Part shown: positions 1 through 64,000 of the stretch, piece by piece
Numbering within the stretch: the first letter of the stretch is position 1
Layout: every line of letters begins with the position of its first letter
From: Acidimicrobiia bacterium
GTDB taxonomy: Bacteria; Actinomycetota; Acidimicrobiia; Spongiisociales; Spongiisociaceae
DNA length: 64,000 nt
NCBI GenBank assembly: GCA_021296345.1
Contig: JAGWAN010000001.1
Coordinates: forward strand, 1 to 64,000
Direction: 5' to 3'
The notes under the pieces: generated by a model
Databases searched by the model: none
What the model was told of the DNA's origin: nothing
What the model saw: only the letters and a program-made list of their open reading frames with translations
Position numbers and translations under genes: made by a program

Positions 1-1
1 G

Positions 2-1426
2 GACAACCCCGACCGGACCTGGCTGCTGGACCTGTGCAGGCGCTACGAAGTCGAGGCTCTGTTCAGCGGGCATACTCACTTCCAGGTGTTCAACCGGGCC
101 GGCAACACCCGCCTGTACACGCTTCCCTCGACCACCACGACCAGGCCGGGCTTCTACGAGGCATTCAACGTCCGCCCCGCGGATCGGGGATGGATCGACA
201 CCACCAAGCTCGGCTTCTTCCTGGTGAGGGTGACCGACCGGGGGACCTCGGTGCACCTGATCCGCACCAGCGGCGAGACGCACGCCAACCACCGGGCCGG
301 AACCCGCATCCTGAGCGGCACGATCGTCGACCTTCCACATTCTCCGGTAGCCACATACCTGCGACTGCCCATCACCAACAAGAGCGACGGGGCGATCTCC
401 TACCCCAACCACGTGCGGCACCGGATCCGCGACGACTACCCCCTGCTGTCGTGCGTCGAGGCGGGGATCCGCAACGTTCGGTTCCCGATCCACGACCTCG
501 ACGTGCCACTGCAGGCCGGACAACTCGCCGTCCTGCGTCGCGAAGGAGTGGAGTTGACAGCGACCGTTCTGTGTCCTAGGCCGGTTGACATTGCCGCAGC
601 GGTCCGCAAGGCCTCCGAATCGGATTTCATCGAGGTCCAGTTGACCAACCGTTTCTTTCCGGACGGCGAGGATCTGGCGGCCCTGGCAGAACTCCGGGGA
701 GCGGGCGCGCGGGTCGCCCTGGCCCCGCTGGCGCTGGAGGACACCGGCAAGGTACATCTGCGCAGCCGGACCGGCTACCGGCCCCGGGAACTACCCCGTC
801 TCGACGAAATGCTGACCGGCCACGGTCTTTTTCTCGACCGGGCGGTCTGCATGGTTGACGACTCGGAGTCAGTGTGGAGCGACATCCGGGCCTTCGATAC
901 AGAACTCCACTCCATAGGGGGGCTCGACTTCCTGGTGCCGCTGGACGCCGACGACGGGGCCAACGCCCTCGCAGCCGCGGAAGCGTTGTTCGCAGCTGCC
1001 ACGATGCCCGGTTGCCGCGTCTATCTCGACCCGCTGCAGGATCTCGACCGGGTCACCAAAGTGGTGCACGGCCTGCTGGACCGGCTATCGAACCCGCGGC
1101 CCGCTTTCCATGTGACCAGGGCGTTGAACACGGTGCTGTTCGGGGAAGGTCGCAGACCAGGCAGCTACATACCCATAGATCCCGGCGGGTTACCCCACGA
1201 CGCAACAGTGCGGGTCATTGCTGACCATAGAAGCGAACTCTGGTTGGTGCCGGACCAGGAGACGGTCAGGGTGGCCGAGGCTCTGCGGCATCGGGTGACA
1301 GACCATGCCCCGGTGCGGCTCATCGACCCCGCGGCGGGCTTGTCGTGGCAAGATTCGCTGGGCACAGTTCTGGACCTGATGTCATCCGGCTACCCCACAC
1401 CTATTTGGGTGGTTCAAGTCTTCTAA
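2..1426 (+). CDS. Metallophosphoesterase-like protein, 5' end outside window
   Basis: The reading frame is open from base 2, so the gene starts upstream of the window. The visible part (about 474 residues) begins with the end of a calcineurin-like metallophosphoesterase domain: the sequence FSGHTHFQVF at about residues 21-30 contains the GHTH metal-binding signature of that fold. The remaining 430 or so residues are not recognised; they alternate beta-rich and alpha/beta stretches and may be an accessory substrate-binding domain. There is no membrane segment in the visible part. It converges on the SDR gene at 1543. Hydrolysis of a phosphodiester or phosphomonoester is the family role; the substrate cannot be told. 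The domain call is good, the specific function open. Confidence 0.6.
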   Translation, partial: DNPDRTWLLDLCRRYEVEALFSGHTHFQVFNRAGNTRLYTLPSTTTTRPGFYEAFNVRPADRGWIDTTKLGFFLVRVTDRGTSVHLIRTSGETHANHRAGTRILSGTIVDLPHSPVATYLRLPITNKSDGAISYPNHVRHRIRDDYPLLSCVEAGIRNVRFPIHDLDVPLQAGQLAVLRREGVELTATVLCPRPVDIAAAVRKASESDFIEVQLTNRFFPDGEDLAALAELRGAGARVALAPLALEDTGKVHLRSRTGYRPRELPRLDEMLTGHGLFLDRAVCMVDDSESVWSDIRAFDTELHSIGGLDFLVPLDADDGANALAAAEALFAAATMPGCRVYLDPLQDLDRVTKVVHGLLDRLSNPRPAFHVTRALNTVLFGEGRRPGSYIPIDPGGLPHDATVRVIADHRSELWLVPDQETVRVAEALRHRVTDHAPVRLIDPAAGLSWQDSLGTVLDLMSSGYPTPIWVVQVF

Positions 1427-1542
1427 ATGTTCGACCGGCCTCCGAACACTCGCTTCAAGCAACGCACGCACCCTCTGGGGATGAAAACCGATGTACCCAA
1501 TGTCGCCGAGGCAGTCGGCCTAATCGAGGGTCAGCACTCCCG

Positions 1543-2271
1543 CTAGTACATGAGAGCGCCACCGGTGACGCTGATGGCGGCGCCGCTGATGTAGCTCGCA
1601 TGATCAGAGGCGAGGAAGACGACCACTGCAGCCACTTCCTCCGGCTGGCCGAGACGGCCCAAAGGACAGGACGCGACGCCTGCCGCCACAACCTCCTCCG
1701 TGTTGTCGGTGTGCTGCATGGGTGTGTCGATCGGGCCGGGGAGGAGGGAGTTGACGGTGATCCCGTGCGGCCCGTACCAGCGGGCGAAGTCGCGGCTCAT
1801 CGACACTACCCCGCCCTTGGCCGCCACGTAGGCATGGGCGCCCAGCCTGGTGCCCCGGATGAAACCCGGCGACGAGAAGTTGACGATCCGGCCGCCCCGC
1901 CCCGCGGCGACGAGCGCCTGACCGAAGGCCCGGCACAGGAAGAACCCCGCCTTGAGGTCCACATCCAGTTGGAGGTCCCATTCCTCCTCGCCCACCTCGT
2001 CGAGAGGCTGCCTCTTCAGGGTGCCGGCCACATGGGCTAGCGCCCACAAGTTCCCCAGGGACTCCGATGCGTCCTCCACCAGGCCGCCGAGCCCGGCTAT
2101 GTCGCGGAGGTCGTAACGCTTCGCATGGTGGAGGGAGGGACTCGGCAATGCACCCACCGTCCTGCCGAGCGCCTCCCCTTTGATGTCGACCGCGAACACC
2201 CGTGCCCCTACCGCGGCGAAGGCTTCCGCCGTAGCCTTCCCGATGCCCTGGGCGGCGCCGGTGACGATCAC
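1543..2271 (-). CDS. Short-chain dehydrogenase/reductase (SDR)
   Basis: A classical NAD(P)-dependent SDR of about 242 residues. The glycine-rich cofactor loop TGAAQGIG lies at the N-terminus, a serine-containing strand NFSSPG follows, and the catalytic YVAAK (YxxxK) is present. It is the last gene of the minus-strand sugar-importer operon, so oxidation of an imported polyol or sugar lactol is a reasonable inference. The start is uncertain: homology to the SDR at 47115 continues upstream (GAGLEGRG), but no ATG, GTG or TTG lies in frame between 2400 and 2271. I used GTG 2271, preceded by GAAGG at a 7-nt spacing. Translation coupled to the ATPase stop at 2327 with an unusual start codon is the alternative. 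Confidence 0.85.
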   Translation of the reverse strand: MIVTGAAQGIGKATAEAFAAVGARVFAVDIKGEALGRTVGALPSPSLHHAKRYDLRDIAGLGGLVEDASESLGNLWALAHVAGTLKRQPLDEVGEEEWDLQLDVDLKAGFFLCRAFGQALVAAGRGGRIVNFSSPGFIRGTRLGAHAYVAAKGGVVSMSRDFARWYGPHGITVNSLLPGPIDTPMQHTDNTEEVVAAGVASCPLGRLGQPEEVAAVVVFLASDHASYISGAAISVTGGALMY

Positions 2272-2326
2272 TCCCCTGCCTTCAAGGCCAGCGCCCGGGT
2301 TCCAGACGATTGCGGAGCCCCCTGTC

Positions 2327-3103
2327 TCAGGCGGTGGCGCCGGTGATGTGGGCCACGACTTCCTGACGGGTGGTCTCGGACTTGGGCAGGTCGGCCACCA
2401 GCCGGCCCTGGCGAAGGATGAGCAGGCGGGTGCATATCGACCATACGTGTTCCATGTTGTGCGAGATGACAATCATCGCCATGTCTGTCTCGGCCGACGA
2501 CACCATCGCGCCGATCATCTCCAGCACCGCGGCGGCTTCCTTGACACCCAGCGCCGCAGTGGGTTCGTCCAGGAGCAGGAGCCTGCCACCCCAGAAGCCG
2601 GCCCGAGATATGGCCACCACCTGGCGTTGCCCGCCCGACATGGTCTCGATGTCGGCATCGAGGTTCGGGAACCGGGCGGGGAGGGCCTCGACCGCGGCCC
2701 GGGCTCTCTTCCGCATCAACCTGCGGTTGAGCATCCCCAGCTTCCCGCGCCACCCGTCCCTGACCACTTCACGGCCGAGGTAGAAGTTGGCCGGGATGTC
2801 GAAGATGTCAACCAGAGCCAACTGCTGGTAAACGGTCTCGATTCCCTCGTCACGAGCCTCCGCAGGCGTGGAGAAGACCTTGCGGTCGCCGTTCAGATAC
2901 ACCTCGCCGGCAGTCGGGATGACAGCACCGGCCAGGCATTTCACCAGGGTTGACTTGCCCGCCCCGTTATCGCCGAGGAGGCCCACGATCTCGTCCCGGT
3001 CGAGGGTAAAGCTCACGTCGTCCAGGGCGCGGATCGTCCCGTAGTGCTTGGACAGACCCCTAATCTCCAGGAGCGGGGCACTCGGCCCGTTGACGTAGGT
3101 CAT
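2327..3103 (-). CDS. Sugar ABC transporter ATP-binding protein (FrcA-type)
   Basis: 258 residues, a single nucleotide-binding domain as in fructose-type FrcA rather than the double RbsA. Walker A GDNGAGKST, Q-loop YQQ, signature MSGGQRQ, Walker B LLLLDEP and switch histidine ISHN are all present. It energises the permease at 3150-4190 with the binding protein at 4213-5295. ATG 3103 was chosen because the protein then begins just before the conserved LLEIRGLSKHYG strand; the in-frame upstream extension overlaps the permease and has no domain character. Order in the operon is binding protein, permease, ATPase, SDR. Confidence 0.9.
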   Translation of the reverse strand: MTYVNGPSAPLLEIRGLSKHYGTIRALDDVSFTLDRDEIVGLLGDNGAGKSTLVKCLAGAVIPTAGEVYLNGDRKVFSTPAEARDEGIETVYQQLALVDIFDIPANFYLGREVVRDGWRGKLGMLNRRLMRKRARAAVEALPARFPNLDADIETMSGGQRQVVAISRAGFWGGRLLLLDEPTAALGVKEAAAVLEMIGAMVSSAETDMAMIVISHNMEHVWSICTRLLILRQGRLVADLPKSETTRQEVVAHITGATA

Positions 3104-3149
3104 GACTTCGTCACCACGGCTGGCAGCGGACGTACCTCTCCCCCGTACA

Positions 3150-4190
3150 TCACACATCCATCCTGACCTCGGCCTCCCGCCGTCCCAGCTGGTCGAACAC
3201 CACCGCACCCAGCAGCAGGACGCCCCTGGATACCTCCTGCCAGAAGGACTGAACCTGCAGCAGGACGAGACCGTTGTCCAGCACCGCCAGGATGAGGATC
3301 GCCACCAGGGTTCCGATGACCGAGCCCCTCCCCCCGTACAGGCTGGCGCCGCCCACGATCACACCGGTCAAGGCCAGGAACTCCATCCTCTCCCCGGTCG
3401 TGGGGGACACCGCGCCAACCTGGGACACGACGATCATCGAGGCTAGGGCGACGGTCGCTCCGGTGAGGACGAAGGCGATAGCCACCTGTTTCTCCAGCGG
3501 GATCCCCGCCAGCCGCGCCGCCTGGGGGTTCGCTCCGATGGCGTACATCTGCTGGCCGTACTTGGTGAGGCGCATGAGCACGAAGAAGACCGCCACCACC
3601 AGCAGCAACACGATCACGGCCACGGGTATCTCGATTCCCCCGACCTCGAAGCGCGTACGCCCCAGGAACCTGAACCCTTCGACGCGAACTGCCCTCCCGT
3701 CCATCACGAGCTTGGAGGCCCCGCGGAAGGCGACGAGCGTGGCGAGCGTTGTGAGGATCGAGTTGACCCGAAACTTGATGATGGCGACCGCGTTGATGCC
3801 GGCGATCGCCATGGCGGCGGCTACCGCCCCGACGACTCCCCAGGCCATGCCGTAATCCCTCGCGACCACCGCGAATACGGCGCCGGCGAATCCGATGGCG
3901 GATCCCACCGAGACGTCCACCTGGCGGGCCACGAGCAGCAGGGTCATGGCGCTGCCGATGATGCCGATCACCGCCCCGTTGACCAGGACGTTCACCAGGT
4001 TGGTGGAGGTGAAGAAGAACGGCGACCGGATGGTGAAGAAGACGCACAGGATGACCAGGACCCCGACCCGGGCCTGCATGGCCGTGAACCGGACGCGCGA
4101 CGCCAGCTTCGTTAGCACCCCACCGGCCGGGGCACCGGGGGATCCTCTCTCCCCGTTGCCCCGGCCTGGGTCAGCGTCTCTGGTATTCAC
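3150..4190 (-). CDS. Sugar ABC transporter permease (RbsC/FrcC-type)
   Basis: 346 residues with about eight to ten hydrophobic segments starting near residue 40 (VGVLVILCVFFTI) and a BPD_transp_2-type coupling region (RLAGIPLEKQVAIAFVLTG, then LTGVIVGGASLYGGRGS). This is the membrane channel of the carbohydrate uptake type 2 importers. The N-terminal 30 residues are polar and cytoplasmic. It lies between the binding protein and ATPase genes with short gaps, so all three are probably one transcript. Substrate class (pentose, hexose or polyol) is a family-level inference. Confidence 0.9.
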   Translation of the reverse strand: MNTRDADPGRGNGERGSPGAPAGGVLTKLASRVRFTAMQARVGVLVILCVFFTIRSPFFFTSTNLVNVLVNGAVIGIIGSAMTLLLVARQVDVSVGSAIGFAGAVFAVVARDYGMAWGVVGAVAAAMAIAGINAVAIIKFRVNSILTTLATLVAFRGASKLVMDGRAVRVEGFRFLGRTRFEVGGIEIPVAVIVLLLVVAVFFVLMRLTKYGQQMYAIGANPQAARLAGIPLEKQVAIAFVLTGATVALASMIVVSQVGAVSPTTGERMEFLALTGVIVGGASLYGGRGSVIGTLVAILILAVLDNGLVLLQVQSFWQEVSRGVLLLGAVVFDQLGRREAEVRMDV

Positions 4191-4212
4191 TACCTGACGG
4201 GTTGCCTGTTGC

Positions 4213-5295
4213 CTACCCGGCTGCGGCGGGGTAGTGGTCGACGAGGTTGGAAGCGTTCAGGAACTTGTGATCTATGAAGATCTCCCGGCCGGGGTCCTCA
4301 CCCTTCGCCAACGCTATCGCCGCCGGCACCGCCAGACTCCCGTACAGATCCGGGAAGTACGCCACATCACCAATCCACTGCGGATTGTTCAATATGTCCG
4401 GCCACGCCGAAGCATCCGCCCCATGACCCACGATGAACACATGCCCACCACGGCCCTGAGTCTCCGCCGCCGCGAACGCAGACCCCGCATCAGGATCACC
4501 GAAACTCGACATCACCAGAATCACCGTCGCGTCAGGCACCGTCGTCAAAATGTCCGTGAACTGGCGCCGCACGTTCTCCAACGCATCCGAGCCGCCCTGA
4601 CGCTTGTCCACAACCCGGAACTTCGAATCAGGAACCGACCCGCAAACACCCTCAAAGCCCTCACGCGAACCACCGGCCCGCTGAGCATTGATATCCGGCG
4701 AACTCAGATTCTCGATCGACACGTACAGATCGAACTCGCAACCGAACTCCGACTGGGCAAAGTCACCCAACCCGGCACCGGCCACAAGACCAGCCTCGTA
4801 ACCGTTCGACCCCACAAACACCCGCTCGCACGGACCCTGAGGCACGTCCATCGTCACCGTCGGCAGATCACCGTACGCCTCACAAACCGCCTCAGCCGCA
4901 TCCGGGAAGAACTGCCAGTTGATCACCGCGTCCAACCCCTGCGCATCCAAAGTCCGCGCACACTGAATAGCCGTATCCGTAGAGAAATTCGCATCACACT
5001 CGAACAACTCCACACCAGCCGACGCAGCCGCCTCACGAATACTCTCCGTCACGATGAACACAAACGGATCCGCATCACCACCAGAGATATAACCCAACTT
5101 GATCGGCTCATCAGTAGTCATCGCCGAATCATCAGCCATGGCAGTTGTCTCGGGCGCTGCCTCGGTGGCGGACGGAGCTTGGGTTTCCGCCGGTTCGGAG
5201 GTCTCTTCTCCGCCACCGCAGGCACCGGCGAAGAGAAGGAAAGCCGAGATAATCACCAACCCGGACCTGAACCGATACCACTGCCTTCCAGGCAT
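4213..5295 (-). CDS. Sugar-type ABC transporter substrate-binding lipoprotein
   Basis: 360 residues. A signal peptide ends in the lipobox LFAGAC, so the protein is lipid-anchored outside the membrane. A Glu/Thr/Ala-rich linker precedes a periplasmic-binding-protein type I domain (from IKLGYISGG at about residue 65). It is the first gene of the importer operon, with a strong ribosome-binding sequence GGAGGTAGG just upstream of ATG 5295. The codon use is odd: from about 5160 down to 4320 many codons end in G or T (for example ggt, gat, tct, acg, gtg), whereas the N-terminus, the last 14 codons and neighbouring genes favour C. This suggests the ligand-binding domain was acquired by recombination. 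Confidence 0.9.
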   Translation of the reverse strand: MPGRQWYRFRSGLVIISAFLLFAGACGGGEETSEPAETQAPSATEAAPETTAMADDSAMTTDEPIKLGYISGGDADPFVFIVTESIREAAASAGVELFECDANFSTDTAIQCARTLDAQGLDAVINWQFFPDAAEAVCEAYGDLPTVTMDVPQGPCERVFVGSNGYEAGLVAGAGLGDFAQSEFGCEFDLYVSIENLSSPDINAQRAGGSREGFEGVCGSVPDSKFRVVDKRQGGSDALENVRRQFTDILTTVPDATVILVMSSFGDPDAGSAFAAAETQGRGGHVFIVGHGADASAWPDILNNPQWIGDVAYFPDLYGSLAVPAAIALAKGEDPGREIFIDHKFLNASNLVDHYPAAAG

Positions 5296-5492
5296 TTCCT
5301 ACCTCCCGTAGCGCTGGTTACCGGCATCGTGAACCCGCCGCAAACCACCGGAATGACCGTAGCATGGGCCGCAAGACGGCACCCGGCCAGAAGCCTGTCT
5401 AACTTCGGTGTCGAGCAACATTTCCAGCGTCTCCGCTCGAACGCGCCCGGACCCGGGATGCTCCTCTGCTCTGCCGGCCACCGTCCGGCGGC

Positions 5493-5936
5493 TCAGCGGC
5501 GGCGGGCTCGGTGGTAGAGGTCGACGAAGTCGTTGACGGGATAGCGGCCGATGGCCTCCCCGATGACCTCGATAGGTAGGTCGTCGAGGCGGCGGAAGCG
5601 GACGCAGCTCTTGCCCATGTCCATTCGCTTGCCGGTGGCCCGGTACGCCTGCTCGAAGTCCTCACGGGCTGCATCATCGGCGTAGACGCCCGACAGGTAG
5701 ACGGCCATATGCCGCTTCTGGGAGGCAAGGGCGGCGTACATCAGCGGCTTCCCGTTGTAAGTGTCAGGCTGGATCGCAAGCGGGATCTCGTAGGTGATCA
5801 TCCCCCAGCGCATCTCCTCCTCGTACCCGTCCGGGAGGCGGTCGAGGATGACCGAACGCACCGCCGAGAGCGCCTCCCGCCGATCCTGGGGAAGGCCGGC
5901 CAGGTATTCCTCTACCGTTGTTGCGTCCGATCTCAT
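5493..5936 (-). CDS. DUF1801 domain protein
   Basis: 147 residues starting at ATG 5936 (MRSDATTVEEYL). The sequence matches the pattern of DUF1801/YdhG-like small proteins: an N-terminal helix with a YLAGLPQDRREAL-type segment, a central GYEEEMRWGMITY motif and a C-terminal basic region. Members have been linked to iron handling or remain uncharacterised; no function is assigned here. It stands alone between the importer operon and the 6-kb scar region. Confidence 0.75.
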   Translation of the reverse strand: MRSDATTVEEYLAGLPQDRREALSAVRSVILDRLPDGYEEEMRWGMITYEIPLAIQPDTYNGKPLMYAALASQKRHMAVYLSGVYADDAAREDFEQAYRATGKRMDMGKSCVRFRRLDDLPIEVIGEAIGRYPVNDFVDLYHRARRR

Positions 5937-6039
5937 CGACAGACAGCATAGAACCTGCCCCCAGGGCAACGAAACATCTCGGCCAACGCGGCGATCGCTG
6001 CTCGCCGTCCTACGGCGTGACGATCCGAAGGTCAGGCCA

Positions 6040-6068
6040 TTGATGTGCGCTGGTTAGAGCGATACTAT
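6040..6068 (+). promoter_or_regulatory. Promoter ahead of the DUF6338-like remnant
   Basis: TTGATG (6040-6045) and TACTAT (6063-6068) are separated by exactly 17 bases and lie 24 bases before the ATG at 6093, in a locally AT-richer patch. This is a good sigma-70-type match. Confidence 0.5.
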
Positions 6069-6092
6069 AGTTTTCATTGTGAATGAGCTGAT

Positions 6093-6278
6093 ATGACAGG
6101 TTTGGGCGCAGCCACGCTCATTCTCATAGTCCTGCTTCCGGGTGCCCTGTTCGTTTGGAGCTTCGAGCGATGGGCAGGTCGGTTCGGAATCGGATTGCAG
6201 GACCGAGCTCTGAGATTCGTAGGAGGATCGGCTGTGCTGCTGTCGATTGACGCTTGGCCTCTTGAGGAGGACCTGTGA
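6093..6278 (+). pseudogene. Truncated DUF6338-like membrane protein
   Basis: The 61-residue frame starts with a hydrophobic segment (residues 7-23, ATLILIVLLPGALFVW) followed by SFERWAGRFGIGLQDRALRFVGGSA. This resembles the N-terminus of the much longer DUF6338 membrane proteins. After the GGSA motif the sequence jumps to a short unrelated tail (SIDAWPLEEDL) and stops, so about two thirds or more of the expected gene is missing. The start, promoter and the downstream small ORF are intact, which suggests an internal deletion rather than general decay. The family assignment is from memory of the motif and should be searched. Confidence 0.5.
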
Positions 6279-6418
6279 AAGGTAAACGCCGAGCGACGCC
6301 CGTGCGCAGGGGTGTAGATAGCGGGTACACGACGAACAAGGCGATTTCACCGTCGAAGTTGCCTAAAGGCCCGGGGCCAGGAGCTACGAAAACACCCGAG
6401 GATTCCAAGTCGAAATAG
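6275..6418 (+). CDS. Small basic protein downstream of the DUF6338-like remnant
   Basis: A 47-residue ORF whose GTG start overlaps the preceding stop in a GTGA arrangement. A strong AGGAGG (6265-6270) sits four bases before the start, inside the previous frame. The product is basic and rich in Lys, Pro, Gly and Ser, with the segment TPVRRGVDSGYTT near the N-terminus and no membrane segment. Function is unknown; the coupling suggests it was made together with the membrane protein. Confidence 0.5.
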   Translation: MKGKRRATPVRRGVDSGYTTNKAISPSKLPKGPGPGATKTPEDSKSK

Positions 6419-6470
6419 CTGCTCCCAACCGAAGCTGGCTAGCGAATCCGCCCGACGGGACCGGGCTCTC

Positions 6471-6691
6471 CTACGGATCGAGGCGCAGAAGTTTCTCGGG
6501 ATTGGTCCTGACCATCTTGCGGATGTCGTGGGCCGGTAGGCCCAGGTCCAGAAGGCAGGCGATGAGCTCACGCAGGCCTTCGACCGGCGCCGGCAACGTG
6601 TAGCCACCGAAGTCTGTCGCCAGGATGCAGTGATGGGTTCACACTTGCCGGATCTGTTCGGCGGCCCCCCTAATCCCTCCGCTCGCCTCGC
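6471..6691 (-). pseudogene. Dead 3' fragment of a DUF6282-like amidohydrolase
   Basis: This stretch closely matches the last 220 bases of the amidohydrolase gene at 30549-31547 (corresponding bases 30549-30770) and ends abruptly where the similarity stops. The frame reads GEASGGIRGAAEQIRQV, then an in-frame TGA (6639-6641, one base different from the intact copy), then HHCILATDFGGYTLPAP and onward to the stop at 6471. There is no start or 5' domain. It is a duplicated or recombined remnant. Confidence 0.9.
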
Positions 6692-6787
6692 CAACCGTAT
6701 GGCCTCGCCGACTCAGGCTCTCGGGTTAGGCTGATCGAACAGGCCGGACTTTGTGGGCCGCCTGCCGGGGTCCGGACGGAGGAGTCA

Positions 6788-7849
6788 ATGCCACATGTGA
6801 TGACGGTGCGGGGCCCGATCCTCCCGTCCGAGCTGGGCCCGACGATGACTCACGAGCATGTCTTTCTGGATGGTCGCCATGCCTGGGGTCCTTCCGAAGA
6901 GATCCTCGATACCGAAGCCGGAACGCGGCCGTTCGAAACCAGGTTGGCGGGTCCGAGTCGCTGGAACCAGTCTGCTTACCGGAGCAACCTCGCCCAGACC
7001 TCTCGCGACGACTACCAACTGATCTCCGACGAGGTTGGGGAGTACGTACGGGCCGGCGGCGGAACCATCGTGGAGTTGACCGTGATCGGTCTCAACCCGG
7101 AGCCCGAGGCGCTGGCGCGGCTCTCCGAAGACTTGGATGTACACATCGTGGCCGGGGCAGGCTTCTATGTGAGCGCCTTCCATCCATCGTGGGTGGCGGG
7201 GATGAGCCTCCCGGACCTGACGGCTTTTCTGCGGAAGGAGGTTGCCGAGGGCATCGGAGGCACACGGGTCCGACCCGGCATCATCGGTGAGATCGGCACT
7301 TCCGAAACACTGTTCGACGTCGAGGAACGGGTACTGAGGGCATCCGCTCGGGTAGCGGTCGAGACCGACACCCCGATTAACGTTCATTGCCACCCTCCGT
7401 CCCTCGAAGTCGTGCAACGTATCTTGGACATCCTCGAGGAGGAGGGCCATCCACTCGACCGGACCTCCCTTTCCCACCTCGACGAGATCACGGACCTCGA
7501 CTACCACCGCGCCGTCCTCGGTCGAGGCCCGCTGATCGGGTTCGACAGCTTCGGTCAGGACGGCTATTTCGAGCCGACATGGAAGTCGAAGAGCGACCAG
7601 GCCAAGCTGGAGACCATGCTCGCCCTGGTCGAAGCCGGCTTCGAGAATCAACTGCTGATGTCGCAGGACATGCACAAGAAGCACTACCTGCTCCGCTACG
7701 GGGGCCTGGGGTACAACCACGTCCTCACTCGGGTCGTTCCCCGGATGAAGGTCACCTACGGCGCCGACGACCGGCTGATCGAGAAGTTGCTGGTCACCAA
7801 CCCGACCCGGCTCCTGACTCGCAACACGGATTCCGGGCAGCCTTCGTGA
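6788..7849 (+). CDS. Phosphotriesterase-family hydrolase (PHP/lactonase-like)
   Basis: 353 residues, TIM-barrel amidohydrolase superfamily. Metal-site motifs are THEHVF (HxH, residues 21-26), GIIGEIGTS with Glu in place of the carboxylated lysine of true phosphotriesterases, NVHCHP, SHLD and a late SQD. The Glu bridge is typical of the PHP/lactonase-like subgroup, so a lactone or related ester is a likelier substrate than an organophosphate. A strong GGAGGAG precedes ATG 6788. The dimethylformamidase-like gene follows after 79 bases. A paralogue is at 46033. Confidence 0.85.
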   Translation: MPHVMTVRGPILPSELGPTMTHEHVFLDGRHAWGPSEEILDTEAGTRPFETRLAGPSRWNQSAYRSNLAQTSRDDYQLISDEVGEYVRAGGGTIVELTVIGLNPEPEALARLSEDLDVHIVAGAGFYVSAFHPSWVAGMSLPDLTAFLRKEVAEGIGGTRVRPGIIGEIGTSETLFDVEERVLRASARVAVETDTPINVHCHPPSLEVVQRILDILEEEGHPLDRTSLSHLDEITDLDYHRAVLGRGPLIGFDSFGQDGYFEPTWKSKSDQAKLETMLALVEAGFENQLLMSQDMHKKHYLLRYGGLGYNHVLTRVVPRMKVTYGADDRLIEKLLVTNPTRLLTRNTDSGQPS

Positions 7850-7928
7850 ACTGCCTCGGCCCCACCAGCCTGGGGGGACCCGGGAGCGCTGGGGCACTTG
7901 AGACCGGCCCGGAGTTGTCGACGAGGGG

Positions 7929-9521
7929 GTGGGGTTGCTCGTCGGGTATGTGAGCGACGAGTTCTACGTCTCGATCCCCGGAGTTGAGCTCGAATTCACG
8001 CGGGGTGACGCATCGGTTGCCGCGCGTTCGAGGGCATCCGGGTCGGTGCACACGGATGTCGAACCTGGCGAGTACCGCGTCTATCTCAGCCGTGACGGGT
8101 TCACGCCGAAGTGGGTCGACATGGAGGTTCGGACCGGGACCATCCACCACTTCCGGCTCCTCTCCGACAAGGTCAGCGGCTACGTGTGGCCGAAGTGGGC
8201 CAAGTCGGGCGCCACGGGCCAGGTGCGGCTCCACTCGCCGCGTGATGCCATCGTCAGCCTCTGGCGCTACGGATGGGAGCGCCAGTTCATAACCGAACTC
8301 GGTCACTTCTCGGACGAACCTCGCGGGGCCTACAGCCAGATCCTGCCGGATGGGGATGTGAGCCAGACCGGCGTCCGATGGAGCGACCACGGATATGCCT
8401 ACCCGGAAGTGGACCCGAGGGTGTATGTCGAAGCACCCCGACGATCGGGCCTCTACTACTTCCACGCCAAGGATGCGACAGGTGCGTTCTTCTCGTTTCC
8501 CTGGATCGTGGCGCCTCGGGAGCCGCAACAGAAGATCGCGGTGTTGGCATCCAACATCACATGGAACGCCTACAACCATTACGGAGGCCGGAGCAATTAT
8601 GTGGCAGCGATCACTCTCCCCCGCCGGCCCTACTTCAACTTCCGGCAGGAGGACGTGTATTACACCGACCCGGCGCTCCAACCGTGGACCGCGGATGAGT
8701 ACGACCCGCTGTCGTTCGACCGTCCCGAACCGCTGAACATGACGGACGAGCAGGGGTCCATCACCGATCCCATGGAGCGGCGCGGCGAGGAACACGTGGC
8801 GCCGGCCGAATGGCGCCTGCTGGGATGGCTGGAGCGCGAAGGATTCGACTATGACTACTACGCCGAGACCCAACTTCACTTCGATGAGATGCCGCTTGAG
8901 GAATACGAGGTGCTGGTCATCAGCACCCACCCGGAGTACTGGTCCCGACGGATGTATGACCGGGTGAAGCGCTGGGTCTTCGACGGCGGAGGCAAGCTGA
9001 TGGTGCTGGGCGGTAACAGTCTGAACTGCGAGGTCGAGTTCCTCGACGAAACGACGATGTCCGTTCGTAACGAGGACCACCACAAGAGGCCACCGGATTT
9101 TGAAAGCCGTTTCGGCACCCGGCACGAATCCGAGGCCCACCTGACTGGAGTGGTGACAACCCACACCGGCTACGAAACCGGCGCTCCCTACCGGGTGGTG
9201 GACGCGTCCCACTGGGCTCTGGCGGGAACCGGGCTCGCTGAGGGAGACCGATTCGGGACCGAGTCGCTGGACCGGCGAGCTCCGGGCGGGGCGTCAGGTC
9301 ATGAGACCGACAAGAGGACGCCCTCGTCGCCGGAGGGACTCCAGCTCATCGCCAAGGGCACCAACCCCGATGAGGGCGGGGCCGAGATGGTCTACCACCG
9401 AACGGTCAGCGGCGGCGAGGTGTTCTCCGTCGGCTCAATCTCCTACACGTGTTCCATTGCAGTGGACGAGATGGTGTCGAAGGTGACGCGCAATGTGCTG
9501 GAACGCTTCCTGGGCTCGTAA
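7929..9521 (+). CDS. N,N-dimethylformamidase large-subunit-like protein
   Basis: 530 residues. The first 120 form a beta-rich domain; the rest resembles the catalytic region of DMFase large subunits, with ASNITWNAYNHYGGRS (about residues 207-222) and LVISTHPEYWSRRMYDRVKRW followed by GGGKLMVLGGNS. The HPEYW glutamate is likely one of the iron ligands described for that family. DMFase normally has a separate small subunit; none is seen next to this gene. The natural substrate may be another amide. Start GTG 7929 is tentative; TTG 7935 or GTG 7950 are possible. It probably shares a transcript with the gene at 6788. Confidence 0.75.
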   Translation: MGLLVGYVSDEFYVSIPGVELEFTRGDASVAARSRASGSVHTDVEPGEYRVYLSRDGFTPKWVDMEVRTGTIHHFRLLSDKVSGYVWPKWAKSGATGQVRLHSPRDAIVSLWRYGWERQFITELGHFSDEPRGAYSQILPDGDVSQTGVRWSDHGYAYPEVDPRVYVEAPRRSGLYYFHAKDATGAFFSFPWIVAPREPQQKIAVLASNITWNAYNHYGGRSNYVAAITLPRRPYFNFRQEDVYYTDPALQPWTADEYDPLSFDRPEPLNMTDEQGSITDPMERRGEEHVAPAEWRLLGWLEREGFDYDYYAETQLHFDEMPLEEYEVLVISTHPEYWSRRMYDRVKRWVFDGGGKLMVLGGNSLNCEVEFLDETTMSVRNEDHHKRPPDFESRFGTRHESEAHLTGVVTTHTGYETGAPYRVVDASHWALAGTGLAEGDRFGTESLDRRAPGGASGHETDKRTPSSPEGLQLIAKGTNPDEGGAEMVYHRTVSGGEVFSVGSISYTCSIAVDEMVSKVTRNVLERFLGS

Positions 9522-9588
9522 GGCCGGCGCCCGGTAGCCAGAACCTGGCTGCTGGACAGACTCCTGATATCCGGGATACGACTAGAGG

Positions 9589-9618
9589 GGCCGAGGTTCG
9601 CCCCCAACCTGCCTCGGC
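9589..9618. terminator. Possible terminator hairpin between convergent genes
   Basis: GCCGAGG and CCTCGGC, with nested AGGTT/AACCT pairing, can form a hairpin in the 152-base gap between convergent genes ending at 9521 and 9674. There is no T-run, so the call is weak. Confidence 0.3.
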
Positions 9619-9673
9619 GCTGTGCGGTGATGCGACGCTGACCGTCATACCCGGTGCGGTCAATACCGAGACG

Positions 9674-10576
9674 TCAGGACTGAAACTCGGGGAAGGGCTG
9701 CTTCCAGTTCTCGTAGATGATCCCGTCCTGAATCTCGGTGGGAATAGTGGGGAGCTTGGTGCCTTCAACGATGTCGTTGATTCCCCGCAATCCGTTTATG
9801 ACGTTGGAAAGAGTGCCGGACGGATAGTCGGAGGCAAGAAGCAGCTTGTGGGTCACGCCGTACTCCATCGCGGTCACCATTGCCTGCCAGTAGCGCCACG
9901 GCCGGTAGTGAACGGCAGAGATGTCGGCGTACATGTTGGGCGTCTTGCGTATCAAGGCGATCACATCCTCCTCCCAGGGGTGGCCGAGGTGAGCGATGAT
10001 CATTCGCAGATCGGGAAATGCCATGGCCACGTCCTCGAGCAGCAGGGGTAGCGCCCAACGGAGCCGGGCATTGGCCGGGAAGGTGGTGCCCTGGTGCCAC
10101 ATGATCGGTATTCCCAGCTCGGAGCATCTCCGGAAGAAGGGCCAGTGACTGCGGTCGGTCGGGTCGAAGTGCTGGTAGGTAGGACCGACCTTCAGCCCGC
10201 TCAGTCCGAGATCGGTAACGCAATGGTCGAGTTGGTCGATCGCGTCGTCATCAGCCGGGTTGACCGACGCCCACCCGATCAGCTTCTCGGGATGCGACGC
10301 GACGTACTCGGCAATCAACTCCTTCGGGACCGAGATCCCGGTCGGTCGGGCGCTCATGCCGAACACCACCACCTTGTCCGCCTGCTGGGCCGCCTCCCAG
10401 TGATCCTGCGGTCGCGAGTCGTAGGAGTGGAGGTCGAGGCGGGCGGCATGTACCTCGCCGCCCGAGTGCTGCAATTTGACGAGCTTCGAGGCGAGGGCCT
10501 CGCGGGCGGTCTCCTCGCTGATGTGATCCGGGTACCACATTATGTGGCTATGGACATCGACGATCATTGGCCGCAT
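9674..10576 (-). CDS. Amidohydrolase-2 family protein (ACMSD/lactonase-like)
   Basis: 300 residues with the metal-site motifs DVHSH (HxH), MWHQGTTF, IAHLGHPW and LLASDYPS in barrel order. The family contains lactonases for L-fuconolactone-type products and decarboxylases; the Gfo/Idh dehydrogenase four bases upstream favours lactone hydrolysis. A close paralogue is at 14977 (shared stretches GLK-GP-YQHFDPT and HQGTTF). ATG 10576 was taken as start; ATG 10567 (MIVDVH) is equally possible. Confidence 0.8.
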   Translation of the reverse strand: MRPMIVDVHSHIMWYPDHISEETAREALASKLVKLQHSGGEVHAARLDLHSYDSRPQDHWEAAQQADKVVVFGMSARPTGISVPKELIAEYVASHPEKLIGWASVNPADDDAIDQLDHCVTDLGLSGLKVGPTYQHFDPTDRSHWPFFRRCSELGIPIMWHQGTTFPANARLRWALPLLLEDVAMAFPDLRMIIAHLGHPWEEDVIALIRKTPNMYADISAVHYRPWRYWQAMVTAMEYGVTHKLLLASDYPSGTLSNVINGLRGINDIVEGTKLPTIPTEIQDGIIYENWKQPFPEFQS

Positions 10577-10580
10577 CCTC

Positions 10581-11594
10581 TCACACCACGCACTTCCGGC
10601 CGGTCTCTACGTAGACCGGCCGGCCCGTGGCCAAGGACCGATCGAGTGCCAGGGCCACCTCCAACGCCGCCCTGGCATCTTCAAGGCTCACCGGCCAGTC
10701 CCGCAGCCCACGTACAGTCGCCAGGAAATGCCGGTCCTCGGTAGCCACGATCCCCGTCGCGGTTCCCCCGACTTCGTACTGGCCGCCGGTTCGCAACCAC
10801 TTCGCTCCCTCGAGGGTGTACACCATGGTCACTGGGTCTCTCATCTCCACATAGGCAGCGCCCTCGGTCCCGAAGACCGCCAGCCGGTAGTCCGCACTGA
10901 GCGCGGAGTCGGAGTTCATGATCCAGTTGAACTCCACGACTCCCACCGCACCTGTCGCGAAACGTATGGTCCCGATAACGGCGTCCACTGCGCCTTCCCC
11001 GAGCGTAGATGTCTCGGCCGACATCGCAAACACCCGCTCCACCGGTCCGGCCAACCAGCGAAACAGATCGAGATCGTGAACACCGACCTCGGCAGCGAGC
11101 GTTGTCCGGTTGAAGAGCATCCGACCCTCGAAGTCAGGAACGTTGCGCCGGGCCGACAGATGGACGGGGGTTCCTATCCCTCCCGACGCGACCATGTCAG
11201 CGAGCGCGACGTAGTCGGGATCGAAACGCATCGTGTGTCCCACGGCCAACCTGCCGCCCGCTCGCTTGGCCACCTCGATCATCAGGTCGGCTGTCTCCAG
11301 GTTGTGAGCGATCGGCTTCTCGCAAAAGACGAAAAGACCGGCAGCGAGACAGGCCTCGACAACGGGAAGGTGTTGATCCTGGGGAGTGCAAACGAACACG
11401 GCCTCGAGTTGGTACCTACCGAGTAGTTCGTCGAGGCTTGTCAACAGGGGGACACCACCGGGCAGGCGTTCGACCGCACCGGGATCGGTATCGCAACATG
11501 CCAGGAGATGGGCTTCTGGTAGAGCCTCGAGCACTTGGACATGAGAACTCCCCATCATGCCGACGCCGACTACCGCACAACGGACCGGCTTCAC
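10581..11594 (-). CDS. Gfo/Idh/MocA-family oxidoreductase
   Basis: 337 residues. N-terminal Rossmann domain with VVGVGMMG, then FCEKPIAHN (the EKP motif) and GVHDLDLFRWL in the C-terminal alpha/beta domain. Such enzymes oxidise sugars, inositols or sugar acids with NAD(P). GTG 11594 is preferred to upstream ATGs because GGAGGAGG sits five bases before it and the Rossmann strand begins at once. It is followed by the amidohydrolase-2 gene and is divergent from the gene at 11775, with a shared intergenic region holding an operator-like repeat. A paralogue is at 29231. Confidence 0.88.
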   Translation of the reverse strand: MKPVRCAVVGVGMMGSSHVQVLEALPEAHLLACCDTDPGAVERLPGGVPLLTSLDELLGRYQLEAVFVCTPQDQHLPVVEACLAAGLFVFCEKPIAHNLETADLMIEVAKRAGGRLAVGHTMRFDPDYVALADMVASGGIGTPVHLSARRNVPDFEGRMLFNRTTLAAEVGVHDLDLFRWLAGPVERVFAMSAETSTLGEGAVDAVIGTIRFATGAVGVVEFNWIMNSDSALSADYRLAVFGTEGAAYVEMRDPVTMVYTLEGAKWLRTGGQYEVGGTATGIVATEDRHFLATVRGLRDWPVSLEDARAALEVALALDRSLATGRPVYVETGRKCVV

Positions 11595-11707
11595 GTCCAC
11601 CTCCTCCCGAGCAGGACCACTTACACGCATGCCGACTCCGGAACGGAAGGACCGGAATCCGTGACGTCCGGTTGACGGCAAGGATCTATTCTCCGATAAT
11701 CCGCATA

Positions 11708-11733
11708 CGCAACACGGTTGCGATACGCGCAAC
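11708..11733. promoter_or_regulatory. Three-half-site operator, copy A
   Basis: The half-sites CGCAAC (11708-11713), GTTGCG (11717-11722) and CGCAAC (11728-11733) have spacers of 3 and 5 bases. Each neighbouring pair is an inverted repeat. The same layout with the same spacers occurs at 19088-19113. It lies 41 bases before ATG 11775 in a divergent promoter region. Likely ligand is the IclR-type regulator at 18118; this is inference. Confidence 0.6.
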
Positions 11734-11774
11734 CATACCGACCCGGGCGAAACGGACCGACGATGGGAGCTTCC

Positions 11775-12698
11775 ATGGATGCAGGCGCGCTCCTTCGGCG
11801 CCAAGGCTATCGACCCACGAGCTCCCCTTCTGATAGCGGCAGACGGTTCCCGGACGGCGCCGAGTTCCGGATAGAGATTCCCAGCGTCGAAGGACCACGC
11901 GTGCTCGAAGCTGCCGTCAACGAAGCCGACCGATACGACTTGACCCTCAACCGGGTATCGCAAGGCAGCGGCGGCATGCTGCTTGAGGAAGCGGAACTCC
12001 GCGAGATGGCTGCCATCGGCGCTTCGGTCGGTCTTGAGGTCTCGCTATTCACAGGCCCCCGGGCCGGCTGGGACATCGGGGTGTTCAGCAGGTCGAATGC
12101 CGGAGGTGGCCAGTTCGCTCAGCTCCGAGGTCTCCGCCAACTCGGCTACGCGGTGGCGGACATCCTGCGCGCCACCGAAGCGGGCATTCGCAGCTTCCTG
12201 GTGGGCGACCTGGGTCTGCTGAGCGTTGTGACACGCATGCAAGATGAAGGAGAGCTACCGAGCGAGACGGTATGGAAGATCTCGGCCTACATGGGCGTAT
12301 CGAATCCGGCCACGATTAAGACTCTGGAGGAGATGGGCGCAGGAACCGTCAACATTCCCGCCGACGTGACCCTCGAACAGCTGTCCGAGATCCGCGCCTC
12401 TGTGTCCCTGCCCGTCGATCTCTACCTCGAGACACCGGACGGCATGGGCCCCGTCGTCCGTGGTCACGAGATCGCCGACTTCGTAGCGGTCGGAGCTCCC
12501 TTGTACGCGAAGATGGGGCTGGCCAACGCCGCCGGCGTGTACCCGTCGGGCGGGCATGTGGTCGACGTCGCCATCGCCAACGCCCGCGAGAAGGTCCGGC
12601 GGGCGGCCATCGCCCTAGAATGGTTGCGCCGGATGCGGCCCGCGTCCGTTCAATCCAAACCGCACGCCGAAGGGCTCGGTGTACCGGTCGCCCCCTAG
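11775..12698 (+). CDS. TIM-barrel-like protein, possibly U32-peptidase-like
   Basis: 307 residues, no signal peptide or membrane segment. Repeated alpha/beta units (YDLTLNRVSQGSGG, LEVSLFTGPRAGWDIG, SFLVGDLGLLSVV, AGTVNIPADVTLEQL, PVDLYLETPDGMG) look like a TIM barrel, and the layout recalls U32-family proteins. The characteristic U32 signature was not recognised, so the function is open. ATG 11775 follows GGGAG at six bases. It carries the operator copy A upstream and is separated from the creatininase gene by a terminator-like hairpin, so it may be transcribed alone. Confidence 0.55.
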   Translation: MDAGALLRRQGYRPTSSPSDSGRRFPDGAEFRIEIPSVEGPRVLEAAVNEADRYDLTLNRVSQGSGGMLLEEAELREMAAIGASVGLEVSLFTGPRAGWDIGVFSRSNAGGGQFAQLRGLRQLGYAVADILRATEAGIRSFLVGDLGLLSVVTRMQDEGELPSETVWKISAYMGVSNPATIKTLEEMGAGTVNIPADVTLEQLSEIRASVSLPVDLYLETPDGMGPVVRGHEIADFVAVGAPLYAKMGLANAAGVYPSGGHVVDVAIANAREKVRRAAIALEWLRRMRPASVQSKPHAEGLGVPVAP

Positions 12699-12791
12699 GA
12701 GGGTGGTTCAGAATGACGATTGCTGCGGCCGTCACGAGCTTGACCGGGAAACCTCATGGTTGAGTGGCAGCCCGCGGGGGCATCTCCAACC

Positions 12792-12811
12792 GTCCTCCTT
12801 GGGAGGACTTT
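12792..12811 (+). terminator. Rho-independent terminator-like hairpin
   Basis: GTCCTCC (12792-12798), loop TTG, GGAGGAC (12802-12808), then TTT. The seven-pair stem lies 94 bases after the stop of the gene ending at 12698 in a 254-base gap. The T-run is short. Confidence 0.5.
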
Positions 12812-12952
12812 ACAGCGATGACTATCGCCTCGGTCTCACCACCCCCTGAATGGCGGTCGCGCTGCCGGAGGACCAAGCCCGGTGGGATCGCCGGGCCCTC
12901 TTCCGGAGCGGGCAGTCCGGCTGCCGGCTAAAGGCACCGGAAGGGAGACTCT

Positions 12953-13720
12953 GTGACCCGGATCCTGTTCGCCGAGTTGACCCGCGAGGAGTCGCGCACC
13001 ATCGCCCGCGACGGCGTCCTCATCCTGCCGGTCGGCGCCACCGAACAGCACGGGCCTCATCTGCCGGTGGGAACCGATTCGATGGGTGCGGAGTACGTGG
13101 CTCGTGCCGCGGCCGCGGCTCTGGCTGACCGGTTCCCGGTGGCCGTCGCCCCGACGCTGTGGTACGGATCGTCGCCGCATCACCTTCCGTTCGGAGGAAC
13201 GATGTCCCTGGATGCCGGGACGTTCCTGGCTGTGTTGATGGATCTGGGACGCTCGCTGGCCAGGGCCTCATTCCGGCGGTTGTTCATCGTCAACGGCCAC
13301 GGCGGGAACCACGAGCTGATCGGGATAGCTGCCCGCGACCTCGCTCTCGAAGAAGGCCTCGAAGTCGCGGCATGCTCGTGGTGGGCCATGGCGCACCGGG
13401 ATCTGGCCTCGGCCGGCGCCGCCGACATCGGGCGTCTCCCCGGTCACGCCGGCGCGTTCGAATCATCCCTCGTCCTGGCTCTGGACACCGCCCTGGTGCG
13501 GGAGCCACGCCCGCACCGCCCCGACTGGTCGTCTCCCCTCGTCGGCACCGTGGACGCTCCGGTAAGGATCGAGCGGCCCGGGAGCTGGGAGGCCACCGAT
13601 GGGTTCACCGACAGTCCCTCCAAAGGTACGGCTGAGTTGGGACGCACGTTTCTCAGGATTGGAGTCGACAAGCTGACCGAGGCCGTGGCCGGCTTCTACG
13701 AGGAGTCGATCACGGATTGA
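12953..13720 (+). CDS. Creatininase-family amidohydrolase
   Basis: 255 residues. Motifs GATEQHGPHLPVGTDS (metal ligands Glu, His, Asp), VNGHGGNHE and GHAGAFESS are those of the creatininase family, which opens cyclic amides or cleaves small amides with two metal ions. GTG 12953 is preceded by AAGGGAGA. It starts a run of same-strand genes (M20-like, amidohydrolase-2, two enolase-superfamily proteins) with short gaps, probably one operon for a nitrogen-containing compound. The substrate is not creatinine with any certainty. Confidence 0.82.
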   Translation: MTRILFAELTREESRTIARDGVLILPVGATEQHGPHLPVGTDSMGAEYVARAAAAALADRFPVAVAPTLWYGSSPHHLPFGGTMSLDAGTFLAVLMDLGRSLARASFRRLFIVNGHGGNHELIGIAARDLALEEGLEVAACSWWAMAHRDLASAGAADIGRLPGHAGAFESSLVLALDTALVREPRPHRPDWSSPLVGTVDAPVRIERPGSWEATDGFTDSPSKGTAELGRTFLRIGVDKLTEAVAGFYEESITD

Positions 13721-13760
13721 GGCTTCACGCCGGGGCCACGTAACACTCGAATGGAAAGGG

Positions 13761-14939
13761 ATGAGAATGACGGACCTAATCGAGCGCGCGTCGAACGCCG
13801 TCGACACGCGCCGCGTGGTGGACCTGACTCGCGCCCTGTGCGGTGTCCGGTGGGATGATCCCCAAGCCGAGGGACCTCGCGCCGAGATCATCGCCGGAGC
13901 TCTGGAGCAGGCCGGTGTCGATGTCCACATAGCGGACGTGGTCGAAGGGCGACCGAACGTGATCGCCCGCGTGCCGGGCGAAGGCAAGCGTCCGCCACTG
14001 GTGCTGCAGGGCCACATCGATGCCGGCATCTACCCGTCCGGATGGACCCGCGATCCCGACGATCCGTGGGAGGATGGCGGCAAGTTATATGGAGGCGGTA
14101 TCACCGACATGCTCGGTGGTGTGGCGGCCATGGTGGCCGCGGTGGAAGCCGCCCCGGCTTTCGGTCCCCTTCCCGGAGACCTGTTGCTGCACGCCACCAT
14201 GTACCACAACGGCAGCGGTCTCGGGGCGAAGTACGCCCTGAAGACCGAAGGCCCGTCCGAGGGATATGGGATCTGCGGAGAACCGTCCGATCTCGATATC
14301 CACACCGCCAACGGCGGCGCCTTCAAGTTCGAGATCCGCCTCACCGGCACATCCCAACACGTTTCCAGGATGGAGTCGGCCGTAGACACGCTCGGCCCGG
14401 CGGTCGCCGTCTACGACAAACTCGTCGACCACCGGTTCGCGCATGAGGCCGAAGCCCGCCTACCCGACCTTCCACGCTTGTTGATCGGGGAGCTGCATGC
14501 CGGTGAAGCACCCGCCGCGGTGGCCGAGTCCGCCACCATCCGCGGCGACCTTCGCTACGTGCCCGGAATGAACAGGTCGGAGGTCCGCCAGGAAATCCTC
14601 GACATCGTCGAGAGCGTGACCCCGGACGACGTCGGTCGGCGGGTGCGCATCATCGGGCTTCACCAGCCGTTCCTCGGCGCCACCGCCGGACCGCTCATCG
14701 ACGCCATCACTAGCGCCCAGACCCGGATACTCGGTAGCGTCCCGCGGGTGACGAATGAGCTTCCCGGTCAGTCCTTCGTCACCGACGCGGCAGACCTGGT
14801 CGCGGCCGGTCTCGAGACCGTCGTGTACGGCGTAGGCAGCTGGTACTACGCCCCGGACGAGTGGGTCTATATCGACCATCTGGCCGGCTCGGCACGCGTG
14901 TACCTGGCCGTCGCAGCCCTGCTCGGGGCCGATTCATGA
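13761..14939 (+). CDS. M20-family peptidase-like protein lacking key catalytic residues
   Basis: 392 residues with the overall layout of M20 deacylases. GHID (about residue 86) and GGGITDMLGG hold the usual His and Asp metal ligands, and GEPSD supplies a later acid. The usual Glu-Glu pair is absent: where relatives read DEE, this protein reads MYHNGSGLGA (about residues 152-161). Near the C-terminus the usual His of the HxxxE motif is Tyr (YYAPDEWV). It may use a different chemistry or act as a binding protein. It sits between creatininase and amidohydrolase-2 genes. Start ATG 13761 or the in-frame ATG 13767. Confidence 0.8.
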   Translation: MRMTDLIERASNAVDTRRVVDLTRALCGVRWDDPQAEGPRAEIIAGALEQAGVDVHIADVVEGRPNVIARVPGEGKRPPLVLQGHIDAGIYPSGWTRDPDDPWEDGGKLYGGGITDMLGGVAAMVAAVEAAPAFGPLPGDLLLHATMYHNGSGLGAKYALKTEGPSEGYGICGEPSDLDIHTANGGAFKFEIRLTGTSQHVSRMESAVDTLGPAVAVYDKLVDHRFAHEAEARLPDLPRLLIGELHAGEAPAAVAESATIRGDLRYVPGMNRSEVRQEILDIVESVTPDDVGRRVRIIGLHQPFLGATAGPLIDAITSAQTRILGSVPRVTNELPGQSFVTDAADLVAAGLETVVYGVGSWYYAPDEWVYIDHLAGSARVYLAVAALLGADS

Positions 14940-14976
14940 CCGTGGGCTCCGGGACAGCGGCCTGAGGGCAGCACGA

Positions 14977-15819
14977 ATGGTCGTCGACTGCCACACTCAC
15001 GTCGGGGCATTGGATCATTTCAGCCCCAGCTTCGTCGCCGAGATGGTGCGAGCCTGGGGTGAGATGAGTTGGCCTGGTGACGACCTTGCCGCCCACCAGT
15101 CCGCTATGTCCGGGTTGGACAGGGCGATCGTCGTTGCCATGGACGCTCCCGCTGTGGGAATGGTCGTACCCAACGAATACGTCAGCTCCTACGTCGCCAC
15201 CGATCCCGAGAGGCTGATCGGTTTCGCCAGCGTTGACCCCAACCGGCCTGACGCGCTTGACCGGTTGACGCTGGCGGTGGAGGACCTTGGGCTACGAGGG
15301 TTGAAGCTGGGGCCCATCTACCAGCATTTCGATCCTACCTCGCCACCCGCCATCGAGTTGTTCCGGCACGCCGAGCATCTCTCCCTGCCCGTCCTGTGCC
15401 ACCAGGGCACCACGTTCGTCTCCGACGCCCCGCTCAGATGGGCGAGGCCGTTCCTGATCGACGACGTGGCCCGCGCCTGCCCCGATCTGAAGCTGTTCAT
15501 CGCCCATCTCGGGCATCCATGGTGTGAGGAGACGATGGCGGTGATCCGCAAGCACCCCAACCTGTATGCCGACGTTTCGGCACTTCACACGCGACCCGTG
15601 CAGCTGTACATGGCCTTGCGTTCTGCCATCGAGTACCGGGTTACGGACAAGTTGCTGTTCGGCAGCGACTTCCCGTTCGCCACCGCCGCCGAGACCGCAG
15701 AGGCATTACGGTCCGTCAACGACGCGGTCGGAACGGGCTGGCCTCCGATACCTGCCGAGGTCATCGAGGGGATCATCCATCGCCCGGCGTTACAGATCCT
15801 CGGGCTCGAAGAAAAGTGA
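14977..15819 (+). CDS. Amidohydrolase-2 family protein (ACMSD/lactonase-like)
   Basis: 280 residues with DCHTH (HxH), LCHQGTTF, IAHLGHPW and LFGSDFPF, the complete metal set of the family. It is a paralogue of the protein at 9674; the two share the central GLK-GP-YQHFDPT block and most of the C-terminal half. In the operon it precedes two enolase-superfamily genes, which suits a lactonase feeding an acid dehydratase. ATG 14977 lies 37 bases after the M20-like stop. Confidence 0.82.
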   Translation: MVVDCHTHVGALDHFSPSFVAEMVRAWGEMSWPGDDLAAHQSAMSGLDRAIVVAMDAPAVGMVVPNEYVSSYVATDPERLIGFASVDPNRPDALDRLTLAVEDLGLRGLKLGPIYQHFDPTSPPAIELFRHAEHLSLPVLCHQGTTFVSDAPLRWARPFLIDDVARACPDLKLFIAHLGHPWCEETMAVIRKHPNLYADVSALHTRPVQLYMALRSAIEYRVTDKLLFGSDFPFATAAETAEALRSVNDAVGTGWPPIPAEVIEGIIHRPALQILGLEEK

Positions 15820-15838
15820 TCTGCCACAAGGAGCACCC

Positions 15839-16957
15839 ATGAGGATCGAGCGAATTCGCACCACCCCGGTCGCCGTACCGATGGTCCGGGAACGGATCAT
15901 CTCGGGGTCCGGCGGCACCCACAACCGGTCTCCCTTCCTCATCGTCGAAGTAGACACCGACGAAGGCATAGTCGGACTCGGCGAGGTGTCATGCACGCCC
16001 ATCTGGAGCGGCGAGGACTCCACCACGGCAGGTCATGTCATCGACTCGTACATCGGACCGGCCGTGGTGGGGCTCGACCCCCGGTCGCCGGAGGCGGCGT
16101 GGCCTGCCATCGATGGCGCGATCACCGGTCACAACTTCACCAAGGCTGCCGTGGAGATGGCGCTCTGGGACATCGCCGGCAAGGCAGCCGGCCTGCCCGT
16201 GCACAGGCTGCTCGGTGGTCCCGTGATCCCAGAGATCCCCACCAAGTTCTCGGTGACCGGGACCACTCCGGAACATGCAGCCAAGGTGGCTTCGTGGGCA
16301 GTCGGCCAGGGATATACGGCGATGAAGGTCAAGGTAGGCCGAGGTGGAGTGGCTGCTGATGTCGCACGGGTCACTGCCGTTCGTGAAGCCATAGGCGATC
16401 GGATCGTGCTCGGGGTCGATGCGAATTGTGGATGGGACCGGTCCGAAGCGATTCTCGCCGGACGCCGCCTGGCGGCGCTGGGTGTCTCTTTCATGGAGCA
16501 GCCGGTATCGGCTCGAGACTACGCCGGTATGGCAGAAGTCCGGCGAAGGGTCGAAATGCCGGTGGTAGCAGACGAATCGGCCGGCACGCCCGAGGATGCG
16601 GCCTTGCTGGCGGTCAACGAATCGTGTGACATCCTCTCCATCTACGTAGGCATGTCCGGTGGTATCGCTCCGGCTCGGCGGGTGGCGGCGGTTGCGACCT
16701 CTTTCCGGCTCGGATGGACCATCGGAAGCAACCTGGAACTGGGCATCGCTCTCGCCGCACACATGCACATCGGGGTGTCAACTCACGGGCTCGACCCCCG
16801 CGTCCCGGCCGACATCCTGAGCCCCTTCTACTACGAGGGCGACGTGATCGCCGAGCCCCTGGACGTGCGGGCCGGTGTCGCTTTCGCGCCGGATGGGCCG
16901 GGGCTGGGAGTGCGGCTGGATATGGATGCGCTCGACAGATACCGGGACGATCGTTGA
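15839..16957 (+). CDS. Enolase-superfamily protein, MLE type (first of pair)
   Basis: 372 residues starting at ATG 15839, which has AAGGAG six bases upstream. N-terminal capping domain, then barrel motifs KVKVG (KxK), VDANCGW (Asp), FMEQPV (Glu) and VADES (Asp, metal site). The second catalytic lysine of muconate-lactonizing-type enzymes, normally in an IK-x-x-K-x-GG context, is Tyr here (SIYVGMSGG). The metal site is therefore intact but the base on the other face is changed. Likely role is dehydration, epimerisation or cycloisomerisation of an acid. Confidence 0.82.
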   Translation: MRIERIRTTPVAVPMVRERIISGSGGTHNRSPFLIVEVDTDEGIVGLGEVSCTPIWSGEDSTTAGHVIDSYIGPAVVGLDPRSPEAAWPAIDGAITGHNFTKAAVEMALWDIAGKAAGLPVHRLLGGPVIPEIPTKFSVTGTTPEHAAKVASWAVGQGYTAMKVKVGRGGVAADVARVTAVREAIGDRIVLGVDANCGWDRSEAILAGRRLAALGVSFMEQPVSARDYAGMAEVRRRVEMPVVADESAGTPEDAALLAVNESCDILSIYVGMSGGIAPARRVAAVATSFRLGWTIGSNLELGIALAAHMHIGVSTHGLDPRVPADILSPFYYEGDVIAEPLDVRAGVAFAPDGPGLGVRLDMDALDRYRDDR

Positions 16958-16991
16958 ACCCTGATCCTGCCCGCGGCGGGAGTCCGGCCGC

Positions 16992-18107
16992 TTGAAGATA
17001 GCGCGGATGACCGCGACCCCGGTTGAGGTCCCCCGGTTGGCGCGCCTCCTCCCCAAGACAGCCCACGGCCAGGTTCTGGCGAGCCGCTACGTGGTTCTGG
17101 AACTGGAAAGCAACTCGGGCGTGGTGGGAATCGGTGAGGTCACCTGCTCGCCGGCATGGAACGGCGAGGAGGCGTTGGAAACATCCCGGCTCCTATCAGG
17201 CCCGCTCCAATCGGAACTCGTGGGGGCCGATCCTCTCTCATGGGCCGATGTCTCCACCCGATTCGACCGGACGATTCACGATCGCCCCTTTCTCCGAGCG
17301 GCGGTGGAGATGGCGTGCCTCGATCTCGCCGCCCGACACTTCGACGTGCCTGCATATGTCCTTCTAGGTGGCGCCTACCGAACCCGGATCGCCACCAAGA
17401 TCGTCCTGCCGGCCAGGGAGATCGAAACCGTCCGCGCAATGGCCGGCGGGTTGCTCGGGCTCGGCATCACGACGCTCAAGGTCAAAGTCGGGCTCGAGGT
17501 TGAGGGAGACATCGCCCGAGTCGCCGCCGTGAGGGAGACCCTCGGGCCCGATGTGAGGATCACGGTGGACGCCAACGAAGGTTGGTCGCCGGAAGAGGCG
17601 AGGTCGGCGGTGGAACGGCTGGATGGGCTCGGCGTGGTAGCGGTCGAGCAGCCACTTTCGCGTCGAGCCTGGGAAGCCTCGGCAGCTCTACGGCGTATGA
17701 CCGGCATGGCTGTTATGGGCGACGAGTCCATATGGACCCGGCGTGATGTAATCGAAGCTGCGCGAACAGGGGGCTTCGACACCGTGAACCTTTATCCGGG
17801 CAAGTGCGGTGGGCTACGAAGGACGATCTCGATGGCGGATCTGGCGCGTGGGCTCGGACTCGCCGTCTCGTACGGCTCCAACCTGGAACTCGGAATCGGA
17901 AGCGCTGCCATGGCTCATGCCGCAGCAGCGACCAGGCAACTGAGCCCCGTGGTTCCCGCCGACCTCATCGGCCCCCTCTACTTCGAGTCGACCATGGTCG
18001 CGGATGCCGGATTCGTACGGTGGGATGGCGCCGACGTGCCTCCAGGTACCGGTCTCGGTATACAACTCGACCGGAAGGCGCTGGAGCGTTACCGGATCCC
18101 GCTCTGA
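16992..18107 (+). CDS. Enolase-superfamily protein, MLE type (second of pair)
   Basis: 371 residues from TTG 16992. Motifs KVKVG, VDANEGW, VEQPL and MGDES mark the barrel. As in its upstream neighbour the second-face lysine position is Tyr (NLYPGKCGG); the lysine two residues before GG is retained. The two proteins are clear paralogues and lie 34 bases apart, so they may act on stereoisomers of one substrate or form a mixed oligomer. The gene ends ten bases from the convergent IclR stop. Confidence 0.8.
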   Translation: MKIARMTATPVEVPRLARLLPKTAHGQVLASRYVVLELESNSGVVGIGEVTCSPAWNGEEALETSRLLSGPLQSELVGADPLSWADVSTRFDRTIHDRPFLRAAVEMACLDLAARHFDVPAYVLLGGAYRTRIATKIVLPAREIETVRAMAGGLLGLGITTLKVKVGLEVEGDIARVAAVRETLGPDVRITVDANEGWSPEEARSAVERLDGLGVVAVEQPLSRRAWEASAALRRMTGMAVMGDESIWTRRDVIEAARTGGFDTVNLYPGKCGGLRRTISMADLARGLGLAVSYGSNLELGIGSAAMAHAAAATRQLSPVVPADLIGPLYFESTMVADAGFVRWDGADVPPGTGLGIQLDRKALERYRIPL

Positions 18108-18117
18108 CTCATCGCAG

Positions 18118-18861
18118 CTACCGCGGATGTAACGCAAGCGAGGGATTCATCGCCTCTACGCGTTCGAGCATGGCGGGGACCAGCGTCATCATCTTTTCCC
18201 TGGTCCATCGGTAAGACGGTCCGGTAATCGACAGCGCCACAGCGTCGCGGTTACGCCCGAGGCGGAGCGAGAACCCCAGACAACATACTCCAACGCGCCC
18301 TTCCTCGAAATCGAGGCTGTACCCGCGCTCCTTCGTACGAGCCACCTCTGCTCTGAGAGCCGCCTCGTCGGTAATCGAGAACTGTGTCAATGCATCCAAG
18401 TCGAGCCGGCTGACAACGGAATCCAGTTGGTCGCCGGTGAGTGCCGCTAGATAGGCCTTGCCTAGGGCCGAGGCGTGTAGAGCATCCCGGGTGCCGAGTT
18501 CACAAGAGACGCGCAGTGGGTTATGGCTCTCCACCCTCCCTACGATCAGCATCCGCTGACCGTGTGGTACGGCGATATGCACGGTCTCTCCGGACATTGC
18601 CCGGAGATCCTCGGCAAGCTGCAGCGCCTCTTGGAAGGAAGTCCCCGCTGCTGCCGCCTGACCCACAGCGATCAGATGAGGGCTGACCATGTAGGTCCGC
18701 CGATCATCCAGCACCATCCAATCAAGTTCCCGGAGGGTGTTCAACAACCGGAGGGCATTCGACTTGTGAACACCCAGCTCCTGAGCCACATCATCCAGCC
18801 TTACTCTGCCCTCGCGGGCCACGAACTCGACTGCGCGAACGACCCTCGCAACAGTTTCCAT
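18118..18861 (-). CDS. IclR-family transcriptional regulator
   Basis: 247 residues. An N-terminal winged helix (RLDDVAQELGVHKSNALRLL, residues about 21-40) is followed by the IclR effector domain with LHASALGKAYLAAL and CCLGFSLR. Such regulators bind small carboxylic acids or sugars. ATG 18861 is preferred to GTG 18870 because GAAGGGG lies upstream at suitable spacing. It is divergent from the PotD-like gene at 19158 and convergent with the enolase pair. It is the only transcription factor found in the 6-31 kb catabolic region, so it is the likely ligand for the operators at 11708 and 19088. Confidence 0.88.
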   Translation of the reverse strand: METVARVVRAVEFVAREGRVRLDDVAQELGVHKSNALRLLNTLRELDWMVLDDRRTYMVSPHLIAVGQAAAAGTSFQEALQLAEDLRAMSGETVHIAVPHGQRMLIVGRVESHNPLRVSCELGTRDALHASALGKAYLAALTGDQLDSVVSRLDLDALTQFSITDEAALRAEVARTKERGYSLDFEEGRVGVCCLGFSLRLGRNRDAVALSITGPSYRWTREKMMTLVPAMLERVEAMNPSLALHPR

Positions 18862-18927
18862 CAGTACCACCCCTTCTGCGCCAGGAAGCCCGCTGTGGAA
18901 GGTAACCGACCGAGGCGGCGACCACGA

Positions 18928-18942
18928 GTTCGGCTACCGAAC
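18928..18942. promoter_or_regulatory. Inverted repeat upstream of the IclR gene
   Basis: GTTCGG, spacer CTA, CCGAAC. A perfect 6-3-6 inverted repeat 67 bases before the IclR start. It may be an autoregulatory site; it differs from the CGCAAC operators. Confidence 0.4.
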
Positions 18943-19087
18943 AAGACCCGATCCAACCTGCGCCCGCACCTGATTCACCGGAGCACATTCCTGGGGCCCG
19001 CACCGGACTGAGCGGACACGGCAACCCGTGATACCGACCCCACCCGACCACTTGACACCTTCGATTGATCATGACGATAATGTTCAA

Positions 19088-19113
19088 CGCAAAGCAGTTG
19101 CGCTCAGCGCAAC
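19088..19113. promoter_or_regulatory. Three-half-site operator, copy B
   Basis: CGCAAA (19088-19093), GTTGCG (19097-19102) and CGCAAC (19108-19113), with spacers of 3 and 5 bases exactly as at 11708-11733. It lies 44 bases before ATG 19158, nearly the same distance as copy A from its gene. It probably controls the importer operon. Confidence 0.62.
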
Positions 19114-19157
19114 ATCATACACAGGTGGAGAAGGTCTTCTCCACGGAGGAGGACTTG

Positions 19158-20351
19158 ATGGCGATACGAGGACGAGCGATCACCGCGGTCATGGCCCTCT
19201 GTCTCGTGGCAGCCGCATGCGGCAGCGACGAACCTGCGTCTACCACGGCGGCGGCGACCACAGCCGCACCCACCACAGCGGCGGCCACCACCGTGGCAGC
19301 TGCCGAAGAAATGGGCGCGTGCGACGGGGCCACTTTGAGCTTCATAGGCCTTGATGGCGAAGCCGGAGAGGTGGAGCTCGAGGCCTGGCGGGAGGAGAAC
19401 AACGTCTCTCTCGAGACCAACTGGCCAGGTAACTGGCAGCAGTTCGTCACCGCGATCAAGGTCGGCGATGTCTACGACCTGGCCACCATCGCCTATTTCC
19501 AGGCACAACGTCAGATCGAGGCCGGTCTCTTCCACCCGATCGACACCAGCCGGCTCGAGAACTGGAACACGATGTTCGCGGGTCTGCGCGAGAACGTATC
19601 GCTGCGCGGCGCCGACGGCCAGGTATACGGCGTGCCCATAGCCTGGGGCGACGGTCCGTTCATATATCACCCTGAACGAGTCGCCAATCCGCCCCAGTCG
19701 GTCCTGGAACTGTCCGGGCCGGAGTGGGAGGGCCGCTTCACCATGTTCGATTCGCCCATCTGGCTCTTCTCGATGCTCGCGGTCGGACTCGGATTCGACG
19801 ACGGGGTCGGCGAGAAGACCTATGTCACAGATGAGCAGATGCTGACGATCAAGGACGAGGCGATCAAGATCGTTAGGAACGCAGCCGGCTTTACAAACGG
19901 TTACCGGGACGCAACCGATACGATCGTCGCCGGCGACTCGGACCTCAACCTGGATGGCTGGGAAGCCATGCTCACCTGGGCAGAAGAGCAGGGCGAGACC
20001 CTCGCCTTCGACTTCTTCGTGGAGTCCGGCGGAGGGGGCTGGTGGGACGGCCTTGCCATACCTGTCACCGCGGACGATATCGACTGCGCCTACGAGTACA
20101 TCGACCTGATGATCTCCGATGAGATCAACGCGCAGGTCGGCGAGAACCTGGTGTCTGGTGTCGTGAACGAGGTGTCGGCCACGCTGGCGGGTCCTGGCGC
20201 CCAGATCTACGACTACGACCTGGTACGACCGGAAGTGCCGGAGGTGTCGTTCCGGGACCAGTCGCCACCCGAGGACGACGAGGCTGAGGAGGGCATCGCA
20301 TCATTCTCCGACTGGCTCAACACCTGGGAAGAGGTCAAGGCAGAACTCTAA
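19158..20351 (+). CDS. PotD/spermidine-type ABC substrate-binding lipoprotein
   Basis: 397 residues. A signal peptide ends in the lipobox LVAAACG, and a Thr/Ala linker of about 25 residues follows. The rest is a type II solute-binding protein of the polyamine/iron/thiamine class. ATG 19158 is preceded by ACGGAGGAGG. It is the first gene of the five-gene operon 19158-24200. The ligand may be an amine, amide or small organic acid; the operon's amidase favours an amide-containing compound, but that is inference. Confidence 0.87.
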   Translation: MAIRGRAITAVMALCLVAAACGSDEPASTTAAATTAAPTTAAATTVAAAEEMGACDGATLSFIGLDGEAGEVELEAWREENNVSLETNWPGNWQQFVTAIKVGDVYDLATIAYFQAQRQIEAGLFHPIDTSRLENWNTMFAGLRENVSLRGADGQVYGVPIAWGDGPFIYHPERVANPPQSVLELSGPEWEGRFTMFDSPIWLFSMLAVGLGFDDGVGEKTYVTDEQMLTIKDEAIKIVRNAAGFTNGYRDATDTIVAGDSDLNLDGWEAMLTWAEEQGETLAFDFFVESGGGGWWDGLAIPVTADDIDCAYEYIDLMISDEINAQVGENLVSGVVNEVSATLAGPGAQIYDYDLVRPEVPEVSFRDQSPPEDDEAEEGIASFSDWLNTWEEVKAEL

Positions 20352-20384
20352 GCAGACTCGAACTGAGCTTGTACGCAACAAAGA

Positions 20385-21317
20385 GTGGCTGATCTAGCGA
20401 CAGTCGACAACCGAGAGCCTCCGCGGATGAACGACCCTGCGTCGTCGGTCGCGGGGGCTCTCGTCCGCAAGTGCCGCCGCGACCGGGTGGCGGCATGGCT
20501 CCAGTTGCTACCGGGATCGACGTTCTTCATCGCGTTCTTCCTGGTGCCCCTGTTGGGCCTGCTGGCGATGAGCTTCTTCCGCCTCGTCGACTTCGAGCCG
20601 GTGGCGGACTTCACCCTTTCCAACTATGCCGAGGTTCTGACGAGCAGCGTGCATGCCCGGCTGGCGCTACGCACGGTCCAAGCGGCGACGATCGTCACCG
20701 CCATCGTCCTCCTAATCAGCTTCCCCTTCGCCTACACGCTGAACTTCGTCTTCCGTAAGCACCGCCAGCTGCTGTTCTTCCTGGTCCTGGTCAGCTTGTT
20801 CGGCGGGTACATCGTCCGGATATACGCATGGCGCAGCATCTTGGGTAACCAGGGGGTGATCAACCAGGGTCTCATGGCGCTAAGCATCGTGGACGAACCC
20901 GTCAGGGAACTTCTCAACAGCATGTACGCGGTGGGAGCGTCGTTGGTGAATTTCCTGATACCGCTCGGGGTGCTCCCAATCTATGCCGCGATGCAGAACG
21001 TGTCGCCGGGAATAGCCGAGGCGGCCCGCGACCTCGGTGCGTCGAGGTTGCGCGCTGCTCGCCAGATCGTGCTCCCCCTGTCGATGAGAGGAGTACGGGC
21101 AGCCGCCGCATTCGTCTTCATCGCCACACTGGGTGAGTGGGTCACACCGCGACTGCTGGGAGGGACCAAGGATCTTCTGATCGGGAACCGGATCGAGTAC
21201 TACTTCGGGGCCTCACTGGAGTGGCCCGCCGGCGCCGCCCTCGCCATCACGCTGATCGTCGGGATGGGCGTCGCCGCGTACGCGATCATGTCCCTGATGA
21301 AGCGGTTGGCAAGATGA
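20385..21317 (+). CDS. ABC transporter permease (PotB-like)
   Basis: 310 residues with about six membrane segments, the first at about residues 42-65 (TFFIAFFLVPLLGLLAMSFF). The EAA coupling loop EAARDLGASRLRAARQIVLP lies at about 209-228. It pairs with the permease at 21314, whose ATG overlaps this stop. Start GTG 20385 gives a 40-residue cytoplasmic lead; ATG 20427 would shorten it. Confidence 0.88.
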   Translation: MADLATVDNREPPRMNDPASSVAGALVRKCRRDRVAAWLQLLPGSTFFIAFFLVPLLGLLAMSFFRLVDFEPVADFTLSNYAEVLTSSVHARLALRTVQAATIVTAIVLLISFPFAYTLNFVFRKHRQLLFFLVLVSLFGGYIVRIYAWRSILGNQGVINQGLMALSIVDEPVRELLNSMYAVGASLVNFLIPLGVLPIYAAMQNVSPGIAEAARDLGASRLRAARQIVLPLSMRGVRAAAAFVFIATLGEWVTPRLLGGTKDLLIGNRIEYYFGASLEWPAGAALAITLIVGMGVAAYAIMSLMKRLAR

Positions 21318-22150
21318 CCGCCACCACCGCATCGGCGCCGTCGCCCGGAGGTTGGCGGAGAGGGCTTGCCAAGCTTCGGCGGCGGCCGGTCGCTTCGGCA
21401 GGATTCGTCGGGGTGGTGATCGTCTACCTGTTCGCGCCCCTGATCGTGATGGTTGCCTTTTCTTTCAATTCGTCGCCCCGGCTCAGCTTCCCCTTCGCCG
21501 GCCTCTCGCTGCGCTGGTACGAGGAGATCTTCACCGACACCCTGGTACTCCGAGCCTTCCGCCGAAGCCTGCAGGCCGCGGTGGTGACGGCCGGAATCAC
21601 CGGGGTGCTGGGACTCTTAGGTGCGCTGGGAATCCTGAAGATCGCGAAGCGCGCCAGGGGGTTCATCCTGGCCATATCTGCAGCACCGCTCGCAGTACCC
21701 GGGCTCCTCTTCGCGATCGGATTGGCGATCATGTATCGACAGATAGGCATCGAACGCTCCATATGGGCTGCGAACCTGGGGCATGCGCTGATCGCCCTTC
21801 CGTTCGTCTTCCTGGTGGTCGGCGCGTCGCTCGAACGATTCCGCTTCACGCTGATCGAAGCAGCACAGGACCTGGGAGCGTCGCGCTGGCATGCGTTCCG
21901 GACGGTCACCCTCCCCCTGGTCCTTCCTGCCGTCCTGGGCGCGATGCTGCTCGCCGCGGCGATCTCCATCGACGACTTCGTGATCGCGTTCTTCACCGCC
22001 GGCCAGGACAAGACGTTGCCTCTCATCATGTACGGAAGGGTCCTGAAGGGCATCGACCCCACTTTGAACGCGATCGGTACAGTGATGCTCGTGTTGACGA
22101 CCAGCCTGGCATTCATGGCCGCCCGCCGTACCACGATCGGTGAGCGATGA
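21314..22150 (+). CDS. ABC transporter permease (PotC-like)
   Basis: 278 residues, starting at ATG 21314 in an ATGA overlap. About six membrane segments; the first is FVGVVIVYLFAPLIVMVAFSF, and the EAA loop reads EAAQDLGASRWHAFRTVTLP. It forms the heterodimeric channel with the protein at 20385. Its own stop overlaps the ATPase start at 22147. Confidence 0.88.
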   Translation: MTATTASAPSPGGWRRGLAKLRRRPVASAGFVGVVIVYLFAPLIVMVAFSFNSSPRLSFPFAGLSLRWYEEIFTDTLVLRAFRRSLQAAVVTAGITGVLGLLGALGILKIAKRARGFILAISAAPLAVPGLLFAIGLAIMYRQIGIERSIWAANLGHALIALPFVFLVVGASLERFRFTLIEAAQDLGASRWHAFRTVTLPLVLPAVLGAMLLAAAISIDDFVIAFFTAGQDKTLPLIMYGRVLKGIDPTLNAIGTVMLVLTTSLAFMAARRTTIGER

Positions 22151-23277
22151 GCGACGTATCAAGATACACCGAACATCCTGCTATCCGCCTCGACGGGGTG
22201 ACCAAGCGGTTCGGCGCGGTTCTGGCCGTGGACGACGTGACCCTCAAGATCGAGGAGGGGGAGTTCTTTTCGTTGCTCGGCCCGAGTGGATGTGGCAAGA
22301 CCACAACCCTGCGGATGCTGGCCGGTTTCGAGACCCCCGACGAGGGCTCGGTATACCTGCGAGGCGAGGATGTGACGCTGGTCCAGCCCAACAAGCGGGC
22401 AACCAACATGGTCTTCCAGAACTACGAGTTGTTCCCCCATATGACGGTGTTCAACAACGTGGCATACGGCCTCAAGCTCAAGAAGGTTCCCAAGCGCGAG
22501 ATCACGGAACGGGTCAACGACATGCTCGAGGTCGTCGGTGTGGGCGGCCTCGGTAAGCGCGCCGCCGACCAGCTTTCGGGTGGTCAGCAGCAGCGGGTGG
22601 CCCTGGCCAGAGCCCTGATCAACCGTCCCGCCGTGCTCCTGCTGGACGAACCGCTCAGCGCCCTCGACGTGAAACTGCGAAAGCGTATGCAGTTGGAACT
22701 GAAGTCGATCCAGGAAACTCTCGGCACCACCTTCGTCTACGTAACCCACGACCAGGAAGAAGCTCTGCTGATGTCCGACCGGGTCGGAATCATGAACGAG
22801 GGAGTGCTATTGCAAGTTGCTGCGCCCCGCACCATCTACGAGCAGCCGGCCGACGACTTCGTTGCGGACTTCGTCGGGACTTTGAACGAACTCACCATCC
22901 GTATCGAGAAGGTCGAAGGAGAACGGGGCCTGGTTGCCTCCGGAGACCAGGAGAGGATCTGGATGGACCTGCCCGGCGGCGGGACCGTCGGGGACATCGT
23001 CCGGCTTGCGGTCCGCCCCGAAGCGCTACAACTCACGCCGCGCCGTGAATGGGATGGAAGCCCCGACCTGAGCCACACCAGCGGCACGGTCTCCGATGTG
23101 ATCTACCTGGGCCCCTTCACACAATTCCTCGTCAATAGCGAACGGCTCGGGAGGATGCTCAGCCAACGGGTGAGCGATGCCGAGGCAGCGGCGATCCGAC
23201 CCGGCATGCAAGTGATCGTCAGCTGGCACCCCGACACGGCATTCATGCTGGCCGGGCCTGCGGCTGACACTCGATGA
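22147..23277 (+). CDS. ABC transporter ATP-binding protein (PotA-like)
   Basis: 376 residues. Walker A GPSGCGKTT, signature LSGGQQQR, Walker B LLLDEPLSALD and switch VTHDQEEAL are all present. A C-terminal TOBE domain from about residue 280 is typical of PotA/FbpC ATPases and often regulatory. It is translationally coupled to its neighbours on both sides by four-base overlaps (ATGA). Confidence 0.92.
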   Translation: MSDVSRYTEHPAIRLDGVTKRFGAVLAVDDVTLKIEEGEFFSLLGPSGCGKTTTLRMLAGFETPDEGSVYLRGEDVTLVQPNKRATNMVFQNYELFPHMTVFNNVAYGLKLKKVPKREITERVNDMLEVVGVGGLGKRAADQLSGGQQQRVALARALINRPAVLLLDEPLSALDVKLRKRMQLELKSIQETLGTTFVYVTHDQEEALLMSDRVGIMNEGVLLQVAAPRTIYEQPADDFVADFVGTLNELTIRIEKVEGERGLVASGDQERIWMDLPGGGTVGDIVRLAVRPEALQLTPRREWDGSPDLSHTSGTVSDVIYLGPFTQFLVNSERLGRMLSQRVSDAEAAAIRPGMQVIVSWHPDTAFMLAGPAADTR

Positions 23278-24200
23278 CGGGTGATGGCAGCCCTATCCCC
23301 TCCATCCGCCGCGACCTAGTCGGCTACAGCTACACGTCCGGGCCTGCTCCCCGCCTGACCGTGGAGGCGGGCACGACTGTGCGGTTCGAAACCTGGGACG
23401 CGCGGGCCGGCGCCCTTCTCGACCGCGAAGCCGGAAGGCCGTTCGAACTCCCACGACCCACACCTGGACGAGGCAATCCGCTGACCGGCCCCCTGGCCAT
23501 AAGGGGCGCCGAACCCGGCGATGCGCTCCTGGTGACGATCAACGACATAGCGTGCATCTCCCCTGGATGGTGCGGGGGTCACGCGCATGTGGGACCGCTA
23601 CCCGGAGGCCGCATTCCTCGCCCCCTTGGACGGGTATGTCCCCACGACGGCGAGTCGGTCCACTTCAACCGAGACGTGCTTCTGCCGCTGTCGCCGATGA
23701 TCGGCTGCATCGGGACCGCGGTGCCGGACGACCCCCCGAACGCGGGCGTCCCCGGGAGGCACGGCGGCAATCTGGACCATCCCGTCGTCGCGGTGGGGGC
23801 AGTGGTCCACATCCCGGTCTTCGTCAACGGAGGACTGGTGTACATAGGAGATGTTCACGCTGCGCAGGGCGACGGCGAGCTTTCCGGAATCGGCCTCGAG
23901 ATCCCCGCCGACGTAACCGTGACGGTGGACATCGACCATGGTCGGCAGCTGCAGTGGCCGTGGGTCGTCAACCAGGATCGGGTGATCGTGATGACCTCTG
24001 CCATCGAGTTCGCGGATGCTAGGCAGGAAGCGGTCGAGCAGGTAGTGCGAGTCCTCGAGACCCAACTCGGCTACGAGCCGGCGGATGCTCTCGCCCTCAT
24101 CTCGGTGGCCGGAGACTTGCGCATCGGCCAAGCGTTCGGCGGCATGGAGATGACGCTGAGACTCGAGATGCCGAGATCACTCGGCATAGTGCCTGGATAG
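23274..24200 (+). CDS. Acetamidase/formamidase family protein
   Basis: 308 residues, coupled to the ATPase by an ATGA overlap. The sequence matches the FmdA/AmdA family: IRGAEPGDALLVTI, CHPHD-like RVCPHDGESVHF, PLSPMIGCIGTAV and the GDVHAAQGDGE block with conserved His, Asp and Glu. These beta-rich zinc hydrolases release ammonia from small amides. Its place as the last gene of the importer operon suggests the imported compound, or an early product of it, is an amide. It is cytoplasmic with no signal peptide. Confidence 0.88.
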   Translation: MTGDGSPIPSIRRDLVGYSYTSGPAPRLTVEAGTTVRFETWDARAGALLDREAGRPFELPRPTPGRGNPLTGPLAIRGAEPGDALLVTINDIACISPGWCGGHAHVGPLPGGRIPRPLGRVCPHDGESVHFNRDVLLPLSPMIGCIGTAVPDDPPNAGVPGRHGGNLDHPVVAVGAVVHIPVFVNGGLVYIGDVHAAQGDGELSGIGLEIPADVTVTVDIDHGRQLQWPWVVNQDRVIVMTSAIEFADARQEAVEQVVRVLETQLGYEPADALALISVAGDLRIGQAFGGMEMTLRLEMPRSLGIVPG

Positions 24201-24327
24201 GACGTGCCTCCGCTGACTTCGTCGCCCGGTCGGCGCGAACGGCGGTTCCAGGACCGGACGATAGGATGGTTTGCGGATGGGAAGCACGCCTGCTGTCCCT
24301 CGTCAAGCAAACGTAGGAGGCTTCTTC

Positions 24328-24462
24328 ATGCCTGCCGCTTGCGGAACTTTCTACGTCACTATCGAGGCTGAGCCTCCCTTCCTGGAGCAGGACGGCATCA
24401 GACTCGGCTGCAACGTGGTCCGCAAGGAAGACTCCTACGTCCTCGAGTACGAGCATCGATGA
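24328..24462 (+). CDS. Small protein coupled to the DUF1697 gene
   Basis: 44 residues from ATG 24328, which has a strong TAGGAGG six bases upstream. The product (MPAACGTFYVTIEAEPPF, then a short mixed-charge tail) has two cysteines, no membrane segment and no recognised domain. Its stop overlaps the next start in ATGA, so it is translated with the DUF1697 protein. Function unknown. Confidence 0.5.
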   Translation: MPAACGTFYVTIEAEPPFLEQDGIRLGCNVVRKEDSYVLEYEHR

Positions 24463-24995
24463 CCGAGCGCTATCTCGTATTGCCGCGGGGCATCAACGTC
24501 GGGCCCCACAATCGGGTACCGATGGCGCAACTCAGGTCGAAGCTGGAGGACGCGGGCTACTCCGCCGTGGCGACCGTTCTAGCGAGCGGGAACGTGATCG
24601 TTTCGGCCGAATCGGACCGTCCTGCCGAGGTCGGCGACGCCATACGACGGCTCCTCAGCGACGAGTTCGACGTCAACGTCGCCTGCGTCGCCCGAACAGC
24701 TCGCCAGGTTCAGGGGGTACTCGACCGCAATCCGCTACGCGAGGTCGTCTCCAACCCGTCGCGCTATCTGGTGAACTTCCTCTCGGAGGCACCCGATCCC
24801 GAGGTGGTGGGGGCGCTGCTGGCAGAGGACCACAGCCCCGAAGCCATTGTGATCGAAGGCACCGAGGCATACGTCTGGACCCCGGATGGCGCCAAGGCGA
24901 TGACCCTCTCGTATGCGTACCTGGAACGGCGGTTGGGCGTCGTAGCCACCGCGCGCAACTGGAACACCATCAAGAAGATCGCTGCCAAGTTCTGA
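24459..24995 (+). CDS. DUF1697 domain protein
   Basis: 178 residues. The opening YLVLPRGINVGPHNRVPMAQLR and the following LASGNVIVSAE are the family's hallmark segments. Function of the family is unknown. It overlaps the 44-aa gene and ends 23 bases before the convergent AstE/AspA-like stop. It does not look part of the catabolic pathway. Confidence 0.85.
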   Translation: MTERYLVLPRGINVGPHNRVPMAQLRSKLEDAGYSAVATVLASGNVIVSAESDRPAEVGDAIRRLLSDEFDVNVACVARTARQVQGVLDRNPLREVVSNPSRYLVNFLSEAPDPEVVGALLAEDHSPEAIVIEGTEAYVWTPDGAKAMTLSYAYLERRLGVVATARNWNTIKKIAAKF

Positions 24996-25017
24996 TCTGC
25001 GTCACTCGCTGACGCTC

Positions 25018-26049
25018 TCACCCCGGCACGCACTGCGCTACGACGGCGATGTGTTGGCCCTGCTGCACCTGCGCATGCCAGGCGGCGGCGATCAGGTAAC
25101 CGTCCACGGCGGCGCGCACCCGCCAGGGATCCTCGTCAATACGGTGAAAGTCGTGCAGCAGACCCACGACCTCGCCCTTCACGACCTTCGATCCGCATTC
25201 GAGGAGCGGTTCGTAGTGTCCGGGCCACGGGGCCAAGACGTAGCAGGCCGGGTCGACCGCCTCGACGATGCGCTGCGTTCCCGCTGCGTGATGGGCTATG
25301 GGCGCCACATCAAGGTTCATCTGACCGGAGAGCATGGCGGCGGCGATCACACCGTGGCGCGCGTGGCGAACACCATCGGGACTCAGTGCACCTCCCCAGC
25401 CGAACTCGCCTCCCACAGATATCTTGCCCCTCCGTTCGGCGTCGCTGGTGAGCAGCCCGGGAGTCGCGTCCTGATAGGTCAGGATGAAGGGCACGCCGAA
25501 CCATTGTGCCATCTCGAGCATCGCTGCAGCTTGCCGATCATCGGGGACACGATGGAAGCTCGTGAGAGGCGCGAAGCGGGCCACGTCGCCACCGGAATGG
25601 AGGTCGATCACGACGTGGACATGAGGCCAGATGCTCGTTCGCACGAAGTCGGCTATGCGGTGGCTTATCCCGGATAGCGCCTCGTCGCGACCGGCCTCCT
25701 TCACAAAGGCTCTGTTGAGGTTGACACCGTCCGCCCCGACGCTCTCCCTCCGGCCGGCGCGAAAGGCTGGAGCGCTGATGACAGGGACCAGCACGACCCT
25801 TCCACTCACGGTGGCTTTGTCGATGTCCCGGAGAAGATGCTTGAGGGCCACCGGCCCCTCATACTCATCGCCATGGGTAGATCCGAAGGCCACTAAGCCA
25901 TGGCCTTCCCGGGCGTCGGGGCCCACCCACACCGTGAGCGGTATCAGCCAGTCACTCCAGATCGAGTCGTGCGGAAGGCTCACCCAGTAGTCACGGCGGC
26001 CCGGAGACACGACGTCCAGGTCATCCGGTGTGACTATGCGTCGAGACAT
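25018..26049 (-). CDS. AstE/AspA-family deacylase
   Basis: 343 residues. Motifs STHGDEYEGP (zinc His and Glu), GVNLNR, and VIDLHSGG (second zinc His) are those of succinylglutamate desuccinylase/aspartoacylase enzymes, which remove an acyl group from an amino acid. DoeB-type ectoine-degradation enzymes belong here too. ATG 26049 follows TAGGAG at four bases. It is the last gene of the minus-strand operon from 30232, implying that a pathway intermediate carries an N-acyl group. Confidence 0.85.
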   Translation of the reverse strand: MSRRIVTPDDLDVVSPGRRDYWVSLPHDSIWSDWLIPLTVWVGPDAREGHGLVAFGSTHGDEYEGPVALKHLLRDIDKATVSGRVVLVPVISAPAFRAGRRESVGADGVNLNRAFVKEAGRDEALSGISHRIADFVRTSIWPHVHVVIDLHSGGDVARFAPLTSFHRVPDDRQAAAMLEMAQWFGVPFILTYQDATPGLLTSDAERRGKISVGGEFGWGGALSPDGVRHARHGVIAAAMLSGQMNLDVAPIAHHAAGTQRIVEAVDPACYVLAPWPGHYEPLLECGSKVVKGEVVGLLHDFHRIDEDPWRVRAAVDGYLIAAAWHAQVQQGQHIAVVAQCVPG

Positions 26050-26056
26050 GCATCTC

Positions 26057-27226
26057 CTAGTTGACACGGTGGTGCTCCACGAACTCGACGTCCACGTCCA
26101 CGCCGAGCCCCGGCGTTTCCGGCACCGGCAGGGTCCCGTCGTCGTTGAGAGACATCGTCCCGCTGGTCACACCACGGCTCAGCCGGCTCTGGGCAGCATT
26201 GAACTCGACGTAGCGTGCCCGGGCAAGAGTCGCCATGTAATGAGTGCTGTAGCCATGCAGAAGGTCGGAGATCCACGAGTGCGTGATCACATCGACATCG
26301 TGCTCGGCTGCCGACTCGGCGATGAGCAGCGCAACGGTCAATCCTCCGCAGCGCGTAAGGTCGGGCTGGAGGATGTCGACGCAGCCGCTGTCGAGATAGC
26401 GCCGGAAGTCCCAGATCGTCGTGAGCTGCTCGCCGGCTGCCAGGGGCACCGGGCTCCGCTCCCGGACGTAGGCGTAGTCCCCGACGTACTCGGGATGGAT
26501 GAAGTCCTCCACCCATACCGGGTTGTAGGGAGCAACCCGGTGGCACAACTCCAGGTTCTCCCGCCGGGTCCGGAACCGGTACCCGTCTGACCTGCCGATG
26601 CCATACCATCCGGGGTCGATCATGAGATCCCTGTCGGGTCCCAATGCCTCCCGGATTGCAGAGAGAATCTCGGTGTCGCGTCCGGCGTCCTCGCCGAATG
26701 GGCCCCAGCCGAACTTCGCCGCCCGGTAGCCGGCATCGACGAAGGCGCGTGCGGCTCGGTGGTTGTCTTCGGGGTCGTCCCAAAAGAGGCTCGACGCGTA
26801 AGCCGGCAGCGTGTCTTGCTTGCGACCACCGAGCATCTCATACAGCGGCACGGAGGCGGCCTGGGCCTTGATGGACCATAGGCAGTTGTCGATGGCCGAC
26901 ATGCAGTGCAGCGCGATTCCCCTGCGGCCGTAGTAGGCAGTCCCCACGAACATCTTGTTCCAGAGCCGCTCGGTGTCCGACGGGTCCTCATCCATGAGAA
27001 CGTCTCTCAGGGTGTGGAAGCCGATCGGGCCCATGCTCGTACCTTGCACGATCGAAGGCGCGGCCGTGGTGAGCGTCTCCACCTCTGACCACCCCACGAG
27101 GCCCTGGTCGGTCTCGACCCTGATCAGGGCCAGCCAGTCACCCTGGTCGATCGCATCGGCTTCGTTCCGGCGCGTGCCGTAGGTTTCGTCACCTCGCAGC
27201 AGAATGCACTCAACATCGGTGATGCG
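26057..27226 (-). CDS. Enolase-superfamily dehydratase, mandelate-racemase type
   Basis: 389 residues from GTG 27226 (VRITDVECILLRG); an in-frame GTG at 27304 would add 26 residues of no domain character. Barrel motifs are AAKFGWGPFGED (Lys), MIDPGW (Asp), WVEDF (Glu), AAGEQ (Glu) and the His-Asp dyad QPDLTRCGG with ITHSW, so this is a complete MR-type active site, unlike the MLE-type pair upstream. Likely role is dehydration of a sugar acid. DapA-like and MBL-fold genes lie upstream in the operon. Confidence 0.85.
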   Translation of the reverse strand, partial: RITDVECILLRGDETYGTRRNEADAIDQGDWLALIRVETDQGLVGWSEVETLTTAAPSIVQGTSMGPIGFHTLRDVLMDEDPSDTERLWNKMFVGTAYYGRRGIALHCMSAIDNCLWSIKAQAASVPLYEMLGGRKQDTLPAYASSLFWDDPEDNHRAARAFVDAGYRAAKFGWGPFGEDAGRDTEILSAIREALGPDRDLMIDPGWYGIGRSDGYRFRTRRENLELCHRVAPYNPVWVEDFIHPEYVGDYAYVRERSPVPLAAGEQLTTIWDFRRYLDSGCVDILQPDLTRCGGLTVALLIAESAAEHDVDVITHSWISDLLHGYSTHYMATLARARYVEFNAAQSRLSRGVTSGTMSLNDDGTLPVPETPGLGVDVDVEFVEHHRVN

Positions 27227-27358
27227 CACCGTCCGCCACGCCCCTTCAGATTGCCCGCTGGTGGAGGTGACGATCCGCCAGGTGCCACACCGGTCGAAGG
27301 CCACGTTTCGGAGTCGTCGCCACTTCCCCTTGACGGTCTGCGTCCCGGATCACTGCCA

Positions 27359-28294
27359 TTAGCCGACCGCTGATCGGAGTACGTCGAAGAGGCGGTCCAC
27401 CTCTGCGGTCGTCTCCCGGTCCAGCCGGTAACCAACCGGGCCCCTGGCGCGGCCGGCGGTGAAAACACCCTGCCTCACGAGGAGGTGCTTCTCGACGGCG
27501 ATGAACCCGTCGAGACCGGTCTGTATCGAGACGAGCGCGGCCAAAGGACCGTTGATGGCGTTGATCCGCTCCTCGTCGCCCGCCTCCAGAGAGTCCCACA
27601 GGGCAACGATCGCCCAGCACACCTCCGCCCCGGGCATGGTCCCGACGATCCCACGTTTGTAGCTGTCGACAAGGGCAATACCCCCGGAACCTTCGAACAC
27701 GCGGGCCGCGCCGCCCGTGGCCTCGCGTAGTTCGGTGAGTCTGGGTCCGATCGGGACGGCCTCCGGTTTGAATAGCACCCGTCCCTCGTACTCGTCGAGC
27801 AACCGGGCTTGGAGCCCGATGGACATGGGCCGACCCACGTAGCCGCTGGCGTCCTGAATGACCAGAGGCACTTCGGTGGCATCGAGCAATGCTCGGTAGT
27901 AGTCGGCGAGCTGGTCCTCGAGGCATGGCACCGTGGTCGGCGGGATTGCCATGAGGGCGGACGCCCCGATGCTCTGGGCATGCACGGCATGGTCGACAGC
28001 CACTTTCGTGCTTTCCGCCCCGACGCTGACAATCACCGGTCCGTGAGCGAGGCCTATCTCGCATGCCGCCTCGGCGAGAAGACGGCGTTCTTCGCCCGAC
28101 AGCCTCAGGGTCTCAGACACCATCGCCATTACGATGCCGTCGATCCCGTGGCCGTACATCCATCGGATCTCCTTCTCCAACACCTCCCGGTCGATCGAGA
28201 AGTCTTCACGGAAGGGTGTCTGGAACACGGGGAATACCCCGGACAGGGCCTCCGATCCCGGTGATCGGCGGGGGGAGGCAGCCCGGTCGCTCAA
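27359..28294 (-). CDS. DapA/DHDPS-family aldolase or dehydratase
   Basis: 311 residues, TIM barrel. FPVFQTPF at the start, IIVSVGAES-like VIVSVGAES, and the Schiff-base lysine in VLFKPEA (about residue 175) mark the family. The usual Tyr strand is replaced by VIQDASGYVG. Together with the dehydratase gene downstream it suggests cleavage or further dehydration of a 2-keto-3-deoxy acid rather than lysine biosynthesis. GTG or ATG starts are close together; the frame beginning at 28294 was kept. Confidence 0.85.
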   Translation of the reverse strand: MSDRAASPRRSPGSEALSGVFPVFQTPFREDFSIDREVLEKEIRWMYGHGIDGIVMAMVSETLRLSGEERRLLAEAACEIGLAHGPVIVSVGAESTKVAVDHAVHAQSIGASALMAIPPTTVPCLEDQLADYYRALLDATEVPLVIQDASGYVGRPMSIGLQARLLDEYEGRVLFKPEAVPIGPRLTELREATGGAARVFEGSGGIALVDSYKRGIVGTMPGAEVCWAIVALWDSLEAGDEERINAINGPLAALVSIQTGLDGFIAVEKHLLVRQGVFTAGRARGPVGYRLDRETTAEVDRLFDVLRSAVG

Positions 28295-28343
28295 CGCCGA
28301 CCCTGCTCACGTCTCGAACAGGTGTGGGCCGTGGGCGAGCCGT

Positions 28344-29129
28344 TCAAGGCGCGATCACTCCGTCCGGATAGCGATCGAACACCTTCACGTCGTGAATCGG
28401 CACGATGTGCTGAGCAGTGGCCCGTACCCTCGCGTAGCAGTCCAGAGCCTCGTACATGTTCTCGCACAGGCCCAGCATCTCGCCGTCTTCCACGTTCTCG
28501 TAGAAGAAGTACGAGTCCGAGATGGCTACCACGCCGGCCGCAGTGTCGACCTCGACCACGATCGACTCGCGATGGTGAGCGCCCGACCACCACGTACGCA
28601 GTCCGGGCGCGACCTCGTCCTCGTCCTCCAGCAGGCGAACCCTATCCCAACTGTCCGTGACGAGGTCGACCAGGGTGTCCTTCGGTATCGACCTCCAACG
28701 GTCGTCGTGAGGGTGGTCATGCGTGGTGTGGAAGTGAACCCAGCCCCGCTTGGCGATGCATACCTGCGCGGTCCTGAAAAGGTGGAGGGTGCCGGTCGTA
28801 TACAACTCCAAGGGTGTGAGCAGGATGTGGGTGATGTCATCAGGAGTGAGGCCGACGGTCTCCAGCGCGCCGGTCATGTAGTGCTCCGGCTGTCGCTTCA
28901 GGTCACCCTTCGGAGCATCGTGGAGGTACCGCATCGACGGCCAGCCCTCCTCGACCATCGTGGTTTCGTCAGGTGGCGACGCGTTCACCAGGGCGGTGAT
29001 CCCGCCTCCTCGTATCAGGGTCACGTTGAACCCCAGCGGGTACATCTCGTCCCACCGGCTCATCCAGAAGACCTCGGGCCCTGCGATCAACGACTCGCCC
29101 ACGCTCAGGACTCTTACCGAGTATTCCAT
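28344..29129 (-). CDS. Metallo-beta-lactamase-fold protein with degenerate metal site
   Basis: 261 residues. The fold is visible in FNVTLIRGGGITALVNA, the helix after it, ITHILLTPLELYTTGTLHLF, and IVVEVDTAAGVVAISDSYFFYEN. The zinc motif HxHxDH expected after ILLT is absent; the same place reads TPLELYTTG. Late Asp (SDS) and His (PIHD) positions remain. It may hydrolyse a lactone in the operon with fewer or different metals, or be non-catalytic. The sequence resembles lactonase-like members (for example AHL-lactonase relatives). Confidence 0.7.
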   Translation of the reverse strand: MEYSVRVLSVGESLIAGPEVFWMSRWDEMYPLGFNVTLIRGGGITALVNASPPDETTMVEEGWPSMRYLHDAPKGDLKRQPEHYMTGALETVGLTPDDITHILLTPLELYTTGTLHLFRTAQVCIAKRGWVHFHTTHDHPHDDRWRSIPKDTLVDLVTDSWDRVRLLEDEDEVAPGLRTWWSGAHHRESIVVEVDTAAGVVAISDSYFFYENVEDGEMLGLCENMYEALDCYARVRATAQHIVPIHDVKVFDRYPDGVIAP

Positions 29130-29230
29130 GGTCTATCTCCTCCCGCGCAGTACCCGCCTCGGCCACGACTGCGAACTTTCGATGGCCATCCGCCGCACGT
29201 CAAAGAGTAGGGAACTTCGGAACGATTACT

Positions 29231-30232
29231 TCAGCCGTCGAACTCGGCTATGTCGACAGGGCGTCCCTCCTCGATCGACCTGTCCATCGCGAGCGCTGCC
29301 ACGAGAGCTGCGCGGGCGTCGGCGAGTGCCAACGGCCATGGCCGGCCGTCGCGCACGCGGCCCAGGAAGAAGGCGTCCTCCGAAGGCAAGGCGCCGTAGG
29401 GGACGCCGTTCGGGTAGGAGTAGTAACCGGAATGGATGTGCTCGAGGCCGTCCGCGCTGAATACCACCGCCGGCGAATCGCGGGTCTCCACATAGGCGCT
29501 CCCCCGCGTTCCGAAGACAGCCAGACGGTGGTCGCTGCGAAGTCCGGAATCGAAGGGCAGGATCCAGTTGTGGTCGAGAGCACCGACAGCCCCCGAGGCG
29601 AACCTCACGGTTGCCACCGCCGCATCCGGCCCGGGCCCGACAACCCGCTGTTGGGCAGCCTCCGCATACACCCTCTCTATATCGCCTACGAGCCATCTCA
29701 TCACGTCGAGGTCGTGAATCGCCATCTCCTGGGGAACGGTCGTACGTCCCGAGATGATCCTGCCCTCGTAGTCGGGCGCATTCCATCGAGCCGACACATG
29801 TACGACCTCGCCGAGCTTCCCGTCTGCCACCGCTTGGTGGACCGCTACGTAGTTGGGATCGAAGCGCAGCGTGTGGCCTATGACCAGGCTCCCGGTGGTC
29901 GACTCGTGAAGCTCCATCATCCGGTCGGCGTCGCCGAGCGAAGAGGCGAACGGCTTCTCGCAGAAGACATGCAACCCGCGGATCATCCCTGCCTCGACCA
30001 CCGGTAGATGAACCTGTTGGGGTGTGCAAACCCAGAGCGCGTCGAGACCGGCCGTGTCGAGGGCTTCATCGAGGTCCACCGTGAATCGGGTCCCCGCAGG
30101 TACCCCGGAAGCCGCTGCCGGATCCGTATCGCAGATCACCGCGAGATCGGCCAAAGGGTGCGCAGCCAGAATCCTGGCGTGTTCACGACCGATCATCCCG
30201 TGACCGGCAAGCGCGCATCGCACTGGCTGCAT
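29231..30232 (-). CDS. Gfo/Idh/MocA-family oxidoreductase
   Basis: 333 residues from ATG 30232 (MQPVRCALAGHGMIG). Rossmann glycine motif AGHGMIG, FCEKPFASS (EKP) and AIHDLDVMRWL in the substrate domain. It is a paralogue of the protein at 10581, with matching FDPNYVA and SGRTT regions. As first gene of the operon 30232-25018 it probably carries out the first oxidation of a sugar or sugar-like substrate. Confidence 0.87.
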   Translation of the reverse strand: MQPVRCALAGHGMIGREHARILAAHPLADLAVICDTDPAAASGVPAGTRFTVDLDEALDTAGLDALWVCTPQQVHLPVVEAGMIRGLHVFCEKPFASSLGDADRMMELHESTTGSLVIGHTLRFDPNYVAVHQAVADGKLGEVVHVSARWNAPDYEGRIISGRTTVPQEMAIHDLDVMRWLVGDIERVYAEAAQQRVVGPGPDAAVATVRFASGAVGALDHNWILPFDSGLRSDHRLAVFGTRGSAYVETRDSPAVVFSADGLEHIHSGYYSYPNGVPYGALPSEDAFFLGRVRDGRPWPLALADARAALVAALAMDRSIEEGRPVDIAEFDG

Positions 30233-30279
30233 TGCCGTCCCGTCGTCTTTGAAACACGGGCGCGGTAACAACGGTTTGG

Positions 30280-30289
30280 TCGGTACCGA
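30280..30289. promoter_or_regulatory. Palindrome upstream of the Gfo/Idh operon
   Basis: TCGGTACCGA is a perfect 10-base palindrome flanked by GG and CC, about 48 bases before ATG 30232. It partly resembles the GTTCGG/CCGAAC repeat before the IclR gene (shared TACCGAAC). The rest of 30290-30548 shows no gene. Confidence 0.35.
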
Positions 30290-30548
30290 ACCCGATCCGT
30301 CATCAGGCTACCGGACAACCGGCACCGTATGACCGGATACTGAACGGGATGCCGTCTCTTTGCTGACGCTCCGGAGGACTTGCAACGAACCCCCGTGCGG
30401 GACGTTGACCCGTCAACATTCGGGGCGCCCTCGATGTCGGGACCGGAATCACGAAACTGCGGGCGCTCCAACCAACTCCTAGGACTTCACTTCGCGAGAC
30501 TGGAAATCGTCCCGGCGGTGGAAGAGCGGAGAGATTACAGGGCCGACC

Positions 30549-31547
30549 CTACGGATCGAGGCCCAGGAGTTTCTCGGGATTGGTCCTGACCATCTTGCGG
30601 ATTTCCTCGACCGGTAGGCCCAGGTCCAGAAGGCAGGCGATGAACTCACGCATGCCTTCGACCGGCGCCGGCAATGTGTAGCCACCGAAGTCTGTCGCCA
30701 GGATGCAGTGATCGGTTCCCACTTGCCGGATCTGTTCGGCGGCCTTCCTGATCCCTCCGCTCGCCTCGCCCGTCATCTCCTCGTCCGCCGCGTATTCCCG
30801 CTCGACGTAGTAGTGGGTCTTGGGGATCGACGTGGTGTGCGTGTAAGCGCCCAGGGTGTACTCGATGAAGGCGCCCCTCCGGGCCATGTGCCGGAGCTGG
30901 TCTGTCGAGGCAACCTGGGTGACGGCGGTCGCTACCAGCACCTTTTCGATCCCGTACTCGTTGGCGAGTTCGACCAGGCGGATGGCCTCATCGGGCGAGA
31001 CGTGGCCGGTGTTCAGAAAGACATGGGAATGGTCCGCGATCACGCTCAGGATCTCGTCCAACTCAGCACCCACCGGCTCATCCACGGGGATTTGGATGGC
31101 CCTATCCACCTCCTCCCTCCTGAACTCCGGGTACAGGTCCTGCAGGGGTGTGAACTTGCCGTCCACGATCCGACCCTCCCTGGAGGCCTGGTAGTAGGTG
31201 GAATGAGCACCGAAGCTGATGAACCTGGCGCCATCGCCGTACCTGATCGCCGTCTTGACGGCCCGAGGGTTGAGGCCGCCGTATGCGGTATTGAGGATCA
31301 GGCCACCGTAGACCGTGAAGTCGGGCACGGCCCGGTTGACGATCCAGGCGATTCCGTTCGTCATCTGGAAGACATCCATCAGCACGATCGCCCGCATCCC
31401 GGCGTCGCGCGCCTCTATGGCCGCCTCGATAGGGTCCAGCCGTCTCGGGCTGCTGGGCAGGTGCGGTGTGGCGTGAACGTGGATGTCAATGGCGCCTTCG
31501 AGAAGCTGGCGGGACAACTCGAAGGAACGGTTGTCGGGTAATAGCAC
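30549..31547 (-). CDS. DUF6282-like amidohydrolase
   Basis: 332 residues. AIDIHVHATPHLP holds the HxH metal pair, with later SFGAHSTYY, FLNTGHVSP and ILATDFGG supplying the other ligands expected of an amidohydrolase-superfamily barrel. GTG 31547 follows directly after the TGA of the globin gene with no bases between, so the two are translationally coupled. The C-terminal third is duplicated as a dead fragment at 6471. The substrate is unknown. Confidence 0.75.
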   Translation of the reverse strand: MLLPDNRSFELSRQLLEGAIDIHVHATPHLPSSPRRLDPIEAAIEARDAGMRAIVLMDVFQMTNGIAWIVNRAVPDFTVYGGLILNTAYGGLNPRAVKTAIRYGDGARFISFGAHSTYYQASREGRIVDGKFTPLQDLYPEFRREEVDRAIQIPVDEPVGAELDEILSVIADHSHVFLNTGHVSPDEAIRLVELANEYGIEKVLVATAVTQVASTDQLRHMARRGAFIEYTLGAYTHTTSIPKTHYYVEREYAADEEMTGEASGGIRKAAEQIRQVGTDHCILATDFGGYTLPAPVEGMREFIACLLDLGLPVEEIRKMVRTNPEKLLGLDP

Positions 31548-32051
31548 TCAGCAGTCCTGTCCGGATGGCGCGCCGGGCTGGTTGATCAGGTGGGTGGCGG
31601 CGTTGTCGAAGTGGTCGAACATGGCTGCCCGGATCTCGGCAGGAAGCGGTCGGCCGGTGCCGTCGGCGAGGGTTGCCGCATCGAGAGAAGCTGTCATGTG
31701 TGCCATCCACGCGTCGCGCTCGGCCCGGCCGATGGCGAAGTGCATGTGGCGCATCCGCAGGCGGGGATGGCCCCGCTCCTCGCTGTAGCGCGGCGGCCCG
31801 CCCCAGTACTGGACCAGGAAGCCGGCCAGCCGCTCCCTGGATCTCCGCAGGTCCCTCGGGTACATGGGCCTCAGCAGCGGGTCTCTCTCCACAGCGTCGT
31901 AGAAGCGGTCGACGAGATCATCGAAGAATCCCTGGCCGCCCACCGCCTTGAAAACGGTGGGAGGAGCATTCACCGCCTCTCGCAGCGACCCGCGCAGGAT
32001 CACCTGCGCCGGCTGACCCCCGTCACCGACCACCTTGTCCGGCTCGCTCAC
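31548..32051 (-). CDS. glbO: Group II truncated haemoglobin
   Basis: 167 residues. The globin core begins near residue 33 (VFKAVGGQGFFDDLVDRFYD); FLVQYWGGPPRYSEERGHPRLRM and the proximal-histidine region RHMHFAIG match group II (TrHbO) proteins. They bind O2, NO or peroxide through haem. An N-terminal 30-residue extension is present. It is followed immediately by the amidohydrolase gene and is preceded by the SLC13 transporter gene after 83 bases. Confidence 0.88.
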   Translation of the reverse strand: MSEPDKVVGDGGQPAQVILRGSLREAVNAPPTVFKAVGGQGFFDDLVDRFYDAVERDPLLRPMYPRDLRRSRERLAGFLVQYWGGPPRYSEERGHPRLRMRHMHFAIGRAERDAWMAHMTASLDAATLADGTGRPLPAEIRAAMFDHFDNAATHLINQPGAPSGQDC

Positions 32052-32134
32052 GTCCCCAGCCTAGGAGTATTCGCGATGATCGGTGCTCATCGGTCCCGCG
32101 CCGCTGCTGGAGGGTGGCGACCGGCGCCGCCGGC

Positions 32135-34462
32135 TCAGATGGGGAAGAAGACCGGTACTAGGGCGACCACGATGCCCAGGACGACAACGGTCAGGGGGGT
32201 ACCGACCCGGGCATAGTCGACGGCACGGTAGCCCCCGGCGCCCATGACCAGGAGGTTGGCCTTGTGGCTGAAGGGGGTCATGAACGCGGCCGACGCGGCC
32301 AGGCTTACCCCCATCATGGCCGCGTAGGGGTTCATACCCAGCTGAGCAGCCGTTTCGAGGGCGACCGGCGCCAGCAGAACTACCGCGGGGGCGCCGTCAA
32401 GAGCCTGGCTGAGAAGGCTGGCCAGAACCACCAGCGCGATGAGGATGGCCAGGTGGCCCATCGGTCCCAACCAGTCCGTCACCCTGCTGACCAGGAGCAA
32501 CGCCGCGCCGGTGCTCTCCATGGCGATCCCAACCGGCAGGACCGCCGCCACCAAGAAGATGGTGCGCCACTCGATGGCCCGGTACGCCTCCTCCATGGTG
32601 ACGGTGCCGAACAGCAGCACCAGGCTCGCTGCGGTGAAGGCGGCCACATGGATGGGCTGGATGCCCAGCACCACCATCGCGACCATCAGCAACAACGCTC
32701 CCAGCGCGATCGGGGCCTTATGGGGTCTGCGAGGCTGCATACCCGCCGGTGAAAGCACCAGGAAGTTGGCGTCGGAACCGAGCAGCCGGATCCGATCCCA
32801 GGGACCCTGCACCAGCAACCCATCGCCGAAACGGAAGGCCAGATCAGCCAGATCCTCGTAGATGGAGCGGCCATCCCTCCAGACCGCCAGCAACTGGAGA
32901 CCGTAACGATCCCGGAACTGCAGCTCGCGGGAGGTCTTGCCCTCGACCGCCGAGCGAGGCGCCAGGGCCACCTCTACGATGCCGAAGTTCTCCGACTCGA
33001 GATCCCCCTCATTCACCCGGGAATCCACCTCGACGTCGCCCAGCCGGACCAAGCGCTCGAACCGGGCCGGCTCGCACGCCACCAGCAGGCCATCGCCGGC
33101 CTCGAGAACATCGTCGGGACGCACGTCGAGACGGGTGATGTCATCGCGAATGATCCCTCCGACCGTGACGCCCGCCAGCTCGCTCAGCCGGCTCGATCCC
33201 ACCGTCGAGCCCGCCAGCGAAGAGCCTTCCGGGACCCGGAGCACGGAGAGATGGCCCTCGAAGGCCCGCATCGCCGCCAACCCCAGGTTCTTCACCAGGA
33301 AGTTCGGGTCGGGTTGCATCTCCAGCAGCTGGGAGCGGGGCCCGATAGCGATGACGTGATCACCGGCGCGGATGGTGCGGGTAGCCAGGTCCTCCCGCAA
33401 GACCTCCCCGTCCCGCTCCACCCCTACGATCACCGCCTGGTAACGGTCCCTGAAGCGCGCCTCGCGAGGGCTCTTGCCTGCCAGGCCGGACGAGGCGGGA
33501 ACCTCGAACCTGATGGCCGTGAAGCCTCGCATGGGCCTCGGGAGCTGGCGGGTCGAGGTAGGCCGGAGCTCCACATCCCCGACCCGCAACAGGTCCTCGA
33601 GGTGCGACAGACTGCCCTCCACGAGAAGAACGTCACCGCCCCTCAGGAGGGTGTCGGCCGCCGGAGAGAGGTGCTTGGCCCCCCGGTGTATCGACACCAC
33701 CTGGATCCCCAAGGCCCCGGACAGGTTGGCGTCGGACAGGGTGACGCCATCCATAGCGGACGGCTCGGGAATCCGGATCGTGAACAGCCGCTCCTCGAGT
33801 TGGTAGATATGGGTGAGCTCTTCGGCTTCCGACTCGGCGGGACCGGCCTGGCGGCTGGGAAGGAGCCGCTTGCCGACCGTGATCATGTACAGGATCCCGG
33901 CGGCGAGGAGTACCAACCCGATGGGTGTGAAGTCGAACAGACCGAACGGGGTCATGTCCCGTTCGGCGATTATGGTGGCGGCAACGATGTTGGGCGGGGT
34001 ACCCACCATGGTCGTGGTGCCGCCCAGGATCGACCCGAACGCGAGGGGCATCATCAGGCGGGAGGCCGCTAGCCCCGCCCTCCGGGCGATTCCCGCCACA
34101 GCCGGCATCAGGACAGCGGTGGCGGCGATGTTGTTCATGAAGGCCGAGAGGATGCCCGACACCAGCATGAGGGTGATGATCAGCGGGATCTCCTTGCTGC
34201 CGACCAGGGTATAGACCTTGGACGCCACCGTGTCGGCTACGCCCGTGTAGAGGAGGGCGGCGCTGATGATGAAGATGGCCAGCATGGTGATCACGGCCGG
34301 CGAGGCGAAGCCGCTGAAAGCCTCCGTAGGCCCGACGTACCCTCCCAGGATCAGTACCGCCAGCCCCAAGAACGCAGTCAGATCCACGGGCAGCTTGGCG
34401 GTCAGGAACAGGTAGGCCATCACCGCCAGCAGCAGGATCAGGAATCCGATCTGCCAGGTCAA
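32135..34462 (-). CDS. SLC13/DASS-type transporter with four RCK_C modules
   Basis: 775 residues. Six or so membrane segments at the N-terminus (to about residue 200) and again at the C-terminus (from about 580) enclose a soluble centre. The signature FMNNIAATAVLMP and the second-half SQALDGAPAVVLLAP are those of the divalent-anion symporter family. Four RCK_C (TrkA-C)-like repeats follow each other at about residues 205-295, 310-395, 405-485 and 495-575; the neighbour at 34565 has two. Transport of a di- or tricarboxylate, sulfate or another anion is the family expectation. Confidence 0.88.
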   Translation of the reverse strand: MTWQIGFLILLLAVMAYLFLTAKLPVDLTAFLGLAVLILGGYVGPTEAFSGFASPAVITMLAIFIISAALLYTGVADTVASKVYTLVGSKEIPLIITLMLVSGILSAFMNNIAATAVLMPAVAGIARRAGLAASRLMMPLAFGSILGGTTTMVGTPPNIVAATIIAERDMTPFGLFDFTPIGLVLLAAGILYMITVGKRLLPSRQAGPAESEAEELTHIYQLEERLFTIRIPEPSAMDGVTLSDANLSGALGIQVVSIHRGAKHLSPAADTLLRGGDVLLVEGSLSHLEDLLRVGDVELRPTSTRQLPRPMRGFTAIRFEVPASSGLAGKSPREARFRDRYQAVIVGVERDGEVLREDLATRTIRAGDHVIAIGPRSQLLEMQPDPNFLVKNLGLAAMRAFEGHLSVLRVPEGSSLAGSTVGSSRLSELAGVTVGGIIRDDITRLDVRPDDVLEAGDGLLVACEPARFERLVRLGDVEVDSRVNEGDLESENFGIVEVALAPRSAVEGKTSRELQFRDRYGLQLLAVWRDGRSIYEDLADLAFRFGDGLLVQGPWDRIRLLGSDANFLVLSPAGMQPRRPHKAPIALGALLLMVAMVVLGIQPIHVAAFTAASLVLLFGTVTMEEAYRAIEWRTIFLVAAVLPVGIAMESTGAALLLVSRVTDWLGPMGHLAILIALVVLASLLSQALDGAPAVVLLAPVALETAAQLGMNPYAAMMGVSLAASAAFMTPFSHKANLLVMGAGGYRAVDYARVGTPLTVVVLGIVVALVPVFFPI

Positions 34463-34564
34463 GGCGCAGCTCCCGCGGCAGGGGTAGCCGGGACAGCGGA
34501 CCTGGAAGAGAAGTACTCCATCGTTCCGCCCCCGGTGTTTCCTGCGCTCCGGTTCACCGTCTGG

Positions 34565-36331
34565 TCAGAACGACCAGAGACGGGGGATGAAGATCACCGA
34601 CAGGCCCCAGAAGATGAGGCTGAGGGGCACACCGGTACGCAGGAAGTCCGTGTACTTGTAGCCACCCGCGTTGTAGATCATCGTGTTGGTCTGGTAACCC
34701 ACCGGCGTGGAGAAACCGGTCGAGGCGGCGAAGGTGATCGCCATCAGGAAGGGCCGCGGGTCGACGCCGATCTGCTCCGCGGTGGAGATGGCTATGGGCG
34801 CGAGGAGCACGGCGGCCGCCGCGTTGCTCATCGTGTCGGTCATCACCGAGGTCATCAGGTAGATGACCGCGAGCACGGCCACCGGCCCCATGTCGCCTAC
34901 CACACCTACCGCCCGTTCCGCTATGAAACCGGCCGCGCCGCTCGTCTGCATGGCTATTCCGAGCGGGAGGATTCCGGCTAGAAGGAAGATGACCTGCCAG
35001 TTGATGGCCTGATACGCCTCATCCAGCCTCAGCACGCGGGTCAGCAACAAGGCCAAGCAGCCGAGCAATGCCGTTACGAGAATCGGGAAGACTTCGAAAG
35101 CCGCCAGCCCGACGACGGCAACCAGGATCGCTATCACCAGAGGGGCCCGGTGCCGCAGGGCCGTCCCCGGGACCTCGTCGAGGACGATGAAGTCGCTGTT
35201 GCGCCGCAGCGCTCTGATCTCCGCCTCGTGTGCCTGGACCAGGATCACGTCGCCGAGGCTGAGGGTGACGGAACTGAGCTGGTCGTGAATCGTCTCGCCC
35301 CTGCGCTGCATCGCCAGTACCAGCGACTTGTAGCGGTTCCGGAAGTCCAGTTCCTTGAGCGTATGGCCGATGAGCTCGGACCCCGGAGCGACCAGGGCCT
35401 GCACCAAGCGCAGGTCCTCGGTCTGCAGCGTCTCGTCCCGCAGTTTGAAGTCGACATTGAGTTCCAAGCCCATGGAATCGCGCAGGCGTATCAGCTCGTT
35501 GATCTCACCGCGCACGAGGAGCACCTGATCCGGTTCGAGAACCTGGCGGAGCGGCGCCCATCCTGCATCCCCTATGTGCAGAACGCGCAGCACCGTGACG
35601 TCGTGTTCCTCGCCGAGGCGGCTGTCGCGCACGGTCTGGCCGACCAGCGGCGAGTTCTTCCTCACCCGCATCTCGGTGACATACTCGCCCAGGTTGTAGG
35701 TGCTGGCGAGTTCGCTCACCTTGCGCTCGGGAAGCAACCAACGCCCAAACACCAGGAAGAAGGTGACTCCGGCCACGAAGAGGATCAGGCCCATCCGGCT
35801 GAACTCGAACATGCTGAACGACCCGTACCCGGCCTGCTCGGAGATGGAGCTGACCAGCAGGTTGGTCGAAGTACCGATCAGCGTGCATACACCCCCGAAC
35901 TGCGAGGCGTAGGAGAGCGGGATGAGCAGCTTGGAGGCGGAGATCCTGCGCCGGTTGGCGAGGATCGTAACGAGCGGGATGAAGACGGCCACCGCAGCCG
36001 TGTTGTTGACGAACGCCGACATCACCGTGATCGTGGCCATCACCACCACCAGCGCGGTGTAGTGGTCCTTGCCGAAACGCACCATGACCCGGCCTACCGC
36101 AGCCGTGGCGCCGGTCTTCTGAAGGCCCGCACTCAGGATGAACATGGCAGCCACCGTGAGGGTCGCCGGATTGCTGAATCCGGAGAACCCCTCCTCTGGA
36201 GTGACCAGACCCAGGCCGAGCAGGGCGCCCAGACCGAGCAATGCCACCATATCCAGCGGGTACTTCTCGGAAACGAACAGGGCGACCGTTCCGACGAGAA
36301 TGGCAAGTACCAGAATCGCGTCCAGCGACAT
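34565..36331 (-). CDS. SLC13/DASS-type transporter with two RCK_C modules
   Basis: 588 residues with the family's split membrane domain: N-terminal segments with FVNNTAAVAVFIPLV and C-terminal segments with DTMSNAAAAVLLAP. Two RCK_C-like modules lie between (about residues 215-290 and 300-380; for example VRKNSPLVGQTV and VAPGSELIGHTL). It is in tandem with the transporter at 32135, 102 bases apart, both on the minus strand. It is divergent from the isomerase-like gene at 36535. Confidence 0.9.
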   Translation of the reverse strand: MSLDAILVLAILVGTVALFVSEKYPLDMVALLGLGALLGLGLVTPEEGFSGFSNPATLTVAAMFILSAGLQKTGATAAVGRVMVRFGKDHYTALVVVMATITVMSAFVNNTAAVAVFIPLVTILANRRRISASKLLIPLSYASQFGGVCTLIGTSTNLLVSSISEQAGYGSFSMFEFSRMGLILFVAGVTFFLVFGRWLLPERKVSELASTYNLGEYVTEMRVRKNSPLVGQTVRDSRLGEEHDVTVLRVLHIGDAGWAPLRQVLEPDQVLLVRGEINELIRLRDSMGLELNVDFKLRDETLQTEDLRLVQALVAPGSELIGHTLKELDFRNRYKSLVLAMQRRGETIHDQLSSVTLSLGDVILVQAHEAEIRALRRNSDFIVLDEVPGTALRHRAPLVIAILVAVVGLAAFEVFPILVTALLGCLALLLTRVLRLDEAYQAINWQVIFLLAGILPLGIAMQTSGAAGFIAERAVGVVGDMGPVAVLAVIYLMTSVMTDTMSNAAAAVLLAPIAISTAEQIGVDPRPFLMAITFAASTGFSTPVGYQTNTMIYNAGGYKYTDFLRTGVPLSLIFWGLSVIFIPRLWSF

Positions 36332-36534
36332 ATCAGGTACTTACCCGGGAGATCGAACGGATGGGAGTGGGGTCATGACTCCTCCCCTGCAGGTTTCAAG
36401 CCCTCGCGATACCGGGCCGGCGGCTCGCTTCGGAGCTTGGAATCCGAGTCCGGATACCTTATCACGGGCTGCTCGCCGCCGAACGGCGACCGCCGGTGTG
36501 TCAGAATCGGGAGGTCAACCACAGCGAGGACGGC

Positions 36535-37950
36535 ATGCCTGGAAACAACCATCCACCACTCCGGATCGGACTGCTGGCCGTCTACTTCGGGTTGTTCGAT
36601 GCCGCCATGCCGCCCGAGTTCCGCAGGGAACGCACGGCCTTTGCCGAGGCCATGCGGACGCGCCTAGAGGAGTTCGGATCAGTCATCTACCCGGGCGTGG
36701 TCGACAACGACGAAGCGGGACGGGAGGCCGGCCTGCTGTTCGCCCGCTCCGACGTCGATGTGATCGTCTTCGTACCCACCATGGCGGCCCCGCCCAGCTA
36801 CGGATGGGAAGCGATCCGTAACCTCCCCAGGGTGCCGGTGGTGGCGGTCGGCGCACAGGAACTCATCGAGGTGCCGGACGACTACGCCACCGAGGAGGCC
36901 ACCCGCAGGAGCCTCACGGTCGGCCTCGTCATGTTCACCAATGTGCTGGTCAGGATGGGCCGGCGGTTCACCACGCTGGTCTCTTCGGTTATCGGGGATG
37001 ATCTCGACACCGTCCTCGGCGACACCCTGAGAGCGGTGCATGCCGCCGCCACGGTGACCAAGTCCCGGCTGCTCGCGATCGGCAAGCCCATTCCGGGATA
37101 CATGGACGTGGAAGTCACCGGCGAGCAGCTGGTAGGCCTGGGGATCGAGGTTATCGACGTTGATCCGCCGGGGATCGCCGCGGCGTTCGGGGCGGTGGGC
37201 GACGGCGAGGTATCGGCCCTCATCGGCGAGCTGAGGGATCGTTTCGAGGCCGACCGGGTTGAGGATCAGGTCCTGGCAAGGTCCGCCCGCCTCGCTCTGG
37301 CCATGAAGGAGTTGTGCCGACAGAACGATGCCAACGCCGGGGCGGTCAACTGCCACGGCGACGCCCTCCGATGGAATCCGGAGGTGGGCGTGACCGCCTG
37401 CCTTGGAGTGGCCCTGTGCGCCGAGGCCGGGCTGCCCTTCGCCTGCACCGGGGACATCCCCACCGCGATCGCTCTGACCTTGGGGAAGCGCCTGGCCGGA
37501 TCGGCCCTCTACTGCGAGCTGTACCAGGTCGACTTCCCGGGGAACTGGATTCTGGTGGCCAACGGAGGAGAGGGTGATCCCACCATCCGGGCGGCGGGGT
37601 CCGATGTGACCCTGCTCCCCGAGGACCACTACATGGGCGATCACGGACCGGGGACCGCGGTGGCCTTCGAACTCCCGGAAGGACCGGCCACCCTGATCAG
37701 CCTCAGCCCGGTCGATCACAGCGACGGATGGGTCCTGGTGGGCGCCGAAGGCCGGATCCTCGACTCGAAACACCACGCCATGGAGGGGCCCAACGGGATG
37801 TTCCGGTTCGACTCGGGAGAAGTGGCCGAGGCCTACGCCCGATGGTGCGAAGCGGGCGCCACCCACCACGCCGCCGTGCTACCGGGCCACCAGGGCGATG
37901 TGCTGCGCCTGACCGCCGGAATGCTGCGGATCACCTATACCGCCGTGTAG
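36535..37950 (+). CDS. L-fucose/L-arabinose-isomerase-like protein
   Basis: 471 residues from ATG 36535, preceded by GAGG; the in-frame upstream start at 36496 adds unrelated residues. N-terminal Rossmann-like domain (IGLLAVYFGLFD, DVDVIVFVPTMAAPP) and a C-terminal region ending in GATHHAAVLPGH match the FucI/AraA superfamily. In the usual cEGDi motif Glu is replaced by Thr (ACTGDIPTAIAL), while the Asp and the late His pair are kept. It is a paralogue of the protein at 41711, which also has 471 residues. Isomerisation of an aldose or a related reaction is likely. Confidence 0.75.
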   Translation: MPGNNHPPLRIGLLAVYFGLFDAAMPPEFRRERTAFAEAMRTRLEEFGSVIYPGVVDNDEAGREAGLLFARSDVDVIVFVPTMAAPPSYGWEAIRNLPRVPVVAVGAQELIEVPDDYATEEATRRSLTVGLVMFTNVLVRMGRRFTTLVSSVIGDDLDTVLGDTLRAVHAAATVTKSRLLAIGKPIPGYMDVEVTGEQLVGLGIEVIDVDPPGIAAAFGAVGDGEVSALIGELRDRFEADRVEDQVLARSARLALAMKELCRQNDANAGAVNCHGDALRWNPEVGVTACLGVALCAEAGLPFACTGDIPTAIALTLGKRLAGSALYCELYQVDFPGNWILVANGGEGDPTIRAAGSDVTLLPEDHYMGDHGPGTAVAFELPEGPATLISLSPVDHSDGWVLVGAEGRILDSKHHAMEGPNGMFRFDSGEVAEAYARWCEAGATHHAAVLPGHQGDVLRLTAGMLRITYTAV

Positions 37951-38036
37951 CGGAACAGTGAAAGTAGTAGACCTCTATCAGAGGGTCGACTCCGATATAC
38001 AATGTCCGGGCCGACCGAAGGGTTGAGGAGGCAGAC

Positions 38037-38801
38037 GTGTGTTTCGACCAGGACTCCGCTCCTCCCATCCCGAGAGGCGATCGTGAAGCACAAGGTCGTG
38101 ACGTGGTGCTGACCGCTCGTGACGGCAACCGCTTCTCGGCATTCGAGGCCACCGGGGCCACGCCGTCGACGGCCGCGGTGGTGGTCCTGCCGGACGTGCG
38201 GGGTCTGTTCCGTTTCTACAAGCAGTTGGCCCTCCTGCTTGCTCACGCAGGCCACGATGCTGTCGCCATCGACTACTTCGGGCGCACCGCAGGTCTCGGC
38301 GAGCGACCCCACGATTGGGACTTTTGGCCCCATGTCCACGGCACCACGTTCGCCGGCATCCGGGACGACGTGGCCGCAGCCGTCTCCCACCTCCGGGCAT
38401 CCGATCCTGACCGGCCCATATTCACCGTGGGGTTCTGCTTCGGCGGATCGGCATCCTGGCACCAGGCCGCCAACGGCCTCCGGCTGTCCGGCGCCATCGG
38501 CTTCTACGGCAAGCCCCGCCGCCCGGAGGAGACCGCCGGGGCCATAGATCGGGTGGCCGGCATGGCCTGCCCGATACTCGCCCTCATGGGTGGAGACGAT
38601 CCCAGCATCCCGCTCGAAGACGTGAAGGGGTTGGAGGATGCCCTGGCGGGAGCCGGGGTTCCCCACGAGGTCGTGGTGTACCCGGGCGCTCCGCACTCGT
38701 TCTTCGATCGCCGACACCGCGAGTTCGCGGAAGACTCGATCGACGCCTGGGAGCGGGTGCTGGCCTTCATCGCCGTCAATTCATCCAGGGGAGGTAAGTA
38801 A
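38037..38801 (+). CDS. Dienelactone hydrolase family protein
   Basis: 254 residues, alpha/beta hydrolase fold. The nucleophile is Cys in GFCFGG (about residue 140), the acid is in LMGGDDPSIP and the base in GAPHSFFD, the classic dienelactone-hydrolase triad. GTG 38037 follows GAGGAGG at six bases. A TATACAAT-like box lies about 40 bases upstream. The gene is separate from, and 4 bases before, the ABC exporter pair, so the three may be one transcript. Confidence 0.85.
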   Translation: MCFDQDSAPPIPRGDREAQGRDVVLTARDGNRFSAFEATGATPSTAAVVVLPDVRGLFRFYKQLALLLAHAGHDAVAIDYFGRTAGLGERPHDWDFWPHVHGTTFAGIRDDVAAAVSHLRASDPDRPIFTVGFCFGGSASWHQAANGLRLSGAIGFYGKPRRPEETAGAIDRVAGMACPILALMGGDDPSIPLEDVKGLEDALAGAGVPHEVVVYPGAPHSFFDRRHREFAEDSIDAWERVLAFIAVNSSRGGK

Positions 38802-38805
38802 GGAC

Positions 38806-39732
38806 ATGTCGGACGCGATCGAAACCCGAGGTCTCACCAAGTACTACGGAGAGGCCGCCGGCATCGTCGACCTGGACCTCGCCGTCGAGGTGGGTGAGGT
38901 ATTCGGGTTCATAGGCCCCAACGGCGCGGGCAAGACCACCACCATCCGCCTGCTCCTCAACTTCCTGCAGCCGACCAGGGGTTCGGGAACCGTGTTCGGC
39001 ATGGACATGATGGCCGACTCGGTGGCGATCCGGAGCCGCGTCGGATACCTGCCCGGGGATCTGGCCCTCTACCCGTCGATGACCGGACGGGAGTTCCTCC
39101 TCTACTTCAGCCGGCTCCGGGGCGTAGACACCGCCGCTGCCACGACCCGGCTGGCCGAGCGGTTCGAACTGGACCTGGACCGGCGTATCAAGGAATACTC
39201 GAAAGGCAACCGCCAGAAGGTGGGGCTGGTCAACGCGTTCATGCACGAGCCGGAGCTGTTGATCCTCGACGAGCCCACCGGCGGCCTCGACCCCCTCATG
39301 CAACAGGAGTTCGCGACCCTTCTCGGCGAGGTACGTGCCGAGGGCCGCACCGTATTCCTGTCCTCGCATTACCTGCCCGAGGTGGAACGGATCGCCGACC
39401 GGGTGGGCATCGTCCGCCAGGGCCATCTGATCGCCGTGGATACCCTCGACGGGTTCCGCACCAAGATCCAGTCCAACCTGTCGATCGAGTTCGCCGGCGC
39501 GGCCGACCCGGCCGGCTTCGCCGATCTGCGGGGAGTCACCTCGGTCGAGGCCCACGACGGTGGCAGGCTGTTGCGCATGAGCGTCTCCGGCCCGCAGGAC
39601 GCGGTGATCCGGGCGGCCGCGGACGCCGGGGCGATCGCCATCCACACGGAGGAAGCCGACCTCGACGACGTCTTCCTCTCCTACTACGGGCCGGGGGATC
39701 CCGAGTCCGGACCGGGAGACCGAGCGCATTGA
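38806..39732 (+). CDS. ABC exporter ATP-binding protein
   Basis: 308 residues. Walker A GPNGAGKTT, signature region YSKGNRQKVGL, Walker B LLILDEPTGGLD and switch SSHYLPEVE fit the drug/antibiotic-exporter class (CcmA-type). A C-terminal extension of about 80 residues is usual for this class. ATG 38806 was chosen because it follows the DLH stop after four bases and begins directly with the ABC domain. The permease start overlaps its stop. Confidence 0.9.
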   Translation: MSDAIETRGLTKYYGEAAGIVDLDLAVEVGEVFGFIGPNGAGKTTTIRLLLNFLQPTRGSGTVFGMDMMADSVAIRSRVGYLPGDLALYPSMTGREFLLYFSRLRGVDTAAATTRLAERFELDLDRRIKEYSKGNRQKVGLVNAFMHEPELLILDEPTGGLDPLMQQEFATLLGEVRAEGRTVFLSSHYLPEVERIADRVGIVRQGHLIAVDTLDGFRTKIQSNLSIEFAGAADPAGFADLRGVTSVEAHDGGRLLRMSVSGPQDAVIRAAADAGAIAIHTEEADLDDVFLSYYGPGDPESGPGDRAH

Positions 39733-41405
39733 CCACCGCCATCCTGGTCAAGAGCCTCCGGGACCGGCGCCGAGCCCTGATCGGTAACAGCCTCGGCCTG
39801 GTGGCTCTGATCGTCTGGCTGGGAGCGCTGTTCCCGATCCTGCGGGAGAACCAAGGCTTCAACGACATCATGGAGCGCGTACCCGAGGAAATGCTGGCAG
39901 CCGTCGGAACCGACCTGGCCACGTTCCTGACCGCGGCGGGGTTCCTGTCGGCAGAGTTCTTCGCGCTGTTCGCGCCGCTACTGATCCTCATCTTCGTGAT
40001 CAGCGCGATGGTCGCCGAGACCGCCACCGAGGAGCGGGAGGGGCTGATGGACATGATGCTGTCCAATCCGGTCTCCCGGCGCAGGGTCTTCCTCGAGAAG
40101 GCGGGCGGCGTGGCGGCGGCGGCACTGTTGATGGTGGCCGTGATCACCGTGGCGCTCCTAGCCGTGAACCCCGTCTTCGGACTGGACCTGCCCGTGCTCG
40201 GAGTGGTGGCGGCCGGCCTGTCGCTCTGGCTCCTGGGGACGTCCTTCGGCGCGGTGGCCCTGCTGGTCGGGGCCTTTACGGGCCGGTCGGCCACCGCCGG
40301 CGGGATGGCCGGGCTCCTGGCACTCCTGGCCTGGTTCGTCACCAGCTTCGCGGGCCTGCTCCCCTGGCTGGAGGGTGCGGGAGGGTTAAGCCCGTTCACC
40401 TGGTATCGGGAGCCCAACCCGCTGATCACAGGGTTCGGCGCCGGTCACCTATGGCTGCTGGTGACCACCGTGGTTCTGGTGGTGGTCGCGGTGGCGTTGT
40501 TCGACCGGAGGGATATCGCCACGGAGCGGGCGGCCCTGCCCGAAGTCAAGGTCCGGCGCCGAGCGCGGTCTCGGGTTCGGCAACCCCGAGCGGCCTGGCT
40601 CCTCACCGATCCGTTCCGCAAGGTCATCTGGGATCGCCGGCGGTCGGTATGGGCGTGGGGCGGAGGCCTCGGCCTGCTGTCGCTGGCCATGTTCTCGGCC
40701 TGGCCGGCCCTCGCGCAGGATGCCGAGGCGCTGGCAGCGCTGGTCACCTCCATGCCCCGGGAGATCTTCGCCCTGTTCGGCCTGACCGACCCCGAGGCGA
40801 TCGTCACCCCGGCCGGGTTCATCTCGTCCCGGAGTTACCAATCGATCGGCCCGATCGTGGTGATCTTCTTCTGCGTTCGAGGTGTGTCGATGGCCTTGGT
40901 CCGCCAGGAGGGCACCGGTGTGCTCGACATGGTCCTGGCCCAGCCGTCATCCCGGAGCCGGGTCGTTGCCTCCAAGCTGGGGGCAGTCGCTCTCTCGGCG
41001 GGGTTGGTGGTGCTGATCCCCACCGTCGTGGCTCTGCTGGCTGACCGCCGGTGGGAGACCGACCTCGGGTTCGGGCCGATCCTGGCGGCCGGCGCGGGGC
41101 TCTACCTGCTAGGCCTGTTCTTCGCCGGATTGGCGCTCCTGCTGTGGGCGATCAAGGGCACGTCCCTCCCCGCCGTCCGGATAGCCGGCATCGCAGCCCT
41201 CGCCACCTTCCTAATGAACGGTCTGGGCGCCCTGGCGGATGGTCTCCGACCGATCCGGCTCGTCTCGCCCTTCTACTGGTACTTCGGAGATACCCCGCCA
41301 CTCGGCAAGGGGTTCGAGCCGTCCTATTTCCTGTTGCTGGCCGGGACAGTCGCCATGGCGTGGCTGGCTCTGGTCCTATTCCGGCGGCGGGACACCAGCG
41401 TCTGA
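39729..41405 (+). CDS. ABC-2-type exporter permease, duplicated halves
   Basis: 558 residues with about twelve membrane segments. The two halves are homologous: TAAGFLSAEFFALFAPLLIL then EEREGLMDMMLSNPVSRRRV in the first, TPAGFISSRSYQSIGPIVVI then EGTGVLDMVLAQPSSRSRV in the second. A basic linker (RRRARSRVRQPRAA) joins them. One polypeptide therefore supplies the usual permease dimer. TTG 39729 overlaps the ATPase stop. Substrate unknown; relatives export drugs or lipids. Confidence 0.85.
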   Translation: MTTAILVKSLRDRRRALIGNSLGLVALIVWLGALFPILRENQGFNDIMERVPEEMLAAVGTDLATFLTAAGFLSAEFFALFAPLLILIFVISAMVAETATEEREGLMDMMLSNPVSRRRVFLEKAGGVAAAALLMVAVITVALLAVNPVFGLDLPVLGVVAAGLSLWLLGTSFGAVALLVGAFTGRSATAGGMAGLLALLAWFVTSFAGLLPWLEGAGGLSPFTWYREPNPLITGFGAGHLWLLVTTVVLVVVAVALFDRRDIATERAALPEVKVRRRARSRVRQPRAAWLLTDPFRKVIWDRRRSVWAWGGGLGLLSLAMFSAWPALAQDAEALAALVTSMPREIFALFGLTDPEAIVTPAGFISSRSYQSIGPIVVIFFCVRGVSMALVRQEGTGVLDMVLAQPSSRSRVVASKLGAVALSAGLVVLIPTVVALLADRRWETDLGFGPILAAGAGLYLLGLFFAGLALLLWAIKGTSLPAVRIAGIAALATFLMNGLGALADGLRPIRLVSPFYWYFGDTPPLGKGFEPSYFLLLAGTVAMAWLALVLFRRRDTSV

Positions 41406-41412
41406 TCGCCGC

Positions 41413-41628
41413 TTACAGACCTCTTTGGAGCATGGCCTCGAGCCTGGCGAGCCTCTCGCCCTGTCTTTGAGGGTCGCGACCACCTCGGACACGTCGGACC
41501 GGAGCGCCTTGATATCGGATCGCAACCAGAGGAATACGAGTCCCAAGAGGACCCCGACAACCCTTATGACCAACTGAGATCAGTGCTTCCATATCGAATA
41601 TATATCGCCATATCATGTCAACTGTCAA
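41413..41628 (-). pseudogene. Small membrane protein gene with two compensating frameshifts
   Basis: The three frame pieces that look coding are MIWRYIFDMEALIS in the first frame, then VIRVVGVLLGLVFLWLRSD followed by KALRSDVSEVVATLKD in a second, then GERLARLEAMLQRGL back in the first. Read together they give a typical short protein: one membrane helix and a coiled-coil tail. No single frame carries the whole. Either the gene is decaying or the assembly has two indels. It fills most of the 305-base gap 41406-41710; an AT-rich run at 41585-41620 could hold its promoter. Confidence 0.45.
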
Positions 41629-41710
41629 TGGCCGGTTCTCGTGTTCCCTTCACTTGCTACTCGACCAGGTACCTGACCTGTCGCCACACCTGCGCTGACA
41701 GACGAATGAT

Positions 41711-43126
41711 CTACGAGACCCGAGCGAAGCCGATCCTGAGGTAGCGGGCTACCACGCCCACTTCAGCAGCCAGGGACCCCGGAGCAGCCGCGCTGTGATG
41801 GTTGGCGCCCGCCAGCGCCCAGCGACGCCACGCCTCAGCTACCGGCTCGCCACCTGCGAACCGGAAGGCGCCCCCAACCGTGGGACTGTCCGGAAACGAC
41901 CTGGCGGTGATCTCACCCTCGGCGGCGATGAGCCGGAACCCGCTCGGCTCGTCGTGGTGGGGGGTGAACCCCACCAGGGTCGCAGGGCCGGGCGGCAGCT
42001 CGAACCACGCGCTGATGCCCGTGATCCGGTCAGACTGGTACCACGGGTTCGGCTGCAGCCTGGGCCGGGCGCCGCGACCGCACCAGCCGAGATCGTGCTC
42101 CCCGGAGTTGGCGATGGCCACCTCGCCGGTATCGAAGTCGATCGCCTCGATCTCGTGATAGAGGGCCGCTCCGCCCAGCCGCTTGGCGACCAGCATGGCC
42201 ACCGCGGTGAGTACGTCGCCGGCGCAGGTCCACGGCACGCCCCGCGTTGTCTCCCGGCCGATGCCGAAGCAGGGAGTGACTCCCGGCTCGTCGGCGAACC
42301 TGATCTCCGCCACGTGGCAGTTCATGGCCCCGGCGTCGAAGTTGCGGGCCCGATCCAGTTCCTCCACCGCTGCTGCCAGGCGCATGGAGCGCGTCCTGCC
42401 CTCCCGATCTTCCGTCACGTCCTCGTACCGGCCCACCAGCTCGGCCTCGAGACCCGCCACATCGGAGACTTCCTGGTAGAGGGTCTGGATCTCGGTCGGA
42501 TCGACAGGGATCAGCTCGATCCCGGTGGCGGCCTTCAGATCCTCATCATCGACATCAACGCAGGCGTATCCGTCGATGGGCCTGCCCACCCGGGCGATCC
42601 GCGCCGATACCAGCGAGCGGGCCACCGCCGCCGCACCGACCGTTCTCACCAACTTCTCCACGGCCGGCTCCTCGCTGATCCCGCCCACCACCAACTCGAA
42701 GGGCCTTCCCGATCGGACCAGCAGGTTGGTCAGCATGGGCGTGCCCACCGTCGCGCCCATCGTGGTGATGTCCGACTGGTCGAATCCGCTCCCGAGCGTC
42801 CGGTCCCGCTGGACGGCCCACACCACCACCGGAAGGTCGCCCAACCGATCGAGCGCGGCCATGGCATGAGTGGGAGGAACCGCCATCGACTGCGCCACCA
42901 CCAGCACCTGCGCGTCGGTGGCCCTGATCTCCTCCGCCGCGTCGGCCCCGGCCTCCGGTGAAACGCCCATGCCCGACCACCCCACGTCGACACCCGCGCT
43001 CTCCAGCCGCTCGACCTCTTCGTGGAGCAGGTCCCGCCGGTCGGAGCGGAAGGCGGCGCCATCGGCACTGGACTCCCAGAACCCCCAATACGGGAGCATC
43101 ACCGCAAGCGAGACCCTCGCCCTCAT
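41711..43126 (-). CDS. L-fucose/L-arabinose-isomerase-like protein, paralogue
   Basis: 471 residues from ATG 43126, which has GGAGG five bases before it. It shares the layout of the protein at 36535: SLAVMLPYWGFWESS at the start, DAQVLVVAQSMAVPP, NCH-containing centre (FDAGAMNCHVAEIRF), TCAGDVLTAVAML with Ala where relatives have Glu, and GANHHSAAAPGS near the end. Identical predicted length supports both start choices. The pair probably act on related sugars; exact activity unknown. Confidence 0.75.
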   Translation of the reverse strand: MRARVSLAVMLPYWGFWESSADGAAFRSDRRDLLHEEVERLESAGVDVGWSGMGVSPEAGADAAEEIRATDAQVLVVAQSMAVPPTHAMAALDRLGDLPVVVWAVQRDRTLGSGFDQSDITTMGATVGTPMLTNLLVRSGRPFELVVGGISEEPAVEKLVRTVGAAAVARSLVSARIARVGRPIDGYACVDVDDEDLKAATGIELIPVDPTEIQTLYQEVSDVAGLEAELVGRYEDVTEDREGRTRSMRLAAAVEELDRARNFDAGAMNCHVAEIRFADEPGVTPCFGIGRETTRGVPWTCAGDVLTAVAMLVAKRLGGAALYHEIEAIDFDTGEVAIANSGEHDLGWCGRGARPRLQPNPWYQSDRITGISAWFELPPGPATLVGFTPHHDEPSGFRLIAAEGEITARSFPDSPTVGGAFRFAGGEPVAEAWRRWALAGANHHSAAAPGSLAAEVGVVARYLRIGFARVS

Positions 43127-43251
43127 GGTGTCCTCCGGCATGGCGCTCAGGGTAGGGGACGGAGGGCATCCGGCGTGAACCATCCCGACATCTACCGTGG
43201 TAACCGGCGAATTTGGGTAGCCGCCGCCGGAGATGTAGGGCATTGTCATGC

Positions 43252-43264
43252 TATCTTTATGCCA
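43252..43264 (+). promoter_or_regulatory. Possible leaderless promoter of the MazEF-like pair
   Basis: TATCTT (43252-43257), a TANNNT-type -10, ends six bases before ATG 43264. No Shine-Dalgarno sequence precedes the ATG. A transcript starting at or near the A of the ATG is plausible; no -35 match is seen. Confidence 0.35.
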
Positions 43265-43500
43265 TGCCACGGACTCGCGTAAGCACCACCGTTAGCGACC
43301 AGCTTCTCGGACAGGCCAGGGCCGCGTTGCCCGATCTGAATGATGCCTCCCTGCTCGACCGAGCGTTGGCCGCGCTCTGTGCGGAGTTGCGCGCCGCCGA
43401 GATCGACCGGTCCTACGGAATCTACGACGCCCTACCACTGGAAACCAAGGATGAATGGGGCAACCCGGCCGCTTTCCTTGACGCGGTCGGATCCACATGA
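43264..43500 (+). CDS. Antitoxin of a MazEF-like module
   Basis: 78 residues. The start RTRVSTTVSDQLLGQARAAL resembles ribbon-helix-helix antitoxins, and the tail SYGIYDALPLETKDEWG is typical of actinobacterial MazF partners and probably wraps the toxin. ATG 43264 was chosen over the frame from 43213 because the protein then begins at the DNA-binding strand. Its stop overlaps the toxin ATG (43497) by four bases. Confidence 0.75.
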   Translation: MPRTRVSTTVSDQLLGQARAALPDLNDASLLDRALAALCAELRAAEIDRSYGIYDALPLETKDEWGNPAAFLDAVGST

Positions 43501-43823
43501 CAGCCCTACCGCAAAGAGGCGAGGTGTGGTGGTGCGAGGTTCCGGACAAGCACCGGCGGCCGGTGGTCATCCTGTCGCGAGACGCGGCGATAGCCGCCCT
43601 GCAACGCGTGATCGGGGCGCCGTGCAGCACGGTAACCCGCAACCTCGCCACCGAGGTGGCACTCGAACCGGGCGATGACCCGGTACCGCTCCCGAGTGTC
43701 GTGCAGTTGGATTCGACCTTCAACCTCTCGGTAGCCCATCTCACCTCGCGCCTCGGCCGGCTCAGCGGCGAGCGGATGCACCAGGTCTGCGTCGCTTTGG
43801 CTACAGCCGTAGACTGCCGGTAG
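43497..43823 (+). CDS. MazF/PemK-like endoribonuclease toxin
   Basis: 108 residues. RGEVWWCEVPDKHRRPVVILSRD at the N-terminus is the family's first strand pair with the conserved Arg-Pro, and the later SVVQLDSTFNLSV and LTSRLGRLS fit the MazF fold. Members cleave mRNA at short sequences and are neutralised by the upstream antitoxin. The antitoxin and toxin overlap in ATGA. The pair is flanked by unrelated genes, as is common for mobile stress modules. Confidence 0.85.
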   Translation: MTALPQRGEVWWCEVPDKHRRPVVILSRDAAIAALQRVIGAPCSTVTRNLATEVALEPGDDPVPLPSVVQLDSTFNLSVAHLTSRLGRLSGERMHQVCVALATAVDCR

Positions 43824-43885
43824 CGTCGATTTCACGCCAACCGGCAGCTGACAGGTCCCCGGAGCGATACCGCAAGGAGGCAAGC

Positions 43886-45007
43886 ATGACGACCGAGACC
43901 CGTATCGAGTTCTCTGAGGTGCTCGGCAGAAGGATCCGCCTCGGCAGCTGGGAAGACCAGAAGATCTCCACCTACCGGAAGATCCGCGAGGCCGTGGCCG
44001 AGGAACGCTGGGACGATGCGGCAGCTCTGGCGGACTACTTCATCGACGAGGCCAGCGTCTGCTTCATGCTCTACCGCCAGTGGATCAACGACCTGAGCAA
44101 CTTCCTGAAGAACAACGGCGTGTCTTCTGAAGATGTGGCCGAAGTCAACGCCGACATCGTGACCAAGCTCACCCTCCCCGACGGCTCGCCTTGGAACGCG
44201 CACCGCCATTGGGACAGCTTCAAGCAGGAGCAAAGAGAGCTGCTCTCCCACCTCTTCCGGGCCGAGGCCGACCAAGCACTGGACGCACTGGACGCCATGA
44301 AGGAAACATGGCGCCAAACCCACGACCGGGATGTCGACCACACCTACGGCCTCATGTCGGAGATCCAGGATCGCTTCGGCGGGCAGGGCATCGTGGACAT
44401 GTACAAGGTCGTGCTGGAGCCCTTGTTCGCCTGGCGCTACGAGAAGTTCGACATCGACAAGCATCCTTGGGACGAAGCTCTCGAGACGCTGATGAACGTG
44501 GCCTGCGAGTCCATGCGGGGCCACCTGGTGGGACCGGAGCGAACCGGCGACTTCGAGTTGATCGAGACCGACGACCGCTTCGTCCTGCGGTTCGACCCCT
44601 GCGCATCGGGCCAGCGCACCATCCGGGGCGACTGGATCGAGGGGACCCCGGCCCGGATGGAACCCCCGTACAACTGGGGTGTCAGCCAGGAGGAGGCCTC
44701 CTGGAACCATTTCCAGAAGGGGGTCTGCCTCTACTGCGCACACTGCATCATCCTGATGGAGGAGATGCCGATGGACCGTTTCGGCTACCCGGTCCGCACC
44801 GTGGATCCGCCCGTCTACCCGGACACCGATCCCGACCCCGATGTGCGCCAGAAGTGCCAGTGGGAGATGTTCAAGGATCCCACCCAGACCCCCGAGGAGT
44901 ACTACACACGGGTGGGCCGTAAGAAGCCGGAGGTGTTCGGATCGTCGAACTTCGAGGCTCCGCCTATGCCGGACGCCGGCTCGCTGGGGTTGCCCGGCCT
45001 GGGTTAG
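43886..45007 (+). CDS. Unrecognised 373-aa cysteine-motif protein, first gene of a tight operon
   Basis: ATG 43886 follows AAGGAGG at five bases. The first 180 residues are helical and rich in Asp, Glu and Trp. The second half has RFDPCASGQRTIRGDW (about residues 232-247) and GVCLYCAHCIILMEE (about 276-290), with three closely spaced cysteines and a nearby His that could bind a metal or cofactor, then RTVDPPVYPDTDPDPD and a further Cys. No signal peptide or membrane segment. Three bases separate it from the alcohol dehydrogenase, then two genes follow with four-base overlaps, so it is likely a soluble enzyme of the same pathway. I do not recognise the family by name. Confidence 0.75.
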   Translation: MTTETRIEFSEVLGRRIRLGSWEDQKISTYRKIREAVAEERWDDAAALADYFIDEASVCFMLYRQWINDLSNFLKNNGVSSEDVAEVNADIVTKLTLPDGSPWNAHRHWDSFKQEQRELLSHLFRAEADQALDALDAMKETWRQTHDRDVDHTYGLMSEIQDRFGGQGIVDMYKVVLEPLFAWRYEKFDIDKHPWDEALETLMNVACESMRGHLVGPERTGDFELIETDDRFVLRFDPCASGQRTIRGDWIEGTPARMEPPYNWGVSQEEASWNHFQKGVCLYCAHCIILMEEMPMDRFGYPVRTVDPPVYPDTDPDPDVRQKCQWEMFKDPTQTPEEYYTRVGRKKPEVFGSSNFEAPPMPDAGSLGLPGLG

Positions 45008-45010
45008 CCG

Positions 45011-46036
45011 GTGCGAGCCGCGGTCCTCAGGGGATACGGTGGGCCGCTCGAACTGACCGAGATGCCCGATCCGATCCCCGGTCCCGGGCAGGTCGTGGTC
45101 GACATCCGGGCATGCGGCGTTTGCGGGAGCGATCTGTTCCTCCAGAAAGGCGGGTTCGATTCGACCCTGCCGATCATCCCCGGTCACGAAGCGGCCGGAG
45201 TGGTGTCGTCCCTGGGTCCGGGAGTCGATACGGTCGGCATCGGCCAGCCGGTGGCTCTCTACTACATCGACTACTGCGGGACGTGCCGGATATGCCTGTC
45301 CGGGCGGGTGAACATGTGCCTGGGGGTGCGCCGCATGGGAGTGGAGTTCAACGGCGCCTTCGCTGAGCGGGTGGTCATCCCCGCCCGTTCGGTGATCCCG
45401 GTGAGCGAACAGGACGATCCGGCCGCCGTGGCGGTACTCACCGATGCAGTGGCCACGCCCTATCACGCTCTAGTGCAGCGAGCCGGCGCCCGGCGCGGTG
45501 AAACCGTGGTGGTATTCGGGATCGGAGGGATCGGGGCCAATGCCGTCCAGTTGGGCGCCCACCTGGGTTGCCGGGTCATCGCGGTGAGCCGCTCCGATGC
45601 CAGCCTCGAGCTGGCCCGGCGGATGGGGGCCGAGGTCGCGATCAGGACCGGACCCGGCATCGCCGAGCAGATCCGGGACGCGGCCGGACCGGGGGGGCCC
45701 GACATCATCATCCAGACGGTCGGGTCGGCGGAGGTTTTCGCTCAAGCGGTCGCGTCCGCCGGTATCGGCTGCAGGGTGATCGCGGTCGGCGCCACCCTGG
45801 ACCCCTTCCCGGTGAATGCCATGGACCTGATCTGGAGGGAAGCCGGCCTGTCGGGCTCCCGTGGCTTCACCCCTCAGGACATCCGGGACGTGCTGGACCT
45901 CCAACGTGAGGGCGCCATCACCACCGACCACCTGGTGAGGAGTCGCCGCCCCCTCGATCAGGTGAACGACGCGCTGGACGATCTCCGGGCCGGGCGGGTG
46001 GTCCGCTCGGTTATCGGCTTCGGATCGGGCTGGTGA
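45011..46036 (+). CDS. Zinc-dependent alcohol dehydrogenase (MDR family)
   Basis: 341 residues from GTG 45011. Catalytic zinc motifs CGVCGSD and GHEAAG; the four structural-zinc cysteines in YCGTCRICLSGRVNMC; the nucleotide-binding GIGGIGANAV. It oxidises a secondary alcohol or polyol with NAD(P). The gene starts three bases after the cysteine-motif gene and its stop overlaps the lactonase start. Confidence 0.9.
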   Translation: MRAAVLRGYGGPLELTEMPDPIPGPGQVVVDIRACGVCGSDLFLQKGGFDSTLPIIPGHEAAGVVSSLGPGVDTVGIGQPVALYYIDYCGTCRICLSGRVNMCLGVRRMGVEFNGAFAERVVIPARSVIPVSEQDDPAAVAVLTDAVATPYHALVQRAGARRGETVVVFGIGGIGANAVQLGAHLGCRVIAVSRSDASLELARRMGAEVAIRTGPGIAEQIRDAAGPGGPDIIIQTVGSAEVFAQAVASAGIGCRVIAVGATLDPFPVNAMDLIWREAGLSGSRGFTPQDIRDVLDLQREGAITTDHLVRSRRPLDQVNDALDDLRAGRVVRSVIGFGSGW

Positions 46037-47118
46037 CCGCCATTCCAGGGCCGGACAGGCGCGCTCACGCGATGACGGTGCGGGGACCCGTTCCGGTCTC
46101 CGATCTGGGTCCCACCCACATCCACGAACACCTCTACATGGACTGCCGGCCGATCCTCCGCATCCACGGTTACCCGGTGGTCTCGGAGGCGCCGTTGACC
46201 CTTGAGACTGCCGCCGAGGCCCGATGGAACCCGGGCGGCTTCCCGGATAACTACCACCAGACGGATCCCGATCAGGTCGTGGCCGAGTTGGAGCCGTTCC
46301 GCGCCGCGGGAGGCCGCACCATCGTGGACGTGACACCCAGCCACCTGTCGAGGGATCCCGGCATCCTGCGGCAGATCGCGGAGCGGAGCGGCGTACAGGT
46401 GATCATGGGCGGCGGCTATTACCTGGCCGGAAGCCATCCACCCGGCACCGCCCGACGGACCACGCGAGCCATCGCCGGCGAGCTGATCGACGAGTGGCGC
46501 CACGGGGTGGGCGACACCGGTGTCCGTCCCGGGATCATCGGGGAGGTCGGAACCGGCAACCCGGTGCACCCCGAGGAGGAACGTGTGGTCCGGGCCGCGG
46601 CATGGGCCCATCTCGAGACCGGCTTACCGATCAGCATCCACGTCCACCCGTGGGGCTTCGAGGGCGGATACGTGCTCGAAGTTCTCGAATCCGAGGGTGT
46701 GGACCCGCGCCGGGTGATCCTGAGCCACATGAACACGGCGGTCGACCATCCCCCCTACCTGCTCGACCTGCTGGGTCGGGGAACCAACCTCGGCTTCGAC
46801 CTGATGGGCTTCGACCACTCGTTGATCGGCCTGGGCAAGTACCCGCCCAGCGACTACGACGTGGTGGCACGGATCGCAGCGCTGGCGGAGCAAGGCTTCG
46901 CCGATCAGCTGTTCGTCTCGCAGGACATGGGTGGAGTCAAGACCCGCCTGCTGGCCTACGGAGGCTGGGGATACGCCCACATTCTCCATCACGTCGTCCC
47001 GCTACTCCGGACAGCAGGCTGGGGCGACGGAGAGGTGGAAACCCTGATGGTCACCAACCCGGCCCGCCTGCTGGAGGTGCCGGGCCTGGGCCCGGCGGCC
47101 GCCTCCGAACGGCCATGA
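46033..47118 (+). CDS. Phosphotriesterase-family hydrolase (lactonase-like)
   Basis: 361 residues, GTG 46033 in a GTGA overlap. Metal motifs are THIHEHLY (HxH), GIIGEVGTG with Glu instead of the carboxylated Lys, SIHVHPW, LSHMN and SQDMGG. It is a paralogue of the protein at 6788; conserved order and identical motifs suggest a lactonase acting after the dehydrogenase. Its stop overlaps the SDR ATG. Confidence 0.85.
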   Translation: MTAIPGPDRRAHAMTVRGPVPVSDLGPTHIHEHLYMDCRPILRIHGYPVVSEAPLTLETAAEARWNPGGFPDNYHQTDPDQVVAELEPFRAAGGRTIVDVTPSHLSRDPGILRQIAERSGVQVIMGGGYYLAGSHPPGTARRTTRAIAGELIDEWRHGVGDTGVRPGIIGEVGTGNPVHPEEERVVRAAAWAHLETGLPISIHVHPWGFEGGYVLEVLESEGVDPRRVILSHMNTAVDHPPYLLDLLGRGTNLGFDLMGFDHSLIGLGKYPPSDYDVVARIAALAEQGFADQLFVSQDMGGVKTRLLAYGGWGYAHILHHVVPLLRTAGWGDGEVETLMVTNPARLLEVPGLGPAAASERP

Positions 47119-47927
47119 CCGGCGCCACCCCATCGGCCGCGGACGGTCCGAACGGCCCAAGCCGCTCCTGGCATCTGGGTGCCGGGTTGGAAGGCCGAGG
47201 CGTGATCGTCACCGGTGCCGCCAGCGGGATCGGGCGCGCCGTCGCCATCTCCATGGCCGAGGCCGGCGCCCGGGTGGCGGCCCTCGACCGGGACGAGCCG
47301 GGCCTCCGATCCGCCCTGTCTGAGCTCCCGGGCGCCGGTCACTTCCCGGTGGTGTTCGACCTTTCCAACACATCGGCCATACCGCAGCTTCTTACCTCCG
47401 TGGTGGAGCGTCTCGGCGACCTGTGGGCGCTGGCCAATGTCGCCGCGGTGCTCCGCCGGCGCAGTCTCGACGAGGTCGACGATGAGGACTGGGACCTGCA
47501 GATGGATGTCAACGTGAAGGCGTCCTTCCTGCTGAGCCGCGAGGCGGGGAACGCGATGGCGGCAGCCGGCGGCGGTGGACGCATCATCAACTTTGCCTCG
47601 ATGGCCTGGCTGACCGGCCCGTTCCTGGGAAGCGACGCTTACCTGATCGGCAAGGCCGGGATCGTCACCATGACCCGTGGCCTCGCCCGCTCGTTCGGTC
47701 CGCACGGGATCCTGGTGAACACCATCTCGCCCGGCCAGATCGACACCCCGATGCAACACCTGGACAACCCTCCCGAACTGTCCGAACGCACGGCCGCCCA
47801 GTGCCCCCTGGGCCGGATGGGCCGCCCGGAAGAGGTGGCGGCGGTGGCGGTTTTCCTGGCCTCCCGGCACGCCAGCTTCGTGAACGGCGCCACCATCAAC
47901 GTGAGCGGCGGACTGGTGATGTACTAG
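47115..47927 (+). CDS. Short-chain dehydrogenase/reductase (SDR)
   Basis: 270 residues from ATG 47115 (overlap ATGA). TGAASGIG cofactor loop, NFASM serine region and YLIGK catalytic motif are complete. It is a paralogue of the SDR at 1543, matching it from the GAGLEGRGVIVTG block onward, and its intact N-terminus shows what that gene lacks. As the last gene of the four-gene operon it may oxidise an alcohol produced or consumed in the same path. Confidence 0.88.
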   Translation: MTGATPSAADGPNGPSRSWHLGAGLEGRGVIVTGAASGIGRAVAISMAEAGARVAALDRDEPGLRSALSELPGAGHFPVVFDLSNTSAIPQLLTSVVERLGDLWALANVAAVLRRRSLDEVDDEDWDLQMDVNVKASFLLSREAGNAMAAAGGGGRIINFASMAWLTGPFLGSDAYLIGKAGIVTMTRGLARSFGPHGILVNTISPGQIDTPMQHLDNPPELSERTAAQCPLGRMGRPEEVAAVAVFLASRHASFVNGATINVSGGLVMY

Positions 47928-48214
47928 GTGATTAGTTTCTAGTAGGTTGTCGATGGTCGGTAGTTGTTCTCGATCTCCTTAACACTGTGCCAGCCCGCTT
48001 CGCGCGCAAGGAGGCCCACATCACCAGAAGACAAGGGCCCTCTGCACCGAACGAGTCGGGCAGCTACGGACGCTGTTGTGCAGTGTCGTGTGCCGGTAGC
48101 AGAGCACAATCGGCAGTCCGGCGGATCCCTTGGATCAGATCGTCCGGTGTCCCGAGTCTTGAGCCCGCAGCGTTCCATGACGCCGTAGTGGGTGGCGTGG
48201 ATCCGACGCCCGGA
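47928..48214. other. Intergenic, no gene seen
   Basis: No supported gene. A weak minus-strand frame at 47939-48247 ends in LLAREAGWHSVKEIEN and could be a transposase or recombinase tail, but it lacks a recognisable domain. Confidence 0.3.
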
Positions 48215-48440
48215 CAGGGGGTTGAAAGTGTCACAGCCCCGTCGCATACTGGTCGGCAGTCACAAGCACCACGGGTTTCTTGCTTTCGACGTCGAGGGGA
48301 CCGGAGCCGGGATCAAATGAGAACGACCCGTTGGGGGATAGCGGGCCGCGCTAGGACCGAAGGAGGTGGTGGCTGGGGGATGGGCCCGCTGGGGAGAGGT
48401 GTGTCCCGCTTTTTTCGCGTTCTCGGCTTTTTCGCGTTCT
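48215..48440 (+). repeat. Intergenic repeat, copy 1 (most diverged)
   Basis: It shares a core with copies at 50944 and 58645: GGGGTTGAA, a TGTCACA block, a cytosine-rich stretch, CAAGCACC, then a GGTGGTGG-x-TGGGGG-x-GGGCCC block and TTTTTCGCG. The middle is rearranged relative to the other two. No ORF is supported inside. It could be a non-autonomous mobile element or a non-coding RNA region. Confidence 0.55.
48222..48250 (+). promoter_or_regulatory. Promoter-like sequence inside repeat copy 1
   Basis: TTGAAA (48222-48227), 17 bases, CATACT (48245-48250). The same position in copy 2 reads TTGAAT, 16 bases, TATGTT on the minus strand. The good spacing in both suggests a real promoter in the element. 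Confidence 0.45.
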
Positions 48441-48443
48441 CGG
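48411..48443 (+). repeat. Tandem 16-mer pair in repeat copy 1
   Basis: TTTTTCGCGTTCTCGG occurs at 48411-48426 and again at 48428-48443, one base apart. A TTTCGCGTTCTC or TTCGCGTTCTC segment also starts copies 2 and 3. Confidence 0.7.
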
Positions 48444-48614
48444 TGCCTGGGCGTATGGGTAACGAATTACTGAATCAGGGCACTAGAAGTCACTAGCGGT
48501 AACCATTCAAGGAGTTGTGTGGTTGAACGCCCGGGAAATGGCCGTGGCCGATCCGAGCGTCACGCCTGCGTCGTCGAGGGGATGGCTCCGAGCCGGAACG
48601 ATCCGTAACGTCGG

Positions 48615-49202
48615 CTACCGGACGGTTACGCCCGCCCGGTGTAGCTGCTCGACTGCGTCATCCCCGTCACCGGGGTTCAGATTGACCGGGGCGGTGGCGG
48701 CGAGGAGCACGGTGGTGTCGAACCCTTCCCCAGCCGAGTCGAGAGCCGTGTCCCTCACGCAATAGTCGAGGGCCAGCCCCACCACCACGACCTGCCGGCA
48801 ACCTGCCGCCCGGAGCATGGAAGCCAGCCCGGTGGGAATCTCCTCGCCCGACACCGGATCCCGCATCGTAAACCCCGAATAGCCGTCCTCCCCCCCGGCG
48901 CCCTTGTGGACGCTGGGGCCTTCGACCCGGAGATCGGGGTGGAAGTCGGCGCCGGCGGTTCCGGCCACGCAATGGACCGGCCAGATGCCCCCGTCAATGG
49001 CGAAGTGAGGGGTCCGCTCCGGGTGCCAGTCCTGTGTGTAGAAGACGGAGGCGCCCGCCTGTAACGCCTGGGAGATCTGGTGGTTCACCGCCGGGACCAC
49101 CTGCGTATCCCCGCCCGGAACGTAGAGGCTTCCCCCCGGATCGGCGAAGTCGTTCTGGACGTCCACCACGATCAGCGCGGTGTCTGAGGTATAGGTGGTC
49201 AT
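48615..49202 (-). CDS. pncA: Nicotinamidase
   Basis: 195 residues, isochorismatase fold. VDVQNDF holds the catalytic Asp, DWHPERTPHF the metal ligands, VHKGAGG the lysine and LALDYCVRDTA the nucleophilic Cys. It converts nicotinamide to nicotinate. It is divergent from nicotinate phosphoribosyltransferase at 49237, only 34 bases away, so the two steps of NAD salvage share one control region. Confidence 0.92.
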   Translation of the reverse strand: MTTYTSDTALIVVDVQNDFADPGGSLYVPGGDTQVVPAVNHQISQALQAGASVFYTQDWHPERTPHFAIDGGIWPVHCVAGTAGADFHPDLRVEGPSVHKGAGGEDGYSGFTMRDPVSGEEIPTGLASMLRAAGCRQVVVVGLALDYCVRDTALDSAGEGFDTTVLLAATAPVNLNPGDGDDAVEQLHRAGVTVR

Positions 49203-49236
49203 ATCTTCAGGCTACTTGCTCGGGTAACGTGGCGGC

Positions 49237-50766
49237 GTGCTCACCGAGGGCATCCTGTCCACCGATCATTACCAGCTGACCATGGCTCAGCTCTACCACA
49301 GCCATGGTCTGGCCGACCGGGCCGCCCAGTTCGACTACCACTTCCGCTCCTACCCCGACTACGGCGACCACCAGGCCGGATACTGCATCACCGCCGGTCT
49401 CGGGCCGCTGATCGATTGGATGGAACAGACCTGGTTCGGGCCGGCGGAGGCGAGTGCCCTGCGCACCGTGCGTACCAGCACCGGCAAACGCCTCTTCGGG
49501 GAGCCCTTCATCGAATGGCTGGCCGGCTCGGAGGGCTTCGCGTCGCTCTCGATGTGGGCGATTCCGGAAGGCCGGGTAGTTCATCCCAAGACGCCGGTCG
49601 TGACCGTAGAAGGACCGCTGGCCGTGGCCCAACTACTCGAGACCCCCCTGCTGAACCGGCTCAATTACACGACGCTGGTCGCCACCAAGACCTCGCGGGC
49701 GGTGGAGGCGGCGGGAGGGACCGCGGTGCTGGAGTTCGGGATGCGACGGGCACCCGGCCCGGCGGCCGATTCGGCCACCCGGGCGGCTCTCATCGGCGGT
49801 GCGGCGGGGTCCTCCAACTTCGCCACCTCCCACCGGCTGGGCTTCGTCCCTCGCGGCACCCATGCCCATTCGCTGGTCCAGGTGTTCATCGCCGAATCGG
49901 GAAGCGAGCTCGAGGCCTTCAGAGCCTACGCCGACCTGTATCCGGATGACTGCTTGCTGCTGGTCGACACCATCAACACCCTCGAGTCGGGCATTCCCAA
50001 CGCCATCACCGTGTTCGAGGAGCTAAGGCGAAGGGGCCATCAACCCGTGGGGATCCGGCTCGATTCGGGCGACCTGGCCTACCTGGCGGTCCGGTCCGCG
50101 GCCATGCTCGACCGGGCCGGCTTCGAGGACGTGGCAATCGTGCTCTCCTCCGATCTGGACGAGCTCACCATCTGGCAGGTGCGCAACCAGATCCTGGAGG
50201 AGGCGGGGAATTACGGGGTGGATGCCGGGCGCCTGCTGGGCCGGCTCGTCTACGGAGTGGGAACCCGCCTGGTCACCTCGGACGGCTGCCCGAGCCCCAA
50301 CGGCGTGTTCAAGCTGGTGGCGGTCCAGGACTCGGGCAGCGAGTGGACCGCGGCGATCAAGATCTCCGAGACACCCTCCAAGGTGCTGGAGCCGGGCCGT
50401 AAACGGCTGTGGAGGATCTATGACCATCGAGGGACGGCCACAGCCGATCTGATCACCCTCGAAGGCTTCGACCCGAGCGTCCGGCCCATCCACCTGGTCC
50501 ATCCCGGCCACCCCGAGGTGGGTCGGACCCTAACCACCCGGCAGGTGTCGGAGGTGGAATCCCTCCGGGTGAAGATGCTGGAAGGCGGGCGGCGGGTCGC
50601 CGATGACATCGGCAATCTCGAAACTGCGAGAGCACGGCGGTTAGCGGATCTGTCCCGCCTGGATCCCGGGGTGCGGCGGCTGGTCAACCCCCACACCTAC
50701 CATGTGTCGCTGAGCCCGGAGCTGTCCGACCTCAAGCAGGAACTTATCGCCGGCCTCCAGATGTGA
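49237..50766 (+). CDS. pncB: Nicotinate phosphoribosyltransferase
   Basis: 509 residues from GTG 49237. [13 protein letters not shown] at the N-terminus, [36 protein letters not shown] and [12 protein letters not shown] are the family's conserved blocks. It makes nicotinate mononucleotide from nicotinate and PRPP. It pairs with PncA for NAD salvage. The gene is longer than E. coli PncB (400) but typical of actinobacterial and cyanobacterial forms. Confidence 0.93.
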
Positions 50767-50943
50767 TCCTTACTCGGCCGTGGTATGGAGCCCGGTCGAG
50801 GACGGATGCGAGCACATTGCAGGCGGCCGGACCCCGACACCCGTTTGCGGCGGCACCGTCCTGAAGGGCAACGGAGCCGGGTCAGGTTCCGGCCTAACAG
50901 GATGAAGCCGACCGGGTCCCGGGTTTCACAGACGCACCCCCGC
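50767..50943. other. Intergenic, no gene seen
   Basis: No gene supported. GC-rich, no clear hairpin with a T-run. Confidence 0.3.
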
Positions 50944-51192
50944 CGAAGTTCGCGAAAACCTTACCTCTGGCCAAGGGCCCTCCCCCACCACCACCGATCC
51001 GGTTGGGAGCGTGGTCGGCCACGCCCGGCTGGATGCCGGGAGATCGGCCTTCGCTCCATGAAGCTCTGTTCCCTTCGGCTGACCGTTCCGATCGGTTCCG
51101 TGCTGTCGGCCAGTGTCGGTGCTTGGCACCAACCAACATATGTCGGGATTGTGACAATTCAACCCCTTTTTGGGAGAACGCGAAATATTGGC
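50944..51192 (-). repeat. Intergenic repeat, copy 2 (inverted relative to copies 1 and 3)
   Basis: Read on the minus strand it runs from TTTCGCGTTCTC (about 51192) to TTTTCGCGA (about 50944). In between it follows copy 3 block by block: GGGGTTGAA, TGTCACA, GCCAAGCACC, CTGGCCGA, GGGAACA-AG, TGGAGCGAA, GCCGTGGCCGA or GCGTGGCCGA, CACGCTCC, GGTGGTGGTGGGGGAGGGCCC. Length about 249 bases. Bases 51193-51332 hold no gene. Confidence 0.65.
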
Positions 51193-51332
51193 CGAGCGGG
51201 AACCAGCCAGGTGCGAGTAGAGACCTCGGATGGAACAGCACCCGAGCCGAACAGACACATGCCCGGGATCCTTGGGATGGTTCACGGACACTTCCACACC
51301 ACCCGTTCGCCACGGGCCGGTTCGGGTCATCC

Positions 51333-52883
51333 CTACGGGTAGTGATCGGGGAGGTCGTTCTCGTACAGAACAGCATCACCCGGACCCAGGTGCTCCCGGA
51401 CCCAGCCCACCGCCTGTTCCCGGTTGTCGACCAGAACCACCTCGACCGGGCCCCCTCGGGCACCGCAGAGCAATGCTCTACGGTTGGTCCTGCCCACTAT
51501 CACCAGATGATCCGCCGCCTCCGAGGCGGCAGCGGCGAACCGGCGGTTGTCGTCATGCTGTCGGGGCCCGAGTTCGACCATTCCGGGAGTCACCACCGCC
51601 CGGCGGCCGGAAGGCTCGCCCGCGCTCATCAGGACATCGAGGGCTCGGGCGGCGCCGGCGGGATTGGAGTTGAAAGTGTCGTCAATGATCTCGAAACCGG
51701 CCTCCGACCGACCGGTCGTCTGGCGATGGTCCGTGGGGGCGAGCCGGCGGGCCCGGTCGGACACCACGCCCGGAGGAACTCCCAACTCCAGGGCCGCCGC
51801 CACCGCACACGCCAGGTTGGCGGGGAACGGGCCGGCCGGGATGGGTTCGCCGAGCGCCCGATCCTGAACCTCAATGGTCAGAAGGCGACCATCGGGGCGG
51901 ACCCGCACGTCCGTGGCCGCCTCGGAGGTTCCGCATCGCCACACCTTCCGGTCACCCATACACGCCGCCAGGTCCGCCAGCACCGGATGATCCACGTTGA
52001 TGATCGCCACCGCGGCACGCTCGAAGATCTCGGACTTGGCCTCGACGATGCGCTCCTCCGACTTGAACCGTTGTAGGTGAACCGGTCCGATAGCGGTCAG
52101 GACAGCGATACTCGGAGGGATCCACGAGCAGGTGTCGGCGATCTCTCCGGGCTGGTAGGCGCCCATCTCCGCCACAAACACCTCGGCGTCATCGGTCAGA
52201 GTCTCGTTGATCGCCCGGGCGAGGCCGAGGCGATTGTTGAAGCTGGCCGGGCTGGCCACCACCCGCCTGGTCCCGGCCACCAGGTCGCGGACGTACCACT
52301 TGGTGCTGGTCTTGCCGTAGCTCCCGGTGATACCAACCACCACCGGAGCCACCCTGTCGAGCCTTCCGGTCGCCCGGACCACGAACTTCTCCGATAGGCG
52401 CCGCTCGATCGGGGCCGCCATCCACAGTACGAGATCCGGGATGACGTACCACGAGACTACGGCGGCCATGGCGAGAGCGCCCGGCCATCCCCCGCCGATC
52501 ACAAGGGCGATCATCCAGCCGACCACGGCGATTGCCACGCAGAGGAGGATCGCACCCACGAAGGCGGTACGCCTGAGCCGGGCGGTCCAGTTGAGCGGTG
52601 AGGTCCGGCCGCGATAGCCGAGGCCGATAGGGAAGACCACCATCCCGACGCCGCCCAGCAAGGGCCAGAACGAGTCCGGCGCCAGGCCGTGGCCGACCAG
52701 GGCGCCGGCCAGCATCAGCGCCTCGAGGCCGTTCACGGGCCTACCGGCGATCCATACCCGGCGCATGAAGATGATCGAACCGGCCAGGTAGTGCTCCCGC
52801 TGCGCCACCCGTAGCCATTTGATGGCCGCGAGGGCAATGCCCGCCAGGCTCAACACCGGTACCAGCCACGAGATCCAGGTCAT
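51333..52883 (-). CDS. Membrane-anchored MurF-like Mur ligase
   Basis: 516 residues. The first 160 carry about five hydrophobic segments (residues 6-22, 54-70, 75-92, 107-133 and 136-158) where MurF normally has its UDP-MurNAc-tripeptide-binding domain. The ATP-binding and C-terminal ligase domains follow: VVGITGSYGKTSTKW (about 183-197), SFNNRLGLARAINET, FVAEMGAYQPGEI, DDTFNSNP and VVTPGMVELG. It is not clear that it makes the usual UDP-MurNAc-pentapeptide; a lipid-linked or envelope substrate is possible. Its ATG overlaps the alpha/beta hydrolase stop. Confidence 0.78.
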   Translation of the reverse strand: MTWISWLVPVLSLAGIALAAIKWLRVAQREHYLAGSIIFMRRVWIAGRPVNGLEALMLAGALVGHGLAPDSFWPLLGGVGMVVFPIGLGYRGRTSPLNWTARLRRTAFVGAILLCVAIAVVGWMIALVIGGGWPGALAMAAVVSWYVIPDLVLWMAAPIERRLSEKFVVRATGRLDRVAPVVVGITGSYGKTSTKWYVRDLVAGTRRVVASPASFNNRLGLARAINETLTDDAEVFVAEMGAYQPGEIADTCSWIPPSIAVLTAIGPVHLQRFKSEERIVEAKSEIFERAAVAIINVDHPVLADLAACMGDRKVWRCGTSEAATDVRVRPDGRLLTIEVQDRALGEPIPAGPFPANLACAVAAALELGVPPGVVSDRARRLAPTDHRQTTGRSEAGFEIIDDTFNSNPAGAARALDVLMSAGEPSGRRAVVTPGMVELGPRQHDDNRRFAAAASEAADHLVIVGRTNRRALLCGARGGPVEVVLVDNREQAVGWVREHLGPGDAVLYENDLPDHYP

Positions 52884-53614
52884 ATCAGGGTCTCGATGGC
52901 CGCCCGGATCCGGTCCGGCGCCTCTCGGGGAAGGTCATGGCCGCAACCCTCCACGACGTCGGTGTCCGCGTTCTTGAGAAGCGCTCCGGCGCGGTGCGCC
53001 ACCTCCGGCGGAACCTCCGAATCGGCCTCACCCCATACCAGCCGCACCGGACAGGCCACGTCGGGCAAGCGGTCCTCGTAGCTTTCGTTCACCACCATCA
53101 CCAGGGTGTCGCGCATCACCCCGGTCGCCTCCCGGTAATCGTCCGATCCCCGGCGGCGCTTCTCGCGTTCCAGACGTTCGTCGCTCACGAGGCCGGCCCG
53201 ATTGGCCAGACGCACCAGGCGGTAGGTCACGGAGGGCCCGCGGGCGGTTCGGTCCAGGCGGTGGAGCAAGGGCACCCCCACCAGGACGAGGCCGGCCACC
53301 AACTCGGGCCGGGTCGCGGCCAGCACCACCGCCACCCGGCCTCCGAACGAATGCCCCACCAGAATCTGGGGACCGGGTAGTTGCTCCAACCAGGAGGCCA
53401 CCATCCGGGCGTATCCCGCCGCGCCGGCGGCTCCGGCCGGCGGAGGCGTGGCGCCGAACCCGGGCAGGTCGATCGCCATGGCATCGAGGCCCTCCAGAAC
53501 GCGCCGGAAGTCACGCCGGTCCCGGCCCCAACCATGGAGGGCCACCACCCGGATCGGGCCCGATCCGTAGCGCTCTCCGAATAGCAAGCCGTCAGCAAGG
53601 CTGGTCAGGGGCAT
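52880..53614 (-). CDS. Alpha/beta hydrolase
   Basis: 244 residues from ATG 53614. VVALHGWGRDRRDF is the oxyanion region, ILVGHSFGGRVA holds the Ser nucleophile, LVWGEADSEVPPEV the acid and EGCGHDLPREAP the His. Its stop overlaps the MurF-like start by four bases, so the two are one operon. The substrate is unknown; esters or peptides of envelope metabolism are possible. Confidence 0.85.
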   Translation of the reverse strand: MPLTSLADGLLFGERYGSGPIRVVALHGWGRDRRDFRRVLEGLDAMAIDLPGFGATPPPAGAAGAAGYARMVASWLEQLPGPQILVGHSFGGRVAVVLAATRPELVAGLVLVGVPLLHRLDRTARGPSVTYRLVRLANRAGLVSDERLEREKRRRGSDDYREATGVMRDTLVMVVNESYEDRLPDVACPVRLVWGEADSEVPPEVAHRAGALLKNADTDVVEGCGHDLPREAPDRIRAAIETLI

Positions 53615-53754
53615 CGGCTGTCTGGTCCTTGGTCGAGTCCCGGATCGTTCTGGTAGAACGCGCCACCGGGTTCTCACGGCAGGTTACCGAGAGAGCTCTC
53701 CGGCCTGGTCGCTTACGCAGCGACTTCGAAGGCTCGGATGATGACAACCGCCGG

Positions 53755-53782
53755 CTGACCTCAGTTCTGAAGTTGATATACT
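53755..53782 (+). promoter_or_regulatory. Possible clpB promoter
   Basis: CTGACC (53755-53760) and TATACT (53777-53782), 16 bases apart, 89 bases before ATG 53871. The -10 is good, the -35 moderate. No HAIR (CTTGAGT-N7-ACTCAAG) or CIRCE element was found in 53615-53870. Confidence 0.35.
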
Positions 53783-53870
53783 TACGCTTAGATTTTCTGG
53801 GCATAATCCACGCGCCCATGGCGTTGGAACAGGTGGAAGGTAGTCCGTTCCCCGGGAAGGCGGAGAGAAG

Positions 53871-56468
53871 ATGGACGCAGGACGGTTCACCCAGAAGGCA
53901 CAGGCGGCCCTGGTAACAGCCCGCGAAGACGCCACCGCTAGGCATCATCAGGCGGTCGAGCCCGCCCATCTGCTCGTGGCGCTCCTGGGGCAGCCGGACA
54001 CCGTCACCCTTCCCCTGCTGGCCCGCCTCGATGTGGCGCCGGCCCTTCTCCGGCAGGGCGCCGAGACCCTGGTCGAGTCCCTCCCACAGGTGTACGGCGG
54101 CGCCGAGACCGGCTATGCCCGCGCCACCATCCGCATCCTGGAAGACGCCCAGACCGGGATGGCGGCGGCCGGCGACAGCTACACCTCCGTGGAACATGTG
54201 CTGGCAGCCCTGGCCGGGTCCGATACCCGCGCCGGGAGCCTCCTGCGGGATTCCGGTGTCACCCGCCAGGCCATCGCCGATGTGCTCGCGGACGTGCGCG
54301 GTGCCCGGCGGATCACCACCGACAACCCCGAGGACACGATGGCCGCCCTGGAACGGTACGGGCGGGATCTGGTCGCCGAGGCCGGAGCGGGCAAGCTCGA
54401 CCCTGTGATCGGACGGGACGACGAGATCCGCCGGATCATCCAGGTACTGAGCCGGCGCACCAAGAACAACCCGGTTCTCATCGGTGAGCCCGGGGTCGGC
54501 AAGACCGCCATCGCCGAAGGCCTGGCCCTGCGCATCCTCGACGGCGACGTTCCCGAGGGTCTGAAGGACAAGCGGATCGTGGCGCTCGATCTCGCCGCCA
54601 TGGTGGCGGGAGCCAAGTACCGCGGGGAGTTCGAAGAGCGCCTCAAGGCCACGCTCGACGAGATCAAGGCCGCCGAGGGCCGGATCATCACCTTCATCGA
54701 CGAGATGCACACGCTGGTGGGAGCCGGCGCCGCGGAGGGGGCGATGGACGCCTCCAACATGCTCAAGCCGCTGCTCGCCCGGGGAGAGCTCCGCATGATC
54801 GGCGCAACCACGCTGGACGAGTTCCGCAAGCATGTCGAGAAGGACGCCGCCCTGGAACGGCGCTTCCAGCCGGTGATGGTGGCACCTCCGAGCACCGACG
54901 AGACGGTGGGGATCCTGCGCGGCCTGAAGGAACGCTACGAGGTCCACCACGGGGTCCGGATCACCGACGGCGCCCTGATCTCGGCGGCGGTTCTGTCCGA
55001 CCGCTACATCACCTCCCGGCACCTGCCCGACAAGGCCATCGACCTGATGGACGAAGCTGCCTCGCGGCTCCGTATCGAGATCGACTCCATGCCCGAGGAG
55101 ATCGACACCCTTACCCGCCGCCTCCGCCAGCTGGAGATCGAGGCCAGCGCGCTGGGCAAGGAGACCGACGAGGGTTCAAAGGCTCGGATGGAGGCTGTCC
55201 GCCAGGAGATTGCCGAGATCACGGAGGAACTGGACCGTCTGACCACCCATTGGCAGCACGAGAAGGACGAGATCGAAGCGATCCGGTCGGTCAAGCAGCA
55301 GATCGAGGACGCCCGCATGGAATCGGACCAGGCCACCCGGGCCGGTGACCTGCAGCGGGCCGCCGAGCTGCAGTATGGGGAGCTCCCCCGCCTCGCTCGG
55401 GAGCTGGCAGCCCGGGAGGAGGCCCTGGCCGCCTTGCAGGCCGACATGTCCATGCTCAGCGAGGAAGTCACCGAGGAGGATGTGGCTGCGGTGGTGAGCC
55501 GCTGGACCGGGATCCCCGTCTCGCGCCTCATGGAGAGCGAGATGGCCAGGCTGGTCCACCTCGAGGATCACCTCCACGAGCGAGTGGTCGGCCAGGATGC
55601 CGGGGTCTCGGCGGTGGCCGGCGCCATCCGCCGAAGCCGCGCCGGTCTGGCTGATCCCAACCGCCCGATCGGCTCCTTCCTGTTCCTCGGTCCCTCCGGG
55701 GTGGGCAAGACCGAACTGGCCAAGACCCTGGCCGCCTTCATGTTCGACGACGAGCGGGCGATGGTGCGGATCGACATGTCCGAGTACATGGAGAAGCACT
55801 CGGTCAGCCGGCTGGTCGGCGCCCCGCCCGGCTACGTGGGCTACGAGGAGGGAGGCCAGCTGACCGAGGCGGTCCGGCGCCGCCCCTACTCGGTGGTCCT
55901 GCTGGACGAGGTGGAGAAGGCCCACTCCGAGGTGTTCGGTGCGCTCCTCCAGGTGCTCGACGACGGACGTCTCACCGACGGCCAGGGCCGGACCGTGGAC
56001 TTCACCAACGCGGTGCTGATCATGACCTCCAACCTGGGCTCGGAGCTGATCACCCCGGATCTGCCCGGGGAGGCGGTGCGCAGCCGGGTGATGGGTCGGG
56101 TGCGGGGCCACTTCCGCCCCGAGTTCCTCAACCGGATCGACGACATCGTGGTGTTCTCCCGGCTCTCCGAGGAGGACCTCCGCCAGATCGTGGATCTCCA
56201 GTTCGCCCGGCTCGCCGAGCGCATCGAGTCCCGGGACATCACCGTGAGGCTGTCCGATGAGGCGGCCGCCTGGCTCGCCGGCGAGGGATACGACCCCGCC
56301 TACGGCGCCCGGCCGCTCAAGCGCCTTCTCCAGACCGCCCTGGTCGACCCGCTGGCCCTGGGCCTGCTAGAAGGACGTTTCCGCCCCGGCGACACGGTCG
56401 ACGTGACCGCCGATAGGGAAGGGTTGGTCCTCTCGGTGGAAGACTCGCCGGCGTCCGGCGGTAAGTAG
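53871..56468 (+). CDS. clpB: ATP-dependent chaperone ClpB
   Basis: 865 residues, the full length of the family. Clp_N repeats (about 1-145), first AAA domain with GEPGVGKTA (about 204-212) and [10 protein letters not shown], coiled-coil M domain (about 405-520), second AAA domain with GPSGVGKTE (about 605-613) and [13 protein letters not shown], then the C-terminal ClpB_D2-small domain. It disaggregates proteins with DnaK. ATG 53871 begins [11 protein letters not shown], the standard start. Upstream control by a heat-shock site was not seen. Confidence 0.97.
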
Positions 56469-56675
56469 CAGGACGCTTCTGAATCGACGACCTGGAACTC
56501 GTTCAGGAACCACGCCATCGGATGACCGCCAGACCAGTCGGCTGTTCTCCTTCTCAGACTGAGAACTATGTGTTACTGCGGAGGAGAAGGCCAGGAACGT
56601 CTATCCACTCGGAGAGCCGTCGCCCGGGACCGCATCATTGGACTGGCCAACTAGCGTGGGACAAGAGGTGGTGCG

Positions 56676-56954
56676 ATGGGATCCGGTACCGATCGGATTG
56701 GAACGAGCTTGCGGCGCTGGACCCTGTTCCTGATGTTGGTCGCGCTCATGGGAACCTCCTGCGGGAGGGAACAGCCCCGCGACGACCTCGAGTACCTGAC
56801 CTGGGAAGTCTGCCGGCAGGTGAGGATCGAAGGCATGACCGCCGATCAGGTGAGCGGGATCCTGATCGACGCCACCCGCCACGGCGCGGTCATGGACCGG
56901 ATCGAGGCGGAGTGCGGGCACGAGATCGCGGCCGTGTATCGGGACAGCGAGTGA
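56676..56954 (+). CDS. Small secreted lipoprotein
   Basis: 92 residues. A signal peptide with hydrophobic core RWTLFLMLVALMGTSC ends in a lipobox, giving a mature protein of about 60 residues that is lipid-anchored. It has two more Cys (WEVCRQV and EAECGHE), which could form a disulfide. ATG 56676 has AAGAGGTGG upstream. No homologue recognised. The 207 bases before it show no gene. Confidence 0.6.
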   Translation: MGSGTDRIGTSLRRWTLFLMLVALMGTSCGREQPRDDLEYLTWEVCRQVRIEGMTADQVSGILIDATRHGAVMDRIEAECGHEIAAVYRDSE

Positions 56955-56979
56955 GCCCGGCCGGTTTGGACGGAGACCG

Positions 56980-57762
56980 CTAGAAAAGGGCCGGAGCGGT
57001 CGCCAGCCGGTTTCTGATCCAGTCCAGATCGGCATTGTGCTCAGCGACGCCGCCCGGGGTTTCGATGACGGTGGGCGCCCCTGCCTTGCGGACGATCTCC
57101 ATCAGCAGATCTCCGGGGATGTGTCCCTTGCCCAGGTTGGCGTGGCGGTCCCGCCTGGAGTCGAACCCGTCCCGCGAGTCGTTCAGGTGGACCAGGTCGA
57201 TCCGGCCGGTGGCGTCGAGCACCCGGTCGACCACCCCTTCCAGGGGCTCTCCCCCGGCCCACACATGGCAAGTGTCCAGGCAGAACCCGGGTCCGAGGTC
57301 ACCGATGACCTCCCACAGCCGGGCCAGGTCATCGATCCGCCGAGCCTGGGCGTTGTCGCCCGAGGCCGTATTCTCGATGATGATGGGAAGGTCGGTCTCG
57401 AAGCTTTCCAGGGCCTTGCGCCAGCGCGGGAACCCGTCCTCGACCGGCTCACCACCGGTCACATGCCCGCCGTGCACCACGAGGCCGGCCGCGCCGATCT
57501 GCTCGGCGGCATCGGCGATGTTGGCCAGGGTCTTGCGGCTCGGGATGCGGATCCGATTGTTGGGGCTGGCCACGTTGAGCCGGTAGGGGGCATGGACGTA
57601 GATCTTCACCGGTGAGTCCTTAAGCTTCTGAGCGTCGGGCCTTCGCGGGGGCTTCTTCCACGATTGGGGCGGGCCCAGGAAGATCTGGACCAGGTCCACG
57701 CCCCGTGACAGGGCTTCGGCTACCGGATCCTCGCCAGATACGTGGGCGCCGACGTCGATCAT
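56980..57762 (-). CDS. nfo: Deoxyribonuclease IV (AP endonuclease)
   Basis: 260 residues from ATG 57762. [70 protein letters not shown] (read in two parts: VHLNDSRDG and RHANLGKG) and VIETPGG carry the three-zinc-site His, Glu and Asp ligands of the family. It cuts at abasic sites in DNA repair. ATG 57762 overlaps the membrane-protein stop by four bases; an upstream frame lacks domain features. Confidence 0.93.
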
Positions 57763-58499
57763 CCGGACCCGTCCTCGGAGGGTACGTCGGCAATCGGATC
57801 GGCTGTCATCGCCGGAGACGACGGGTCGGGCCCGACCTCTTCCGGCGGCGTGCGGGTACTGGTCGCCACGACTTCCCTCAGCCGGTCGGCAACGCTTTGG
57901 GGATCCCGATCCCAGTCCGGGGCGCTCATGGAGAGGGTGGACGGCTCGATCCATCGGGCCCCCCAGGGGTTGGGCCCGATCCGGCTCGGGTCCTCCAGGC
58001 GGATCAGCAACGTCGGGAGGTCCCCGTAGTCGTCCGATACCGTCGCCGCCGAGACGCTACCCACCTCGCCCCAAGGGATGGTGATCGCCCGCCGGAACGG
58101 CCCCCTCACCGCCAGCCCCAAGCCGTCCGGGTCTCCCCGGACGACCGGTCTCCGGCTCGCGAGCCGGACGAGTGTCCAAACGACCAGCAGGACACCCACG
58201 ATCAGGAACATCGCCGCCCATCCCATGTCCCGCGTTTCGAGCACGGGAAGTACCTCGTCGGGGTTGATCAGCCGGTCCGGGTAGATCAGATCGAGCACCG
58301 TGCGGGTGGGCGACCACCCGAACAGCAGACCGCCGCCATGAAGGATCAGGACCGCTCCGACCAGCCCTAGAGACCAACGCCCACCGAGCCTCCTCCTCAC
58401 CGCCACAACGGTATGCCCGGGCATTGCTCCGGAGCCACCGTCATCCAGGCCCCCCGGATCGGTCTCGACGGGCGCCGCAGGAGCTTCTGACATGGACAC
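57759..58499 (-). CDS. Two-helix membrane protein with soluble tail
   Basis: 246 residues. Two hydrophobic segments (about 42-60, [19 protein letters not shown], and 93-113, [21 protein letters not shown]) flank a short loop. A C-terminal soluble region (from about 120) has a PH-like strand pattern ([20 protein letters not shown]). The acidic proline-rich ends look disordered. It is coupled to nfo by a four-base overlap. Function unknown. Confidence 0.7.
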
Positions 58500-58644
58500 C
58501 CGGCCAGGTTACCGGTTCCCGGCGTGCAGATGAGCGTGAAACCACTGGAACGACAGCGCGGCGCCTCGGTGGGTCATCGCCTTGGCTGCTCGGCGCGACG
58601 GACGAGCCCGTCGCACGTCACACAGTTGGTCCGACCCATCCGGT
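58500..58644. other. Intergenic, no gene seen
   Basis: No gene supported. The repeat copy 3 follows; bases 58891-58995 after it also hold nothing recognisable. Confidence 0.3.
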
Positions 58645-58890
58645 TTCTTCGCGTTCTCGCATAAGGGGTCGAGGTTTATGTCACACCCTCGCTATACGTT
58701 GCCTATTGCCAAGCACCTACACCGGCCGATGATGTAAGACCGATTCGGCTAGGCCGGACCAGGGAACATAGAGGGCTTCGTGGAGCGAATGCCGCATCCC
58801 GGCAGCAGGCCGGCCGTGGCCGAGCACGCTCCAACCCAGGACAGGTGGTGGTGGGGGAGGGCCCGGTGCGGGGCCCGGATTTTCGCGACT
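58645..58890 (+). repeat. Intergenic repeat, copy 3
   Basis: From TTCTTCGCGTTCTCGC (about 58645) to GGATTTTCGCGAC (about 58890), it follows copy 2 (50944-51192, opposite strand) over its whole length, with identical blocks such as GCCAAGCACC, TGGAGCGAA, CACGCTCC and GGTGGTGGTGGGGGAGGGCCC. An internal TATACG box lies at 58693-58698. No ORF is supported. Confidence 0.65.
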
Positions 58891-58995
58891 TGCGACATCC
58901 TCGCGCTTTCCTCCGCATCCTCGGGGTTTTCAAGGCTGAGGGCGCCATATATGGTGCCCTGAACCTGAGGTTGGGCCGGCCGCGGTTTCGAGGTC

Positions 58996-61125
58996 TTAAC
59001 CGGCACCGAAGGCGTCATTGGTCAGCTCGAACGTGTTGGTGTGCTGGGGATCGGTCGAGTATCCGGTGTATGTGATCCGTTCGAAGAAGCCGGCATCGAG
59101 CGCCTCCTCGAATACCGCCGGCGCCACCATCCGGCCCTCCAGCGAGAACCTGTCCCGTCCTGTGTAGCTGATGACCCTGGGCGCCGGATCACCCACCACG
59201 ATCCGATTGCGGAAGGTGTCGGCGACGTGGATGACAACGCCCAAACCGGAGCTTTCGTTGGGCTCCGGCCTCGCCCAGTAGTGCTGCACGGAAACGGGCG
59301 CCAGATTCGAGCCGGCAAGCCGGGCCGTTACCCGTTCTGTGTCTGCATCCGCGCTGTGCCACAGGTACCGCAGGGTCGCGATACCCCTGTGGTCGGTCAG
59401 CCTGGCTACCGGGGTATTCCCGATACCATCCGGATCGTCGGATGTGAACTCGATCCGGGAGTCGGGTACCGGGGTGCCGTACTGATCGGTGAGCAAAGCC
59501 CTGATCAGGTTGGTCGGGCCGGGCGCCGACTTTGGCAGCAAGTGGTACGGCACCGTCTGTGCGAGCCGGAGGGTGGCCGTCCGCGGCGCCTCATCGGACC
59601 ACGTGAACCAGGCGTCCCTGGGCTCGACGGCATCGTGTCTTACCACTCCTGGCGTAGTCCGGTCCAAGACATCGAGAAAGCCTGCGCTCACGTCCAGATC
59701 CAACCTGACCGTGTCACCGGCCCGTGCCGAGTTGGGATCCCGACCCGTGAACGACAACTCGACTATCCCCTTTTCGTCGGTCAGATAGGTCCTGACCACC
59801 TTTCGTTGCCTGATCCCGTTGATCTCGAGGACGGTGCTCACCTGAACACGGACACCCTGGTCCTCCACTACCTGGCCATGCTCGTCCACCAGCCGGATAG
59901 CGACTTCTATGGGCTCGCCCATCGGAGCTGCGAGGGCGGTGGGAGGCAGATCGTCCAGAACATCGACCGCTACCGCATGCTTCCATACCGAGACTCGAAC
60001 CATGTCGGTGGGGACACCGCCGAATACGAACGTGTCTCCACCCGAGCCGGTCCATGCCCAGAGCGCCATATGATCGGTGGGCTGAAGGACAGCCAGCAGA
60101 TTGCCGCGATCGTCGAGGCGCTGATCGAGGCGGTCGATCCGGCAGACCAACTCACCGAATACCGCTTGCACGTTGTTGATGCAGCGGCCGTCACTGTCGA
60201 ACGAGGCAAGGGGCCTGGTCAACGGCGTGGAGAATATGTCCACAAAGCCGCGGGCAACGGGCCGCCGATTGCTGTCCCTCACCGACACGTGCACGATCAG
60301 GGTGTCTCCCGAGGACACCCGATCGGCCGTGGCGTGCATGGTCACACCGGCGGGACGGGCATTGGTGTGCGCCAGCATCCGGGCGATGAAGACAGCCATC
60401 TGCGCTCGCGTCACGATCGAGGAGGGCGAGTAGGTGGTCGGCGAGGTACCGGCTGTCACCCCCATCTCGAACAGGACTCGGATGGCGTTGTTCGCCGTGC
60501 CGCTGACCTGGCCGATATCCGAGAAGATGGTGTCGTCCGGTCTGACGCTACTGGCGCTCACCCCGCCGGGCCCGACAGCCGCTTGGAGCAGGAACCGATG
60601 AAGGAACAACGCCATCTGGCTACGGTCCACCAGGGCATGGGGCGAGAAAGTGGTGGCCGAGGTGCCCCGCGTTACGCCCAGGCTCGCCAACTGGTTGATC
60701 GCGCCCTGAGCCCCGGACCCGAGGCCTCCGATGTCCTGGAAGCCCTGATCGACCGGTGGGCTCAGGCTGATCCCGGCCAGGGGTGCGGCACGGACGAGGA
60801 ACAACGCCATCTGCCAACGGGTGACGGGCGAAGCCGGCGTGAAGATGTTCGGCCCCGTCCCACGCGTGATGCCGTAGTAGGCCAGGCAGTCTATTGATGA
60901 TTCCGCGAACAGGCCGAGCGTGTCCAGGAACCCGGCTGACTTGGTGGCGGCTCCGGTACAGGCTGTCGCAGTAGGCAGGTGATCAGCAACACCGTTCGTT
61001 GCCCGAGCGGGGACCGGACCGAACACGGTCGTCGAGGCGATCAGCGCTACCGCGAGTATCGCCGCAACGGTACGCCGGCCGGGCCCGATCGCCCTTGCTA
61101 CCGCTACCTCGACCCGCAACTCCAA
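58996..61125 (-). CDS. SLH-domain surface protein with Ig-like domains
   Basis: 709 residues from TTG 61125. A signal peptide (hydrophobic segment VAAILAVALIASTTVF, cleavage near ARA-TNG) is followed by three SLH domains (about 65-120, 125-185 and 195-255; each with an RWQMALFL, RSQMALFL or RAQMAVFI helix and a GTSPTTYSP-type tail). The rest is beta-rich; Big_1/Ig-like segments such as LLTDQYGTPVPDSRIEFTSDD lie near 540-600. It is expected to attach to the cell wall through secondary polymers. It stands alone with a 316-base upstream gap. Confidence 0.85.
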   Translation of the reverse strand: MELRVEVAVARAIGPGRRTVAAILAVALIASTTVFGPVPARATNGVADHLPTATACTGAATKSAGFLDTLGLFAESSIDCLAYYGITRGTGPNIFTPASPVTRWQMALFLVRAAPLAGISLSPPVDQGFQDIGGLGSGAQGAINQLASLGVTRGTSATTFSPHALVDRSQMALFLHRFLLQAAVGPGGVSASSVRPDDTIFSDIGQVSGTANNAIRVLFEMGVTAGTSPTTYSPSSIVTRAQMAVFIARMLAHTNARPAGVTMHATADRVSSGDTLIVHVSVRDSNRRPVARGFVDIFSTPLTRPLASFDSDGRCINNVQAVFGELVCRIDRLDQRLDDRGNLLAVLQPTDHMALWAWTGSGGDTFVFGGVPTDMVRVSVWKHAVAVDVLDDLPPTALAAPMGEPIEVAIRLVDEHGQVVEDQGVRVQVSTVLEINGIRQRKVVRTYLTDEKGIVELSFTGRDPNSARAGDTVRLDLDVSAGFLDVLDRTTPGVVRHDAVEPRDAWFTWSDEAPRTATLRLAQTVPYHLLPKSAPGPTNLIRALLTDQYGTPVPDSRIEFTSDDPDGIGNTPVARLTDHRGIATLRYLWHSADADTERVTARLAGSNLAPVSVQHYWARPEPNESSGLGVVIHVADTFRNRIVVGDPAPRVISYTGRDRFSLEGRMVAPAVFEEALDAGFFERITYTGYSTDPQHTNTFELTNDAFGAG

Positions 61126-61441
61126 CCTTCCGATCCTCAGGAATCAGTGCGTGAGCATGTTCTCTTCGACCTCTGAACGGTCGGCGAGATTGCTCGGTCA
61201 GACAAGGCTAGCCCGCTCCGCGCGCTCTCAACGAGACAGGCCTGGGAACACCGGATCACCCGAACGCAGCGCCCGGCTCGGCCCAGACGCGAAGCCACCC
61301 CGGCGGTGAGGTGGGCCCTCGCAATGATGCGTTTGAAGTGGCCTGATCCACGTTCGGCGTGCCGGGAACAGTAAAGAAGGGGGCTCATATACGTGAGTTG
61401 ACGCATGGCTGTGCGGTCCGTGTCACACCGGGGTCGTTAGC
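61126..61441. other. Intergenic, no gene seen
   Basis: Separates the SLH gene start from the tnpB remnant. A TGTCACACC block lies just before the remnant start, recalling the same block in the intergenic repeats. Otherwise nothing recognised. Confidence 0.3.
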
Positions 61442-62722
61442 GTGATAGTTATGGTCACGTTGCGGTTGACGGCAAAGTGTTCGCCAGCCCAGCATCGGCG
61501 CATAGATGAGATCTTGGGCTGGTCGGCTGAGATGTACAACGCTTTGTTGGAGTCGTGGAAGGGCGGCTACGCGTGGTGGAAGGAACACAACCCGGGCGAC
61601 CACCAGACCTTCCCCTCAGAACGGAACCTGTCCCGCTATGACCTGTTCAAGATGTTCACCTAGGTGAGAGGTGAAGACACCCGATGGGGCGGGTTGGATA
61701 CCAGGGTGGGACGCGGGGTGATCTGCCGTTTCGACCGCACCCGCAAAGCGTTCTACGACCGATGCCAGGCCGGTAAGGAGCCGGGGTATCCCCGTTTCAA
61801 GTCCCGCCGGCGTTGGCGGAGCATCGAAATACCGGGGGCGTCGGCCGCCATGCTGTCCGAACCCGGAGAGGGCAGGTGGTGGCGGCTCCGTGTCAAAGGA
61901 GTCCCCTCGATCCGGTTCACAGACCGCAGTGGTCGTCTCGGTGCCGCGCTCTCCGAAGGGAGCTGGTGGAATTACGGATAGCCAGTACCGTGCTTCGCGT
62001 CGAGCTCCATGCGGTGTTCCGCCACCCCCATGTTCCGGACCCCACCGGGGAACCAACGAATCCGGTGTGGGGATGGAGAAGGGTCTCACCAACCGGTTGG
62101 TGCTCTGCGACGGCGACTACGAAGACGCTCGCACCGTTGACAACACGACGGTGCGCCGCTATCAGCGTCGCCTCTCCCGCGCTAGAAAGGATCCCGAACG
62201 CGTGCCAAGAAACGTCTGGCGCCGGCCAGGCTGTGGCGTAGAGAGACGGAACGGGTCAGAGCAGCCGACTACCGGCTAGCCCACCGGCTGGTAACAGACT
62301 TCGACGGGATAGCTGTCGAGACTCTGAACGTTGCGGGGATGCTCCGCTCCCGCAGATTCTCCAAGAAAATGTCCGAACAGCGATGGTCCGCCCTCGACGC
62401 CATATTGGAACACAAAGCCGCGAAAGCTGGTGTCCGCTATGTGAGGGTGAACCCTGCCTACACCAGCACCGACTGCTCAGTCTGTGGGCATCGCCAGCCG
62501 ATGCCCCTCGACACACGTGTCTACGACTGCGGGAACTGTGGGATGGTGCTATGCCGGGATGTCAACGCTGCGAGAAACATATGCGCCCGGGCCTACCCGG
62601 TTCGGGGCCGGGAGGGGAGGGAGGAAACTTCCCCCGGTGTAGCGCGCACAAACTTCTGCCAGGAGACCGAACACCCCCACGGGGTGGAACGCAAGCAGAC
62701 GCTACAGAACAGTATGCCCTGA
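61442..62722 (+). pseudogene. tnpB: Decayed IS200/IS605-type tnpB
   Basis: The frame pieces read in order as one TnpB: MVTLRLTAKCSPAQHRRI at the start, an in-frame TAG at 61661-61663, then RKAFYDRCQAGKEPGYPRFK, a frameshift near 61965 and another near 62070, GLTNRLVLCDG, a further frameshift near 62190, then FDGIAVETLNVAGM, the zinc finger CSVCGH with YDCGNCGM, and CRDVNAARNI. The RuvC-I region reads GMEKGL, where active relatives have a GVD-type aspartate, so one catalytic acid is Glu. No TnpA lies nearby. The element cannot encode an active nuclease. Confidence 0.85.
62672..62686 (+). other. Hairpin near the 3' end of the tnpB remnant
   Basis: CACCCC, loop CAC, GGGGTG at 62672-62686. IS605-type elements carry stem-loops at this end and the guide RNA overlaps it in active copies. 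Here it may be a leftover of that region. Confidence 0.4.
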
Positions 62723-62896
62723 GTATCAACTTAAGTATATAAGCCCCTAAAGAAGGATCAGGGCTGGAGCGTGCTGAAGAAGACCGAGATGGGTTGGCCC
62801 GCCACGCCTCGACTTCAGCTGCCGGCCATGGTGGCAACTGGACATTTCTCAGTACCGTCCTAGGGTACGGGACACCGCACCAGGAGGAGAGCCGCC

Positions 62897-63505
62897 GTGC
62901 CCTCGCAGCTACGCGCCGGGCTTCAACAGATCCTGAGGACAAGGGCACTGAGCCGGCGCGATGAGGAAATGCAGCTGGCGTGCGGGGCCATGTCGAGGGA
63001 CTTCATCGACGGCAAGGAAGCCTTCGCCGCGTGGCAGGACCTCAAGGTCGCATGCGATGCCATCGTGGAGGCCGTCGGAACAGCCGGGATAGAGTTCGAT
63101 GCCGCTGGTGGTCCCACCTTGGGCGCCGACGCCCTAGCCGTGGGCATCGCCGCGGTGAGCAACAAGCAGTGGTTCATCGTCCGTAAGCGGCAGAAGGGAC
63201 GGGGAACCCGGCGGCGCATCGAGGGATTGCAGATCGGCCCTGGCGACAGGGTGTTGCTGGTCGAAGACGTTGTGACGACCGGCGGTTCCATCCTCGACGC
63301 CCTCGGCGCGGTCCAACAGACCGGCGCCGACGTGGTGGCGGCGGTAACGCTGGCGGACCGGGGCGACATTGCCAGTGGCGCCTTCGATGAACTCGGCGTC
63401 CCGTACTTCCCCATGGCCACTTACTCCGACCTGGGTATCGACCCGGTCGTTCCGCCCGAGAACGTCCTGCCGATGGCCGAGGACGCCATCAGCCATAACC
63501 GGTGA
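62897..63505 (+). CDS. Orotate-phosphoribosyltransferase-like protein
   Basis: 202 residues from GTG 62897, preceded by GGAGGAG. The PRPP motif VLLVEDVVTTGGS (about 117-129) is complete, and the preceding GGPTLGADALAVGIA with KQWFIVRKRQKGRG matches PyrE-type enzymes. The overall length fits orotate phosphoribosyltransferase. It probably acts in pyrimidine synthesis or salvage; no pyr genes adjoin. An M20 dipeptidase follows after 18 bases. Confidence 0.82.
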   Translation: MPSQLRAGLQQILRTRALSRRDEEMQLACGAMSRDFIDGKEAFAAWQDLKVACDAIVEAVGTAGIEFDAAGGPTLGADALAVGIAAVSNKQWFIVRKRQKGRGTRRRIEGLQIGPGDRVLLVEDVVTTGGSILDALGAVQQTGADVVAAVTLADRGDIASGAFDELGVPYFPMATYSDLGIDPVVPPENVLPMAEDAISHNR

Positions 63506-63523
63506 CACGACCCGGCCTCCCGA

Positions 63524-64000
63524 ATGCACGATGATCTGACCTCGGCCATCGAAGAGTTGCGCCCCGCGCTGAGGAGCGACCTCGAAGAACTCGTCCGGGT
63601 CGATTCGATAAGCGCTCCCGGATTCGATCCCGGCCGGGTTCGCCACGGCGCCGAGGTATCCGCCGCCCAGCTGGAGCGGGCGGGCCTGGAGGGCGTGAGG
63701 GTCCTCGAGCTGGGCGACTCCCACCCGGCCGTCTTCGCCGCGATCGGTCCTCCTGACCCCGACGCTCCCACCGTCCTGCTCTACGCGCACTACGACGTGC
63801 AACCTCCCGGGCCCGCCGAGCTGTGGAGCACACCGCCCTTCGAGCCGATCGAGTCCCGTGGTCGCCTGTACGGCCGGGGCACGGCCGATGACAAGGCCGG
63901 GATCGTGATCCACACGGGAGCGATACGGGCTCATGAGGGCCGGCCGCCTGTCGGCGTGAAGGTATTCCTCGAGGGCGAGGAGGAGATCGGTTCCGTTCAC
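63524..64000 (+). CDS. M20-family dipeptidase, 3' end outside window
   Basis: At least 159 residues from ATG 63524; the frame is open to the window end. YAHYDVQPP (first metal His and catalytic Asp), GRGTADDKAG (bridging Asp) and EGEEEIGS (catalytic Glu pair) are all present, in contrast to the M20-like protein at 13761. The WSTPPFEPIE segment is typical of carnosinase-like dipeptidases. It may be co-transcribed with the PyrE-like gene. Confidence 0.88.
   Translation, partial: MHDDLTSAIEELRPALRSDLEELVRVDSISAPGFDPGRVRHGAEVSAAQLERAGLEGVRVLELGDSHPAVFAAIGPPDPDAPTVLLYAHYDVQPPGPAELWSTPPFEPIESRGRLYGRGTADDKAGIVIHTGAIRAHEGRPPVGVKVFLEGEEEIGSVH

Follow-up and report, generated by a model that had tools for sequence, protein, structure and literature searches.

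A conserved M20-fold protein with an altered two-metal site in an Acidimicrobiia operon

An operon of an Acidimicrobiia bacterium encodes an M20-fold protein that retains the full Zn1 ligand set of its relatives (H85, D116 and E174) and is altered at the base position and at both ligands that serve Zn2 only. The gene lies in the window, as we call the whole stretch of 64,000 nucleotides that was analyzed (Table 1). We give an even chance to the reading that the protein is a working enzyme in which the two-metal hydrolase site has been rebuilt, with a single metal, His149 as the base and an amide-type substrate. Under automatic annotation, proteins of this kind receive the name of ArgE/DapE deacylase or M20 peptidase. 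Here, selection has retained the substituted residues in seven related genomes within a fixed operon, so that the protein is probably a functional enzyme of changed chemistry and not a broken one. The protein is a caution against the homology-based transfer of M20 function, and the defined proteins, residues and operon provide a test case for the conversion of a two-metal hydrolase site.

Family assignment and metal-site residues

The window protein is full length, as the initial annotation had proposed, and its 392 residues include both M20 domains: Peptidase_M20 (PF01546; E=2.9e-14, 53.9 bits against a gathering threshold of 24.6) and M20_dimer (PF07687; E=1.5e-9, 38.2 bits against 21). Both Pfam families are also matched by its seven orthologues, that is, by 8/8 members of the family described below. 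Among PDB chains, a single-sequence search ranks E. coli ArgE first (E=3.4e-21), and a family-profile search ranks E. faecium DapE (7uoi) first. A plain ArgE or DapE label is ruled out by NCBIfam scores that fall far under the curated cut-offs (129.9 vs 217.6 for TIGR01910 and 114 vs 297.7 for TIGR01892). AlphaFold predictions for the window protein reached a pLDDT of 36 when it was modeled alone and 37 with four extra alignment rows, values too low for use; a search of viral contigs for additional rows found none. Residue correspondences were set by alignment to E. coli ArgE (7rsf) and E. faecium DapE (7uoi).

In ArgE, Zn1 is bound by H80, D112 and E169 and Zn2 by D112, E145 and H355, while E144 adjoins the metals and touches the ligand (PMC11270798). 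The structure of V. cholerae DapE has an equivalent set of metal ligands (PMC4012986). The ArgE segment ATADEETSMAGA aligns with HATMYHNGSGLGA of the window protein, with the A-D-E-E-T run opposite M147-Y148-H149-N150-G151, and hence Y148-H149-N150 in place of Asp-Glu-Glu. Nearer the C terminus, TLPHQVDEYV of DapE stands opposite SWYYAPDEWV, which places Y363 at the position of the late His. Alignment to solved structures therefore upholds what had been claimed from the sequence alone, namely that the catalytic Glu pair is absent, that a metal His is changed to Tyr, and that GHID and the bridging Asp (H85, D87 and D116) remain. The window protein and ArgE (7rsf, 8uw6) share the two-domain family, the Zn1 ligands, the dimer-domain His (H200, ArgE H195) and the Arg that contacts substrate in ArgE (R265, ArgE R264). 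They differ in the replacement of E144 by His149, of E145 by Asn150 (Asp in the orthologues), of H355 by Tyr363, and of the cross-subunit Asn (N245 in DapE, N251 in ArgE) by Ala.

It is possible, although in our judgment unlikely, that the protein is a catalytically dead M20 homologue, retained as a partner of the neighboring enzymes with a role in binding, sensing or structure. The loss of the base position and the Ala opposite the cross-subunit Asn would fit such a role, and pseudoenzymes are frequent across many families (PMC10211241). However, invariant Zn1 ligands, H200 and the substrate-contact residue R265 would be superfluous in a purely structural partner, and the changes in the pocket are to particular residues that have become fixed, unlike random losses. 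We favor an enzyme over a non-enzyme because the Zn1 set, His200 and Arg265 are kept and the pocket replacements are invariant.

Table 1. Features of the operon, the M20-fold protein and related loci. Coordinates are those of the window, except for the Group III genes, which are given in their own loci.
Feature	Coordinates	Strand	Basis
U32-peptidase-like protein, first gene of the operon	11718..12698	+	Pfam U32, E=1.5e-6
Creatininase-family amide hydrolase, metal motifs intact	12953..13720	+	Pfam, motif inspection
Atypical M20-fold protein, start ATG	13761..14939	+	ORF of 392 aa, zero internal stops; Pfam domains
H85-I86-D87 (GHID); H85 corresponds to Zn1 ligand H80 of E. coli ArgE	14013..14021	+	Alignment
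D116, bridging Asp (ArgE D112), retained	14106..14108	+	Alignment
Y148-H149-N150, replacing Asp-Glu-Glu	14202..14210	+	H149 invariant in family; N150 is Asp in 7/7 orthologues
E174 (GEPS), Zn1 ligand (ArgE E169), retained	14280..14282	+	Alignment
M20 dimerization domain, residues 183-290, H200 and R265 retained	14307..14630	+	Pfam, alignment
E333, invariant Glu in a loop insertion without counterpart in canonical M20; candidate relocated base	14757..14759	+	Role predicted
Y363, replacing the late Zn2 His (ArgE H355), family-invariant	14847..14849	+	Alignment
Amidohydrolase_2 family enzyme, metal motifs intact	14977..15819	+	Pfam, motif inspection
Enolase-superfamily protein A, strand-6 Lys to Tyr, KxK and metal ligands retained	15839..16957	+	Pfam, alignment
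Enolase-superfamily protein B, strand-6 Lys to Tyr	16992..18107	+	Pfam, alignment
IclR-type regulator	18118..18870	-	Pfam; synteny in 4/5 same-family neighborhoods
ABC importer (substrate-binding protein at 19065-20351, two permeases, ATPase)	19065..23277	+	Synteny
Group III M20 gene, locus L049	7914-9131		
Group III M20 gene, locus L058	4983-6206		
Group III M20 gene, locus L059	4983-6200		
Group III M20 gene, locus L057			
Group III M20 gene, locus L064			

Orthologues and residue conservation

Six orthologues, 80-85% identical to the window protein, were found in a search of 15 genomes from the same bacterial family, and a profile search of 395 genomes of the class added one from another bacterial family (genome G614; E=1e-153, 58% identical). 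No further orthologue was found in 138 genomes of the order, and no other at E<=1e-50 among 222 genomes of the family of G614 and 396 genomes of the phylum. A wider contig scan with window-specific peptides, whose reach orthologues in other phyla could escape, returned only three close orthologues, all of them already in the set of six. Three of the orthologues come from metagenome-assembled genomes, two of which are labeled Acidimicrobiia.

Chance can be excluded for H149 and Y363 because both are invariant in the eight sequences, the farthest of which is 58% identical. The Zn1 ligands, D87, H200 and R265 are also invariant across the family. G614 has His at residue 148, where the other family members have Tyr. 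At residue 150, the seven orthologues all carry Asp (GAC or GAT); Asn (AAC) occurs solely in the window, where it is a private one-base change of the GAC-to-AAC type. Because Asp150 occurs in every orthologue, the family signature read from the alignment is His-Asp...Tyr, without Asn. Of the His-Asn and Tyr replacements whose conservation the initial annotation had suggested examining, His149 and Tyr363 thus recur in 7/7 orthologues, while Asn150 is peculiar to the window copy. It may lower the activity of that copy, and it could still be an assembly or sequencing error.

No invariant Glu-Glu pair was found elsewhere in the alignment of the eight family sequences, and the relocation of an intact pair within the protein is accordingly rejected. 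The inserted loop contains one Glu that is invariant, E333, which could be a relocated base.

Other site-altered M20 groups

The window family (Group I) probably belongs to one cluster with three further site-altered M20 groups. In a motif-free tree from which the bridging column was also removed, and which included 5k8m and 7uoi as partial rows taken from printed HMMER alignments, all atypical groups, together with 5k8m, join with support of 98/93; in a 46-row set without 5k8m, the atypical cluster has 79/85. Support for the grouping is limited, and the cluster is only probable because long branches join several rows. The window family itself is recovered at 100/100. Within the cluster, an alliance of Groups I, III and IV receives 64/28, with alternative topologies at AU p 0.25-0.45, and a shared origin of Groups I and II for the His and Tyr replacements is neither supported nor rejected (AU p 0.31-0.45).

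Group II (L019, L065-L068 and L076, from the same bacterial family as the window) is defined by SDHMG and by VYAADEN or VYSADEN. Like the window family, it has His for the base Glu and Tyr for the late His, but it carries Met at the position of the Zn2 Glu and has no inserted C-terminal loop. Group III is found on proteobacterial plasmids, with Roseomonas, Rhizobium, Microvirga, Terrarubrum and Sodalis as hosts, and reads GVSNMKAG, GELQGG and NTMPDER or NTMPNER. It resembles the window family in its dismantled Zn2 site, in the sequence H[LV]S[KR] at the position of the dimer-domain His, and in the insertion of a comparable C-terminal loop. It differs in that Asn takes the place of the bridging Asp, Leu stands at the position of the Zn2 Glu and the late His is Thr, with the base Glu kept (GELQGG). 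Where annotated, the Group III genes adjoin ABC transporter operons, and the annotation calls their products merely M20/M25/M40 metallo-hydrolases.

Group IV (L022 and L072; genomes G002 and G003 of the same bacterial family) is 5-nitroanthranilate aminohydrolase-like, and an insertion after the base Glu is common to L072 and 5k8m. 5-Nitroanthranilic acid aminohydrolase (5k8m-5k8p) is, like the window protein, M20-related, with an altered metal site and without the late His, and the two are joined by a profile match across almost the whole length (E=1.1e-9). At the motif places, however, it reads VVNCKGP and VCGEID, with Asn for the bridging Asp and the base Glu retained, whereas the window family combines a bridging Asp with a putative His base. 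The window protein, which has D116 and H149 in place of the Asn and Glu, is not an orthologue of this enzyme, and the aminohydrolase offers no direct mechanistic template for the window family. These data suggest a sizeable M20 cluster that lacks the canonical site yet is under selection, one crystallized member of which, the aminohydrolase, performs non-peptidase chemistry.

Metal content and proposed mechanism

In ArgE-type M20 enzymes, E144 is the general base. In the proposed enzyme, His149 would stand in for this Glu, and one metal would be bound at the retained Zn1 site, where it could activate water or polarize the substrate. The former Zn2 site, now Asp/Asn150 and Tyr363, may have been turned over to substrate binding or to the stabilization of an intermediate. 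A single-metal form is likely because one full metal site is present together with His149 at the base position, and it is plausible because ArgE crystallizes in a mono-zinc form (7RSF) with the metal at the same Zn1 site (PMC11270798).

Two metals could instead still be bound, with Asp/Asn150 and Tyr363 as Zn2 ligands and H149 or E333 as the base of a conventional amide hydrolase. Tyr is able to bind zinc in other metalloproteases, 7/8 family members have Asp at the position of the Zn2 carboxylate, D116 is retained, and the inserted loop supplies an invariant Glu in E333. We nevertheless consider a two-metal site improbable, given that the window copy carries Asn150, a poor ligand, that the base position and both Zn2-only ligands are altered together, and that the remaining groups of the atypical cluster also have no intact Zn2 site.

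Selection, operon and substrate

The M20 gene is under purifying selection: by the Nei-Gojobori method, it has a dN/dS of 0.108-0.129 against five orthologues from the same bacterial family, similar to its operon neighbors (creatininase, 0.087-0.122; amidohydrolase, 0.079-0.098; enolase A, 0.049-0.100). Against G614, where dS is high, the ratio is 0.25-0.34. Gene order (U32-like, creatininase, M20, amidohydrolase, enolase A, enolase B) and orientation are fixed in 6/6 neighborhoods, comprising five genomes of the same family and G614. Gaps among the M20 gene, its neighbors and the last four operon genes are 19-40 bases. Downstream lie an IclR-type regulator in 4/5 of the same-family neighborhoods and ABC transporter genes in 5/5; in G614, a DapA-like gene follows the six-gene set.

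These results bear on whether the unusual site reflects a decaying gene, a sequencing error or a misassembly. Asn150, present in the window assembly alone, would be in keeping with an error, but the ORF is intact, H149 and Y363 occur in seven orthologues, dN/dS is about 0.11-0.13 and the operon is conserved, and we regard this explanation as extremely improbable. Gene decay, which had already been thought unlikely from the sequence, is rejected by the orthologues, synteny and dN/dS.

The neighboring creatininase, amidohydrolase and enolase-type genes had initially been described as intact in the residues examined. This is correct for the metal motifs of the creatininase and the amidohydrolase but not for the two enolase-superfamily proteins. 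In both, the KxK motif and the Asp/Glu/Asp ligands are present, and the strand-6 Lys, as judged against a Pantoea family member, is replaced by Tyr in 7/7 genomes examined, including G614. In enzymes of the muconate cycloisomerase type, this Lys is a catalytic residue. Given the conserved changes in the M20 protein, enolase A and enolase B, three proteins of the same operon therefore carry active-site alterations.

From its gene content, we infer that the operon serves small-molecule (amide) catabolism. An amide substrate is proposed for the M20 enzyme because its surroundings are rich in amide hydrolases (creatininase, formamidase, DMF-amidase-like and AstE/AspA-like proteins); a phosphotriesterase-family protein is also encoded around the operon. 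The substrate would be a small amide-type metabolite, handled in a pathway shared with the creatininase, the amidohydrolase and the two unusual enolase-superfamily enzymes, and the neighboring ABC importer may feed this pathway. More tentatively, and with doubt outweighing confidence, a His-base, single-metal M20 enzyme and two Lys-to-Tyr enolase-superfamily enzymes could together constitute an undescribed catabolic route of Acidimicrobiia with three rewired sites.

Positions 6788-24200 hold a dense run of amide- and ester-hydrolase genes (phosphotriesterase, DMF-amidase-like, two Amidohydrolase_2, creatininase and formamidase) together with the ABC importer, and this region is a predicted catabolic island. 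The two Amidohydrolase_2 genes, at 9674-10576 and 14977-15819, lie on opposite strands and bracket the U32-like/creatininase/M20 stretch.

Follow-up and report, generated by a model that had tools for sequence, protein, structure and literature searches.

The known N-acyl-homoserine lactonases (AHL lactonases) carry the HxHxDH motif and a dimetal center, and the metal motif of 4-pyridoxolactonase is canonical as well. According to a passage in PMC7614891, CPSF100, a protein with a metallo-beta-lactamase (MBL) domain, has poorly conserved zinc ligands and is an inactive pseudonuclease. A title cited in PMC13406643 places L-fucono-1,5-lactonase (COG3618), a sugar lactonase, in the amidohydrolase superfamily. 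In the portion of the open-license PMC literature reached by our search, there was no description of a metal-free MBL lactonase or of the family reported here. This family came to light in a 64,000-nucleotide stretch of DNA from an Acidimicrobiia bacterium (assembly GCA_021296345.1, contig JAGWAN010000001.1, positions 1 to 64,000), hereinafter the window, where a minus-strand open reading frame (28344-29129) encodes a 261-amino-acid protein containing HILLTPLELYTTGTLHLF. On the basis of the translation, the predicted fold and its placement in a tree clade, we propose that this is an aldonolactonase, and the clade as a whole is a genuine variant of the AHL-lactonase-type MBL fold, widespread and well conserved, in which the metal site is replaced.

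The window protein had no Pfam match at E<=1, be it to Lactamase_B (PF00753), to PF08450 (SMP-30/gluconolactonase) or to PF04909 (the COG3618 amidohydrolase lactonase family). Its NCBIfam matches are weak, all of them to quorum-quenching lactonases and 4-pyridoxolactonase; with the AHL lactonase equivalogs AiiA, AttM and AhlS, it scores 13-22 bits against cut-offs of 375-475. AttM is weakly matched by 51 of 52 clade members (best E-value 1.5e-07), and 28 of the 52 match Lactamase_B at E<=1, with the best E-value at 8.6e-08, so that some clade members may pass the gathering cut-off. In searches of PDB sequences, phmmer matched the window protein to 8x78 at 1.4e-07, and a profile of 52 sequences yielded 19 matches at E<=0.01, of which the best 16 are lactonase-type MBL proteins. 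The structure was predicted from the 52-sequence alignment (model m4a4db2d9d9ab; pLDDT 91.3, pTM 0.91), and an earlier model from 9 sequences (pLDDT 65.8) was set aside. Comparison by Foldseek and VIA-align found 8x78 to be the solved structure nearest to the model (Z 29.5, 2.0 A over 242 residues), with 4-pyridoxolactonase at Z 26.9 for 3aj3 (range 26.6-26.9 for 3aj3/4keq) and AiiA at Z about 26. As judged from this model, the window protein has the alpha-beta-beta-alpha MBL fold, like the AHL lactonases.

In the alignment with 8x78, which itself carries HxHxDH, the corresponding segment of the window protein reads TPLELYTTG (residues 105-113; 28791..28817, minus strand), H185 aligns with the third His of the metal site, D205 with its Asp ligand and H246 with its last His, all of them metal-binding positions. 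The window protein thus has other residues at four of the seven MBL ligand positions (P106, E108, Y110 and T111) and keeps the ligand at three (H185, D205 and H246). We counted the residues in these columns for 60 unique clade members, including a broken copy (L081), and for 24 canonical relatives. Position 106 is Pro in all 60 clade members and His in all 24 canonical relatives; position 108 is Gln in 52, Glu in 7 and Val in 1, compared with 23 His and 1 Asp; position 110 is invariably Tyr in the clade and Asp in the canonical set; and position 111 is Ala (30), Thr (20) or Ser (10), compared with 24 His. The motif of the clade therefore takes the form TP[LFIV][QEV]xY[ATS], with Ser in place of Thr twice, and HxHxDH is kept in none of the 60 members, whereas the distal His and Asp are kept in all 60. 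The former belongs to the stretch H185 H186 R187 E188 S189 (28563..28577, minus strand), where the third metal His (60/60 and 24/24) is followed by a clade-specific His-Arg: position 186 is His in all 60 members but Thr (18), Ser (3), Ala (2) or Val (1) in the canonical relatives, and position 187 is Arg in all 60 but Pro in 14 of the 24. The former metal Asp, D205 (28515..28517, minus strand), is Asp throughout the clade and in 20 canonical relatives, with Gly in 4. At the last metal His position, H246 (28392..28394, minus strand), the clade has 52 Tyr, 7 His and 1 Cys against 24 His, and the seven sequences that keep the His are the window's own family. N49 (28983..28985, minus strand) is Asn in 60/60 clade members compared with Asp in 24/24 canonical relatives, E223 is invariant in the clade with no Glu among the 22 canonical residues listed, and position 247 is Asp in 57 clade members and Glu in 3. 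Altogether, N49, P106, Y110, H185, H186, R187, S189, D205, E223 and E227 are common to all 60 unique members, and identity within the clade falls as low as 30%; the invariance of the polar residues down to this level argues for a working site.

TPLELYTTG is found in all six other orthologues detected in the window's family (90-94% identity). A local mutation or sequencing error was rejected because the motif is replaced in all six of these and in 60/60 clade members. A pseudogene was rejected for the window as well, given the lack of an internal stop in 7/7 same-family genomes carrying the gene and the low dN/dS, which is 0.045-0.071 across six pairs within the family; elsewhere, the ratio is 0.079 for L083/L085 and 0.254 for L047/L048 (outside the window's family), with one pair saturated. 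A single-sequence search identified no paralogue in the window's own genome at E<=10. An earlier note on this DNA had proposed an MBL fold in which HxHxDH is missing and TPLELYTTG stands instead, and had suggested structure prediction and comparison with lactonases as a check; the fold agrees with the predicted model and its nearest matches, AHL lactonases and 4-pyridoxolactonase, and the replaced motif with the translation and the 8x78 alignment. Its remark that a later Asp and His remain is correct, but across the clade the last His is kept in only 7/60, and TPLELY, the conservation of which it asked about, was seen only in the window's own family, the wider clade having the looser form given above. 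Orthologues with the canonical metal motif, which the note would have taken as a sign of a merely local mutation, did not turn up among the 60 unique clade members.

Metal-free action is favored because the first-shell HxHxDH ligands are gone in all members, and we lean toward the view that the protein is metal-free. H185 and D205 remain, so that some metal could still bind. It seems unlikely, nevertheless, that the protein is a lactonase that still depends on metal, with a single ion on H185, D205 and new ligands, such as H186, E223, D247 or Y110. The invariance of H185, H186, D205 and E223, along with the prevalence of Asp at position 247 (57 Asp and 3 Glu of 60), would suit such a site, and variant MBL metal motifs do exist, the structural matches including Cronobacter 6dqh, which is titled with a HARLDQ motif; but 60/60 members lack the first two His (P106 and Gln, Glu or Val at 108), the last His is Tyr in 52/60, and D49 is Asn in 60/60.

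The gene is present in 7 of the 15 genomes searched from the window's own family (G000-G014). A scan of genome_contigs with the patterns [AFP]GP[EQ][VLI]FWM and T[WF]W[SC]G[AC]HH, biased toward the clade because one pattern contains the clade's own HH, produced 52 loci, all without HxHxDH. These are filed under Actinomycetota, Bacillota, Acidobacteriota, Burkholderiales, Chloroflexi and two archaeal genomes, although the taxonomic label of single loci may be wrong because many are MAGs. In particular, the label of one locus filed under a Bifidobacterium breve MAG (L055) is doubtful because its gene copy and cluster order almost exactly match those of the Actinobacteria MAGs L056-L058. Two scans of viral_contigs yielded no relatives. 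When 154 genomes of the class that includes the Sulfobacillus genome were searched with a profile, 27 matches in 23 genomes exceeded 280 bits, with the next match at 152 bits; the motif is replaced in all 23 of these strong matches that were fetched, and among the 7 weaker matches fetched, six are canonical (L126-L131) and one (L132) could not be aligned. One Bacillota MAG (G773, the L072 genome) carries two strong matches in tandem (C80:107234-108007 and 108115-108852). The copy broken by an internal stop codon, L081 (identical with L121), comes from a Bacillota MAG and adjoins a GH78-cluster gene.

In a maximum-likelihood tree of 89 rows (69 substituted and 20 canonical), replacement of the motif needs one change, and support for the clade is 100/99, with several long branches flagged. 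The nearest sister groups, L009-L013 and then L126/L127, carry HxHxDH. The genes of L009-L013 lie directly between SDR and MR_MLE genes in 5/5 cases, and those of L126/L127 lie beside MR_MLE- and SDR-like ORFs in 2/2, whereas no such neighbors were found within a 1.5 kb flank of the more distant canonical genes (L014, L015, L016, L020 and L030; 0/5). Of the four L009-L013 loci available in longer stretches, three contain sugar ABC transport genes and two contain a DapA gene; a RhaM-like gene is present in two of these stretches and, by the near-flank view, at a third sister locus. L009-L013 share the GPE-F signature with the substituted clade but, like L126/L127 and unlike that clade, keep HxHxDH, GGHTPx, D and SHDP. 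The occurrence of canonical sisters in the same slot implies that the genomic role outlasted the metal site; most simply, this operon slot was already occupied by a metal-dependent lactonase, the active site of which was then rebuilt in place in one lineage.

The pathway context is clearest in a Sulfobacillus benefaciens MAG (L074), where the cluster consists, in this order, of genes for GH78 alpha-L-rhamnosidase, the substituted protein, MDR, FAH, SDR, L-rhamnonate dehydratase, and LutB-like and LUD-domain proteins. The dehydratase scores 626 bits with the L-rhamnonate dehydratase model (cut-off 393); the SDR has L-rhamnose 1-dehydrogenase as its best match (346 bits, below the cut-off of 400) and the FAH protein has 2,4-didehydro-3-deoxy-L-rhamnonate hydrolase (228 bits, below the cut-off of 500), and for the MDR, there was no match to a rhamnose-specific model. 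An L-KDR dehydrogenase of the MDR type has been characterized in Sulfobacillus thermosulfidooxidans, as stated in a part of PMC5674754. The set of MDR, FAH, SDR and MR_MLE recurs in five loci (L074, L083, L084, L085 and L093). By homology, these five Sulfobacillus-type L-rhamnose operons fit the diketo-hydrolase route, with a candidate for each step except lactone opening.

In a wider census of neighbors, by crude ORF picking within 6 kb, at 47 loci left after ten were dropped, with some close relatives kept, an MR_MLE or a dehydrogenase gene (SDR, MDR or Gfo/Idh) was present at 40 loci. Individually, MR_MLE was found at 29, SDR at 30, MDR at 17, FAH at 8, Gfo/Idh at 8 and DapA at 5, and MR_MLE together with SDR or Gfo/Idh at 26; none of these six families was found at 7 of the 47. 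Among the 154 genomes, L-rhamnonate dehydratase was detected at E<=1e-100 in 26 (25 over the cut-off, G899 below it), including 23/23 strong carriers of the substituted gene (Fisher p 1.8e-24, with shared ancestry ignored). Both genes are on one contig in 21 of the 23, 0.8-7.6 kb apart, and in a 22nd (G778), they are split by a contig end, the contig starting inside the dehydratase and continuing with SDR, FAH, MDR and the substituted gene. Of the dehydratase-only genomes, G839, G871 and G899, with contigs of 7.8, 12.3 and 3.7 kb, respectively, the contig ends at the dehydratase in G839 and G899 and at the SDR in G871, so that true absence of the substituted gene there cannot be concluded.

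Very likely, then, the substituted protein is an enzyme of non-phosphorylative sugar catabolism. The genes usually lie beside a sugar-acid step that needs lactone opening, which suggests a lactonase, maybe a metal-independent one, and we consider the lactonase role probable. Taken as a whole, the reading that we narrowly favor makes the protein an aldonolactonase acting in non-phosphorylative sugar pathways, with its metal site replaced by a new conserved site. Sugar lactones can also open without an enzyme. The protein might act in the same pathway but catalyze another reaction, isomerization of the lactone ring (1,5 to 1,4) or mutarotation of the sugar, given that a site without metal need not hydrolyze and that the neighbors suit any step near sugar, lactone and acid; we regard this as rather improbable because L083 (39 bits, below the cut-off) and the sister locus L042 (Pfam rhaM) have separate RhaM-like mutarotase genes, and the canonical sister that occupies the same slot is of the lactonase type.

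In the window, the substituted gene is part of a tight minus-strand run. Upstream of it is its partner, a Gfo/Idh/MocA dehydrogenase (29231..30271), the proposed sugar 1-dehydrogenase, and downstream are a DHDPS/DapA-family lyase (27359..28294), the proposed keto-deoxy-acid aldolase; an enolase-superfamily (MR_MLE) sugar-acid dehydratase (26057..27304; best match PRK14017, 164.5 bits, cut-off 311); and, last, an AstE/AspA (DoeB-like) deacylase (25018..26067). The window's genome (G000) had no L-rhamnonate dehydratase at E<=1e-100, which, together with an unassigned MR_MLE protein and the Gfo/Idh dehydrogenase, makes a sugar other than rhamnose likely for the window; in its phylum, this enzyme was found at that threshold in 0/396 sampled genomes, so that no comparison is possible there for a displacement test. 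Of the 6 other same-family relatives, 5 have as their next gene a member of an Amidohydro_2 cluster, not of DapA/MR_MLE (Pfam-checked in L035). These are the loci L034-L038; L035 then continues with a gene for a type I phosphodiesterase, in an operon unlike that of the window. As to the surroundings, a gene for an acetamidase/formamidase-family protein (23274-24200, plus strand) directly follows one for a polyamine-type ABC transporter ATPase. On the minus strand, two adjacent long ORFs (32135-36331; 775 and 588 amino acids) look like membrane transporters by eye; they lie beyond a bacterial-globin gene (31548-32051).

These domain matches agree with the sugar-acid operon of dehydrogenase, DapA-like protein, dehydratase and deacylase that the earlier note had described. 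Its further statement that other lactonase candidates are absent from the operon needs qualification: the lactonase is likely the missing step, but just upstream, on the same strand, lies a competing candidate, a DUF6282 amidohydrolase-like gene (30549..31547; PF19799, 160 bits), the product of which scores 19.1 bits with Amidohydro_2, under the cut-off of 26.4. In the window only, this could be the lactonase, with the substituted MBL gene in a side role, and the amidohydrolase superfamily does include a sugar lactonase, the COG3618 L-fucono-1,5-lactonase (title cited in PMC13406643); we deem this doubtful because tblastn with amidohydrolase queries detected none near the gene in Sulfobacillus-type loci. 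In this search, which ran amidohydrolase and SGL queries against 57 loci and is weak for SGL, with one true query (L096) and another (L095) probably in the wrong frame, the only loci with amidohydrolase-like stretches were those of the window's family. Amidohydro_2 matches also occur elsewhere in the window (9818-10558 and 14983-15807) and in 10 of the 11 carrier genomes searched, in G774 about 21 kb away on the same contig, whereas SGL (SMP-30) genes are encoded somewhere in 23 of the 31 genomes searched, including G000, and were not found in G772, G774, G777, G779, G780, G781, G359 and G449. A pseudoenzyme, either a lactone-binding sensor or a partner subunit of the dehydrogenase, has a precedent in CPSF100, an MBL-domain inactive pseudonuclease (PMC7614891, in part), but appears quite improbable, with the pocket motif polar and invariant, no other lactonase recognized and no canonical MBL partner seen in the Sulfobacillus-type operons listed.

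For the aldonolactonase that we favor, we infer lactonase activity, the absence of metal and a role for each residue as follows. The family would descend from zinc-type, AHL-lactonase-like MBL enzymes already serving the lactone step. A sugar 1-dehydrogenase (SDR, or Gfo/Idh in the window) would make a 1,4- or 1,5-lactone that would bind at the former metal location. The positions of D205 and H185 are close together across the metal site in MBL structures, and these former ligands could form an Asp-His proton-relay pair activating water, while H186, R187 and Y110 would hold and polarize the lactone and E223 may assist; the acid product would then pass to the MR_MLE dehydratase. In its most specific form, as a lineage of MBL-fold sugar lactonases that dropped the dimetal center, rebuilt hydrolysis with a metal-free His-His-Arg/Asp/Tyr site and kept the operon slot, the proposal is tentative, and we put it somewhat short of an even chance.

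MBL-fold enzymes are commonly recognized by the metal motif, which the substituted clade lacks although it retains the fold and the likely pathway role. If the protein is catalytic, it would fill the missing lactonase step in the Sulfobacillus-type rhamnose operons and give a name to a window protein that is matched by no Pfam or NCBIfam model above the cut-off, and the canonical sister in the same slot would make a direct pair for studying the loss of metal with the job retained. If the proposal is true, this would be a natural example of one reaction that passed, on a single fold, from catalysis with metal to catalysis without it.

Among the known systems, the AHL lactonases (AiiA, AiiB, GcL and 8x78 of P. 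poae) are the best profile matches of the substituted family and share the fold over the whole length (Z about 26-29.5, 16-21% identity), but, compared with them, the window protein has substitutions at 4/7 ligand positions and 52/60 clade members have them at 5/7, and the gene context of the family is sugar-acid catabolism. 4-Pyridoxolactonase (3aj3, 4keq; 13-14% identity) is likewise an MBL-fold lactonase from a catabolic pathway. As described in part of PMC7614891, the CPSF100/Cft2 pseudonuclease resembles the family in having an MBL fold with the zinc ligands lost, but it is part of an RNA-processing complex, as a subunit whose partner is active, whereas the substituted family belongs to metabolic operons. 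Conversely, the L-rhamnono-gamma-lactonase and L-fucono-1,5-lactonase of COG3618 have the same reaction and pathway position as those proposed here, but the fucono-enzyme, according to a title cited in PMC13406643, belongs to the amidohydrolase superfamily, with a fold unrelated to that of the substituted MBL family.
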